Source: Astropecten irregularis (Eukaryota; Echinodermata; Asteroidea; Paxillosida; Astropectinidae). From it: DNA of 64,000 bases. Each line of letters opens with the position of its first letter. Within the stretch, counting starts at the first letter, position 1. The translations under genes and the position numbers were made by a program. The stretch is taken from NCBI GenBank assembly GCA_963971285.1, contig OZ020246.1:11825217-11889216 (forward strand), written 5' to 3'. This document shows positions 1 to 64,000 of the stretch, one piece after another. The notes below the pieces were generated by a model. It was given only the letters and a program-made list of their open reading frames with translations, ran no database searches and had not been told where the DNA came from.

Positions 1-3000
1 AAGCGCAGTTTTTTTGCCGCCTACTCTGCCGTTTTGTCGCATAGCGTGTGGTGCTATACTTGGATTTTCGGCCATGAACATGACTTTGGAATTTGGCACA
101 GTTCATACTTTCCTGTAGAGTACATCTGGGGCTACATTTCGTGCAAGTTTCAGCTCGATTGCCTCTGTATTGAGGGAGAAATTTCAAACTCTAACAGAAA
201 AAAGTATCTCATAGTCTAAGTGCAGGGTTTTTTTTGCCGCGTGCTCTGCCGTTTTATCGCATAGCGTGTGGTGCTATACTTGGATTTTCGGCCATGAACA
301 TGACTTTGGAATTTGGCACAGCTCATACTTTCCTGAAGAGTACATGTGGGGCTACATTTCGTGCAAGTTTCAGCTCGATTGCCTAAGTATTGAGGGAGAA
401 AATTCGAACTCTAGCAGAAAAAAGTGTCTCATAGTCTAAGTGCAGTTTTTCTGCCGACTGCTCTGCCGTTTTGTCGCATAGCGTGTGGTGCTATACTTGG
501 ATTTTCGGCCATGAACATGACTTTGGAATTTGGCACTGCTCATACTTTCCTGTAGAGTACATCTGGGGCTACATTTCGTGCAAGTTTCAGCTCGATTGCC
601 TCAGTATTGAGGGAGAAATTTCAAACTCTAGCAGAAAAAAGTGTCTCCTAGTCTAAGTGCAGTTTTTCTGCCGACTGCTCTGCCGTTTTGTCGCATAGCG
701 TGTGGTGCTATACTTGGATTTTCGGCCATGAACATGACTTTGGAATTTGGCACAGCTCATACTTTCCTGTAGAGTACATCTGGGGCTACATTTCGTGCAA
801 TTTTCAGCTCGATTACCTAAGTATTGAGGGAGAAATTTCAAACTCTAGCAGAAAAAAGTGTCTCATAGTCTAAGTGCAGTTTTTCTGCCGACTGCTCTGC
901 CGTTTTGTCGCATAGCGTGTGGTGCTATACTTGGATTTTCGGCCATGAACATGACTTTGGAATTTGGCACAGCTCATACTTTCCTGTAGAGTACATCTGG
1001 GGCTACATTTCGTGCAATTTTCAGCTCGATTGCCTCAGTATTGAGGGAGAAATTTCAAACTCTAGCAGAAAAAGTGTCTCCTAGTCTAAGTGCAGTTTTT
1101 TTGCCGACTGCTCTGCCGTTTGTCGCATAGCGTGTGGTGCTATACTTGGATTTTCGGCCATGAACATGACTTTGGAATTTGGCACTGCTCATACTTTCCT
1201 GTAGAGTACATCTGGCGCTACATTTCGTGCAAGTTTCAGCTCGATTGCCTCTGTATTGAGGGAGAAATTTCAAACTCTAACAGAAAAAAGTGTCTCATAG
1301 TCTAAGTGCAGGGTTTTTTTTGCCGCGTGCTCTGCCGTTTTGTCGCATAGCGTGTGGTGCTATACTTGGATTTTCGGCCATGAACATGACTTTGGAATTT
1401 GGCACAGCTCATACTTTCCTGTAGAGTACATCTGGGGCTACATTTCGTGCAATTTTCAGCTCGATTGCCTCAGTATTGAGGGAGAAATTTCAAACTCTAG
1501 CAGAAAAAGTGTCTCCTAGTCTAAGTGCAGTTTTTTTGCCGACTGCTCTGCCGTTTGTCGCATAGCGTGTGGTGCTATACTTGGATTTTCGGCCATGAAC
1601 ATGACTTTGGAATTTGGCACTGCTCATACTTTCCTGTAGAGTACATCTGGGGCTACATTTCGTGCAAGTTTCAGCTCGATTGCCTCTGTATTGAGGGAGA
1701 AATTTCAAACTCTAACAGAAAAAAGTGTCTCATAGTCTAAGTGCAGGGTTTTTTTTGCCGCGTGCTCTGCCGTTTTGTCGCATAGCGTGTGGTGCTATAC
1801 TTGGATTTTCGGCCATGAACATGACTTTGGAATTTGGCACAGCTCATACTTTCCTGTAGAGTACATCTGGGGCTACATTTCGTGCAAGTTTCAGCTCGAT
1901 TGCCTCAGTATTGAGGGAGAAATTTCAAACTCTAGCAGAAAAAAGTGTCTCATAGTCTAAGTGCAATTTTTCTGCCGACTGCTCTGCCGTTTTGTCGCAT
2001 AGCGTGTGGTGCTATACTTGGATTTTCGGCCATGAACATGACTTTGGAATTTGGCACTGCTCATACTTTCCAGTAGAGTACATCTGGGGCTACATTTCGT
2101 GCAAGTTTCAGCTCGATTGCCTCAGTATTGAGGGAGAAATTTCAAACTCTAGCAGAAAAAAGTGTCTCCTAGTCTAAGCGCAGTTTTTTTGCCGCCTGCT
2201 CTGCCGTTTGTCGCATAGCGTATGGTGCTATACTTGGATTTTCGGCCATGAACATGACTTTGGAATTTGGCATTGCTCATACTTTCCTGTAGAGTACATC
2301 TGGGGCTACATTTCGTGCAAGTTTCAGCTCGATTGCCTCTGTATTGAGGGAGAAATTTCAAACTCTAGCAGAAAAAAGTGTCTCCTAGTCTAAGCGCAGT
2401 TTTTTTGCCGCCTGCTCTGCCGTTTGTCGCATAGCGTGTGGTGCTATACTTGGATTTTCGGCCATGAACATGACTTTGGAATTTGGCACAGCTCATACTT
2501 TCCTGTAGAGTACATCTGGGGCTACATTTCGTGCAAGTTTCAGCTCGATTACCTAAGTATTGAGGGAGAAATTTCAAACTCTAGCAGAAAAAAGTGTCTC
2601 ATAGTCTAAGTGCAGTTTTTCTGCCGACTGCTCTGCCGTTTTGTGGCATAGCGTGTGGTGCTATACTTGGATTTTCGGCCATGAACATGACTTTGGAATT
2701 TGGCACAGCTCATACTTTCCTGTAGAGTACATCTGGGGCTACATTTCGTGCAAGTTTCAGCTCGATTACCTCAGTTTTGAGGGAGAAATTTCAAACTCTA
2801 GCAGAAAAAATTGTCTCCTAGTCTAAGCGCAGTTTTTTTGCCGCCTACTCTGCCGTTTTGTCGCATAGCGTGTGGTGCTATACTTGGATTTTCGGCCATG
2901 AACATGACTTTGGAATTTGGCACAGTTCATACTTTCCTGTAGAGTACATCTGGGGCTACATTTCGTGCAAGTTTCAGCTCGATTGCCTCTGTATTGAGGG

Positions 3001-6000
3001 AGAAATTTCAAACTCTAACAGAAAAAAGTATCTCATAGTCTAAGTGCAGGGTTTTTTTTGCCGCGTGCTCTGCCGTTTTATCGCATAGCGTGTGGTGCTA
3101 TACTTGGATTTTCGGCCATGAACATGACTTTGGAATTTGGCACAGCTCATACTTTCCTGAAGAGTACATGTGGGGCTACATTTCGTGCAAGTTTCAGCTC
3201 GATTGCCTAAGTATTGAGGGAGAAAATTCGAACTCTAGCAGAAAAAAGTGTCTCATAGTCTAAGTGCAGTTTTTCTGCCGACTGCTCTGCCGTTTTGTCG
3301 CATAGCGTGTGGTGCTATACTTGGATTTTCGGCCATGAACATGACTTTGGAATTTGGCACTGCTCATACTTTCCTGTAGAGTACATCTGGGGCTACATTT
3401 CGTGCAAGTTTCAGCTCGATTGCCTCAGTATTGAGGGAGAAATTTCAAACTCTAGCAGAAAAAAGTGTCTCCTAGTCTAAGTGCAGTTTTTCTGCCGACT
3501 GCTCTGCCGTTTTGTCGCATAGCGTGTGGTGCTATACTTGGATTTTCGGCCATGAACATGACTTTGGAATTTGGCACAGCTCATACTTTCCTGTAGAGTA
3601 CATCTGGGGCTACATTTCGTGCAATTTTCAGCTCGATTACCTAAGTATTGAGGGAGAAATTTCAAACTCTAGCAGAAAAAAGTGTCTCATAGTCTAAGTG
3701 CAGTTTTTCTGCCGACTGCTCTGCCGTTTTGTCGCATAGCGTGTGGTGCTATACTTGGATTTTCGGCCATGAACATGACTTTGGAATTTGGCACAGCTCA
3801 TACTTTCCTGTAGAGTACATCTGGGGCTACATTTCGTGCAATTTTCAGCTCGATTGCCTCAGTATTGAGGGAGAAATTTCAAACTCTAGCAGAAAAAGTG
3901 TCTCCTAGTCTAAGTGCAGTTTTTTTGCCGACTGCTCTGCCGTTTGTCGCATAGCGTGTGGTGCTATACTTGGATTTTCGGCCATGAACATGACTTTGGA
4001 ATTTGGCACTGCTCATACTTTCCTGTAGAGTACATCTGGCGCTACATTTCGTGCAAGTTTCAGCTCGATTGCCTCTGTATTGAGGGAGAAATTTCAAACT
4101 CTAACAGAAAAAAGTGTCTCATAGTCTAAGTGCAGGGTTTTTTTTGCCGCGTGCTCTGCCGTTTTGTCGCATAGCGTGTGGTGCTATACTTGGATTTTTG
4201 GCCATGAACATGACTTTGGAATTTGGCACAGCTCATACTTTCCTGTAGAGTACATCTGGGGCTACATTTCGTGCAAGTTTCAGCTCGATTGCCTCAGTAT
4301 TGAGGGAGAAATTTCAAACTCTAGCAGAAAAAAGTGTCTCATAGTCTAAGTGCAATTTTTCTGCCGACTGCTCTGCCGTTTTGTCGCATAGCGTGTGGTG
4401 CTATACTTGGATTTTCGGCCATGAACATGACTTTGGAATTTGGCACTGCTCATACTTTCCTGTAGAGTACATCTGGGGCTACATTTCGTGCAAGTTTCAG
4501 CTCGATTGCCTCAGTATTGAGGGAGAAATTTCAAACTCTAGCAGAAAAAAGTGTCTCCTAGTCTAAGCGCAGTTTTTTTGCCGCCTGCTCTGCCGTTTGT
4601 CGCATAGCGTATGGTGCTATACTTGGATTTTCGGCCATGAACATGACTTTGGAATTTGGCATTGCTCATACTTTCCTGTAGAGTACATCTGGGGCTACAT
4701 TTCGTGCAATTTTCAGCTCGATTGCCTCAGTATTGAGGGAGAAATTTCAAACTCTAGCAGAAAAAGTGTCTCCTAGTCTAAGTGCAGTTTTTTTGCCGAC
4801 TGCTCTGCCGTTTGTCGCATAGCGTGTGGTGCTATACTTGGATTTTCGGCCATGAACATGACTTTGGAATTTGGCACTGCTCATACTTTCCTGTAGAGTA
4901 CATCTGGCGCTACATTTCGTGCAAGTTTCAGCTCGATTGCCTCTGTATTGAGGGAGAAATTTCAAACTCTAACAGAAAAAAGTGTCTCATAGTCTAAGTG
5001 CAGGGTTTTTTTTGCCGCGTGCTCTGCCGTTTTGTCGCATAGCGTGTGGTGCTATACTTGGATTTTTGGCCATGAACATGACTTTGGAATTTGGCACAGC
5101 TCATACTTTCCTGTAGAGTACATCTGGGGCTACATTTCGTGCAAGTTTCAGCTCGATTGCCTCAGTATTGAGGGAGAAATTTCAAACTCTAGCAGAAAAA
5201 AGTGTCTCATAGTCTAAGTGCAATTTTTCTGCCGACTGCTCTGCCGTTTTGTCGCATAGCGTGTGGTGCTATACTTGGATTTTCGGCCATGAACATGACT
5301 TTGGAATTTGGCACTGCTCATACTTTCCTGTAGAGTACATCTGGGGCTACATTTCGTGCAAGTTTCAGCTCGATTGCCTCAGTATTGAGGGAGAAATTTC
5401 AAACTCTAGCAGAAAAAAGTGTCTCCTAGTCTAAGCGCAGTTTTTTTGCCGCCTGCTCTGCCGTTTGTCGCATAGCGTATGGTGCTATACTTGGATTTTC
5501 GGCCATGAACATGACTTTGGAATTTGGCATTGCTCATACTTTCCTGTAGAGTACATCTGGGGCTACATTTCGTGCAAGTTTCAGCTCGATTGCCTCTGTA
5601 TTGAGGGAGAAATTTCAAACTCTAGCAGAAAAAAGTGTCTCCTAGTCTAAGCGCAGTTTTTTTGCCGCCTGCTCTGCCGTTTGTCGCATAGCGTGTGGTG
5701 CTATACTTGGATTTTCGGCCATGAACATGACTTTGGAATTTGGCACAGCTCATACTTTCCTGTAGAGTACATCTGGGGCTACATTTCGTACAAGTTTCAG
5801 CTCGATTACCTCAGTATTGAGGGAGAAATTTCAAACTCTAGCAGAAAAAAGTGTCTCATAGTCTAAGTGCAGTTTTTCTGCCGACTGCTCTGCCGTTTTG
5901 TGGCATAGCGTTTGGTGCTATACTTGGATTTTCGGCCATGAACATGACTTTGGAATTTGGCACAGCTCATACTTTCCTGTAGAGTACATCTGGGGCTACA

Positions 6001-6897
6001 TTTCGTGCAAGTTTCAGCTCGATTACCTCAGTATTGAGGGAGAAATTTCAAACTCTAGCAGAAAAAATTGTCTCCTAGTCTAAGCGCAGTTTTTTTGCCG
6101 CCTACTCTGCCGTTTGTCGCATAGCGTGTGGTGCTATACTTGGATTTTCGGCCATGAACATGACTTTGGAATTTGGCACAGCTCATACTTTTATTTAGAG
6201 TACATATGGGGCTACATTTCGTGCAAGTTTCAGCTCGATTGCCTCTGTATTGAGGGAGAAATTTCAAACTCTAACAGAAAAAAATGTCTCATAGTCTAAG
6301 TGCAGGGTTTTTTTTGCCGCGTGCTCTGCCGTTTTGTCGCATAGCGTGTGGTGCTATACTTGGATTTTCGGCCATGAACATGACTTTGGAATTTGGCACT
6401 GCTCATACTTTCCTGTAGAGTACATCTGGGGCTACATTTCGTGCAAGTTTCAGCTCGATTGCCTCAGTATTGAGGGAAAAATTTCAAACTCTAGCAGAAA
6501 AAAGTGTCTCATAGTCTAAGTGCAGGGTTTTTTCTGCCGACTGCTCTGCCGTTTTGTCGCATAGCCTGTGGTGCTATACTTGGATTTTCGGCCATGAACA
6601 TGACTTTGGAATTTGGCACAGCTCATACTTTCCTGTAGAGTACATCTGGGGCTACATTTCGTGCAAGTTTCAGCTCGATTGCCTAAGTATTGAGGGAGAA
6701 ATTTCGAACTCTAGCAGAAAAAAGTGTATCTAGGTCTAAGTGCAGTTTTTATGGCGCCTGCTCCATTGCTTTCTCGCATAGCGTGTGGTGCTATACTTGG
6801 ATTTTCGGCCATGAACATGACTTTAGAATTTAGCGCAGCCAATACTATCCTGTAAAGTACATCTGGGGCTACATTTCGTGCAAGTTTCAGCTCTACT
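1..6897. repeat. Satellite A: about 217-bp tandem repeat, about 32 monomers
   Basis: Monomers recur every 216-218 bp (for example 471, 688, 905; 1775, 1992, 2208, 2424, 2641, 2858), each carrying a variable T-run, then gccg..ctctgccgtttt, gtcgcatagcgtgtggtgc and a phrase ending in a run of A. Monomers differ by a few substitutions and by T- and A-run length. The array enters from the left edge, so its true length is unknown. Frames of 61-72 codons are open on both strands in most monomers, but the plus-strand one starts at TTG, 217 is not a multiple of three, and neither strand links monomers into a longer frame; I read them as chance. No similarity to satellites B, C or D was seen. Confidence 0.97.
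6725..6897. repeat. Decayed terminal monomer of satellite A
   Basis: The last monomer carries many private changes: gtatctaggt for gtgtctcata, atggcgcctgctccattgc in place of the usual ctctgccgtttt block, ttagaatttagcgcagcc for the ttggaatttggcacagct block. It stops abruptly after cagctct. Higher divergence at an array edge is expected when exchange homogenises the interior but not the border. Confidence 0.85.
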
Positions 6898-7140
6898 ACA
6901 CAGTTATTAGTAATATAACTTGTATACATTATTTTGATGATTAAATCAAGCTGATATCAAACAGGCGACCCAATGAGGGCGCTATTTTGTCAGTTCCCCT
7001 TGTGGATTTTGATGATAAGAAAAACTCATGGAAAAACTTATAAATGGAAAATCCGACTCAATGAGGGCGCTATTTTGTTAGTCCACTAATGATTACAAAA
7101 AACTGATATAAAACACTGACCAATGAGGGCGCTATTTTGT
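6898..7140. repeat. Three short direct repeats (caatgagggcgctattttgt)
   Basis: The 20-mer caatgagggcgctattttgt occurs exactly at 6971-6990, 7059-7078 and 7121-7140, separated by unrelated A/T-rich sequence. A related form (gcatgagggcgctattgttgt) lies near 26644, again just upstream of the homologous repeat block. The remainder of this stretch shows no gene. The motif could be a short tandem part of a dispersed element; its role is unknown. Confidence 0.8.
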
Positions 7141-7352
7141 AAACAAACTTTCTCAAGATGGACACCACTGCCATGTGGGAGAACAGCACAAAAATTTTGA
7201 GAAAAAATTTGTCTCCTTTCTTGCCCAGGACGAAGCAGATCTGGCAATTTCCAGGTGAGATTGGTCTTGGGTTGACTATAGATTATCTTGAATACATTTT
7301 TAGCTCAGGACGAAGTATTTTTGTAGCTTTTTTGCAGTAGATTTTAAAAGCT
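7121..7352 (+). repeat. Dispersed repeat unit, left block, copy 1
   Basis: This block aligns with 26644-26880: both have gagggcgctatt..tgtaaacac/a, an ATG-containing A/T-rich stretch, tttcttgccc or tttcctgccc, then ttccaggtgag, a shared gattatcttRaatacaYttt phrase and agctca..acga. The ttccag|gtgag step looks like a splice donor in both copies. From the ATG at 7158 a 32-codon frame is open up to that donor in copy 1, but copy 2 has an in-frame stop, so coding is not supported. Best read as part of a mobile or duplicated element. Confidence 0.65.
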
Positions 7353-7600
7353 GTCTGACAGTCAGTGAATGACAAGTTGACAACACACTTAGTTACTTGT
7401 CACTAGCTATGTTGTCTTCATCGTGAGCAACTTAGAACAACTCGCAGCCAGGATTGAGGTTTAAAATAGCCCTTTTCTTATTCCAAAAGCACTTGGAATA
7501 TTTTACCGACGCTCCCTTTGGAACAATAGCACAATTCAAAACACTGTGTTCGCTGAGACAAAATAATGTGTGACAATCTTGCCAGCATTTTCTAGTGCAG
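7353..7600. other. No recognisable feature
   Basis: I see no open frame, repeat or RNA motif here. It separates the two blocks of dispersed repeat copy 1 and has no obvious counterpart between the matching blocks near 26.9-29.7 kb. Confidence 0.5.
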
Positions 7601-8446
7601 GGAGTCGACAGTGCATGAGTGTACCTGTGTGCAGTACAGTTATTTACATGTATGTTGCATGCGTGTTGAGTGCCATTTGTTGTGTCGGGGTTAGTGTAGT
7701 TTACACCACTCGTATTATTTTCAGTATTTATTTAGCTTCTACCATAAACTAACTCACCTGAATACGTTACTTGTGGTGTCCTCTTCAATGTCTGCAAGCT
7801 TAAATTTGTGGAAAGAGGGCAGGGCTTTGATTTTTGAGGGAAATTATGGGGTAAAACGGTATAAAGGCGATGCGACATATTTTGCAGACGAAATGCTTAG
7901 CTTAGCTGTAGAAATTCTGGTTTCCGCCCTTATTTCGATGAGCCTTGATGTGTTGGGTCTGGTACCAGACTAACTGGACCAGATCATCGGTGATTGGCTG
8001 CTGAAAAAGTTACCTGGTAAATCCCGCTTTGTGATTGGTCGAGAGTGTCATAGACTTTACCAGAGGGAGTAAGGTTATTATTTTGCACAGGTAGTTCGTG
8101 TCAAAATGGCGTAAACGCGACTGAAAAGCTGTGTTCAACTTCGCAATAAGTGGGTAAGGAAACCTTCTTTTTTCACTGGAATATTGCCGAAATATGTTCA
8201 TTTTAGGGTTTACAGGACCCATGAATATTTGCTTTAAGTAACAAATCTCATTTTGGAACTGTAGAAGCTAAATAAATACTGAAAATAATACGAGTGGTGT
8301 AAACTACACTAACCCCGTTGTGTCTCTGTCCTTATCTTATCTTTGCCTCGGAACTAAAAACACCTGGCAATATTAAGCTTGCTCTGATAAAACAAGGATA
8401 CGACTATCAGCAGTTTGCATGAGGTTTGTTAATCATGGTAACTCTC
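7601..8446 (+). repeat. Dispersed repeat unit, right block, copy 1 (split by a MITE)
   Basis: 7601-7686 plus 8317-8446 align with 29672-29871: gagtcgacagtgcatg, gttgcatgcgtgttgagtgc, tttgcctcggaactaaaa, acacctggcaatattaagc and gtttgcatgaggtttg all match in order. Copy 1 is interrupted at 7687-8316 by an inverted-repeat element that copy 2 lacks. The homology ends at ggtaactctc in both copies; copy 1 then runs directly into a satellite C fragment. Confidence 0.9.
7687..8316. mobile_element. 630-bp MITE with perfect 56-bp terminal inverted repeats
   Basis: Left end 7687-7742 starts ggggttagtgtagtttacac; right end 8261-8316 is its exact reverse complement over all 56 bp. The element is flanked by identical gttgtgtc copies at 7679-7686 and 8317-8324, and the homologous empty site at 29742-29749 has a single gttgtgtc, which proves insertion with an 8-bp target duplication. 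No transposase frame is present, so it is non-autonomous. An 8-bp duplication fits hAT, Merlin or P superfamilies; the GGGG terminus does not settle which. Perfect ends suggest recent mobility. The interior (7743-8260) shows only small frames. Confidence 0.95.
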
Positions 8447-8785
8447 AACTTGTCATGCAAGGATTTTTGTGTAATTTGAGGCCATTTTGTTCGTGACTGA
8501 AACTTCAAAAAATGTATGTGGTCCCCCACATGAGTTTTTTTGAATTTTGCCCAAAAACTGACTTTTTTCAGAAATGCGCGCTATCTTCCTCATAGGTCGC
8601 TATGACTACCAGGAACCATTTCGAACAAAAAAATGCCAATCAACTTGTCATGCAAGGATTTTTGTGTAATTTGAGGTCATTTTGTTCGTGACTGAAACTT
8701 CAAAAATTTTATGTGGTCCCCCACATGAGTTTTTTTGATTTTTGCCCCAAAACTGACTTTTTTCAGAAATGCGCGCTATCTTCCT
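8447..8785 (+). repeat. Isolated satellite C fragment (about 1.7 monomers)
   Basis: The sequence from aacttgtcatgcaaggattt to gcgcgctatcttcct matches satellite C of 30980-64000 in the same orientation, including the gtggtcccccac hairpin twice and the ttttttcagaaatgcgcgc block. It begins and ends in mid-monomer and lies 22 kb from the main array. The left junction falls exactly at the end of dispersed repeat copy 1. Confidence 0.95.
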
Positions 8786-9314
8786 GGTCTAGCTCATTAA
8801 ACTCGCCGTGCTTAAGAGCACACATCCGTCCAGTCTGCAGAATCACGGCCTCCTTGGCAACCGCAGACTCTCCGTGCGGAACGCAGACTTCCTGCAGAAT
8901 AACGCGCAGTCAATTTTGAGAAGGCGCCTTACTGTTTTTATGCTCCTGTGCGGCGGACAAGGCATGCCGTAACTGTGCAATACCCTCTGACCCATCCAGT
9001 CCTTTAATGGGCCGTCTGCATTGAGAATCTACAATCCATTTTGTTTCATTCATTTTCCTCTTTCTTTATTTGACAGTTACAATGGACAAAAACGGTTCAG
9101 CTACCTTCAAATATCAGGATAACCAGCCTGTTCACCTATGAACTGGAGAGGGCGCTAGTTGCTGACAAGCTTGATAGGATCATCCATCGTTAAAGGATTT
9201 GCCATCTGTGTTACATGAGAGAACGTCAATCTGAACCATCTGCAGGTAAGGATGTTTCCATATCAACATCTGCATGTATGATTTACAGCGGTTGCTAATG
9301 GGGTTGCCGTAGAC
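8786..9314. other. Unique sequence between satellite C fragment and minisatellite
   Basis: Mixed-composition DNA with no repeat seen. The only suggestive element is an exon-like interval at 9077-9245, listed separately. Confidence 0.5.
9077..9245 (+). other. Weak candidate exon
   Basis: A pyrimidine-rich acceptor (tttctttatttgacag) precedes 9077 and a donor (ctgcag|gtaagg) follows 9245. In the frame starting at 9077, 38 codons are open, including TSLFTYELERALVADKLDRI, before a TAA at 9191-9193; the rest of that frame is open to the donor. I recognise no family. The stop means it is not a plain internal coding exon as read; it may be untranslated, decayed or accidental. Confidence 0.2.
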
Positions 9315-9942
9315 AGTGTCTGTCTCCCTCTAGTAATCATGATGAGTCAGGTATTGCCACTCAAGTGAGTGTCTGTCTCCTTCTAGTAATCATCGTGAGT
9401 CAGGTATTGCCACTCAAGTGAGTGTCTGTCTCCCTCTAGTGATCATGATGAGTCAGGTATTGCCACTCAAGTAAGTGTCTGTCTCCTTCTAGTAATCATC
9501 GTGAGTCAGGTATTGCCACTCAAGTGAGTGTCTGTCTCCTTCTAGTAATCATCGTGAGTCAGGTATTGCCACTCAAGTGAGTGTCTGTCTCCTTCTAGTA
9601 ATGATTGTGAGTCAGGTATTGCCACTCAAGTGAGTGTCTGTCTCCTTCTAGTAATCATCGTGAGTCAGGTATTGCCACTCAAGTGAATGTCTGTCTCCTT
9701 CTAGTAATGATCGTGAGTCAGGTATTGCCACTCAAGTGAGTGTCTGTCTCCTTCTAGTAATCATCGTGAGTCAGGTATTGCCACTCAAGTGAATGTCTGT
9801 CTCCTTCTAGTAATGATCGTGAGTCAGGTATTGCCACTCAAGTGAGTGTCTGTCTCCTTCTAGTAATCATCGTGAGTCAGGTATTGCCACTCAAGTGAGT
9901 GTCTGTCTCCTTCTAGTAATCATCGTGAGTCAGGTATTGCCC
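9315..9942. repeat. 53-bp minisatellite, about 12 copies
   Basis: Units start at 9315, 9368, 9421, 9474 and every 53 bp to 9898; the last is truncated. Each reads agtgtctgtctcc(t/c)tctag, then taatcat or taatgat, gtgagtcaggtattgccact and caagtg. Units differ at a handful of positions (cat/gat, cgt/tgt, gagt/gaat), and an alternation of cat and gat types suggests a two-unit higher-order pattern in 9580-9897. Satellite B begins within about 20 bp of its right end. Confidence 0.97.
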
Positions 9943-9959
9943 ACTGATCTATACAAAAG

Positions 9960-12900
9960 ATCTAATCTGACATCGGACTTGCTTGAAATATATCAAAATT
10001 TCGCATTATCATCACGGGTCAAAAAGGGGATGTTTTCACCAGGTCCGGACCTGATAGCCAGGGGTCCCGGGTGCGAAACCCGAAACTTCATAAATTGTTT
10101 TCCAGACATTGAAAAATTTAATCTGACATCGGACTCGCTTGAAATATATCAAAATTTGGCATTATCATCACGGGTCAAAAAGTGGATGTTTTCACCAGGT
10201 CCGGACCTGATAGCCATCGGCCATTTTTCACCAGGTCCGGACCTGATAGCCAGGGGGTGCCTGGTGCGATATCCGAAACTTCATAATTTTTTTTTCCTGA
10301 CACTAAAAAATCTAATCTGACATTGGACTCGCTTGAAATATATCAAAATTTGGCATTATCATCACGGGTCAAAAAGTGGATGTTTTCACCAGGTCCGGAC
10401 CTGATAGCCATCGGCCATTTTTCACCAGGTCCGGACCTGATAGCCAGAGGTCCCAAGTGCAAAACCCGAAACTTCATAAATTGTTTTCCAGACATTGAAA
10501 AATCTAATCTGACATGGGACTCGCTTGAAATACATCAAAATTTGGCATTATCATCACTGGTCAAAAAGTGGATGTTTCCACCAGGTCCGGACCTGATAGC
10601 CATCAGCCATTTTTCACCAGGTCCTGATAGCCAGGGGTCCCGGGTGCGATATCCGAAACTTCATAATTTTTTTTCCTGACACTAAAAAATCTAATCTGAC
10701 ATTGGACTCGCTTGAAATATAACAAAATTTGGCATTATCATCACGGGTCAAAAAGTGGATGTTTTCACCTGATAGCCATAGGCCATTTTTCACCAGGTCC
10801 GGACCTGATAGCCAGGGGGTCCCGGGTGCGAAACCCGAAACTTCATAAATTTTTTTCCAGACATTGAAAAATCTAATCTGACATCGGACTCGCTTGAAAT
10901 ATATCAAAATTTGGCATTATCATCACGGGTCAAAAAGTGGATGTTTTCACCAGGTCCGGACCTGATAGCCATCGGCCATTTTTCACCAGGTCCGGACCTG
11001 ATAGCCAGGGGTCCCAGGTGCGAAACACAAAACTTCATAAATTTTTTTCCAGACATTAAAAAATCTAATCTGACATCGGACTCGCTTGAAATATATCAAA
11101 ATTTGGCTATATCATCACGGGTCAAAAAGTGGATGTTTTCACCAGGTCCGGACCTGATAGCCATCGGCCATTTTTCACCAGGTCCGGACCTGATAGCCAG
11201 GGGTCCCAGGTGCAAAACCCGAAACTTCATAATTTTTTTTTCCAGACATTAAAAAATCTAATCTGACATTGGACTCGCTTGAAATATATCAAAATTTGGC
11301 ATTATCATCACAGGTCAAAAAGTGGATGTTTTCACCAGGTCCGGACCTGATAGCCATCGGCCATTTTTCACCAGGTCCGGACCTGATAGCCTGGGGTCCC
11401 TGGTGCGATATCCGAAACTTCATAATTTTTTTTCCAGACATTTAAAAATCTAATCTGACATCGGACTCGCTTGAAATATATCAAAATTTGGCATTATCAT
11501 CACGGGTCAAAAAGTGGATGTTTTCACCAGGTTCGGACCTGATAGCCATCGGCCATTTTTCACCAGGTCTGGACCTGATAGCCAGGGGTCCTGGGTGCGA
11601 GATCCGAAACTTTATAAATTTTTTTCCAGACATTAAAAAATCTAATCTGACATTGGACTCGCTTGAAATATATCAAAATTTGGCATTATCATCACAGGTC
11701 AAAAAGTGGATGTTTTCACCAGGTCCGGACCTGATAGCCATCGGCCATTTTTCACCAGGTCCGGACCTGATAGCCAGGGGTCCCGGGTGCGAAACCCGAA
11801 ACTTCATAATTTTTTTTCCAGACATTAAAAAATCTAATCTGACATCGGACTCGCTTGAAATATATCAACATTTGGCATTATCATCACGGGTCAAAAAGTA
11901 GATGTTTTCACCAGGTCCCTACCTGATAGCCATCGGCCATTTTTCACCAGGTCCGGACCTGATAGCCAGGGGTCCCGGGTGCGATATCCGAATCTTCATA
12001 AATTTTTTTCCTGACACTAAAAAATCTAATCTGACATTTGACTCGCTTGAAATATAACAAAACTTGGCATTATCATCACGGGTCAAAAAGTGGATGTTTT
12101 CACCTGATAGCCATCGGCCATTTTTCACCAGGTCCGGACCTGATAGCCAGAGGTCCCGGGTGCGAAACCCGAACTTCATAATTTTTTTCCAGACATTAAA
12201 AAATCTAATCTGACATCTGACTCGCTTGAAATATATCAAAATTTGGCATTATCATCACAGGTCAAAAAGTGGATGTTTTCACCAGGTCCGGACCTGATAG
12301 CCATCGGCCATTTTTCACCAGGTCCGGACCTGATAGCCAGGGGTCCTGGGTGCGATATCCGAAACTTCATAATTTTTTTTCCTGACACTAAAAAATCTAA
12401 TCTGACATTGGACTCGCTTGAAATATAACAAAATTTGGCATTATCATCACGGGTCAAAAAGTGGATGTTTTCACCTGATAGCCATCGGCCATTTTTCACC
12501 AGGTCCGGACCTGATAGCCAGGGGGTCCCGGGTTCGAAACCCGAAACTTCATAAATTTTTTTCCAGACATTGAAAAATCTAATCTGACATCTGACTCGCT
12601 TGAAATATATCAAAATTTGGCATTATCATCACGGGTCAAAAAGTGGATGTTTTCACCAGGTCCGGACCTGATAGCCATCGGCCATTTTTCACCAGGTCCG
12701 GACCTGATAGCCAGAGGTCCCGGGTGCGAAACCCGAACTTCATAATTTTTTTTCCAGACATTGAAAAATCAAATCTGACATCGGACTCGCTTGAAATATA
12801 TCAAAATTTGGCATTATCATCACGGGTCAAAAAGTGGATGTTTTCACCATGTCCAGACCTGATAGCCATTGGCCATTTTTCACCAGGTCCGGACCTGATA

Positions 12901-15900
12901 GCCAGGGGGTCCCTGGTGCGATATCCGAAACTTCATAATTTTTTTTTCCTGACACTAAAAAATCTAATCTGACATTGGACTGGCTTGAAATATATCAAAA
13001 TTTGGCATTATCATCACGGGTCAAAAAGTGGATGTTTTCACCAGGTCCGGACGTGATAGCCATCGGCCATTTTTCACCAGGTCCGGACCTGATAGCCTGG
13101 GGTCCCGGGTGCGAAACCCGAAACTTCATAATTTTTTTTCCAGACATTTAAAAATCTAATCTGACATCGGACTCGCTTGAAATATATCAAAATTTGGCAT
13201 TATCATCACGGGTCAAAAAGTGGATGTTTTCACCAGGTTCGGACCTGATAGCCATCGGCAATTTTTCACCAGGTCTGGACCTGATAGCCAGGGGTCCTGG
13301 GTGCGAGATCCGAAACTTTATTAATTTTTTTCCAGACATTAAAAAATCTAATCTGACATTGGACTCGCTTGAAATATATCAAAATTTGGCATTATCATCA
13401 CAGGTCAAAAAGTGGATGTTTTCACCAGGTCCGGACCTGATAGCCATCGGCCATTTTTCACCAGGTCCGGACCTAATAGCCAGGGGTCCCGGGTGCGAAA
13501 CCCGAAACTTCATAATTCTTTTTTCCAGACATTAAAAAATCTAATTTGACATCGGACTCGCTTGAAATATATCAACATTTGGCATTATCATCACGGGTCA
13601 AAAAGTAGATGTTTTCACCAGGTCCCTACCTGATAGCCATCGGCCATTTTTCACCAGGTCCGGACCTGATAGCCAGGGGTCCCGGGTGCGATATCCGAAT
13701 CTTCATAAATTTTTTTCCTGACACTAAAAAATCTAATCTGACATTGGACTCGCTTGAAATATAACAAAATTTGGCATTATCATCACGGGTCAAAAAGTGG
13801 ATGTTTTCACCTGATAGCCATCGGCCATTTTTCACCAGGTCCGGACCTGATAGCCAGAGGTCCCGGGTGCGAAACCCGAACTTCATAATTTTTTTTCCAG
13901 ACATTGAAAAATCAAATCTGACATCGGACTCGCTTGAAATATATCAAAATTTGGCATTATCATCACGGGTCAAAAAGTGGATGTTTTCACCATGTCCAGA
14001 CCTGATAGCCATCGGTCATTTTTCACCAGGTCCGGACCTGATAGCCAGGGGTCCCGGGTGCGAGATCCGAAACTTCATAATTTTTTTTCCAGACATTAAA
14101 AAATCTAATCTGACATCGAACTCACTTGAAATATATCAAAATTTGGCATTATCTTCATTGGTCAAAAAGTGGATGTTTTCACCAGGTCCGGACCTGATAG
14201 CCATCGGCCATTTTTCACCAGGTCCGGACCTGATAGCCAGGGGTCCCAGGTGCGAAACCCGAAACTTCATAAATTTTTTTTCCAGACATTAAAAAATCTA
14301 ATCTGACATTGGACTCGCTTGAAATATATCAAAATTTGGCATTATCATCACAGGTCAAAAAGTGGATGTTTTCACCAGGTCCGGACCTGATAGCCAGGGG
14401 TCCTGGGTGCGATATCCGAAACTTCATAATTTTTTTTCCTGACACTAAAAAATCTAATCTGACATTGGACTCGCTTGAAATATAACAAAATTTGGCATTA
14501 TCATCACGGGTCAAAAAGTGGATGTTTTCACCTGATAGCCATCGGCCATTTTTCACCAGGTCCGGACCTGATAGCCAGGGGGTCCCGGGTTCGAAACCCG
14601 AAACTTCATACATTTTTTTCCAGACATTGAAAAATCTAATCTGACATCTGACTCGCTTGAAATATATCAAAATTTGGCATTATCATCACAGGTCAAAAAG
14701 TGGATGTTTTCACCAGGTCCGGACCTGATAGCCATCGGCCATTTTTCACCAGGTCCGGACCTGATAGCCAGGGGTCCTGGGTGCGATATCCGAAACTTCA
14801 TAATTTTTTTTCCTGACACTAAAAAATCTAATCTGACATTGGACTCGCTTGAAATATAACAAAATTTGGCATTATCATCACGGGTCAAAAAGTGGATGTT
14901 TTCACCTGATAGCCATCGGCCATTTTTCACCAGGTCCGGACCTGATAGCCAGGGGGTCCCGGGTTCGAAACCCGAAACTTCATAAATTTTTTTCCAGACA
15001 TTGAAAAATCTAATCTGACATCTGACTCGCTTGAAATATATCAAAATTTGGCATTATCATCACGGGTCAAAAAGTGGATGTTTTCACCAGGTCCGGACCT
15101 GATAGCCATCGGCCATTTTTCACCAGGTCCGGACCTGATAGCCAGAGGTCCCGGGTGCGAAACCCGAACTTCATAATTTTTTTTCCAGACATTGAAAAAT
15201 CAAATCTGACATCGGACTCGCTTGAAATATATCAAAATTTGGCATTATCATCACGGGTCAAAAAGTGGATGTTTTCACCATGTCCAGACCTGATAGCCAT
15301 CGGTCATTTTTCACTAGGTCCGGACCTGATAGCCAGGGGGTCCCTGGTGCGATATCCGAAACTTCATAATTTTTTTTCCAGACATTAAAAAATCTAATCT
15401 GACATCGAACTCACTTGAAATATATCAAAATTTGGCATTATCTTCATTGGTCAAAAAGTGGATGTTTTCACCAGGTCCGGACCTGATAGCCATCGGCCAT
15501 TTTTCACCAGGTCCGGACCTGATAGCCAGGGGTCCCAGGTGCGAAACCCGAAACTTCATACATTTTTTTTCCAGACATTAAAAAATCTAATCTGACATTG
15601 GACTCGCTTGAAATATATCAAAATTTGGCATTATCATCACGGGTCAAAAAGTGGACGTTTTCACCTGATAGCCATCGGCCATTTTTCACCAGGTCCGGAC
15701 CTGATAGCCAGAGGTCCCGGGTGCGAAACCCGAACTTCATAATTTTTTTTCCAGACATTGAAAAATCAAATCTGACATCGGACTCGCTTGAAATATATCA
15801 AAATTTGGCATTATCATCACGGGTCAAAAAGTGGATGTTTTCACCATGTCCAGACCTGATAGCAATCGGTCATTTTTCACCAGGTCCGGACCTGATAGCC

Positions 15901-18388
15901 AGGGGTCCCGGGTGCGAGATCCGAAACTTCATAATTTTTTTTCCAGACATTAAAAAATCTAATCTGACATCGAACTCACTTGAAATATATCAAAATTTGG
16001 CATTATCTTCATTGGTCAAAAAGTGGATGTTTTCACCAGGTCCGGACCTGATAGCCATCGGCCATTTTTCACCAGGTCCGGCAGGTGCGAAACCCGAAAC
16101 TTCATAAATTTTTTTTCCAGACATTAAAAAATCTAATCTGACATTGGACTCGCTTGAAATATAACAAAATTTGGCATTATCATCACGGGTCAAAAAGTGG
16201 ATGTTTTCACCTGATAGCCATCGGCCATTTTTCACCAGGTCCGGACCTGATAGCCAGGGGGTCCCGGGTTCGAAACCCGAAACTTCATAAATTTTTTTCC
16301 AGACATTGAAAAATCTAATCTGACATCTGACTCGCTTGAAATATATCAAAATTTGGCATTATCATCACAGGTCAAAAAGTGGATGTTTTCACCAGGTCCG
16401 GACCTGATAGCCATCGGCCATTTTTCACCAGGTCCGGACCTGATAGCCAGGGGTCCTGGGTGCGATATCCGAAACTTCATAATTTTTTTTCCTGACACTA
16501 AAAAATCTAATCTGACATTGGACTCGCTTGAAATATATCAAAATTTGGCATTATCATCACAGGTCAAAAAGTGGATGTTTTCACCAGGTCCGGACCTGAT
16601 AGCCATCGGCCATTTTTCACCAGGTCCGGACCTGATAGCCAGGGGTCCTGGGTGCGATATCCGAAACTTCATAATTTTTTTTCCTGACACTAAAAAATCT
16701 AATCTGAAATTGGACTCGCTTGAAATATATCAAAATTTGGCATTATCATCACGGGTCAAAAAGTGGATGTTTTCACCAGGTCCGGACCTGATAGCCATCG
16801 GCCATTTTTCACCAGGTCCGGACCTGATAGCCAGAGGTCCCGGGTGCGAAACCCGAACTTCATAATTTTTTTTCCAGACATTGAAAAATCAAATCTGACA
16901 TCGGACTCGCTTGAAATATATCAAAATTTGGCATTATCATCACGGGTCAAAAAGTGGATGTTTTCACCATGTCCAGACCTGATAGCCATCAGTCATTTTT
17001 CACTAGGTCCGGACCTGATAGCCAGGGGGTCCCTGGTGCGATATCCGAAACTTCATAATTTTTTTTCCAGACATTAAAAAATCTAATCTGACATCGAACT
17101 CACTTGAAATATATCAAAATTTGGCATTATCTTCATTGGTCAAAAAGTGGATGTTTTCACCAGGTCCGGACCTGATAGCCATCGGCCATTTTTCACCAGG
17201 TCCGGACCTGATAGCCAGGGGTCCCAGGTGCGAAACCCGAAACTTCATACATTTTTTTTCCAGACATTAAAAAATCTAATCTGACATTGGACTCGCTTGA
17301 AATATATCAAAATTTGGCATTATCATCACGGGTCAAAAAGTGGATGTTTTCACCAGGTCCGGACCTGATAGCCATCGGCCATTTTTCACCAGGTCCGGAC
17401 CTGATAGCCAGGGGGTCCCGGGTGCGAAACCCAAAACTTCATATATTTTTTTCCAGACATTGAAAAATCTAATCTGACATCGGACTCGCTTGAAATATAT
17501 CAAAATTTGGCTATATCATCACGGGTCAAAAAGTGGATGTTTTCACCAGGTCCGGACCTGATAGCCATCGGCCATTTTTCACCAGGTCCGGACCTGATAG
17601 CCAGGGGTCCCAGGTGCGAAACCCGAAACTTCATAAATTTTTTTTCCAGACATTAAAAAATCTAATCTGACATTGGACTCGCTTGAAATATATCAAAATT
17701 TGGCATTATCATCACGGGTCAAAAAGTGGATGTTTTCATCAGGTCCGGACCTGATAGCCATCGGCCATTTTTCACCAGGTCCGGACCTGATAGCCAGGGG
17801 TCCCGGGTGCGATATCCGAAACTTCATAATTTTTTTTCCAGACATTGAAAAATCTAATCTGACATCGGACTCGCTTGAAATATATACAAATTTGGCATTA
17901 TCATCACGGGTCAAAAAGTGGATGTTTTCACCAGGTCCGGACCTGATAGCCATCGGCCATTTTTCACCAGGTCCGGACCTGATAGCCAGGGGTCCCGGGT
18001 GCGAGATCCGAAACTTCATAATTTTTTTTCCAGACATTGAAAAATATAATCTGACATCAGACTCGCTTGAAATATATCAAAATTTGGCATTATCATCAAG
18101 GGTCAAAAAGTGGATGTTTTCACCAGGTCCGGACCTGATAGCCATGGGTCCTGGGTGCGAGACCCGAAACCGCATAATTTTTTTTCCCGACATTAAAAAA
18201 TCTAATCTGACATCGGACTCGCTTGAAATATATCGACATTTGGCATTATCATCTCCGGTCAAAAAGTGGGAGTTTTCACCAGGTCCGGACCTGATAGCCA
18301 ACGGCCAGTTTTTACCAGGTCCAGACCCGATAGCCAGGGGTCCCAGGTTTGTTTGAGACCCAGAGCGGCAGGATTTTTTTCCCAGATT
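9960..18388 (+). repeat. Satellite B: about 193-bp tandem repeat, about 43 monomers
   Basis: The phrase ctaatctgacatcggactcg recurs about every 193 bp. Each monomer then has cgcttgaaatatatcaaaat, ggcattatcatcacgggtc, aaaaagtggatgttttcacc, usually two copies of ttcaccaggtccggacctga about 36 bp apart, then a stem-loop cccgggtgcgaaacccg and a T-run. Some monomers carry only one of the two inner copies (about 155 bp). Block-scale duplication is visible: 12236-12613 recurs at 14667-15044 (offset 2431) and 12643-12972 is followed by relatives at 15074 and 16763. Frames up to 227 codons run through several monomers where the T-run makes the period 192; both strands show this and no family is recognisable. 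Confidence 0.97.
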
Positions 18389-18796
18389 CCAAAACTGCCA
18401 CATTTTGACACTTGAGTCTAAAATAAAAATTCTGCAGCTCCGGGTCTCGAACCCGGGATTTCTGGCTCTCAGGTCGGGACCTGTTCCAAACTGCCACTTT
18501 TTGACACGCGAGTTTAAAAAGAAATCCTGCTCCTTCGGGTCTCGAAACTGGGATTTCTGGCTCACTGGTCCGGACCTGTACCAAACTGCCACTTTTTGAC
18601 ACACGAGTTGAAAAAAAAAATTCTTCAGATCCGGGTCTCAAACCAGGAATTTTTTGCTCTCAGGTCCGGACCTGTTCCAAACTGCCACTTCTTGACACGC
18701 GAGTTGAAAAAACAAATTGTGCTGCTCCGGGTCTCGAACCTGGGTTTTCTGGCTCTCAGGTCCAGACCTGTTCCAAACTGCCACTTTTTGACACGT
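18389..18796 (-). repeat. Inverted 96-bp relative of satellite B, about 4.5 copies
   Basis: The motif actgccactttttgacacg recurs at about 95-98 bp spacing (near 18395, 18489, 18584, 18681, 18777). Read on the minus strand each unit gives gtcaaaaagtggcagttt, then caggtccggacctgagagcc, then tcccgggttcgagacccgg and a T-run, the same order of blocks as satellite B but with the atatatcaaaat/catcggac half missing. So it is a shorter sister repeat in opposite orientation, placed directly against the end of satellite B. Confidence 0.9.
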
Positions 18797-18939
18797 GTCT
18801 GAAAACTTATTTCATCTATAATTTTGTCTTTTCAGAATTTGCTAGAAAACTAGAAAAAAAAAGCCAGTGGATCCATGGAATATTATGGCAGGCTGTCAAG
18901 GTCTGGATCTAAATCATCGCACAGGTATGATGTCTAAAT
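18797..18939. other. Short unique segment
   Basis: Contains an acceptor-like ttgtcttttcag at about 18823-18835 and a donor-like cacag|gtatga near 18924, but every frame between them has a stop. No feature is called. Confidence 0.4.
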
Positions 18940-19061
18940 CTTTTCCCAGATTCAAAAAAAAAAATTCGACACCATACTCGCTTGAAATATATCAAAATTT
19001 TGCATTATTGTCACGGGTCAAAAAGTTGCAGTTTTCACCAGCTCCGGATCCGAGAGCCACT
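18940..19061 (+). repeat. Relic of satellite B
   Basis: The segment holds ttttcccagattc, a run of A, cacc/atactcgcttgaaatata, catta..gtcacgggtcaaaa and ttttcacc-agctccggatcc, in satellite B order but with many substitutions, including loss of the perfect ggtccggacc palindrome. It is a single diverged monomer outside the array, in the same orientation as satellite B and opposite to the 96-bp array between them. Confidence 0.85.
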
Positions 19062-19100
19062 GTTTGACACTTGAATCGAAAAAATCGAACTTTGGATTTT

Positions 19101-19141
19101 CGACTTGTTATGTCTTGTTGTGACTTGTAATGACTTATGGT
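19101..19141 (+). repeat. Relic of satellite D decamers
   Basis: Four degenerate ttgtRRtgac-like units (cttgttatgt, cttgttgtga, cttgtaatga, cttatgg). The main decamer array starts 1.8 kb to the right, so this is a detached or ancestral piece. Confidence 0.65.
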
Positions 19142-19149
19142 GTTTTATT

Positions 19150-19203
19150 AGCTGTTTCGCATGCAGCGAGACAGCTTTTGTTTTTCTTATTTTTGTTTTT
19201 CTT

Positions 19204-19234
<31 letters not shown>
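19150..19234. repeat. Short hairpin plus poly(T) tract
   Basis: 19150-19176 is a near-perfect palindrome (agctgtttcgc / gcgagacagct). It is followed by T-rich sequence ending in an uninterrupted T-run of about 26 at 19209-19234. This could be the end of a mobile element; no family is assigned. Confidence 0.6.
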
Positions 19235-19289
19235 CTTTTTCCACTTTTTTCCCATAGACATAACACAGGGGTTTTCTAAGAGCCACTTC

Positions 19290-19718
19290 TACCATTATGC
19301 CAATTCCAATCAACTTCATACTTGGCACGTAGTTAGACCAACACCCCGAATAGTGTCCCGCATATGTACGTCATCGTGACGTCATCACGTGCACAGTTAC
19401 GTAATCATAAAAGTGCAAATTTTAGGGCTCTTTATCTCCGGAACGGCAAGTCCGATGCAACTCAAACTTGGTATGTAAGTATATGGGGACGTGTTATAGA
19501 CAAAAATTGCAGTCACGTGTTGATGACGTCATCGTGCGATTTTATACGAATTATTCAATTTTTTGACCTTTTCTTTATATCTCATGAACGACAAATCGTA
19601 TTTTCGAAATTCTTTCGGTAAAATATTTGTTAGGCTATAGGCACATGCCACAAAATACCAAAAAGTAGTGACGTCATGATGACGTCATCAAAAAGCCGAT
19701 TTTCTGATTCACATATAA
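19290..19718 (+). repeat. Diverged 130-150-bp tandem repeat with CRE palindromes, left part
   Basis: About three units, each with a phrase like tccgatgcaactcaaacttgg, then one or two TGACGTCA octamers and a gccgatttt-like tail. Perfect TGACGTCA copies are at 19377-19384, 19524-19531, 19669-19676 and 19680-19687. The units are old: only short blocks are conserved. The array is cut at about 19719 by an inverted-repeat insertion and resumes at about 20251. Confidence 0.75.
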
Positions 19719-20250
19719 GGGATTATATAACACCTTAGTAGATCCTTGTCATTTGATTGGAGGATTGTATGTCACGTGATATGTGATAAATAGACCAATT
19801 CATGGCTTACGTCACAACCGTTGAAATTTGTACCATCCACCGTGCATTTTTGGTGCCATCCGATTTGTACCATTGCACGCCAGGGACTCTAATACGTGAT
19901 TGGTCAAGCGGCGTTCCATTTATTTGTCACTGCGTGCGCGCGTACGCGTTGGTGTGCAACGCGCGTTTCTGTAATAAGAGCATAAAGTTTGCCAAGATTT
20001 TAAGCTTTTTTTGTCTCGCTAACTCTTAAAATGTTATCCTCCAATCAAAATCAAATGACAAAGATCTACTTAGATGTTATATAAAACAAATAATGAATGT
20101 TTCACATTCGTAGAATGGTAAAAATAATTTCATTCGGTGACAGATGGACTGTTCCATTCCACTCGGCTTCGCCTCGTGAAATGGAACAGTCCATCTGTCA
20201 CCTCATGAAATTATTTTTACCATTCCACTCATAAACATTCATTATTTGTA
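19719..20250. mobile_element. 0.5-kb inverted-repeat insertion in the CRE repeat
   Basis: Comparison with the uninterrupted junction at 20392-20412 (cacatataagcgaatatctg) shows that the sequence between cacatataag (19709-19718) and aatatccgatgg (about 20252) is inserted. Inside, 19723-19765 and 20036-20084 form an inverted repeat starting ttatataacacc/ttatataacatc and including tcatttgatt; the right arm carries 6 extra bases. A second, tighter palindrome (20086-20249) abuts the right arm. The ends of the whole insertion, ggattatataac and gtataatatcc, are also roughly inverted. No transposase frame. The exact target duplication is unclear. Confidence 0.75.
20086..20249. repeat. Long hairpin palindrome with a ggcttcgcc centre
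   Basis: Left arm 20086-20158 and right arm 20180-20249 are inverted copies (acaaataatgaatgttt, ggtaaaaataatttcat, cagatggactgttccatt) with a few mismatches. The centre, actcggcttcgcctcgtg, is itself partly self-complementary. This is a fold-back MITE, probably nested beside the inverted repeat at 19723-20084. Confidence 0.9.
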
Positions 20251-20540
20251 TAATATCCGATGGTGATGAAACTTGGTGGATAGGTAGGGAATGGTACTAG
20301 TATCCTAAATCTGAAGTGACGTCACGATGACGTTCTCGGCTGATTTTTTATTGATTTTTGAATATTTAATTTTGCCATTTTTTCCCAGAAACACATATAA
20401 GCGAATATCTGATCGTAATGAAACTTGGTGGATAGGTAGGAAATGGTATTAGTATCCCTAATGTGAAGTGACGTCATGATGATGTCATCGGCTGATTTTT
20501 TATTGAATTTTTTAATAATTAATTCGGCCATTTAGAGTCA
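20251..20540 (+). repeat. CRE-containing repeat, right part (two tandem units)
   Basis: Units at about 20252-20395 and 20408-20535 share gatgaaacttggtggatagg, tagtatcc, gaagtgacgtca and ggctgattttttattga. Perfect TGACGTCA octamers are at 20317-20324 and 20469-20476. The second octamer of the pair is degraded to tgacgttc and tgatgtca. These two units are much more alike than the units left of the insertion. Confidence 0.88.
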
Positions 20541-20937
20541 AACATAACACAAAACACGGGCTTTGGAACTTTTTGGACCGCTGATATGGCTATCTGAAGT
20601 AGTGGCACAATTGTATACACGTGAATGGAGCACGACGAGCTAGAAAATGAATCATTTTGCTGTTTCCACTGCCCATAAGCACAACCATACATACTATGCA
20701 CGTTGGCCTATAGTAGACTTGTGTATTGCCACGTGTATGTATATGTATCAGTATACATACATAATGTGTATTGATGGACAAGTGACGACGCTCCTGATAG
20801 TTGTTAACGGCAATGAAGACACCACTGATTTGCTTTTTTCTGTACTGGGCCAATTGCGTTCATGTTTATTTTTCATATTATTTATAAAACATACGCGAAA
20901 CAGCTCAGTGTTTGTCAACAAACACAGGTCTAGTTTT
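20541..20937. other. No supported gene
   Basis: Frames of about 90-100 codons are open on both strands here but overlap each other, match no family I know, and the minus-strand one continues into the decamer array. Contains a small cacgtgtatgtatatgtatc / gtatacatacata alternating stretch near 20731-20765. Confidence 0.4.
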
Positions 20938-21714
20938 GACTTGAGGTGACTTGTGATGACTTGAGTTGACTTGTGGTGACTTGTGATGACTTGTGGTGAC
21001 TTGTGGTGACTTGTGATGACTTGAGTTGACTTGTGGTGACTTGTGATGACTTGTGGTGACTTGAGGTGACTTGTGGTGACTTGTGGTGACTTGAGTTGAC
21101 TTGTGATGACTTGAGTTGACTTGTGATGACTTGTGGTGACTTGTGGTGACTTGTGGTGACTTGAGTTGACTTGTGGTGACTTGTGGTGAGTTGTGGTGAC
21201 TTGTGGTGACTTGTGGTGACTTGAGTTGACTTGTGATGACTTTTGGTAACTTGTGATGACTTGTGGTGACTTGTGGTGACTTGTGATGACTTGTGGTGAC
21301 TTGAGTTGACTTGTGGTGACTTGTGGTGACTTGTGGTGACTTGAGTTAACTTGAGTTGACTTGTGATGACTTGTGGTGACTAGTGGTGACTTGTGTTGCC
21401 CTCTGGTGACTTGTGGTGACTTGAGTTGACATGAGTTGACTTGTGATGACTTGTGGTGACTTGAGGTGACTTGTAGTGACTTGAGGTGACTTGTAGTGAC
21501 TTGAGGTGACTTGTAGTGACTTGAGGTGACTTGTGGTGACTTGAGTTGACTTGAGTTGACTTGTGATGACTTGAGTTGACATGTGGTGACTTGTGGTGAC
21601 TTGTTGTGACTTGTGGTGACTTGTAGTGAGTTGTAGTGACTTGAGGTGACTTGTGATGACTTGTGGTGACTTGTGTTGCCCTCTGGTGACTTGTGTTGCC
21701 CTCTGGTGACTTTT
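20938..21714 (+). repeat. Satellite D: decamer array (ttgtggtgac)n, about 77 units
   Basis: From 20941 to 21710 the sequence is an unbroken series of 10-bp units without one insertion or deletion. Nearly all follow ttg(t/a)(g/t/a)(g/a/t)tgac; variation is concentrated at unit positions 4-6. Combinations such as ttgtgatgac + ttgagttgac + ttgtggtgac recur as higher-order words. The array is interrupted by ttgtgttgcc ctctggtgac at about 21391-21410 and twice more at 21671-21710. On the minus strand all frames stay open (SHHKSPQVTT-like repeats), giving a 346-codon ATG frame across 20748-21788; that follows from the stop-free decamer and is not evidence of a gene. Confidence 0.97.
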
Positions 21715-21839
21715 GATGAGTCAATAACCAGCTGTGGCAAGACTCCAACAAACACAAGTTTTGTGGGTATTTGTTTATACTGTACCATTTCATTTGGAGG
21801 AAATTATAGTTTTCCTCTGACTTTTGTACTGATTTGCAG

Positions 21840-22075
21840 GGTGATCGCTGTTGCACTGTCTAGACTCCGGACAACCCGTTCACCTGTATAAAAACCACCT
21901 ACTATGTGAACAAGCCCGGTATGAGGATGGATTACATCTTGTATGATACCAGGACCGGATTGCCGAGTGACTTGCCTTGAGAGTAGCCTGATACTGGCCA
22001 GCATACCATGGACAAACATACACTACTCAGACCACACAGGTGTGGAAGCCCTCTTTGAAATGCAGAAGATCAAAG
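21840..22075 (+). pseudogene. SMPD2: Neutral sphingomyelinase (SMPD2/nSMase1-like) exon, disrupted
   Basis: Neutral sphingomyelinases cleave sphingomyelin to ceramide and phosphocholine at membranes and belong to the endonuclease/exonuclease/phosphatase fold. A strong acceptor (ctgacttttgtactgatttgcag) ends at 21839 and a donor (aaag|gtcagt) follows 22075. One frame (21864-21977) reads TPDNPFTC...GMRMDYILYDTRTG, matching the NxYx..G-RIDYVLYK segment of SMPD2; codons MDY are at 21927-21935. The next frame (21921-22075) reads IPWTNIHYSDHTGVEALFEM, matching the SDH block; the catalytic histidine codon is 22033-22035. A +1 shift near 21960-21977 separates the two parts, and a TAG at 21861-21863 lies in frame between the acceptor and TPDN. 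Two breaks in a short exon suggest a decaying copy, although a one-base assembly error could explain the shift and an alternative acceptor at 21863 the stop. N-terminal exons of the domain are not visible in this window. The family call rests on remembered motifs, not a search. Confidence 0.62.
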
Positions 22076-22109
22076 GTCAGTCCTATATCATTAGTTTTTA
22101 TTGAAAGGT

Positions 22110-22236
22110 GAACAAAGAAAAATTGACTGGAGTGGGATTTGAACGTATGACCTCCTGAGTGCCGTACAGGCGCTCTACCAACTGATCTATCCAGCCGTAT
22201 GTTGGTGGTTTCCCTCATAGTCAATTATCTTTGTTC
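22110..22236 (-). mobile_element. tRNA-like sequence inside an 18-bp inverted repeat
   Basis: Minus strand 22196-22125 is 72 nt long and folds as a tRNA: acceptor stem ggctgga/tccagtc pairs 7 of 7 (one G-U), D-arm tagatcagttggtagagc resembles a Pol III A box, anticodon stem cctgt/tcagg pairs 4 of 5, and ttcaaatcc resembles a B box. The T stem (atacg/cccac) pairs only about 2 of 5 and the loop lacks T33, so it is not a functional tRNA. It is bracketed by gaacaaagaaaaattgact (22110-22128) and agtcaattatctttgttc (22219-22236), inverted copies differing by about one base. It lies just inside the intron after the SMPD2-like exon. Confidence 0.75.
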
Positions 22237-22501
22237 GTTTGGCAGTCAGAAGCCATGAAACCATGCACATAGGCCTACTGCTTCAGTCAGTTTCCCTTGT
22301 GGTTATTTGATGAGTATATAATTATTTTTATATTATATTTGTACATCAGTTGAGCTGAGCCTTGGTCTGAACTATGCAAACCTGTTTTATGGTTTTATTA
22401 TTTATAATTATTTCAATATTTATTGCAATCATGACCTGCAGTGAATATTGTCAAAGTGTTCAGTCAAGATTGTAAATTGAGCATTAAGTGAGTGAAATAA
22501 C

Positions 22502-22736
22502 CTGGAGCCAATTTCATTTAACTGCTAAGCACAAACATTTGCTTAGCACAAAAATGTCTTGCCCAATACAAAAGCAAACAACCATTAAAAGTTGCATTTG
22601 ATATTCATGGTCAATGAACAACAGCTAAAGAACAATCACAAGTGATACACAACACATTCAAATGTTTTTTTATTAAGACAGAAATGTCATGCTTAGCAAA
22701 TGTTTGTGCTAAGCAGCACCGTAAAATTGGCCCCTG
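22502..22736. mobile_element. 235-bp MITE with about 60-bp inverted ends (hAT-like)
   Basis: Left 22502-22560 and right 22676-22736 are inverted copies sharing gccaattt, ctgctaagcacaaacattt, gctaagca and aaatgtc. The outer end caggggccaatttt is of the CAGGG type seen in many hAT-derived short elements of invertebrates. No clear 8-bp target duplication remains, so it is probably old. It sits in the presumed intron between the two SMPD2-like exon candidates. Confidence 0.82.
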
Positions 22737-22859
22737 TTTATTGCTAATAGTGGCAAGGTTGAGAAGTATTGGTGTACAGCCAATACACAGTGTTTTCAGA
22801 AACAAGTTTTTTGGTTGTTCATCTTTCTCTGTTATTATTTCTTTGACTGAATACTGTAG

Positions 22860-23005
22860 GTCTAGGATCCAACGTTTCAGGCACCGAGGAGGAGCATCTC
22901 TCTGGCTACTGGAAATCCTTCTGTATATCAATAATTTCAACCTGGTCACTGAGGAACAGCATGTCTAGTACCTCATGTCCTCATTCGTCATCTTTCTCCT
23001 ACTGA
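22860..23005 (+). other. Candidate next exon after the SMPD2-like exon
   Basis: An acceptor (ttatttctttgactgaatactgtag) ends at 22859. The upstream exon ends after one base of a codon; joining it here gives a reading phase that stays open for 47 codons from 22862 to a TGA at 23003-23005, with SGTEEEHLSGYWKSFCISII early on. Another frame from 22970 encodes a short hydrophobic run (FVIFLLLMWLWLG). SMPD2 has C-terminal membrane helices, so this is a plausible position for the C-terminal exon, but I cannot match residues to the family. If real it is also likely damaged. Confidence 0.3.
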
Positions 23006-23079
23006 TGTGGTTGTGGCTGGGTTGAGTCTTCCACTGTTGCACCAGCCGGTCTGCTCCTGTTTTGTGCTCTAGAGCTCTA

Positions 23080-23397
23080 GAGGTGCAATCCAATAAATTA
23101 TCAGATGATGATGACATCCTAAAATTGAGATGACGACATCCTGAGATAATTTATCACGGGATGACGGCATCCTAAATTCAATATGACGACATCTTGAGAT
23201 AATTTATCACGGGATGACGACATCCTAAAATCGAGATGACGACATCCTGAGATAATTTATTACGGGACGTTGACATCCTAAAATCAAGATGACGACTTCT
23301 TGAGATAATTTATCACGGGATGACGACATCCTAAAATCAAGATATCATCATCCCAAGATGCTTAGTCTCAAGATCTCAACAAGTCGGATGGCACCTC
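23080..23397. mobile_element. 318-bp short element with internal 53-bp repeats
   Basis: Ends gaggtgcaatcc (23080-23091) and ggatggcacctc (23386-23397) are inverted with 11 of 12 matches and are flanked by TA at 23078-23079 and 23398-23399, the target duplication type of Tc1/mariner-like elements. The interior (about 23105-23345) holds four to five 53-bp units of atgacgacatcctaaaatc, gatgacgacatcctgagat and aatttatcacggg. Each half unit repeats gatgacgacatcct, so the array is itself two-part. Confidence 0.78.
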
Positions 23398-23663
23398 TAG
23401 GGTTCCATACATTTACATTTCTAAAACTGTATTTATTACGATTGTCAAAGTGCCTGAACCAAAGAAATTAATTTGTACAAATGCACAATTTGAAGTGGAT
23501 CAAGAATCTATAATCCTATTTATTCTTTTCTTACTGGCTGTATAGAAATTGATATAAATCTATCACAACATTATTATAGCTGAAGAAAGTATCAAAATAT
23601 GTAACAATGATGTGCGCCAATATGAATGATGACCACAAATCTTGCAGAAATGATTATACAATA

Positions 23664-23797
23664 CAGTGGAATGTCACTACAACAAACACGGCAGGATTCA
23701 CAGAAATTGTCCATTATAGTGGTCATTTGTACACAAAATTGGGAGCCAAGGATGATGTTCAGTATAGCCCAATGTTCATTGTAGCAGCGTTCCACTG
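23664..23797. mobile_element. 134-bp pogo/Tigger-like MITE
   Basis: The left end cagtggaatgtcactacaac and the right end, whose reverse complement is cagtggaacgctgctacaat, are inverted copies, followed by aacaaacacgg / gaacattggg. TA dinucleotides flank both ends (23662-23663 and 23798-23799). CAGTSGAA..AACGAAC-like ends with TA duplication are typical of pogo/Tigger derivatives. No transposase. Confidence 0.85.
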
Positions 23798-25424
23798 TAC
23801 TGTACTTTTTTTTTCTACATTGTATAAACTCAATAAGTTACATGTATAATGTTCATGTACAGCTTTAGACACATCAGTGTCTATTACTGAACATTGACAT
23901 ATTGTGTATGCTTTAGAGTTTGGAATGCTTGTTGTTTCAATTCAGGGCTTTTAGGCTTTGAGAAAGATCATGGTTTGATGGAAATGTCAGTTGCCTTTAT
24001 ATATTTCAGGTCATTCTTGTGGTTGATGAGCAGTTTGCAGCATTTTATCACTCATATATTTTAATGTATATTTATTCAGATTGACTTCAATATATATCAT
24101 TATCAGTGTGTATGTCAGGTTTTTCAACAAACTGAATTGCAATGCAACATTTGATCAGGTTCGAATCCTGCTCTAGTCAGTATAACTTCGTCCACCATTC
24201 TACAATATTTATCATGTCAGAGTCTACAGAATGGTTGTAGTATGTACAAACTGTAGTATTGCAAATGGAAGTTTATATCTATGTCAAGTTTAGCAAAGAC
24301 ACTACATTACAATAATGTGTGAAGAAAGTAACTTTCAAGCTGTATTATCTAAAATTTGACATGTTTTCCTCTGTCAAAATTATGTCAGTTATCTGGGCCT
24401 AATTGCATCAAATGTTGGAATTAGGGGCGCAATTTTAGCAATGCCAAATTTAATTTTAATTTTAATTTTCTGCCCTTATGACATCTCAGTCGACTAGCAC
24501 TGACAAGGGATGCAAAATTATGCGTCCTTTTCCATGACTTAGTGAATAAATCTGGGCTAGAGAGAAGGAACGGGAGGGAGGGAGGGGTTTCAACACGCAC
24601 GCTCTTAATGGACACATGGCCATATTTGCATTCATTCATGCGAAAAATCAGTCAGGTGTGAAAAAATCCACATTTGAAGGCAGATATCTCTGTCATCCCT
24701 TGCTCATTTTCCCTGTAGTTTCTAGAAATGTGATTGATTCTTTAAAATTAAATTATCGTTGTGCAAATTACTTTTTGATAGCCTTGATTCATGATATTGT
24801 CTTTATTCATTCATGCATGAAGTACGTATCATATGAATAATATCAAATGAAAGCTGAGGAACTAAGCTTTCCAGATATGTGTCATTTATTATTCAAAAGT
24901 GAAATTAAAATAGGATTAAACATTGACAAATCTCGGTTTCGTTTTATCTGGGACACCCTGTAAATATTCAGGCTCAAGTATTATTCTCAACGCTCTCTTT
25001 TGAATTCTTTCAAGTAAATAACTTTGACATTTAGAGAGCCATTCTATACAGGTGTGGCATATTCAGTTATGAAATTTGGTCATAATTTTATGAAATTTGG
25101 TCATGTTTTGACAGAATCCTTTATACTTGGCAAAGTTAGCTCCCCATGGATTACACTGTTCTATGTTACAATCTATGCTGTATTTGGTTGCTCTCATTAT
25201 GATATTCATAATTCAAATTCAATCAAACATTTTGAAAATTGGGGTTGTTCACAAGTTGAAATTCTGAGAAGGATTCTGGCACTAATTTATTCATAGATTA
25301 GTCCAATCATAGATAAGGAGTTTAAACATACTTTTAACCATATCATGTGATATTCAAATAAATGATTTGAAACGATGGCAAGTAACACAAATATCATGTC
25401 TTGAGTTTCATTCATTACTGAGTC
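23798..25424. other. Unique A/T-rich DNA, no supported gene
   Basis: Only short frames occur and none resembles a known protein. At about 24155-24178, caggttcgaatcctg looks like a tRNA T arm/B box followed by ctctagtcagta, perhaps a fragment of a tRNA-derived SINE, but no other tRNA part is evident. A short tandem pair (tatgaaatttggtcat, 25070-25105) and a polypurine patch (gagggagggagggg, 24571-24588) are present. It may be intron or intergenic. Confidence 0.45.
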
Positions 25425-25630
25425 TGAGTATAATGAGCAAAAATAATTTTGATCTTTGGAAGATCAAAAATCCTGTGAAAGGATTTATAAATACTGTGGG
25501 CAATTTTGATTGTTTCCTTTAAAATGTGGGCACCAAATGGGACTGGGAATTTCATGGAAGACTGCTTTTGTATCTTTCTTTACCATGAATCTGCATTTCT
25601 TTGACAAAACCAAAGTATGATATTACCTTT
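25425..25630 (+). mobile_element. Short element family M, copy 1 (5' truncated)
   Basis: Aligns with 26230-26475 through gatcttt.gaagatcaaaa, ataaatactgtgg, gtgggcacc, gaatctgcatttctttgaca and tgatatta. It ends at attaccttt, the same inverted terminus as copies 2 and 3, but the other terminus is not recognisable. Confidence 0.75.
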
Positions 25631-26104
25631 AGTACATTTAGGCTGATTTTAAGTCACAACCTAAACACCTTCCATTTAACATAAAACTGGGTTTAATGTC
25701 TGTTGGCCTCCAATACTAAGATAAATAATGGAATCGTGGTGCAATTTTTATTTAAAAACCTAAATCTCAGTGTCTGTTGCTCATGAAATGTGATGTCAAT
25801 CCAAATCGAAGATGACATCATTATGACTTCATCAATAATTGATCCAAGCGAGAGACCTCACGCCCCCACCCCCCATGCACACACCCACACATTTCAATAT
25901 AGTAGGAATCATTTTTTAGAATGAAAGTTTCATTCAACATCACTGTTGACTCTATGAAAGTTTCCAAAGACAATTAATTTGATTTGAAGACCCCAGCTTG
26001 TAATAGCTTGCATGGTTTCATTGGAGAGTTCATTTTAATTGTTTAGGCCAAATTTTATCAATTTTCTTCTTCCCCATCTAAGTATTTTTTTTAATTATTG
26101 ATGT
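25631..26104. other. No recognisable feature
   Basis: Low-to-moderate A/T-rich sequence with a C-rich stretch (cgcccccaccccccatgcac, 25861-25880). No gene, RNA or inverted repeat seen. Confidence 0.5.
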
Positions 26105-26475
26105 AAAGGTAGTATCATACTTCGGTAGCATATACCGAAACAGAAATCTGCAAGGTTTACTTATAACTTGCAGGGTATAAAGATGGTGTTGGTAGAAACG
26201 TAGTGTTATAATTTTTCTGCCTGAACTTGTATTTATCCAGAAAAGAGTAAAATCAGTGACTAAAATGATTTTTTTGATCTTTTGAAGATCAAAATTAAAA
26301 GTGGAAAAAAAATGAAAATAAATAAATACTGTGGCCGTTTTTCATTGTTTTTTTCAAAAGTGGGCACCGTATGTGACTGAAACTTTTTACAGATGACTGT
26401 TCTTGCATCTTTTTTAATATTTTTGCCCATAAATCTGCATTTCTTTGACAAAAAACAAAGTCTGATATTAACTTT
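26105..26475 (+). mobile_element. Short element family M, copy 2 (371 bp, most complete)
   Basis: The ends aaaggtagtatcatactt and (reverse complement of the right end) aaagttaatatcagactt are imperfect inverted repeats. The interior holds gatcttttgaagatcaaaa (a small palindrome), ataaatactgtgg, gtgggcaccgtatgtgactg and gcccataaatctgcatttct. Related to copies at 25425-25630 and 29944-30152. No coding capacity. Confidence 0.78.
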
Positions 26476-26643
26476 AAGTATTCGTATAATTATTGATCCT
26501 ATCGTTTGTTTATTTGTGTGTGATTTATTTGTTTTATAAGTTGAATTGGCAGCATATTAGAAATAATTGGCACTGCTGATCCTATACTGCTATAATTATA
26601 TTCTGAAGTAAAAACGACCTAAACGGATAGCGAACATCCGACG

Positions 26644-26880
26644 CATGAGGGCGCTATTGTTGTAAACACACACGCATTCATCAGATACCATGTGTACATC
26701 AGCTCCTGCATTGAACGATTTGAGGAGATTTTTGTCTGCTTTCCTGCCCGAGTCCTAAGCAGAAGAGGCATTTTCCAGGTGAGTCTTGGTCTGAGGTTTA
26801 CTAGAGATTATCTTAAATACACTTTTAGCTCAAAACGAGGTCTTTTTGTGGCTTTTTTTTTTACAGCAAATTTTAAATGC
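26644..26880 (+). repeat. Dispersed repeat unit, left block, copy 2
   Basis: Homologous to 7121-7352: gcatgagggcgctattgttgt, tttcctgcccgag, cattttccaggtgag, gattatcttaaatacacttt and agctcaaaacgagg. The splice-donor-like ccag|gtgag is conserved. Divergence is considerable, with several small indels, so the two copies are old. Confidence 0.65.
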
Positions 26881-27568
26881 AACTTCAACTTACAAGAATT
26901 GCACTGACGACCATCATTTGTGCACAACTCTATGGAACCAGCAGAGGGCGTTTCGAGATAAATTGCTGCTGCTGCATTCAAAGTGTATCATTGTAGGTAA
27001 AAAAAAATGGCATTACCTCAGTTTAGTACACTCAGGTTAGCTGGTACCGAGACCCAGTTGTATTTAGGTAAGTTAGTTTACTGTAGAAGTAGCTGCAGTA
27101 ACTGTAGCCTAATATTTTAAGTAATATTACTCCTGACGTTGTTGTCGTATATAGGGCTACAGGAAGATATATATGGAAATCATCTGTTGAGAATTCACCA
27201 CCCCTAAAATGACTGTTATTCAGCGATCTGTGGCATAATGACTCACCCTGGTGTTCCTGATGTGGTGAAGAAGCATTCAGAAGAAACAAAATTCAATTCC
27301 CATTTCGGATTTCAACAAAACGAGCAATTTTCAGCCCAAATCTCAGTACATACAAAAATGACTTGGATTCTGAGTCAAATTTCCCACAGTGCTTTGCGAA
27401 ATAATATAAGGAAATACATAAGAATTTAACTCTACCCTAGTACCCTGTCCAGTCTACATTTCATTTACGTGCAATGGAGCGAACGGCACCAGTCTACTCC
27501 CTGATCTACACGTGCAGAATTCTCCATCTCGAGAATACTGCAGCTACTGTAGAAGCTGGGTACCAGCT
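26881..27568. other. No supported gene
   Basis: Lies between the two blocks of dispersed repeat copy 2 but does not match the 250 bp at the same place in copy 1. Only frames under 90 codons, on both strands, none recognisable. A sequence gaatactgcagctactgtag borders the palindrome. Confidence 0.45.
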
Positions 27569-27915
27569 AGTTGCGATGATCGTAACCCTAGGTCTGACAT
27601 GGGGACAGGGCCAGATGAACAGGGATAATAATAATGTACAGTACAGCGCTTTGATCTTCTTGGAAAGGCGCTTTATTATTACCTTCTAAAGGGTTACGAC
27701 ACTTTGTTGGAAAAAAACGATCGAAACACTTTTTGGCCAACTTGTGAAGTACAATTGTCCTTAATTTTCCACTTTCCAAAATCCTAACACAAAATCTGAC
27801 TACATGGATCTGATTGATACTTATCAATGAGTCATATAAAACCACTTTGAATATCGAAAAATCATTTTCTGCAGAAAAAATGACCCAAAACTTACCGAAG
27901 GTGTCCAGATTCCCT

Positions 27916-27958
27916 CCGTTCACCCTCAGTCGGCCATTTTGAATAGTGCGCAGTGCCA
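27916..27958 (-). other. Exon-1-like sequence in the left palindrome arm
   Basis: On the minus strand an ATG (complement of cat ending at 27961 or nearby) opens MALRTIQNGRLRVNGGNLDT, followed by ccttcg|gtaagt, a consensus splice donor reading outward from the palindrome centre. The right arm has the mirror copy with two residue changes. The short length and lack of a known family leave coding unproven. Confidence 0.3.
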
Positions 27959-28110
27959 TCTCGACCAAAATACGTCACGCGAAATGGCGTTTTGGCTGTT
28001 CCACCTTTCAAACTCAAACTCATAGCCCTATGGAGGGTGTCCCCAGAATAACATGTGCGCTGTTTGTGATATAGCGCGTACGCGCATATCGCATACAGTA
28101 TGGAGGAGGG

Positions 28111-29204
28111 TTTATTTTAAGTCCACATTGTTTGCCCATGTCAAGCTGCCGATGACAATTCAATTCTTTCATCATGAACTAAAGGAAATTGCTAAGATTT
28201 TCAAACGATTTCCTTTACGAATGGTCCCACAAACAGACAAATCAAGTCACAAACTCGGCGCCGACCCAATCAATGATCAAACAGAAATAAAATGTCATCC
28301 ACCTAATATCATCACAGGTCGTGCAGTGGTCGGAATTAACGGGTGGACTGCAAAATATATCTGGTCATCAATTACACCCAAAATGATCATACCCGGTAGG
28401 ACAGTGAGAACATATTCCTAAAAATATCACCGGAATATTCCATCGGAAAAAAACACCATTTCTTACTGCAAATCTGTACCGAGCCGGCGGGCCGTGAGCC
28501 ACCGTCCGTAACGTTGGAACAAACCCGGCCGCGATCCAAAAAGGTAGCCCTTCCGACGGAGCGCAACACTTCATTTCAAGCCCACGGCATGCGTATTGTA
28601 CTGATTGAGAGTTTCGCTGGTGCACGTACACAATGTACGTTTGCTTTGAAACTTTAGCTATTACGCACGCGGATACCAGGCTGTCTGTCTCTGCGGTGTG
28701 GGCAATGTTTTTACGTCTTAATTTAATGCAATCGTTGGTCGGTTTCGGAAGGATTTTACGATATATTTTTTTAGATTAAGTATAATTAAGAAAAGAGTGT
28801 TTCTACTTGGCCAATTGAACAAAATAACTGAGTGATATTCAAGTAAGATTTATAATCTGATCAGCCTGCGATTTGCGGTACTTTGGAAGGACGGTAGATC
28901 AGAATATTTTTTTTCAGATCTCGTAACGATATAACGCATACATATCGTGTATATACACTCCATTTCTTCCTCCATGAAACGTATTTTCGCATGTGTTCGA
29001 TGTCGCTGTTGGATGTCGGAAAAAAAATCACGCCGTATACGTTTTTCTTCACCTGTCGTGAGCGGCGAAAAATAAACTTAATTCGGCAGATTCGGCACAC
29101 GTATAGGGTGTTTTGAGGGGGTCTGGTCAATTCTATAACCTGTAATTTTTTAACCCAATACACCGAGCATGCTGTGTGCGGCGCGGCGGCCGTTGCTATG
29201 GAGT
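28111..29204. other. Unique centre of the palindrome
   Basis: About 1.1 kb of non-repeated sequence between the arms. It includes GC- and CpG-rich stretches (28483-28565, and 29171-29192 with gcggcgcggcggccg) and several frames under 125 codons on both strands, none recognised. Its position between two outward-facing exon-like sequences would suit a bidirectional control region, but this is inference. Confidence 0.4.
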
Positions 29205-29350
29205 ATGGACACGCTCACACACTGTATCATGCGATATGCCGTGTATAGCACTGAACAGCGCACGTGATACAAGCCCTCCATAGGGCTGTGAGTTTGAGTT
29301 TGAAAGGTGGAACAGCCAAAACGACATTTCGCGTGACGTATTTTGGTCGA

Positions 29351-29418
29351 GATGGCACTGCGCACTATTCAAAATGGCCGACCGAGGGCGAACGGAGGGA
29401 ATCTAGACACCTTCGGTA
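29351..29418 (+). other. Exon-1-like sequence in the right palindrome arm
   Basis: The ATG at 29351 opens MALRTIQNGRPRANGGNLDT, then ccttcg|gtaagt at the donor. It mirrors the left arm, where the same start and donor are kept with two substitutions in the peptide. It reads outward toward the candidate exon at 30351-30435, though no splice joining is shown by the sequence. Confidence that it is translated is low. Confidence 0.3.
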
Positions 29419-29671
29419 AGTTTTGGGTCATTTTTCTGCAGAAAATGATCTTTCGATATTCAAAGTGGTTTTATATGACTAATTGATAAGTACCAATCAG
29501 ATCCATGTAGTCGGATTTTGTGTTGGGATTTTGGAAAGTGGGAAATTAAGGACAATTGTATTTCACAAGTTGGCCAAAAAGTGTTTCGATCGTTTTTTAT
29601 TAACAAAGTGTCGTAACCCTTAAGGTCCCAGTCCCCATGTCAGACCTAGGGTTACAATCATCGCAACTAGG

Positions 29672-29871
29672 AGTCGACAGTGCATGTGTATACCCGTGTG
29701 AAGTGCAGTTATTGACGTTGCATGCGTGTTGAGTGCCATTTGTTGTGTCTCTTTCCTTATCTAATCTTTGCCTCGGAACTAAAAACACCTGGCAATATTA
29801 AGCTTGCTCACATAAAACAAGGATACGATTATCAGCAGTTTGCATGAGGTTTGTTAATCATGGTAACTCTC
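29672..29871 (+). repeat. Dispersed repeat unit, right block, copy 2 (holds the empty MITE site)
   Basis: Matches 7601-7686 plus 8317-8446 and contains one gttgtgtc (29742-29749) where copy 1 carries the 630-bp MITE between two. Homology stops after ggtaactctc, the same point at which copy 1 meets the satellite C fragment. Confidence 0.9.
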
Positions 29872-29943
29872 TTCTTACACTTTCTCTTACTCTTGTAGAA
29901 CATTTGGTGATAGTGTAGGTTAGGCCACCTAAGCAGATAATGG

Positions 29944-30152
29944 CTTTAATGGTAATATCATAAAGTGGTTTTATCAAAGAAATTACAAATTATGGGCAAA
30001 AACATCAAGACAGAAACTTAACAGTCTTTTGTGAAAATTTCAGTCCCTTACGGCATGTACGGTGCCCACTTCCTGAGAAAAATACAGCCACTCAATCTGT
30101 GAACATTTCTGTTTTGGTTTCTTACCAAAGTACATGTATGATACTGCCTTTA
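29944..30152 (-). mobile_element. Short element family M, copy 3 (inverted)
   Basis: On the minus strand: aaaggcagtatcatacatgt, ctttggtaagaaaccaaaac, agaaatgttcacag, agtgggcaccgtacatg, gactgaaattttcacaaaag, gtttttgcccata, tgatattaccattaaag. It keeps both inverted ends but lacks the interior around the gatcttt palindrome seen in copies 1 and 2. Confidence 0.78.
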
Positions 30153-30350
30153 AAAGCACTGCAAAATTTCCACAATTGTAACCTTAATATTCAAGAGGAC
30201 TGTTGCCACCACCAAGGTATTTGGGTGACTAACTTTACAAAAGTGGTTTAAGCTACAATTAGTGACCTTAATTACACTATTAGTTTACCATACATTTTCT
30301 CCATTGACCGCCTTCAATTTGTTCTGTATTTCGTTATTCCAGATTGGTAG

Positions 30351-30435
30351 GCCTTGGGCCAAAAATCCACGAGCTCTTTTGAAGATGAAGACAGTGATAA
30401 AGTCCAGGAACTGCCTCACAAGAAAGATTTGATCG
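30351..30435 (+). other. Candidate coding exon
   Basis: A pyrimidine-rich acceptor (ctgtatttcgttattccag) ends at 30342 and a second AG (attggtag) ends at 30350; a donor (gatcg|gtgagt) follows 30435. From 30351 one frame is open for 28 codons to the donor, ending in FEDEDSDKVQELPHKKDLI, a charged composition typical of coding sequence in a disordered region. The same frame has a TAG at 30346-30348, so only the second AG gives an open exon. No family is recognised and no partner exon is identifiable to the right, where satellite C fills the rest of the window. Confidence 0.3.
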
Positions 30436-30468
30436 GTGAGTAGAACCCTTCATTACTCCATTTTCACA

Positions 30469-30615
30469 ATGGGAGACTTTGGAGAATCGGTCTTGAGTCA
30501 ACAGCGCACGCACAAACCATGCTTGCGCAATTGTGAGCATGTGCGTGTTGTATTACATTCTCGTGCGTGCACGTGCGAGTTTGACTTGAAGACCGGTTCT
30601 CCAAAAGTCTCCCAT
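30469..30615. mobile_element. 147-bp MITE with about 34-bp inverted ends
   Basis: Left atgggagactttggagaatc and right, as reverse complement, atgggagacttttggagaac continue with ggtcttgagtcaa / ggtcttcaagtcaa. Flanks tttcaca (30462-30468) and tttgaca (30616-30622) may be a 7-bp target duplication with one difference. The interior has alternating gcgcacgc / cgtgcgtgcacgtgcg sequence. Confidence 0.8.
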
Positions 30616-30979
30616 TTTGACATAACCGGTCATAGAGGCCTCCAAGGGCTCCAAAGTTGTTAACTGATATAACCACCAAGACAATTTCCAGCCCCTCAAA
30701 TGAAAGTAACTTGAAGATTTGTGAATTAATTACTCAGCATGGTGTTAAATGGTGTCATGTATACATGTAGGATAATCGAGAAAAACTACTAATTTTGAGT
30801 CTGACTTCCGTACGTATGTGTCCGACTATCTACATGTAGCGTGCTTTGTGAGATCCATATTATCACATGTCTTACATAATTCTGAAAGCCCTGTAGCAGT
30901 TTCCCTATATCCTTAAGACTCATTGAGCTAGAGCCTCACAACACACATCTTACAGAATAAGAAGACCTTAAGAAAAATC
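30616..30979. other. No recognisable feature
   Basis: Unique sequence leading into satellite C. Two tacatgtag motifs (near 30764 and 30831) are the only repeated words noted. Confidence 0.5.
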
Positions 30980-33900
30980 ATATGGTCCCCCACAGCAGTT
31001 TTTTCCAATTTTTGCCCAAAAGTGACTTTTTTCAGAAATGCGCGCTATCTTCCTCATAGGTAGCTATGACTACCAGGAACCATTTCGAGCTTGAAAAATT
31101 CCAATCAACTTGTCATGCAAGGATTTTTGTGTAATTTGAGGCCATTTTGTTCGTGACTGAAACTTCAAAAATTTTATGTGGTCCCCCACATGAGTTTTTT
31201 CGATTTTTGCCCAAAAACTGACTTTTTTCAGAAATGCGCGCTATCTTCCTCATAGGTCGCTATGACTACCAGGAGCCATTTCGAACAAAAAAATGCCAAT
31301 CAACTTGTCATGGAAGGATTTTTGTGTAATTTGAGGCCATTTTGTTTGTGACTGAAACTTCAAAAAATTTATGTGGTCCCCCACATGAGTTTTTTCGATT
31401 TTTGCCCAAAAACTGACTTTTTTCAGAAATGCGCGCTATCTTCCTCATAGGTCGCTATGACTACCAGGAACCATTTCGAACAAGAAAAATGCCAATCAAC
31501 TTGTCATGCAAGGGTTTTTGTGTAATTTGAGGCCATTTTGTTCGTGACTGAAATTTCAAAAATTTTATGTGGTCCCCCACATGAGTTTTTTCGATTTTTG
31601 CCCAAAAACTGACTTTTTTCAGAAATGCGCGCTATCTTCCTCATAGGTCGCTATGACTACCAGGAACCATTTCGAACAAGAAAAATGCCAATCAACTTGT
31701 CATGCAAGGATTTTTGTGTAATTTGAGGCCATTTTGTTCGTGACTGAAACTTCAAAAATTTTATGTGGTCCCCCACATGAGTTTTTTTGATTTTTGCCCC
31801 AAAACTGACTTTTTTCAGAAATGCGCGCTATCTTCCTCATAGGTCGCTATGACTACCAGGAGCCATTTCGAACAAAAAAATGCCAATCAACTTGTCATGG
31901 AAGGATTTTTGTGTAATTTGAGGCCATTTTGTTTGTGACTGAAACTTCAAAAAATTTATGTGGTCCCCCACATGAGTTTTTTCGATTTTTGCCCCAAAAC
32001 TGACTTTTTTCAGAAATGCGCGCTATCTTCCTCATAGGTCGCTATGACTACCAGGAACCATTTCGAACAAAAAAATGCCAATCAACTTGTCATGGAAGGA
32101 TTTTTGTGTAATTTGAGGCCATTTTGTTTGTGACTGAAACTTCAAAAATTTTATGTGGTCCCCCACATGAGTTTTTTCGATTTTTGCCCCAAAACTGACT
32201 TTTTTCAGAAATGCGCGCTATCTTCCTCATAGGTCGCTATGACTACCAGGAGCCATTTCGAACAAAAAAATGCCAATCAACTTGTCATGGAAGGATTTTT
32301 GTGTAATTTGAGGCCATTTTGTTTGTGACTGAAACTTCAAAAATTTTATGTGGTCCCCCACATGAGTTTTTTTAATTTTTGCCCAAAAACTGACTTTTTT
32401 CAGAAATGCGCGCTATCTTCCTCATAGGTCGCTATGACTACCAGGAGCCATTTCGAACAAAAAAATGCCGATCAACTTGTCATGGAAGGATTTTTGTGTA
32501 ATTTGAGGCCATTTTGTTTGTGACTGAAACTTCAAAAATTTTATGTGGTCCCCCACATGAGTTTTTTTGATTTTTGCCCCAAAACTGACTTTTTTCAGAA
32601 ATGCGCGCTATCTTCCTCATAGGTCGCTATGACTACCAGGAGCCATTTCGAACAAAAAAATGCCAATCAACTTGTCATGGAAGGATTTTTGTGTAATTTG
32701 AGGCCATTTTGTTTGTGACTGAAACTTCAAAAATTTTATGTGGTCCCCCACATGAGTTTTTTCGATTTTTGCCTCAAAACTGACTTTTTTCAGAAATGCG
32801 CGCTATCTTCCTCATAGGTCGCTATGACTACCAGGAACCATTTCGAACAAGAAAAATGCCAATCAACTTGTCATGCAAGGGTTTTTGTTTAATTTGAGGC
32901 CATTTTGTTCGTGACTGAAATTTCAAAAATTTTATGTGGTCCCCCACATGAGTTTTTTCGATTTTTGCCCAAAAACTGACTTTTTTCAGAAATGCGCGCT
33001 ATCTTCCTCATAGGTCGCTATGACTACCAGGAACCATTTCGAACAAGAAAAATGCCAATCAACTTGTCATGCAAGGATTTTTGTGTAATTTGAGGCCATT
33101 TTGTTCGTGACTGAAACTTCAAAAAATTTATGTGGTCCCCCACATGAGTTTTTTCGATTTTTGCCCCAAAACTGACTTTTTTCAGAAATGCGCGCTTTCT
33201 TCCTCATAGGTCGCTATGACTACCAGGAGCCATTTCGAACAAAAAAATGCCAATCAACTTGTCATGGGAGGATTTTTGTGTAATTTGAGGCCATTTTGTT
33301 TGTGACTGAAACTTCAAAAATTTTATGTGGTCCCCCACATGAGTTTTTTCGATTTTTGCCCAAAAACTGACTTTTTTCAGAAATGCGCGCTATCTTCCTC
33401 ATAGGTCGCAATGACTACCAGGAACCATTTCGAACAAAAAAATGCCAATCAACTTGTCATGGAAGGATTTTTGTGTAATTTGAGGCCATTTTGTTTGTGA
33501 CTGAAACTTCAAAAATTTTATGTGGTCCCCCACATGAGTTTTTTCGATTTTTGCCCCAAAACTGACTTTTTTCAGAAATGCGCGCTATCTTCCTCATAGG
33601 TTGCTATGACTACCAGGAACCATTTCGAACAAAAAAATGCCAATCAACTTGTCCTGGAAGGATTTTTGTGTAATTTGAGGCCATTTTGTTCGTGACTGAA
33701 ACTTCAAAAATTTTATGTGGTCCCCCACATGAGTTTTTTCGATTTTTGCCCAAAAACTGACTTTTTTCAGAAATGCGCGCTATCTTCCTCATAGGTCGCA
33801 ATGACTACCAGGAACCATTTCGAACAAAAAAATGCCAATCAACTTGTCATGGAAGGATTTTTGTGTAATTTGAGGCCATTTTGTTTGTGACTGAAACTTC

Positions 33901-36900
33901 AAAAATTTTATGTGGTCCCCCACATGAGTTTTTTCGATTTTTGCCCAAAAACTGACTTTTTTCAGAAATGCGCGCTATCTTCCTCATAGGTGGCTATGAC
34001 TACCTGGAGCCATTTCGAACAAAAAAATGCCAATCAACTTGTCATCGAAGGATTTTTGTGTAATTTGAGGCCATTTTGTTCGTGACTGAATCTTCAAAAA
34101 TTTTATGTGGTCCCCCACATGAGTTTTTTTAATTTTTGCCCAAAAACTGACTTTTTTCAGAAATGCGCGCTATCTTCCTCATAGGTCGCTATGACTACCA
34201 GGAGCCATTTCGAACAAAAAAATGCCAATCAACTTGTCATGGAAGGATTTTTGTGTAATTTGAGGCCATTTTGTTTGTGACTGAAACTTCAAAAATTTTA
34301 TGTGGTCCCCCACATGAGTTTTTTTGATTTTTGCCCCAAAACTGACTTTTTTCAGAAATGCGCGCTATCTTCCTCATAGGTCGCTATGACTACCAGGAGC
34401 CATTTCGAACAAAAAAATGCCAATCAACTTGTCATGGAAGGATTTTTGTGTAATTTGAGGCCATTTTGTTTGTGACTGAAACTTCAACAATTTTATGTGG
34501 TCCCCCACATGAGTTTTTTCGATTTTTGCCTCAAAACTGACTTTTTTCAGAAATGCGCGCTATCTTCCTCATAGGTCGCTATGACTACCAGGAACCATTT
34601 CGAACAAGAAAAATGCCAATCAACTTGTCATGCAAGGATTTTTGTGTAATTTGAGGCCATTTTGTTCGTGACTGAAACTTCAAAAATTTTATGTGGTCCC
34701 CCACATGAGTTTTTTTGATTTTTGCCCCAAAACTGACTTTTTTCAGAAATGCGCGCTTTCTTCCTCATAGGTCGCTATGACTACCAGGAGCCATTTCGAA
34801 CAAAAAAATGCCAATCAACTTGTCATGGGAGGATTTTTGTGTAATTTGAGGCCATTTTGTTTGTGACTGAAACTTCAAAAATTTTATGTGGTCCCCCACA
34901 TGAGTTTTTTCGATTTTTGCCCAAAAACTGACTTTTTTCAGAAATGCGCGCTATCTTCCTCATAGGTCGCAATGACTACCAGGAACCATTTCGAACAAAA
35001 AAATGCCAATCAACTTGTCATGGAAGGATTTTTGTGTAATTTGAGGCCATTTTGTTTGTGACTGAAACTTCAAAAATTTTATGTGGTCCCCCACATGAGT
35101 TTTTTCGATTTTTGCCCAAAAACTGACTTTTTTCAGAAATGCGCGCTATCTTCCTCATAGGTTGCTATGACTACCAGGAACCATTTCGAACAAAAAAATG
35201 CCAATCAACTTGTCCTGGAAGGATTTTTGTGTAATTTGAGGCAATTTTGTTCGTGACTGAAACTTCAAAAATTTTATGTGGTCCCCCACATGAGTTTTTT
35301 CGATTTTTGCCCCAAAACTGACTTTTTTCAGAAATGCGCGCTTTCTTCCTCATAGGTCGCTATGACTACCAGGAGCCATTTCGAACAAAAAAATGCCAAT
35401 CAACTTGTCATGGGAGGATTTTTGTGTAATTTGAGGCCATTTTGTTTGTGACTGAAACTTCAAAAATTTTATGTGGTCCCCCACATGAGTTTTTTCGATT
35501 TTTGCCCAAAAACTGACTTTTTTCAGAAATGCGCGCTATCTTCCTCATAGGTCGCAATGACTACCAGGAACCATTTCGAACAAAAAAATGCCAATCAACT
35601 TGTCATGGAAGGATTTTTGTGTAATTTGAGGCCATTTTGTTTGTGACTGAAACTTCAAAAATTTTATGTGGTCCCCCACATGAGTTTTTTTGATTTTTGC
35701 CCCAAAACTGACTTTTTTCAGAAATGCGCGCTATCTTCCTCATAGGTCGCTATGACTACCAGGAGCCATTTCGAACAAAAAAATGCCAATCAACTTGTCA
35801 TGGAAGGATTTTTGTGTAATTTGAGGCCATTTTGTTTGTGACTGAAACTTCAAAAATTTTATGTGGTCCCCCACATGAGTTTTTTCGATTTTTGCCTCAA
35901 AACTGACTTTTTTCAGAAATGCGCGCTATCTTCCTCATAGGTCGCTATGACTACCAGGAACCATTTCGAACAAGAAAAATGCCAATCAACTTGTCATGCA
36001 AGGGTTTTTGTTTAATTTGAGGCCATTTTGTTCGTGACTGAAATTTCAAAAATTTTATGTGGTCCCCCACATGAGTTTTTTCGATTTTTGCCCAAAAACT
36101 GACTTTTTTCAGAAATGCGCGCTATCTTCCTCATAGGTCGCTATGACTACCAGGAACCATTTCGAACAAGAAAAATGCCAATCAACTTGTCATGCAAGGA
36201 TTTTTGTGTAATTTGAGGCCATTTTGTTCGTGACTGAAACTTCAAAAAATTTATGTGGTCCCCCACATGAGTTTTTTCGATTTTTGCCCCAAAACTGACT
36301 TTTTTCAGAAATGCGCGCTTTCTTCCTCATAGGTCGCTATGACTACCAGGAGCCATTTCGAACAAAAAAATGCCAATCAACTTGTCATGGGAGGATTTTT
36401 GTGTAATTTGAGGCCATTTTGTTTGTGACTGAAACTTCAAAAATTTTATGTGGTCCCCCACATGAGTTTTTTCGATTTTTGCCCAAAAACTGACTTTTTT
36501 CAGAAATGCGCGCTATCTTCCTCATAGGTCGCAATGACTACCAGGAACCATTTCGAACAAAAAAATGCCAATCAACTTGTCATGGAAGGATTTTTGTGTA
36601 ATTTGAGGCCATTTTGTTTGTGACTGAAACTTCAAAAATTTTATGTGGTCCCCCACATGAGTTTTTTCGATTTTTGCCCCAAAACTGACTTTTTTCAGAA
36701 ATGCGCGCTATCTTCCTCATAGGTTGCTATGACTACCAGGAACCATTTCGAACAAAAAAATGCCAATCAACTTGTCCTGGAAGGATTTTTGTGTAATTTG
36801 AGGCCATTTTGTTCGTGACTGAAACTTCAAAAATTTTATGTGGTCCCCCACATGAGTTTTTTCGATTTTTGCCCAAAAACTGACTTTTTTCAGAAATGCG

Positions 36901-39900
36901 CGCTATCTTCCTCATAGGTCGCAATGACTACCAGGAACCATTTCGAACAAAAAAATGCCAATCAACTTGTCATGGAAGGATTTTTGTGTAATTTGAGGCC
37001 ATTTTGTTTGTGACTGAAACTTCAAAAATTTTATGTGGTCCCCCACATGAGTTTTTTCGATTTTTGCCCAAAAACTGACTTTTTTCAGAAATGCGCGCTA
37101 TCTTCCTCATAGGTGGCTATGACTACCTGGAGCCATTTCGAACAAAAAAATGCCAATCAACTTGTCATCGAAGGATTTTTGTGTAATTTGAGGCCATTTT
37201 GTTCGTGACTGAATCTTCAAAAATTTTATGTGGTCCCCCACATGAGTTTTTTTAATTTTTGCCCAAAAACTGACTTTTTTCAGAAATGCGCGCTATCTTC
37301 CTCATAGGTCGCTATGACTACCAGGAGCCATTTCGAACAAAAAAATGCCAATCAACTTGTCATGGAAGGATTTTTGTGTAATTTGAGGCCATTTTGTTTG
37401 TGACTGAAACTTCAAAAATTTTATGTGGTCCCCCACATGAGTTTTTTTGATTTTTGCCCCAAAACTGACTTTTTTCAGAAATGCGCGCTATCTTCCTCAT
37501 AGGTCGCTATGACTACCAGGAGCCATTTCGAACAAAAAAATGCCAATCAACTTGTCATGGAAGGATTTTTGTGTAATTTGAGGCCATTTTGTTTGTGACT
37601 GAAACTTCAACAATTTTATGTGGTCCCCCACATGAGTTTTTTCGATTTTTGCCTCAAAACTGACTTTTTTCAGAAATGCGCGCTATCTTCCTCATAGGTC
37701 GCTATGACTACCAGGAACCATTTCGAACAAGAAAAATGCCAATCAACTTGTCATGCAAGGATTTTTGTGTAATTTGAGGCCATTTTGTTCGTGACTGAAA
37801 CTTCAAAAATTTTATGTGGTCCCCCACATGAGTTTTTTTGATTTTTGCCCCAAAACTGACTTTTTTCAGAAATGCGCGCTTTCTTCCTCATAGGTCGCTA
37901 TGACTACCAGGAGCCATTTCGAACAAAAAAATGCCAATCAACTTGTCATGGGAGGATTTTTGTGTAATTTGAGGCCATTTTGTTTGTGACTGAAACTTCA
38001 AAAATTTTATGTGGTCCCCCACATGAGTTTTTTCGATTTTTGCCCAAAAACTGACTTTTTTCAGAAATGCGCGCTATCTTCCTCATAGGTCGCAATGACT
38101 ACCAGGAACCATTTCGAACAAAAAAATGCCAATCAACTTGTCATGGAAGGATTTTTGTGTAATTTGAGGCCATTTTGTTTGTGACTGAAACTTCAAAAAT
38201 TTTATGTGGTCCCCCACATGAGTTTTTTCGATTTTTGCCCAAAAACTGACTTTTTTCAGAAATGCGCGCTATCTTCCTCATAGGTTGCTATGACTACCAG
38301 GAACCATTTCGAACAAAAAAATGCCAATCAACTTGTCCTGGAAGGATTTTTGTGTAATTTGAGGCAATTTTGTTCGTGACTGAAACTTCAAAAATTTTAT
38401 GTGGTCCCCCACATGAGTTTTTTCGATTTTTGCCCCAAAACTGACTTTTTTCAGAAATGCGCGCTTTCTTCCTCATAGGTCGCTATGACTACCAGGAGCC
38501 ATTTCGAACAAAAAAATGCCAATCAACTTGTCATGGGAGGATTTTTGTGTAATTTGAGGCCATTTTGTTTGTGACTGAAACTTCAAAAATTTTATGTGGT
38601 CCCCCACATGAGTTTTTTCGATTTTTGCCCAAAAACTGACTTTTTTCAGAAATGCGCGCTATCTTCCTCATAGGTCGCAATGACTACCAGGAACCATTTC
38701 GAACAAAAAAATGCCAATCAACTTGTCATGGAAGGATTTTTGTGTAATTTGAGGCCATTTTGTTTGTGACTGAAACTTCAAAAATTTTATGTGGTCCCCC
38801 ACATGAGTTTTTTCGATTTTTGCCCAAAAACTGACTTTTTTCAGAAATGCGCGCTATCTTCCTCATAGGTGGCTATGACTACCAGGAGCCATTTCGAACA
38901 AAAAAATGCCAATCAACTTGTCATCGAAGGATTTTTGTGTAATTTGAGGCCATTTTGTTCGTGACTGAATCTTCAAAAATTTTATGTGGTCCCCCACATG
39001 AGTTTTTTTAATTTTTGCCCAAAAACTGACTTTTTTCAGAAATGCGCGCTATCTTCCTCATAGGTCGCTATGACTACCAGGAGCCATTTCGAACAAAAAA
39101 ATGCCAATCAACTTGTCATGGAAGGATTTTTGTGTAATTTGAGGCCATTTTGTTTGTGACTGAAACTTCAAAAATTTTATGTGGTCCCCCACATGAGTTT
39201 TTTTGATTTTTGCCCCAAAACTGACTTTTTTCAGAAATGCGCGCTATCTTCCTCATAGGTCGCTATGACTACCAGGAGCCATTTCGAACAAAAAAATGCC
39301 AATCAACTTGTCATGGAAGGATTTTTGTGTAATTTGAGGCCATTTTGTTTGTGACTGAAACTTCAAAAATTTTATGTGGTCCCCCACATGAGTTTTTTTG
39401 ATTTTTGCCCCAAAACTGACTTTTTTAAGAAATGCGCGCTATCTTCCTCATAGGTCGCTATGACTACCAGGAGCCATTTCGAACAAAAAAATTCCAATCA
39501 ACTTGTCATGGAAGGATTTTTGTGTAATTTGAGGCCATTTTGTTTGTGACTGAAACTTCAAAAATTTTATGTGGTCCCCCACATGAGTTTTTTCGATTTT
39601 TGCCCCAAAACTGACTTTTTTCAGAAATGCGCGCGTTCTTCCTCATAGGTCGCTATGACTAACAGGAACCATTTCGAACAAGAAAAATGCCAATCAACTT
39701 GTCATGCAAGGATTTTTGTGTAATTTGAGACCATTTTGTTCGTGACTGAAACTTCAAAAATGTCATGTGGTCCCCCACATGAGTTTTTTCGATTTTTGCC
39801 CAAAAACTGACTTTTTTCAGAAATGCGCGCTATCTTCCTCATAGGTCGCTATGACTACCAGGAACCATTTCGAACAAAAAAATGCCAATCAACTTGTCAT

Positions 39901-42900
39901 GGAAGGATTTTTGTGTAATTTGAGGCCATTTTGTTTGTGACTGAAACTTCAAAAATTTTATGTGGTCCCCCACATGAGTTTTTTCGATTTTTGCCTCAAA
40001 ACTGACTTTTTTCAGAAATGCGCGCTATCTTCCTCATAGGTCGCTATGACTACCAGGAACCATTTCGAACAAGAAAAATGCCAATCAACTTGTCATGCAA
40101 GGGTTTTTGTGTAATTTGAGGCCATTTTGTTCGTGACTGAAATTTCAAAAATTTTATGTGGTCCCCCACATGAGTTTTTTCGATTTTTGCCCCAAAACTG
40201 ACTTTTTTCAGAAATGCGCGCTATCTTCCTCATAGGTCGCTATGACTACCAGGAACCATTTCGAACAAGAAAAATGCCAATCAACTTGTCATGCAAGGAT
40301 TTTTGTGTAATTTGAGGCCATTTTGTTCGTGACTGAAACTTCAAAAATTTTATGTGGTCCCCCACATGTGTTTTTTTTTATTTTTGCCCCAAAACTGACT
40401 TTTTTCAGAAATGCGCGCTATCTTCCTCATAGGTCGCTATGACTACCAGGAACCATTTCGAACAAAAAAATTCCAATCAACTTGTCATGGAAGGATTTTT
40501 GTGTAATTTGAGGCCATTTTGTTTGTGACTGAAACTTCAAAAATTTTATGTGGTCCCCCACATGAGTTTTTTCGATTTTTGCCCAAAAACTGACTTTTTT
40601 CAGAAATGCGCGCGTTCTTCCTCATAGGTCGCTATGACTAACAGGAACCATTTCGAACAAGAAAAATGCCAATCAACTTGTCATGCAAGGATTTTTGTGT
40701 AATTTGAGACCATTTTGTTCGTGACTGAAACTTCAAAAATGTCATGTGGTCCCCCACATGAGTTTTTTCGATTTTTGCCCAAAAACTGACTTTTTTCAGA
40801 AATGCGCGCTATCTTCCTCATAGGTCGCTATGACTACCAGGAACCATTTCGAACAAAAAAATGCCAATCAACTTGTCATGGAAGGATTTTTGTGTAATTT
40901 GAGGCCATTTTGTTTGTGACTGAAACTTCAAAAATTTTATGTGGTCCCCCACATGAGTTTTTTCGATTTTTGCCTCAAAACTGACTTTTTTCAGAAATGC
41001 GCGCTATCTTCCTCATAGGTCGCTATGACTACCAGGAACCATTTCGAACAAGAAAAATGCCAATCAACTTGTCATGCAAGGGTTTTTGTGTAATTTGAGG
41101 CCATTTTGTTCGTGACTGAAATTTCAAAAATTTTATGTGGTCCCCCACATGAGTTTTTTCGATTTTTGCCCCAAAACTGACTTTTTTCAGAAATGCGCGC
41201 TATCTTCCTCATAGGTCGCTATGACTACCAGGAACCATTTCGAACAAGAAAAATGCCAATCAACTTGTCATGCAAGGATTTTTGTGTAATTTGAGGCCAT
41301 TTTGTTCGTGACTGAAACTTCAAAAATTTTATGTGGTCCCCCACATGTGTTTTTTTTTATTTTTGCCCCAAAACTGACTTTTTTCAGAAATGCGCGCTAT
41401 CTTCCTCATAGGTCGCTATGACTACCAGGAGCCATTTCGAACAAAAAAATGCCAATCAACTTGTCATGGAAGGATTTTTGTGTAATTTGAGGCCATTTTG
41501 TTTGTGACTGAAACTTCAAAAATTTTATGTGGTCCCCCACATGAGTTTTTTCGATTTTTGCCCAAAAACTGACTTTTTTCAGAAATGCGCGCTATCTTCC
41601 TCATAGGTCGCAATGACCACCAGGAACCATTTCGAACAAGAAAAATGCCAATCAACTTGTCATGCAAGGGTTTTTGTGTAATTTGAGGCCATTTTGTTTG
41701 TGACTGAAACTTCAAAAATTTTATGTGGTCCCCCACATGAGTTTTTTCGATTTTTGCCCAAAAACTTACTTTATTCAGAAATGCGCGCTATCTTCCTCAT
41801 AGGTCGCTATGACTACAAGGAACCATTTCGAACAAAAAAATTCCAATCAACTTGTCATGGAAGGATTTTTGTGTAATTTGAGGCCATTTTGTACGTGACT
41901 GAAACTTGAAAAATTTTATGTGGTCCCCCACATGAGTTTTTTCGATTTTTGCCCAAAAACTGACTTTTTTCAGAAATGCGCGCTATCTTCCTCATAGGTC
42001 GCTATGACTAACAGGAACCATTTCGAACAAGAAAAATGCCAATCAACTTGTCATGCAAGGATTTTTGTGTAATTTGAGACCATTTTGTTCGTGACTGAAA
42101 CTTCAAAAATGTCATGTGGTCCCCCACATGAGTTTTTTCGATTTTTGCCCAAAAACTGACTTTTTTCAGAAATGCGCGCTATCTTCCTCATAGGTCGCTA
42201 TGACTACCAGGAACCATTTCGAACAAAAAAATGCCAATCAACTTGTCATGGAAGGATTTTTGTGTAATTTGAGGCCATTTTGTTTGTGACTGAAACTTCA
42301 AAAATTTTATGTGGTCCCCCACATGAGTTTTTTCGATTTTTGCCTCAAAACTGACTTTTTTCAGAAATGCGCGCTATCTTCCTCATAGGTTGCTATGACT
42401 ACCAGGAACCATTTCGAACAAAAAAATGCCAATCAACTTGTCCTGGAAGGATTTTTGTGTAATTTGAGGCCATTTTGTTCGTGACTGAAACTTCAAAAAT
42501 GTTATGTGGTCCCCCACATGAGTTTTTTCGATTTTTGCCCCAAAACTGACTTTTTTCAGAAATGCGCGCTTTCTTCCTCATAGGTCGCTATGACTACCAG
42601 GAGCCATTTCGAACAAAAAAATGCCAATCAACTTGTCATGGAAGGATTTTTGTGTAATTTGAGGCCATTTTGTTTGTGACTGAAACTTCAAAAATTTTAT
42701 GTGGTCCCCCACATGAGTTTTTTCGATTTTTGCCCCAAAACTGACTTTTTTCAGAAATGCGCGCTTTCTTCCTCATAGGTCGCAATGACTACCAGGAACC
42801 ATTTCGAACAAAAAAATGCCAATCAACTTGTCATGGAAGGATTTTTGTGTAATTTGAGGCCATTTTGTTTGTGACTGAAACTTCAAAAATTTTATGTGGT

Positions 42901-45900
42901 CCCCCACATGAGTTTTTTCGATTTTTGCCCAAAAACTTACTTTATTCAGAAATGCGCGCTATCTTCCTCATAGGTCGCTATGACTACAAGGAACCATTTC
43001 GAACAAAAAAATTCCAATCAACTTGTCATGGAAGGATTTTTGTGTAATTTGAGGCCATTTTGTACGTGACTGAAACTTGAAAAATTTTATGTGGTCCCCC
43101 ACATGAGTTTTTTCGATTTTTGCCCAAAAACTGACTTTTTTCAGAAATGCGCGCGTTCTTCCTCATAGGTCGCTATGACTAACAGGAACCATTTCGAACA
43201 AGAAAAATGCCAATCAACTTGTCATGCAAGGATTTTTGTGTAATTTGAGACCATTTTGTTCGTGACTGAAACTTCAAAAATGTCATGTGGTCCCCCACAT
43301 GAGTTTTTTCGATTTTTGCCCCAAAACTGACTTTTTTCAGAAATGCGCGCTTTCTTCCTCATAGGTCGCAATGACTACCAGGAACCATTTCGAACAAAAA
43401 AATGCCAATCAACTTGTCATGGAAGGATTTTTGTGTAATTTGAGGCCATTTTGTTTGTGACTGAAACTTCAAAAATTTTATGTGGTCCCCCACATGAGTT
43501 TTTTCGATTTTTGCCCAAAAACTTACTTTATTCAGAAATGCGCGCTATCTTCCTCATAGGTCGCTATGACTACAAGGAACCATTTCGAACAAAAAAATTC
43601 CAATCAACTTGTCATGGAAGGATTTTTGTGTAATTTGAGGCCATTTTGTACGTGACTGAAACTTGAAAAATTTTATGTGGTCCCCCACATGAGTTTTTTC
43701 GATTTTTGCCCAAAAACTGACTTTTTTCAGAAATGCGCGCGTTCTTCCTCATAGGTCGCTATGACTAACAGGAACCATTTCGAACAAGAAAAATGCCAAT
43801 CAACTTGTCATGCAAGGATTTTTGTGTAATTTGAGACCATTTTGTTCGTGACTGAAACTTCAAAAATGTCATGTGGTCCCCCACATGAGTTTTTTCGATT
43901 TTTGCCCAAAAACTGACTTTTTTCAGAAATGCGCGCTATCTTCCTCATAGGTCGCTATGACTACCAGGAACCATTTCGAACAAAAAAATGCCAATCAACT
44001 TGTCATGGAAGGATTTTTGTGTAATTTGAGGCCATTTTGTTTGTGACTGAAACTTCAAAAAATTTATGTGGTCCCCCACATGAGTTTTTTCGATTTTTGC
44101 CCCAAAACTGACTTTTTTCAGAAATGCGCGCTATCTTCCTCATAGGTTGCTATGACTACCAGGAACCATTTCGAACAAAAAAATGCCAATCAACTTGTCC
44201 TGGAAGGATTTTTGTGTAATTTGAGGCCATTTTGTTCGTGACTGAAACTTCAAAAAATTTATGTGGTCCCCCACATGAGTTTTTTCGATTTTTGCCCCAA
44301 AACTGACTTTTTTCAGAAATGCGCGCTTTCTTCCTCATAGGTCGCTATGACTACCAGGAGCCATTTCGAACAAAAAAATGCCAATCAACTTGTCATGGGA
44401 GGATTTTTGTGTAATTTGAGGCCATTTTGTTTGTGACTGAAACTTCAAAAATTTTATGTGGTCCCCCACATGAGTTTTTTCGATTTTTGCCCAAAAACTG
44501 ACTTTTTTCAGAAATGCGCGCTATCTTCCTCATAGGTCGCAATGACTACCAGGAACCATTTCGAACAAAAAAATGCCAATCAACTTGTCATGGAAGGATT
44601 TTTGTGTAATTTGAGGCCATTTTGTTTGTGACTGAAACTTCAAAAATTTTATGTGGTCCCCCACATGAGTTTTTTCGATTTTTGCCCAAAAACTGACTTT
44701 TTTCAGAAATGCGCGCTATCTTCCTCATAGGTTGCTATGACTACCAGGAACCATTTCGAACAAAAAAATGCCAATCAACTTGTCCTGGAAGGATTTTTGT
44801 GTAATTTGAGGCCATTTTGTTCGTGACTGAAACTTCAAAAATTTTATGTGGTCCCCCACATGAGTTTTTTCGATTTTTGCCCCAAAACTGACTTTTTTCA
44901 GAAATGCGCGCTTTCTTCCTCATAGGTCGCTATGACTACCAGGAGCCATTTCGAACAAAAAAATGCCAATCAACTTGTCATGGGAGGATTTTTGTGTAAT
45001 TTGAGGCCATTTTGTTTGTGACTGAAACTTCAAAAATTTTATGTGGTCCCCCACATGAGTTTTTTCGATTTTTGCCCAAAAACTGACTTTTTTCAGAAAT
45101 GCGCGCTATCTTCCTCATAGGTCGCAATGACTACCAGGAACCATTTCGAACAAAAAAATGCCAATCAACTTGTCATGGAAGGATTTTTGTGTAATTTGAG
45201 GCCATTTTGTTTGTGACTGAAACTTCAAAAATTTTATGTGGTCCCCCACATGAGTTTTTTCGATTTTTGCCCAAAAACTGACTTTTTTCAGAAATGCGCG
45301 CTATCTTCCTCATAGGTGGCTATGACTACCTGGAGCCATTTCGAACAAAAAAATGCCAATCAACTTGTCATCGAAGGATTTTTGTGTAATTTGAGGCCAT
45401 TTTGTTCGTGACTGAATCTTCAAAAATTTTATGTGGTCCCCCACATGAGTTTTTTTAATTTTTGCCCAAAAACTGACTTTTTTCAGAAATGCGCGCTATC
45501 TTCCTCATAGGTCGCTATGACTACCAGGAGCCATTTCGAACAAAAAAATGCCAATCAACTTGTCATGGAAGGATTTTTGTGTAATTTGAGGCCATTTTGT
45601 TTGTGACTGAAACTTCAAAAATTTTATGTGGTCCCCCACATGAGTTTTTTTGATTTTTGCCCCAAAACTGACTTTTTTCAGAAATGCGCGCTATCTTCCT
45701 CATAGGTCGCTATGACTACCAGGAGCCATTTCGAACAAAAAAATGCCAATCAACTTGTCATGGAAGGATTTTTGTGTAATTTGAGGCCATTTTGTTTGTG
45801 ACTGAAACTTCAAAAATTTTATGTGGTCCCCCACATGAGTTTTTTCGATTTTTGCCTCAAAACTGACTTTTTTCAGAAATGCGCGCTATCTTCCTCATAG

Positions 45901-48900
45901 GTCGCTATGACTACCAGGAACCATTTCGAACAAGAAAAATGCCAATCAACTTGTCATGCAAGGATTTTTGTGTAATTTGAGGCCATTTTGTTCGTGACTG
46001 AAACTTTAACAATTTTATGTGGTCCCCCACATGAGTTTTTTCGATTTTTGCCCAAAAACTGACTTTTTTCAGAAATGCGCGCTATCTTCCTCATAGGTCG
46101 CAATGACTACCAGGAACCATTTCGAACAAAAAAATGCCAATCAACTTGTCATGGAAGGATTTTTGTGTAATTTGAGGCCATTTTGTTTGTGACTGAAACT
46201 TCAAAAATTTTATGTGGTCCCCCACATGAGTTTTTTCGATTTTTGCCCAAAAACTGCCTTTTTTCAGAAATGCGCGCTATCTTCCTCATAGGTGGCTATG
46301 ACTACCTGGAGCCATTTCGAACAAAAAAATGCCAATCAACTTGTCATCGAAGGATTTTTGTGTAATTTGAGGCCATTTTGTTCGTGACTGAATCTTCAAA
46401 AATTTTATGTGGTCCCCCACATGAGTTTTTTTAATTTTTGCCCAAAAACTGACTTTTTTCAGAAATGCGCGCTATCTTCCTCATAGGTCGCTATGACTAC
46501 CAGGAGCCATTTCGAACAAAAAAATGCCAATCAACTTGTCATGGAAGGATTTTTGTGTAATTTGAGGCCATTTTGTTTGTGACTGAAACTTCAAAAATTT
46601 TATGTGGTCCCCCACATGAGTTTTTTTGATTTTTGCCCCAAAACTGACTTTTTTCAGAAATGCGCGCTATCTTCCTCATAGGTCGCTATGACTACCAGGA
46701 GCCATTTCGAACAAAAAAATGCCAATCAACTTGTCATGGAAGGATTTTTGTGTAATTTGAGGCCATTTTGTTTGTGACTGAAACTTCAAAAATTTTATGT
46801 GGTCCCCCACATGAGTTTTTTCGATTTTTGCCTCAAAACTGACTTTTTTCAGAAATGCGCGCTATCTTCCTCATAGGTCGCTATGACTACCAGGAACCAT
46901 TTCGAACAAGAAAAATGCCAATCAACTTGTCATGCAAGGATTTTTGTGTAATTTGAGGCCATTTTGTTCGTGACTGAAACTTTAACAATTTTATGTGGTC
47001 CCCCACATGAGTTTTTTCGATTTTTGCCCAAAAACTGACTTTTTTCAGAAATGCGCGCTATCTTCCTCATAGGTGGCTATGACTACCTGGAGCCATTTCG
47101 AACAAAAAAATGCCAATCAACTTGTCATCGAAGGATTTTTGTGTAATTTGAGGCCATTTTGTTCGTGACTGAATCTTCAAAAATTTTATGTGGTCCCCCA
47201 CATGAGTTTTTTTAATTTTTGCCCAAAAACTGACTTTTTTCAGAAATGCGCGCTATCTTCCTCATAGGTCGCTATGACTACCAGGAGCCATTTCGAACAA
47301 AAAAATGCCAATCAACTTGTCATGGAAGGATTTTTGTGTAATTTGAGGCCATTTTGTTTGTGACTGAAACTTCAAAAATTTTATGTGGTCCCCCACATGA
47401 GTTTTTTTGATTTTTGCCCCAAAACTGACTTTTTTCAGAAATGCGCGCTATCTTCCTCATAGGTCGCTATGACTACCAGGAGCCATTTCGAACAAAAAAA
47501 TGCCAATCAACTTGTCATGGAAGGATTTTTGTGTAATTTGAGGCCATTTTGTTTGTGACTGAAACTTCAAAAATTTTATGTGGTCCCCCACATGAGTTTT
47601 TTCGATTTTTGCCTCAAAACTGACTTTTTTCAGAAATGCGCGCTATCTTCCTCATAGGTCGCTATGACTACCAGGAACCATTTCGAACAAGAAAAATGCC
47701 AATCAACTTGTCATGCAAGGATTTTTGTGTAATTTGAGGCCATTTTGTTCGTGACTGAAACTTCAAAAATTTTATGTGGTCCCCCACATGAGTTTTTTCG
47801 ATTTTTGCCCCAAAACTGACTTTTTTCAGAAATGCGCGCTTTCTTCCTCATAGGTCGCTATGACTACCAGGAGCCATTTCGAACAAAAAAATGCCAATCA
47901 ACTTGTCATGGGAGGACTTTTGTGTAATTTGAGGCCATTTTGTTTGTGACTGAAACTTCAAAAATTTTATGTGGTCCCCCACATGAGTTTTTTCGATTTT
48001 TGCCCAAAAACTGACTTTTTTCAGAAATGCGCGCTATCTTCCTCATAGGTCGCTATGACTACCAGGAACCATTTCGAACAAAAAAATGCCAATCAACTTG
48101 TCATGGAAGGATTTTTGTGTAATTTGAGGCCATTTTGTTTGTGACTGAAACTTCAAAAATTTTATGTGGTCCCCCACATGAGTTTTTTCGATTTTTGCCC
48201 AAAAACTGACTTTTTTCAGAAATGCGCGCTATCTTCCTCATAGGTTGCTATGACTACCAGGAACCATTTCGAACAAAAAAATGCCAATCAACTTGTCATG
48301 GGAGGATTTTTGTGTAATTTGAGGCCATTTTGTTTGTGACTGAAACTTCAAAAATTTTATGTGGTCCCCCACATGAGTTTTTTCGATTTTTGCCCAAAAA
48401 CTGACTTTTTTCAGAAATGCGCGCTATCTTCCTCATAGGTCGCAATGACTACCAGGAACCATTTCGAACAAAAAAATGCCAATCAACTTGTCATGGAAGG
48501 ATTTTTGTGTAATTTGAGGCCATTTTGTTTGTGACTGAAACTTCAAAAATTTTATGTGGTCCCCCACATGAGTTTTTTCGATTTTTGCCCAAAAACTGAC
48601 TTTTTTCAGAAATGCGCGCTATCTTCCTCATAGGTGGCTATGACTACCAGGAGCCATTTCGAACAAAAAAATGCCAATCAACTTGTCATCGAAGGATTTT
48701 TGTGTAATTTGAGGCCATTTTGTTCGTGACTGAATCTTCAAAAATTTTATGTGGTCCCCCACATGAGTTTTTTTAATTTTTGCCCAAAAACTGACTTTTT
48801 TCAGAAATGCGCGCTATCTTCCTCATAGGTCGCTATGACTACCAGGAGCCATTTCGAACAAAAAAATGCCAATCAACTTGTCATGGAAGGATTTTTGTGT

Positions 48901-51900
48901 AATTTGAGGCCATTTTGTTTGTGACTGAAACTTCAAAAATTTTATGTGGTCCCCCACATGAGTTTTTTTGATTTTTGCCCCAAAACTGACTTTTTTCAGA
49001 AATGCGCGCTATCTTCCTCATAGGTCGCTATGACTACCAGGAGCCATTTCGAACAAAAAAATGCCAATCAACTTGTCATGGAAGGATTTTTGTGTAATTT
49101 GAGGCCATTTTGTTTGTGACTGAAACTTCAAAAATTTTATGTGGTCCCCCACATGAGTTTTTTTGATTTTTGCCCCAAAACTGACTTTTTTAAGAAATGC
49201 GCGCTATCTTCCTCATAGGTCGCTATGACTACCAGGAGCCATTTCGAACAAAAAAATTCCAATCAACTTGTCATGGAAGGATTTTTGTGTAATTTGAGGC
49301 CATTTTGTTTGTGACTGAAACTTCAAAAATTTTATGTGGTCCCCCACATGAGTTTTTTCGATTTTTGCCCAAAAACTGACTTTTTTCAGAAATGCGCGCG
49401 TTCTTCCTCATAGGTCGCTATGACTAACAGGAACCATTTCGAACAAGAAAAATGCCAATCAACTTGTCATGCAAGGATTTTTGTGTAATTTGAGACCATT
49501 TTGTTCGTGACTGAAACTTCAAAAATGTCATGTGGTCCCCCACATGAGTTTTTTCGATTTTTGCCCAAAAACTGACTTTTTTCAGAAATGCGCGCTATCT
49601 TCCTCATAGGTCGCTATGACTACCAGGAACCATTTCGAACAAAAAAATGCCAATCAACTTGTCATGGAAGGATTTTTGTGTAATTTGAGGCCATTTTGTT
49701 TGTGACTGAAACTTCAAAAATTTTATGTGGTCCCCCACATGAGTTTTTTCGATTTTTGCCAAAACTGACTTTTTTCAGAAATGCGCGCTATCTTCCTCAT
49801 AGGTCGCTATGACTACCAGGAACCATTTCGAACAAGAAAAATGCCAATCAACTTGTCATGCAAGGGTTTTTGTGTAATTTGAGGCCATTTTGTTCGTGAC
49901 TGAAATTTCAAAAATTTTATGTGGTCCCCCACATGAGTTTTTTCGATTTTTGCCCCAAAACTGACTTTTTTCAGAAATGCGCGCTATCTTCCTCATAGGT
50001 CGCTATGACTACCAGGAACCATTTCGAACAAGAAAAATGCCAATCAACTTGTCATGCAAGGATTTTTGTGTAATTTGAGGCCATTTTGTTCGTGACTGAA
50101 ACTTCAAAAATTTTATGTTTTTCCCCAACATGTGTTTTTTTTTATTTTTGCCCCAAAACTGACTTTTTTCAGAAATGCGCGCTATCTTCCTCATAGGTCG
50201 CTATGACTACCAGGAGCCATTTCGAACAAAAAAATGCCAATCAACTTGTCATGGAAGGATTTTTGTGTAATTTGAGGCCATTTTGTTTGTGACTGAAACT
50301 TCAAAAATTTTATGTGGTCCCCCACATGAGTTTTTTCGATTTTTGCCCCAAAACTGACTTTTTTCAGAAATGCGCGCTATCTTCCTCATAGGTCGCTATG
50401 ACTACCAGGAACCATTTCGAACAAGAAAAATGCCAATCAACTTGTCATGCAAGGATTTTTGTGTAATTTGAGGCCATTTTGTTCGTGACTGAAACTTCAA
50501 AAATTTTATGTGGTCCCCCACATGTGTTTTTTTTTATTTTTGCCCCAAAACTGACTTTTTTCAGAAATGCGCGCTATCTTCCTCATAGGTCGCTATGACT
50601 ACCAGGAGCCATTTCGAACAAAAAAATGCCAATCAACTTGTCATGGAAGGATTTTTGTGTAATTTGAGGCCATTTTGTTTGTGACTGAAACTTCAAAAAT
50701 TTTATGTGGTCCCCCACATGAGTTTTTTCGATTTTTGCCCAAAAACTGACTTTTTTCAGAAATGCGCGCTATCTTCCTCATAGGTCGCAATGACCACCAG
50801 GAACCATTTCGAACAAGAAAAATGCCAATCAACTTGTCATGCAAGGGTTTTTGTGTAATTTGAGGCCATTTTGTTTGTGACTGAAACTTCAAAAATTTTA
50901 TGTGGTCCCCCACATGAGTTTTTTCGATTTTTGCCCAAAAACTTACTTTATTCAGAAATGCGCGCTATCTTCCTCATAGGTCGCTATGACTACCAGGAAC
51001 CATTTCGAACAAAAAAATGCCAATCAACTTGTCATGGGAGGATTTTTGTGTAATTTGAGGCCATTTTGTTTGTGACTGAAACTTCAAAAATTTTATGTGG
51101 TCCCCCACATGAGTTTTTTCGATTTTTGCCCAAAAACTGACTTTTTTCAGAAATGCGCGCTATCTTCCTCATAGGTCGCAATGACTACCAGGAACCATTT
51201 CGAACAAAAAAATGCCAATCAACTTGTCATGGAAGGATTTTTGTGTAATTTGAGGCCATTTTGTTTGTGACTGAAACTTCAAAAATTTTATGTGGTCCCC
51301 CACATGAGTTTTTTCGATTTTTGCCCAAAAACTGACTTTTTTCAGAAATGCGCGCTATCTTCCTCATAGGTGGCTATGACTACCAGGAGCCATTTCGAAC
51401 AAAAAAATGCCAATCAACTTGTCATCGAAGGATTTTTGTGTAATTTGAGGCCATTTTGTTCGTGACTGAATCTTCAAAAATTTTATGTGGTCCCCCACAT
51501 GAGTTTTTTTAATTTTTGCCCAAAAACTGACTTTTTTCAGAAATGCGCGCTATCTTCCTCATAGGTCGCTATGACTACCAGGAGCCATTTCGAACAAAAA
51601 AATGCCAATCAACTTGTCATGGAAGGATTTTTGTGTAATTTGAGGCCATTTTGTTTGTGACTGAAACTTCAAAAATTTTATGTGGTCCCCCACATGAGTT
51701 TTTTCGATTTTTGCCTCAAAACTGACTTTTTTCAGAAATGCGCGCTATCTTCCTCATAGGTCGCTATGACTACCAGGAGCCATTTCGAACAAAAAAATGC
51801 CAATCAACTTGTCATGGGAGGATTTTTGTGTAATTTGAGGCCATTTTGTTTGTGACTGAAACTTCAAAAATTTTATGTGGTCCCCCACATGAGTTTTTTC

Positions 51901-54900
51901 GATTTTTGCCCAAAAACTGACTTTTTTCAGAAATGCGCGCTATCTTCCTCATAGGTCGCAATGACTACCAGGAACCATTTCGAACAAAAAAATGCCAATC
52001 AACTTGTCATGGAAGGATTTTTGTGTAATTTGAGGCCATTTTGTTTGTGACTGAAACTTCAAAAATTTTATGTGGTCCCCCACATGAGTTTTTTCGATTT
52101 TTGCCCAAAAACTGACTTTTTTCAGAAATGCGCGCTATCTTCCTCATAGGTGGCTATGACTACCAGGAGCCATTTCGAACAAAAAAATGCCAATCAACTT
52201 GTCATCGAAGGATTTTTGTGTAATTTGAGGCCATTTTGTTCGTGACTGAATCTTCAAAAATTTTATGTGGTCCCCCACATGAGTTTTTTTAATTTTTGCC
52301 CAAAAACTGACTTTTTTCAGAAATGCGCGCTATCTTCCTCATAGGTCGCTATGACTACCAGGAGCCATTTCGAACAAAAAAATGCCAATCAACTTGTCAT
52401 GGAAGGATTTTTGTGTAATTTGAGGCCATTTTGTTTGTGACTGAAACTTCAAAAATTTTATGTGGTCCCCCACATGAGTTTTTTCGATTTTTGCCTCAAA
52501 ACTGACTTTTTTCAGAAATGCGCGCTATCTTCCTCATAGGTCGCTATGACTACCAGGAGCCATTTCGAACAAAAAAATTCCAATCAACTTGTCATGGAAG
52601 GATTTTTGTGTAATTTGAGGCCATTTTGTTTGTGACTGAAACTTCAAAAATTTTATGTGGTCCCCCACATGAGTTTTTTCGATTTTTGCCCAAAAACTGA
52701 CTTTTTTCAGAAATGCGCGCGTTCTTCCTCATAGGTCGCTATGACTAACAGGAACCATTTCGAACAAGAAAAATGCCAATCAACTTGTCATGCAAGGATT
52801 TTTGTGTAATTTGAGACCATTTTGTTCGTGACTGAAACTTCAAAAATGTCATGTGGTCCCCCACATGAGTTTTTTCGATTTTTGCCCAAAAACTGACTTT
52901 TTTCAGAAATGCGCGCTATCTTCCTCATAGGTCGCTATGACTACCAGGAACCATTTCGAACAAAAAAATGCCAATCAACTTGTCATGGAAGGATTTTTGT
53001 GTAATTTGAGGCCATTTTGTTTGTGACTGAAACTTCAAAAATTTTATGTGGTCCCCCACATGAGTTTTTTCGATTTTTGCCCAAAAACTGACTTTTTTCA
53101 GAAATGCGCGCTATCTTCCTCATAGGTCGCAATGACTACCAGGAACCATTTCGAACAAAAAAATGCCAATCAACTTGTCATGGAAGGATTTTTGTGTAAT
53201 TTGAGGCCATTTTGTTTGTGACTGAAACTTCAAAAATTTTATGTGGTCCCCCACATGAGTTTTTTCGATTTTTGCCCAAAAACTGACTTTTTTCAGAAAT
53301 GCGCGCTATCTTCCTCATAGGTGGCTATGACTACCAGGAGCCATTTCGAACAAAAAAATGCCAATCAACTTGTCATCGAAGGATTTTTGTGTAATTTGAG
53401 GCCATTTTGTTCGTGACTGAATCTTCAAAAATTTTATGTGGTCCCCCACATGAGTTTTTTTAATTTTTGCCCAAAAACTGACTTTTTTCAGAAATGCGCG
53501 CTATCTTCCTCATAGGTCGCTATGACTACCAGGAGCCATTTCGAACAAAAAAATGCCAATCAACTTGTCATGGAAGGATTTTTGTGTAATTTGAGGCCAT
53601 TTTGTTTGTGACTGAAACTTCAAAAATTTTATGTGGTCCCCCACATGAGTTTTTTCGATTTTTGCCTCAAAACTGACTTTTTTCAGAAATGCGCGCTATC
53701 TTCCTCATAGGTCGCTATGACTACCAGGAGCCATTTCGAACAAAAAAATTCCAATCAACTTGTCATGGAAGGATTTTTGTGTAATTTGAGGCCATTTTGT
53801 TTGTGACTGAAACTTCAAAAATTTTATGTGGTCCCCCACATGAGTTTTTTCGATTTTTGCCCAAAAACTGACTTTTTTCAGAAATGCGCGCGTTCTTCCT
53901 CATAGGTCGCTATGACTAACAGGAACCATTTCGAACAAGAAAAATGCCAATCAACTTGTCATGCAAGGATTTTTGTGTAATTTGAGACCATTTTGTTCGT
54001 GACTGAAACTTCAAAAATGTCATGTGGTCCCCCACATGAGTTTTTTCGATTTTTGCCCAAAAACTGACTTTTTTCAGAAATGCGCGCTATCTTCCTCATA
54101 GGTCGCTATGACTACCAGGAACCATTTCGAACAAAAAAATGCCAATCAACTTGTCATGGAAGGATTTTTGTGTAATTTGAGGCCATTTTGTTTGTGACTG
54201 AAACTTCAAAAATTTTATGTGGTCCCCCACATGAGTTTTTTCGATTTTTGCCTCAAAACTGACTTTTTTCAGAAATGCGCGCTATCTTCCTCATAGGTCG
54301 CTATGACTACCAGGAACCATTTCGAACAAGAAAAATGCCAATCAACTTGTCATGCAAGGGTTTTTGTGTAATTTGAGGCCATTTTGTTCGTGACTGAAAT
54401 TTCAAAAATTTTATGTGGTCCCCCACATGAGTTTTTTTGATTTTTGCCCCAAAACTGACTTTTTTCAGAAATGCGCGCTATCTTCCTCATAGGTCGCTAT
54501 GACTACCAGGAGCCATTTCGAACAAAAAAATGCCAATCAACTTGTCATGGAAGGATTTTTGTGTAATTTGAGGCCATTTTGTTTGTGACTGAAACTTCAA
54601 AAATTTTATGTGGTCCCCCACATGAGTTTTTTCGATTTTTGCCCAAAAACTGACTTTTTTCAGAAATGCGCGCGTTCTTCCTCATAGGTCGCTATGACTA
54701 ACAGGAACCATTTCGAACAAGAAAAATGCCAATCAACTTGTCATGCAAGGATTTTTGTGTAATTTGAGACCATTTTGTTCGTGACTGAAACTTCAAAAAT
54801 GTCATGTGGTCCCCCACATGAGTTTTTTCGATTTTTGCCCAAAAACTGACTTTTTTCAGAAATGCGCGCTATCTTCCTCATAGGTCACTATGACTACCAG

Positions 54901-57900
54901 GAACCATTTCGAACAAAAAAATGCCAATCAACTTGTCATGGAAGGATTTTTGTGTAATTTGAGGCCATTTTGTTTGTGACTGAAACTTCAAAAATTTTAT
55001 GTGGTCCCCCACATGAGTTTTTTCGATTTTTGCCTCAAAACTGACTTTTTTCAGAAATGCGCGCTATCTTCCTCATAGGTCGCTATGACTACCAGGAACC
55101 ATTTCGAACAAGAAAAATGCCAATCAACTTGTCATGCAAGGGTTTTTGTGTAATTTGAGGCCATTTTGTTCGTGACTGAAATTTCAAAAATTTTATGTGG
55201 TCCCCCACATGAGTTTTTTCGATTTTTGCCCCAAAACTGACTTTTTTCAGAAATGCGCGCTATCTTCCTCATAGGTCGCTATGACTACCAGGAACCATTT
55301 CGAACAAGAAAAATGCCAATCAACTTGTCATGCAAGGATTTTTGTGTAATTTGAGGCCATTTTGTTCGTGACTGAAACTTCAAAAATTTTATGTGGTCCC
55401 CCACATGTGTTTTTTTTTATTTTTGCCCCAAAACTGACTTTTTTCAGAAATGCGCGCTATCTTCCTCATAGGTCGCTATGACTACCAGGAGCCATTTCGA
55501 ACAAAAAAATGCCAATCAACTTGTCATGGAAGGATTTTTGTGTAATTTGAGGCCATTTTGTTTGTGACTGAAACTTCAAAAATTTTATGTGGTCCCCCAC
55601 ATGAGTTTTTTCGATTTTTGCCCAAAAACTGACTTTTTTCAGAAATGCGCGCTATCTTCCTCATAGGTCGCAATGACCACCAGGAACCATTTCGAACAAG
55701 AAAAATGCCAATCAACTTGTCATGCAAGGGTTTTTGTGTAATTTGAGGCCATTTTGTTTGTGACTGAAACTTCAAAAATTTTATGTGGTCCCCCACATGA
55801 GTTTTTTCGATTTTTGCCCAAAAACTTACTTTATTCAGAAATGCGCGCTATCTTCCTCATAGGTCGCTATGACTACCAGGAACCATTTCGAACAAAAAAA
55901 TGCCAATCAACTTGTCATGGGAGGATTTTTGTGTAATTTGAGGCCATTTTGTTTGTGACTGAAACTTCAAAAATTTTATGTGGTCCCCCACATGAGTTTT
56001 TTCGATTTTTGCCCAAAAACTGACTTTTTTCAGAAATGCGCGCTATCTTCCTCATAGGTCGCAATGACTACCAGGAACCATTTCGAACAAAAAAATGCCA
56101 ATCAACTTGTCATGGAAGGATTTTTGTGTAATTTGAGGCCATTTTGTTTGTGACTGAAACTTCAAAAATTTTATGTGGTCCCCCACATGAGTTTTTTCGA
56201 TTTTTGCCCAAAAACTGACTTTTTTCAGAAATGCGCGCTATCTTCCTCATAGGTGGCTATGACTACCAGGAGCCATTTCGAACAAAAAAATGCCAATCAA
56301 CTTGTCATCGAAGGATTTTTGTGTAATTTGAGGCCATTTTGTTCGTGACTGAATCTTCAAAAATTTTATGTGGTCCCCCACATGAGTTTTTTTAATTTTT
56401 GCCCAAAAACTGACTTTTTTCAGAAATGCGCGCTATCTTCCTCATAGGTCGCTATGACTACCAGGAGCCATTTCGAACAAAAAAATGCCAATCAACTTGT
56501 CATGGAAGGATTTTTGTGTAATTTGAGGCCATTTTGTTTGTGACTGAAACTTCAAAAATTTTATGTGGTCCCCCACATGAGTTTTTTTGATTTTTGCCCC
56601 AAAACTGACTTTTTTCAGAAATGCGCGCTATCTTCCTCATAGGTCGCTATGACTACCAGGAGCCATTTCGAACAAAAAAATGCCAATCAACTTGTCATGG
56701 AAGGATTTTTGTGTAATTTGAGGCCATTTTGTTTGTGACTGAAACTTCAAAAATTTTATGTGGTCCCCCACATGAGTTTTTTTGATTTTTGCCCCAAAAC
56801 TGACTTTTTTAAGAAATGCGCGCTATCTTCCTCATAGGTCGCTATGACTACCAGGAGCCATTTCGAACAAAAAAATTCCAATCAACTTGTCATGGAAGGA
56901 TTTTTGTGTAATTTGAGGCCATTTTGTTTGTGACTGAAACTTCAAAAATTTTATGTGGTCCCCCACATGAGTTTTTTCGATTTTTGCCCAAAAACTGACT
57001 TTTTTCAGAAATGCGCGCGTTCTTCCTCATAGGTCGCTATGACTAACAGGAACCATTTCGAACAAGAAAAATGCCAATCAACTTGTCATGCAAGGATTTT
57101 TGTGTAATTTGAGACCATTTTGTTCGTGACTGAAACTTCAAAAATGTCATGTGGTCCCCCACATGAGTTTTTTCGATTTTTGCCCAAAAACTGACTTTTT
57201 TCAGAAATGCGCGCTATCTTCCTCATAGGTCGCTATGACTACCAGGAACCATTTCGAACAAAAAAATGCCAATCAACTTGTCATGGAAGGATTTTTGTGT
57301 AATTTGAGGCCATTTTGTTTGTGACTGAAACTTCAAAAATTTTATGTGGTCCCCCACATGAGTTTTTTCGATTTTTGCCTCAAAACTGACTTTTTTCAGA
57401 AATGCGCGCTATCTTCCTCATAGGTCGCTATGACTACCAGGAACCATTTCGAACAAGAAAAATGCCAATCAACTTGTCATGCAAGGGTTTTTGTGTAATT
57501 TGAGGCCATTTTGTTCGTGACTGAAATTTCAAAAATTTTATGTGGTCCCCCACATGAGTTTTTTCGATTTTTGCCCCAAAACTGACTTTTTTCAGAAATG
57601 CGCGCTATCTTCCTCATAGGTCGCTATGACTACCAGGAACCATTTCGAACAAGAAAAATGCCAATCAACTTGTCATGCAAGGATTTTTGTGTAATTTGAG
57701 GCCATTTTGTTCGTGACTGAAACTTCAAAAATTTTATGTGGTCCCCCACATGTGTTTTTTTTTATTTTTGCCCCAAAACTGACTTTTTTCAGAAATGCGC
57801 GCTATCTTCCTCATAGGTCGCTATGACTACCAGGAGCCATTTCGAACAAAAAAATGCCAATCAACTTGTCATGGAAGGATTTTTGTGTAATTTGAGGCCA

Positions 57901-60900
57901 TTTTGTTTGTGACTGAAACTTCAAAAATTTTATGTGGTCCCCCACATGAGTTTTTTCGATTTTTGCCCAAAAACTGACTTTTTTCAGAAATGCGCGCTAT
58001 CTTCCTCATAGGTCGCAATGACCACCAGGAACCATTTCGAACAAGAAAAATGCCAATCAACTTGTCATGCAAGGGTTTTTGTGTAATTTGAGGCCATTTT
58101 GTTTGTGACTGAAACTTCAAAAATTTTATGTGGTCCCCCACATGAGTTTTTTCGATTTTTGCCCAAAAACTTACTTTATTCAGAAATGCGCGCTATCTTC
58201 CTCATAGGTCGCTATGACTACCAGGAACCATTTCGAACAAAAAAATGCCAATCAACTTGTCATGGGAGGATTTTTGTGTAATTTGAGGCCATTTTGTTTG
58301 TGACTGAAACTTCAAAAATTTTATGTGGTCCCCCACATGAGTTTTTTCGATTTTTGCCTCAAAACTGACTTTTTTCAGAAATGCGCGCTATCTTCCTCAT
58401 AGGTCGCTATGACTACCAGGAACCATTTCGAACAAGAAAAATGCCAATCAACTTGTCATGCAAGGGTTTTTGTGTAATTTGAGGCCATTTTGTTCGTGAC
58501 TGAAATTTCAAAAATTTTATGTGGTCCCCCACATGAGTTTTTTCGATTTTTGCCCCAAAACTGACTTTTTTCAGAAATGCGCGCTATCTTCCTCATAGGT
58601 CGCTATGACTACCAGGAACCATTTCGAACAAGAAAAATGCCAATCAACTTGTCATGCAAGGATTTTTGTGTAATTTGAGGCCATTTTGTTCGTGACTGAA
58701 ACTTCAAAAATTTTATGTGGTCCCCCACATGTGTTTTTTTTTATTTTTGCCCCAAAACTGACTTTTTTCAGAAATGCGCGCTATCTTCCTCATAGGTCGC
58801 TATGACTACCAGGAGCCATTTCGAACAAAAAAATGCCAATCAACTTGTCATGGAAGGATTTTTGTGTAATTTGAGGCCATTTTGTTTGTGACTGAAACTT
58901 CAAAAATTTTATGTGGTCCCCCACATGAGTTTTTTCGATTTTTGCCCAAAAACTGACTTTTTTCAGAAATGCGCGCTATCTTCCTCATAGGTCGCAATGA
59001 CCACCAGGAACCATTTCGAACAAGAAAAATGCCAATCAACTTGTCATGCAAGGGTTTTTGTGTAATTTGAGGCCATTTTGTTTGTGACTGAAACTTCAAA
59101 AATTTTATGTGGTCCCCCACATGAGTTTTTTCGATTTTTGCCCAAAAACTTACTTTATTCAGAAATGCGCGCTATCTTCCTCATAGGTCGCTATGACTAC
59201 CAGGAACCATTTCGAACAAAAAAATGCCAATCAACTTGTCATGGGAGGATTTTTGTGTAATTTGAGGCCATTTTGTTTGTGACTGAAACTTCAAAAATTT
59301 TATGTGGTCCCCCACATGAGTTTTTTCGATTTTTGCCCAAAAACTGACTTTTTTCAGAAATGCGCGCTATCTTCCTCATAGGTCGCAATGACTACCAGGA
59401 ACCATTTCGAACAAAAAAATGCCAATCAACTTGTCATGGAAGGATTTTTGTGTAATTTGAGGCCATTTTGTTTGTGACTGAAACTTCAAAAATTTTATGT
59501 GGTCCCCCACATGAGTTTTTTCGATTTTTGCCCAAAAACTGACTTTTTTCAGAAATGCGCGCTATCTTCCTCATAGGTGGCTATGACTACCAGGAGCCAT
59601 TTCGAACAAAAAAATGCCAATCAACTTGTCATCGAAGGATTTTTGTGTAATTTGAGGCCATTTTGTTCGTGACTGAATCTTCAAAAATTTTATGTGGTCC
59701 CCCACATGAGTTTTTTTAATTTTTGCCCAAAAACTGACTTTTTTCAGAAATGCGCGCTATCTTCCTCATAGGTCGCTATGACTACCAGGAGCCATTTCGA
59801 ACAAAAAAATGCCAATCAACTTGTCATGGAAGGATTTTTGTGTAATTTGAGGCCATTTTGTTTGTGACTGAAACTTCAAAAATTTTATGTGGTCCCCCAC
59901 ATGAGTTTTTTTGATTTTTGCCCCAAAACTGACTTTTTTCAGAAATGCGCGCTATCTTCCTCATAGGTCGCTATGACTACCAGGAGCCATTTCGAACAAA
60001 AAAATGCCAATCAACTTGTCATGGAAGGATTTTTGTGTAATTTGAGGCCATTTTGTTTGTGACTGAAACTTCAAAAATTTTATGTGGTCCCCCACATGAG
60101 TTTTTTTGATTTTTGCCCCAAAACTGACTTTTTTAAGAAATGCGCGCTATCTTCCTCATAGGTCGCTATGACTACCAGGAGCCATTTCGAACAAAAAAAT
60201 TCCAATCAACTTGTCATGGAAGGATTTTTGTGTAATTTGAGGCCATTTTGTTTGTGACTGAAACTTCAAAAATTTTATGTGGTCCCCCACATGAGTTTTT
60301 TCGATTTTTGCCCAAAAACTGACTTTTTTCAGAAATGCGCGCGTTCTTCCTCATAGGTCGCTATGACTAACAGGAACCATTTCGAACAAGAAAAATGCCA
60401 ATCAACTTGTCATGCAAGGATTTTTGTGTAATTTGAGACCATTTTGTTCGTGACTGAAACTTCAAAAATGTCATGTGGTCCCCCACATGAGTTTTTTCGA
60501 TTTTTGCCCAAAAACTGACTTTTTTCAGAAATGCGCGCTATCTTCCTCATAGGTCGCTATGACTACCAGGAACCATTTCGAACAAAAAAATGCCAATCAA
60601 CTTGTCATGGAAGGATTTTTGTGTAATTTGAGGCCATTTTGTTTGTGACTGAAACTTCAAAAATTTTATGTGGTCCCCCACATGAGTTTTTTCGATTTTT
60701 GCCTCAAAACTGACTTTTTTCAGAAATGCGCGCTATCTTCCTCATAGGTCGCTATGACTACCAGGAACCATTTCGAACAAGAAAAATGCCAATCAACTTG
60801 TCATGCAAGGGTTTTTGTGTAATTTGAGGCCATTTTGTTCGTGACTGAAATTTCAAAAATTTTATGTGGTCCCCCACATGAGTTTTTTCGATTTTTGCCC

Positions 60901-63900
60901 CAAAACTGACTTTTTTCAGAAATGCGCGCTATCTTCCTCATAGGTCGCTATGACTACCAGGAACCATTTCGAACAAGAAAAATGCCAATCAACTTGTCAT
61001 GCAAGGGTTTTTGTGTAATTTGAGGCCATTTTGTTTGTGACTGAAACTTCAAAAATTTTATGTGGTCCCCCACATGAGTTTTTTCGATTTTTGCCCAAAA
61101 ACTTACTTTATTCAGAAATGCGCGCTATCTTCCTCATAGGTCGCTATGACTACCAGGAACCATTTCGAACAAAAAAATGCCAATCAACTTGTCATGGGAG
61201 GATTTTTGTGTAATTTGAGGCCATTTTGTTTGTGACTGAAACTTCAAAAATTTTATGTGGTCCCCCACATGAGTTTTTTCGATTTTTGCCCAAAAACTGA
61301 CTTTTTTCAGAAATGCGCGCTATCTTCCTCATAGGTCGCAATGACTACCAGGAACCATTTCGAACAAAAAAATGCCAATCAACTTGTCATGGAAGGATTT
61401 TTGTGTAATTTGAGGCCATTTTGTTTGTGACTGAAACTTCAAAAATTTTATGTGGTCCCCCACATGAGTTTTTTCGATTTTTGCCCAAAAACTGACTTTT
61501 TTCAGAAATGCGCGCTATCTTCCTCATAGGTGGCTATGACTACCAGGAGCCATTTCGAACAAAAAAATGCCAATCAACTTGTCATCGAAGGATTTTTGTG
61601 TAATTTGAGGCCATTTTGTTCGTGACTGAATCTTCAAAAATTTTATGTGGTCCCCCACATGAGTTTTTTTAATTTTTGCCCAAAAACTGACTTTTTTCAG
61701 AAATGCGCGCTATCTTCCTCATAGGTCGCTATGACTACCAGGAGCCATTTCGAACAAAAAAATGCCAATCAACTTGTCATGGAAGGATTTTTGTGTAATT
61801 TGAGGCCATTTTGTTTGTGACTGAAACTTCAAAAATTTTATGTGGTCCCCCACATGAGTTTTTTTGATTTTTGCCCCAAAACTGACTTTTTTCAGAAATG
61901 CGCGCTATCTTCCTCATAGGTCGCTATGACTACCAGGAGCCATTTCGAACAAAAAAATGCCAATCAACTTGTCATGGAAGGATTTTTGTGTAATTTGAGG
62001 CCATTTTGTTTGTGACTGAAACTTCAAAAATTTTATGTGGTCCCCCACATGAGTTTTTTTGATTTTTGCCCCAAAACTGACTTTTTTAAGAAATGCGCGC
62101 TATCTTCCTCATAGGTCGCTATGACTACCAGGAGCCATTTCGAACAAAAAAATTCCAATCAACTTGTCATGGAAGGATTTTTGTGTAATTTGAGGCCATT
62201 TTGTTTGTGACTGAAACTTCAAAAATTTTATGTGGTCCCCCACATGAGTTTTTTCGATTTTTGCCCAAAAACTGACTTTTTTCAGAAATGCGCGCGTTCT
62301 TCCTCATAGGTCGCTATGACTAACAGGAACCATTTCGAACAAGAAAAATGCCAATCAACTTGTCATGCAAGGATTTTTGTGTAATTTGAGACCATTTTGT
62401 TCGTGACTGAAACTTCAAAAATGTCATGTGGTCCCCCACATGAGTTTTTTCGATTTTTGCCCAAAAACTGACTTTTTTCAGAAATGCGCGCTATCTTCCT
62501 CATAGGTCGCTATGACTACCAGGAACCATTTCGAACAAAAAAATGCCAATCAACTTGTCATGGAAGGATTTTTGTGTAATTTGAGGCCATTTTGTTTGTG
62601 ACTGAAACTTCAAAAATTTTATGTGGTCCCCCACATGAGTTTTTTCGATTTTTGCCTCAAAACTGACTTTTTTCAGAAATGCGCGCTATCTTCCTCATAG
62701 GTCGCTATGACTACCAGGAACCATTTCGAACAAGAAAAATGCCAATCAACTTGTCATGCAAGGGTTTTTGTGTAATTTGAGGCCATTTTGTTCGTGACTG
62801 AAATTTCAAAAATTTTATGTGGTCCCCCACATGAGTTTTTTCGATTTTTGCCCCAAAACTGACTTTTTTCAGAAATGCGCGCTATCTTCCTCATAGGTCG
62901 CTATGACTACCAGGAACCATTTCGAACAAGAAAAATGCCAATCAACTTGTCATGCAAGGATTTTTGTGTAATTTGAGGCCATTTTGTTCGTGACTGAAAC
63001 TTCAAAAATTTTATGTGGTCCCCCACATGTGTTTTTTTTTATTTTTGCCCCAAAACTGACTTTTTTCAGAAATGCGCGCTATCTTCCTCATAGGTCGCTA
63101 TGACTACCAGGAGCCATTTCGAACAAAAAAATGCCAATCAACTTGTCATGGAAGGATTTTTGTGTAATTTGAGGCCATTTTGTTTGTGACTGAAACTTCA
63201 AAAATTTTATGTGGTCCCCCACATGAGTTTTTTCGATTTTTGCCCAAAAACTGACTTTTTTCAGAAATGCGCGCTATCTTCCTCATAGGTCGCAATGACC
63301 ACCAGGAACCATTTCGAACAAGAAAAATGCCAATCAACTTGTCATGCAAGGGTTTTTGTGTAATTTGAGGCCATTTTGTTTGTGACTGAAACTTCAAAAA
63401 TTTTATGTGGTCCCCCACATGAGTTTTTTCGATTTTTGCCCAAAAACTTACTTTATTCAGAAATGCGCGCTATCTTCCTCATAGGTCGCTATGACTACAA
63501 GGAACCATTTCGAACAAAAAAATTCCAATCAACTTGTCATGGAAGGATTTTTGTGTAATTTGAGGCCATTTTGTACGTGACTGAAACTTGAAAAATTTTA
63601 TGTGGTCCCCCACATGAGTTTTTTCGATTTTTGCCCAAAAACTGACTTTTTTCAGAAATGCGCGCTATCTTCCTCATAGGTCGCTATGACTAACAGGAAC
63701 CATTTCGAACAAGAAAAATGCCAATCAACTTGTCATGCAAGGATTTTTGTGTAATTTGAGACCATTTTGTTCGTGACTGAAACTTCAAAAATGTCATGTG
63801 GTCCCCCACATGAGTTTTTTCGATTTTTGCCCAAAAACTGACTTTTTTCAGAAATGCGCGCTATCTTCCTCATAGGTCGCTATGACTACCAGGAACCATT

Positions 63901-64000
63901 TCGAACAAAAAAATGCCAATCAACTTGTCATGGAAGGATTTTTGTGTAATTTGAGGCCATTTTGTTTGTGACTGAAACTTCAAAAATTTTATGTGGTCCC
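30980..64000 (+). repeat. Satellite C: about 195-bp tandem repeat, about 169 monomers
   Basis: The hairpin word atgtggtcccccacat recurs every 195-196 bp from 31176 to the right edge (30984 in a degenerate first copy). Each monomer continues gagttttttcgatttttgcc, caaaactgacttttttcag, aaatgcgcgctatcttcctc, ataggtcgctatgactacca, ggaaccatttcgaac, an A-run, gccaatcaacttgtcatg and tttgaggccattttgttcg. Monomer types are marked by variants (gtcgcaatgac, ggttgctatg, ggtggctatg, gcgcgcgttc, tcatcgaagg, catgtgttttttttt). Types recur in blocks: markers at 33610, 35171, 36733 and 38294 are 8 monomers apart, and the 3123-bp, 16-monomer block from about 32.86 kb is repeated from about 35.98 kb. Small frames of 60-90 codons recur on both strands and are repeat by-products. 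The array leaves the window, so its length is unknown. Confidence 0.98.

Follow-up and report, generated by a model that had tools for sequence, protein, structure and literature searches.

Transposons of the Merlin superfamily are related to bacterial IS1016/IS1595, and their autonomous members carry an IS1595-type DDE transposase. They are described as having a conserved terminal 5′-GG-3′, terminal inverted repeats (TIRs) of 24–462 bp and duplications of 8 or 9 bp (PMC8101967), and Merlin-like MITEs, as described from Nosema, have 8-bp duplications and TIRs of 24–34 bp (PMC4405373). Duplications of 8–11 bp and TIRs of 14–500 bp are given for Mutator-like elements (MULEs; PMC6446971), and 8-bp duplications are also described for hAT (PMC2874221) and P (PMC1562414) elements. 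Within the 64-kb window, by which we mean the whole stretch of DNA analysed, there is at 7687–8316 what is almost certainly an inserted non-autonomous TIR transposon, for which the best superfamily match, by its end (GG), repeat length and duplication length, appears to be Merlin. The element and its related empty site have the following features.

7687–8316, no strand: non-autonomous DNA transposon, 630 bp (on the 8-bp-duplication reading; alternatively 7686–8317 with a 6-bp duplication)
7687–7742, + strand: left terminal inverted repeat, 56 bp, starting GGGG
8261–8316, − strand: right terminal inverted repeat, 56 bp, perfectly complementary to the left one
7679–7686, + strand: target-site duplication GTTGTGTC, left copy
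8317–8324, + strand: target-site duplication GTTGTGTC, right copy
7957–7970, no strand: 14-bp perfect palindrome GTCTGGTACCAGAC within the element
29670–29871, + strand: paralogous segment without the element, matching 7601–7686 and 8325–8446 (91.8% over 208 columns, BLAST)
29742–29749, + strand: lone GTTGTGTC in the paralogue, the related empty site

The arms at 7687–7742 and 8261–8316, which bound the 630 bp as perfect 56-bp TIRs, are complementary at 56 of 56 positions, or at 57 of 57 when the flanking C/G pair is counted. This bears out, with exact coordinates, the identity of the ends claimed in a preliminary description of this DNA, which had also correctly placed GTTGTGTC on both sides of the element, at 7679–7686 and 8317–8324. 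On its + strand the window has three copies of the octamer, the third being that at 29742–29749, and on its − strand none. When the window was searched with the outermost 25 bases of the TIR and up to three mismatches were allowed, the only matches were at the element's own two ends, against none expected from 100 shuffles, and identical 8-mers 630 bp apart were found at one of 14,200 start positions (6900–9999 and 18900–29999), which is the element itself. On these counts a chance origin of the paired ends and duplication was rejected. Folded as single-stranded DNA, the element gave a z of −9.6 against 20 shuffles, none of which was as stable (0/20), a far higher stability than that of the shuffles, as must follow from its long arms. 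The term MITE implies a high-copy family; the 64-kb window contains a single full copy of the element.

The joined flanks (7600–7686 plus 8325–8440) were aligned globally with the paralogue, giving 185 matches and 11 mismatches in 196 ungapped columns (5.6% mismatches), together with 12 gap columns, made up of one internal 6-base gap and six columns at the alignment ends. The preliminary description had called 29742–29749 the intact pre-insertion site, and it does hold one GTTGTGTC and no element; to judge from the alignment, however, it is a diverged paralogue about 22 kb away rather than the other allele. It is highly improbable that both paralogues were formerly filled and that the element was lost from 29742 by precise excision. 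Such excision is described as common in some MULEs, accounting for ∼90% of Muta1 revertants in yeast, with duplications flanking the element (PMC5225508), but 29742–29749 shows no trace of an earlier insertion and a never-filled site is the simpler reading, though precise excision would leave no trace either. Further, weaker paralogy, at 78–80%, joins 7100–7351, left of the element, to 26621–26880, upstream of a long inverted-repeat element described below, and both loci may therefore belong to one larger old duplication.

The borders of the element were scanned against the empty site. The left border was varied over 7680–7695, the right over 8308–8325 and the duplication over 0–14 bp, against the joined flanks and again against the paralogue's own letters, where 48 of 4,320 combinations were compatible. 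Within the range tested, both scans left only two symmetric readings: 7687–8316 with an 8-bp duplication and GGGG termini, and 7686–8317 with the 6-bp duplication TTGTGT and CGGGG...CCCCG termini, which fits the empty site equally well. There are two because the duplication starts with G and finishes with C, and the borders are thus fixed to within one base per end. The preliminary description had held that the filled and empty pair fixes both the borders and an 8-bp duplication; its 8-bp reading fits, but so does the symmetric 6-bp one. In this respect the locus illustrates how the length of a duplication with complementary outer bases can stay ambiguous when it is judged from a single filled/empty pair. 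We prefer the 8-bp reading because the 6-bp groups compared have other termini or no TIRs, whereas duplications of 8–9 bp with GG ends correspond to the description of Merlin.

It is very unlikely, in our view, that the borders are 7686–8317 and that the element falls in a different group, whether known or new. This is the sole other symmetric reading compatible with the empty site, yet the ambiguity itself is weak evidence, as by simple reasoning the outer bases would be complementary in about a quarter of duplications. Of the groups with 6-bp duplications, IS3EU and GingerRoot are described as terminating in TA or TG (PMC10045372), and Dada (6–7 bp) as having no TIRs and inserting in small RNA genes (PMC3706591), unlike this element with its 56-bp TIR; the sole Rfam match in the window, at 22124–22196, lies away from it. 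The range of 4–10 bp given for IS256/MuDR would still admit a 6-bp duplication (PMC10045372). IS3EU, GingerRoot, IS481EU and Dada were rejected by their termini or their absence of TIRs, as these are described (PMC10045372, PMC3706591), and the narrower proposition of 6-bp borders with CGGGG termini, in a family outside IS3EU, GingerRoot and Dada, is less probable again.

Fifteen frames of at least 30 residues touch the element, of which five cross a border and the 10 lying inside were scanned against Pfam. No match reached the curated cut-off in these 10 frames, and a coding element is unsupported by them. The best match, PARP_reg at 15.8 bits (E = 0.015; cut-off 26.8), we put down to chance. 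Between 18800 and 30980, where 10 of 116 listed frames of at least 45 residues were scanned, nothing reached the cut-off either (best E = 0.16), and in all of the scanned frames, the 10 inside the element and the 10 from 18800–30980, no transposase remnant was seen. The element carries on its + strand GATTGG at 7992 and 8033, AANATGGCG at 8103 and GGTAAG at 8153, and on its − strand CAGGTGAGT near 7760, motifs picked post hoc and without a control that could conceivably be leftovers of the promoter and splice sites of an autonomous parent. With terminal inverted repeats, a target-site duplication (8 or 6 bp) whose unfilled counterpart survives and no transposase coding by Pfam in the 10 frames inside it, the element has what defines a non-autonomous TIR DNA transposon.

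These features suggest how the locus may have arisen; the ends, the duplication and the empty site are seen in the sequence itself, and the action of a transposase in trans, the cut-and-paste mechanism and the membership of Merlin are inferred. A non-autonomous cut-and-paste DNA transposon would have entered one of two paralogous segments at GTTGTGTC, with 8 bp of the target duplicated on insertion and the other paralogue keeping its unfilled site. Because no protein domain was recognised in the element, its transposase was most likely supplied from elsewhere; this enzyme would bind both ends and excise the element, and would make staggered cuts in the target. Taken whole, as a non-autonomous cut-and-paste transposon with GTTGTGTC as target, 8 bp duplicated, an unfilled paralogue, a transposase acting in trans and membership of Merlin, we consider this account about evenly balanced between being right and being wrong in some part.

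The perfect ends set no more than an upper limit on divergence. If each arm had diverged by 2.7%, zero differences over 2 × 56 bases would have a probability of 0.047, which makes 2.7% per arm roughly the 95% ceiling, and the flanking paralogues, differing by 5.6%, have diverged by ∼2.8% per branch. Because the two values are close, the element may nearly match the paralogue split in age. The preliminary description had read the perfect ends as recent movement and had deduced that an autonomous partner probably exists in this genome; neither follows from ends that allow about 2.7% per arm, close to what each flank branch has accumulated, though such movement and a partner that is still alive are both possible.

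Exact TIR patterns found no match in two collections, neither of them eukaryotic (18 bases against viral contigs, 20 bases against genome contigs), a type of matching that would miss diverged relatives. Within the window, 27060–27089 on the − strand shares 26 of 30 bases with element positions 50–79 (E = 2e-4); when the element was shuffled 200 times with its dinucleotides kept, no shuffle reached that score. The match runs across the inner TIR boundary into the adjoining bases and is possibly a relic of a related element. No second copy with its own ends and duplication was recognised there.

About 79% of the window consists of tandem arrays, counting most of the detected arrays and two 195-bp units at 8445–8785. 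A 217-bp array ending at 6893 precedes the element, and these two units follow it, directly adjoining its right flank. The same 195-bp satellite fills 30983–64000 (169 copies, 96% matches) and reaches the end of the window, and 1–6893 and 10033–18300 are occupied by other satellites, with repeat lengths of 217 bp and 192/385 bp. The satellites, together with the lack of gene-like frames, suggest a eukaryotic host. At 27567–29670 there is a ∼2.1-kb element with long inverted ends, in stretches of 44 and 352 nt that are each 95% alike, for which no target duplication was recognised by eye. Base 29670 is both the last base of its right arm and the first of the homology to the empty-site segment. 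To its left are further inverted matches (27088–27100/27536–27548, 100%; 27041–27051/27556–27566, 91%), and 27041–27566 is perhaps an older, decayed element. The stretch at 22124–22196 on the − strand is tRNA-like (RF00005, 31.7 bits; not called by ARAGORN) and is perhaps a tRNA-derived SINE.

Which transposase mobilised the element was judged from the descriptions of superfamilies, and our weights are judgements rather than computed values. For non-autonomous elements, the rule given by Repbase asks for an equal duplication length and for positions 1–11 to align with no more than one mismatch (PMC4455052). Merlin membership we regard as an even call, a Mutator-like transposase as a distinctly weaker prospect but the strongest rival, and hAT or P as quite unlikely, with the rest going to other groups. 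The ends of hAT and P elements start with CA or TA, and hAT targets follow nTnnnnAn; the end of this element is GGGG, and GTTGTGTC departs from nTnnnnAn on both strands. The 8-bp duplication that both share with the element is set against TIRs that are shorter than its 56 bp, at 5–27 bp (PMC2874221) or 10–25 bp (PMC3942097) in the hAT elements described and 27–31 bp in the Anopheles P elements (PMC1562414). For Merlin, the 56-bp TIR falls within 24–462 bp, GGGG on the 8-bp reading fits the GG terminus as CGGGG on the 6-bp reading does not, and the duplication is 8 bp on the preferred reading, with 6 bp fitting the site too. The preliminary description had left the superfamily open among hAT, Merlin and P and had considered the GGGG terminus not diagnostic. 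Of these Merlin does fit best and hAT and P less well, and the GG is more informative than that, being described as conserved in Merlin (PMC8101967), but the list is incomplete because Mutator-like elements can give 8-bp duplications and perfect TIRs of similar length.

The same insertion could have been mobilised by a MULE transposase, as a Spectre element of an aphid has perfect 74-bp TIRs and an 8-bp duplication (PMC6446971), and the Aedes aegypti MULE families described have duplications of 8–9 bp in 14/14 cases and TIRs under 60 bp in 2/14 (PMC5225508). In those families, however, TIRs exceed 100 bp in 12/14 cases, with subterminal tandem repeats in 10/12 of these (PMC5225508), and no such repeats were found in the element. 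The 8-bp reading fits a MULE, and a 56-bp TIR is inside the 14–500 bp range, below the usual >100 bp; against this, GG ends are described as conserved in Merlin (PMC8101967).

The significance of the locus is mainly for annotation, as a defined element end could be used to retrieve the family and any autonomous partner from the host assembly. Among known systems, hAT elements and hAT MITEs resemble it in their 8-bp duplication and, for the MITEs, in being short and non-coding, but its TIR exceeds the lengths described for them and its terminal bases are unlike those of hAT. P elements and P MITEs share the 8-bp duplication and differ in TIR length, that of the element being longer than in the Anopheles set described. 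MULEs of the Spectre and Phantom/Muta groups also share that duplication on the 8-bp reading, and perfect TIRs of tens of bp exist among those described, yet the element has a shorter TIR than most of the Aedes families and no subterminal tandem repeats were found in it. Its TIR is longer than those described for the Merlin-like MITEs of Nosema. Compared by description rather than by sequence, the likeness to Merlin lies in the GG terminus, a TIR length within range and, on the preferred reading, the 8-bp duplication, and we regard the element as an ordinary representative of an already known kind of transposon.
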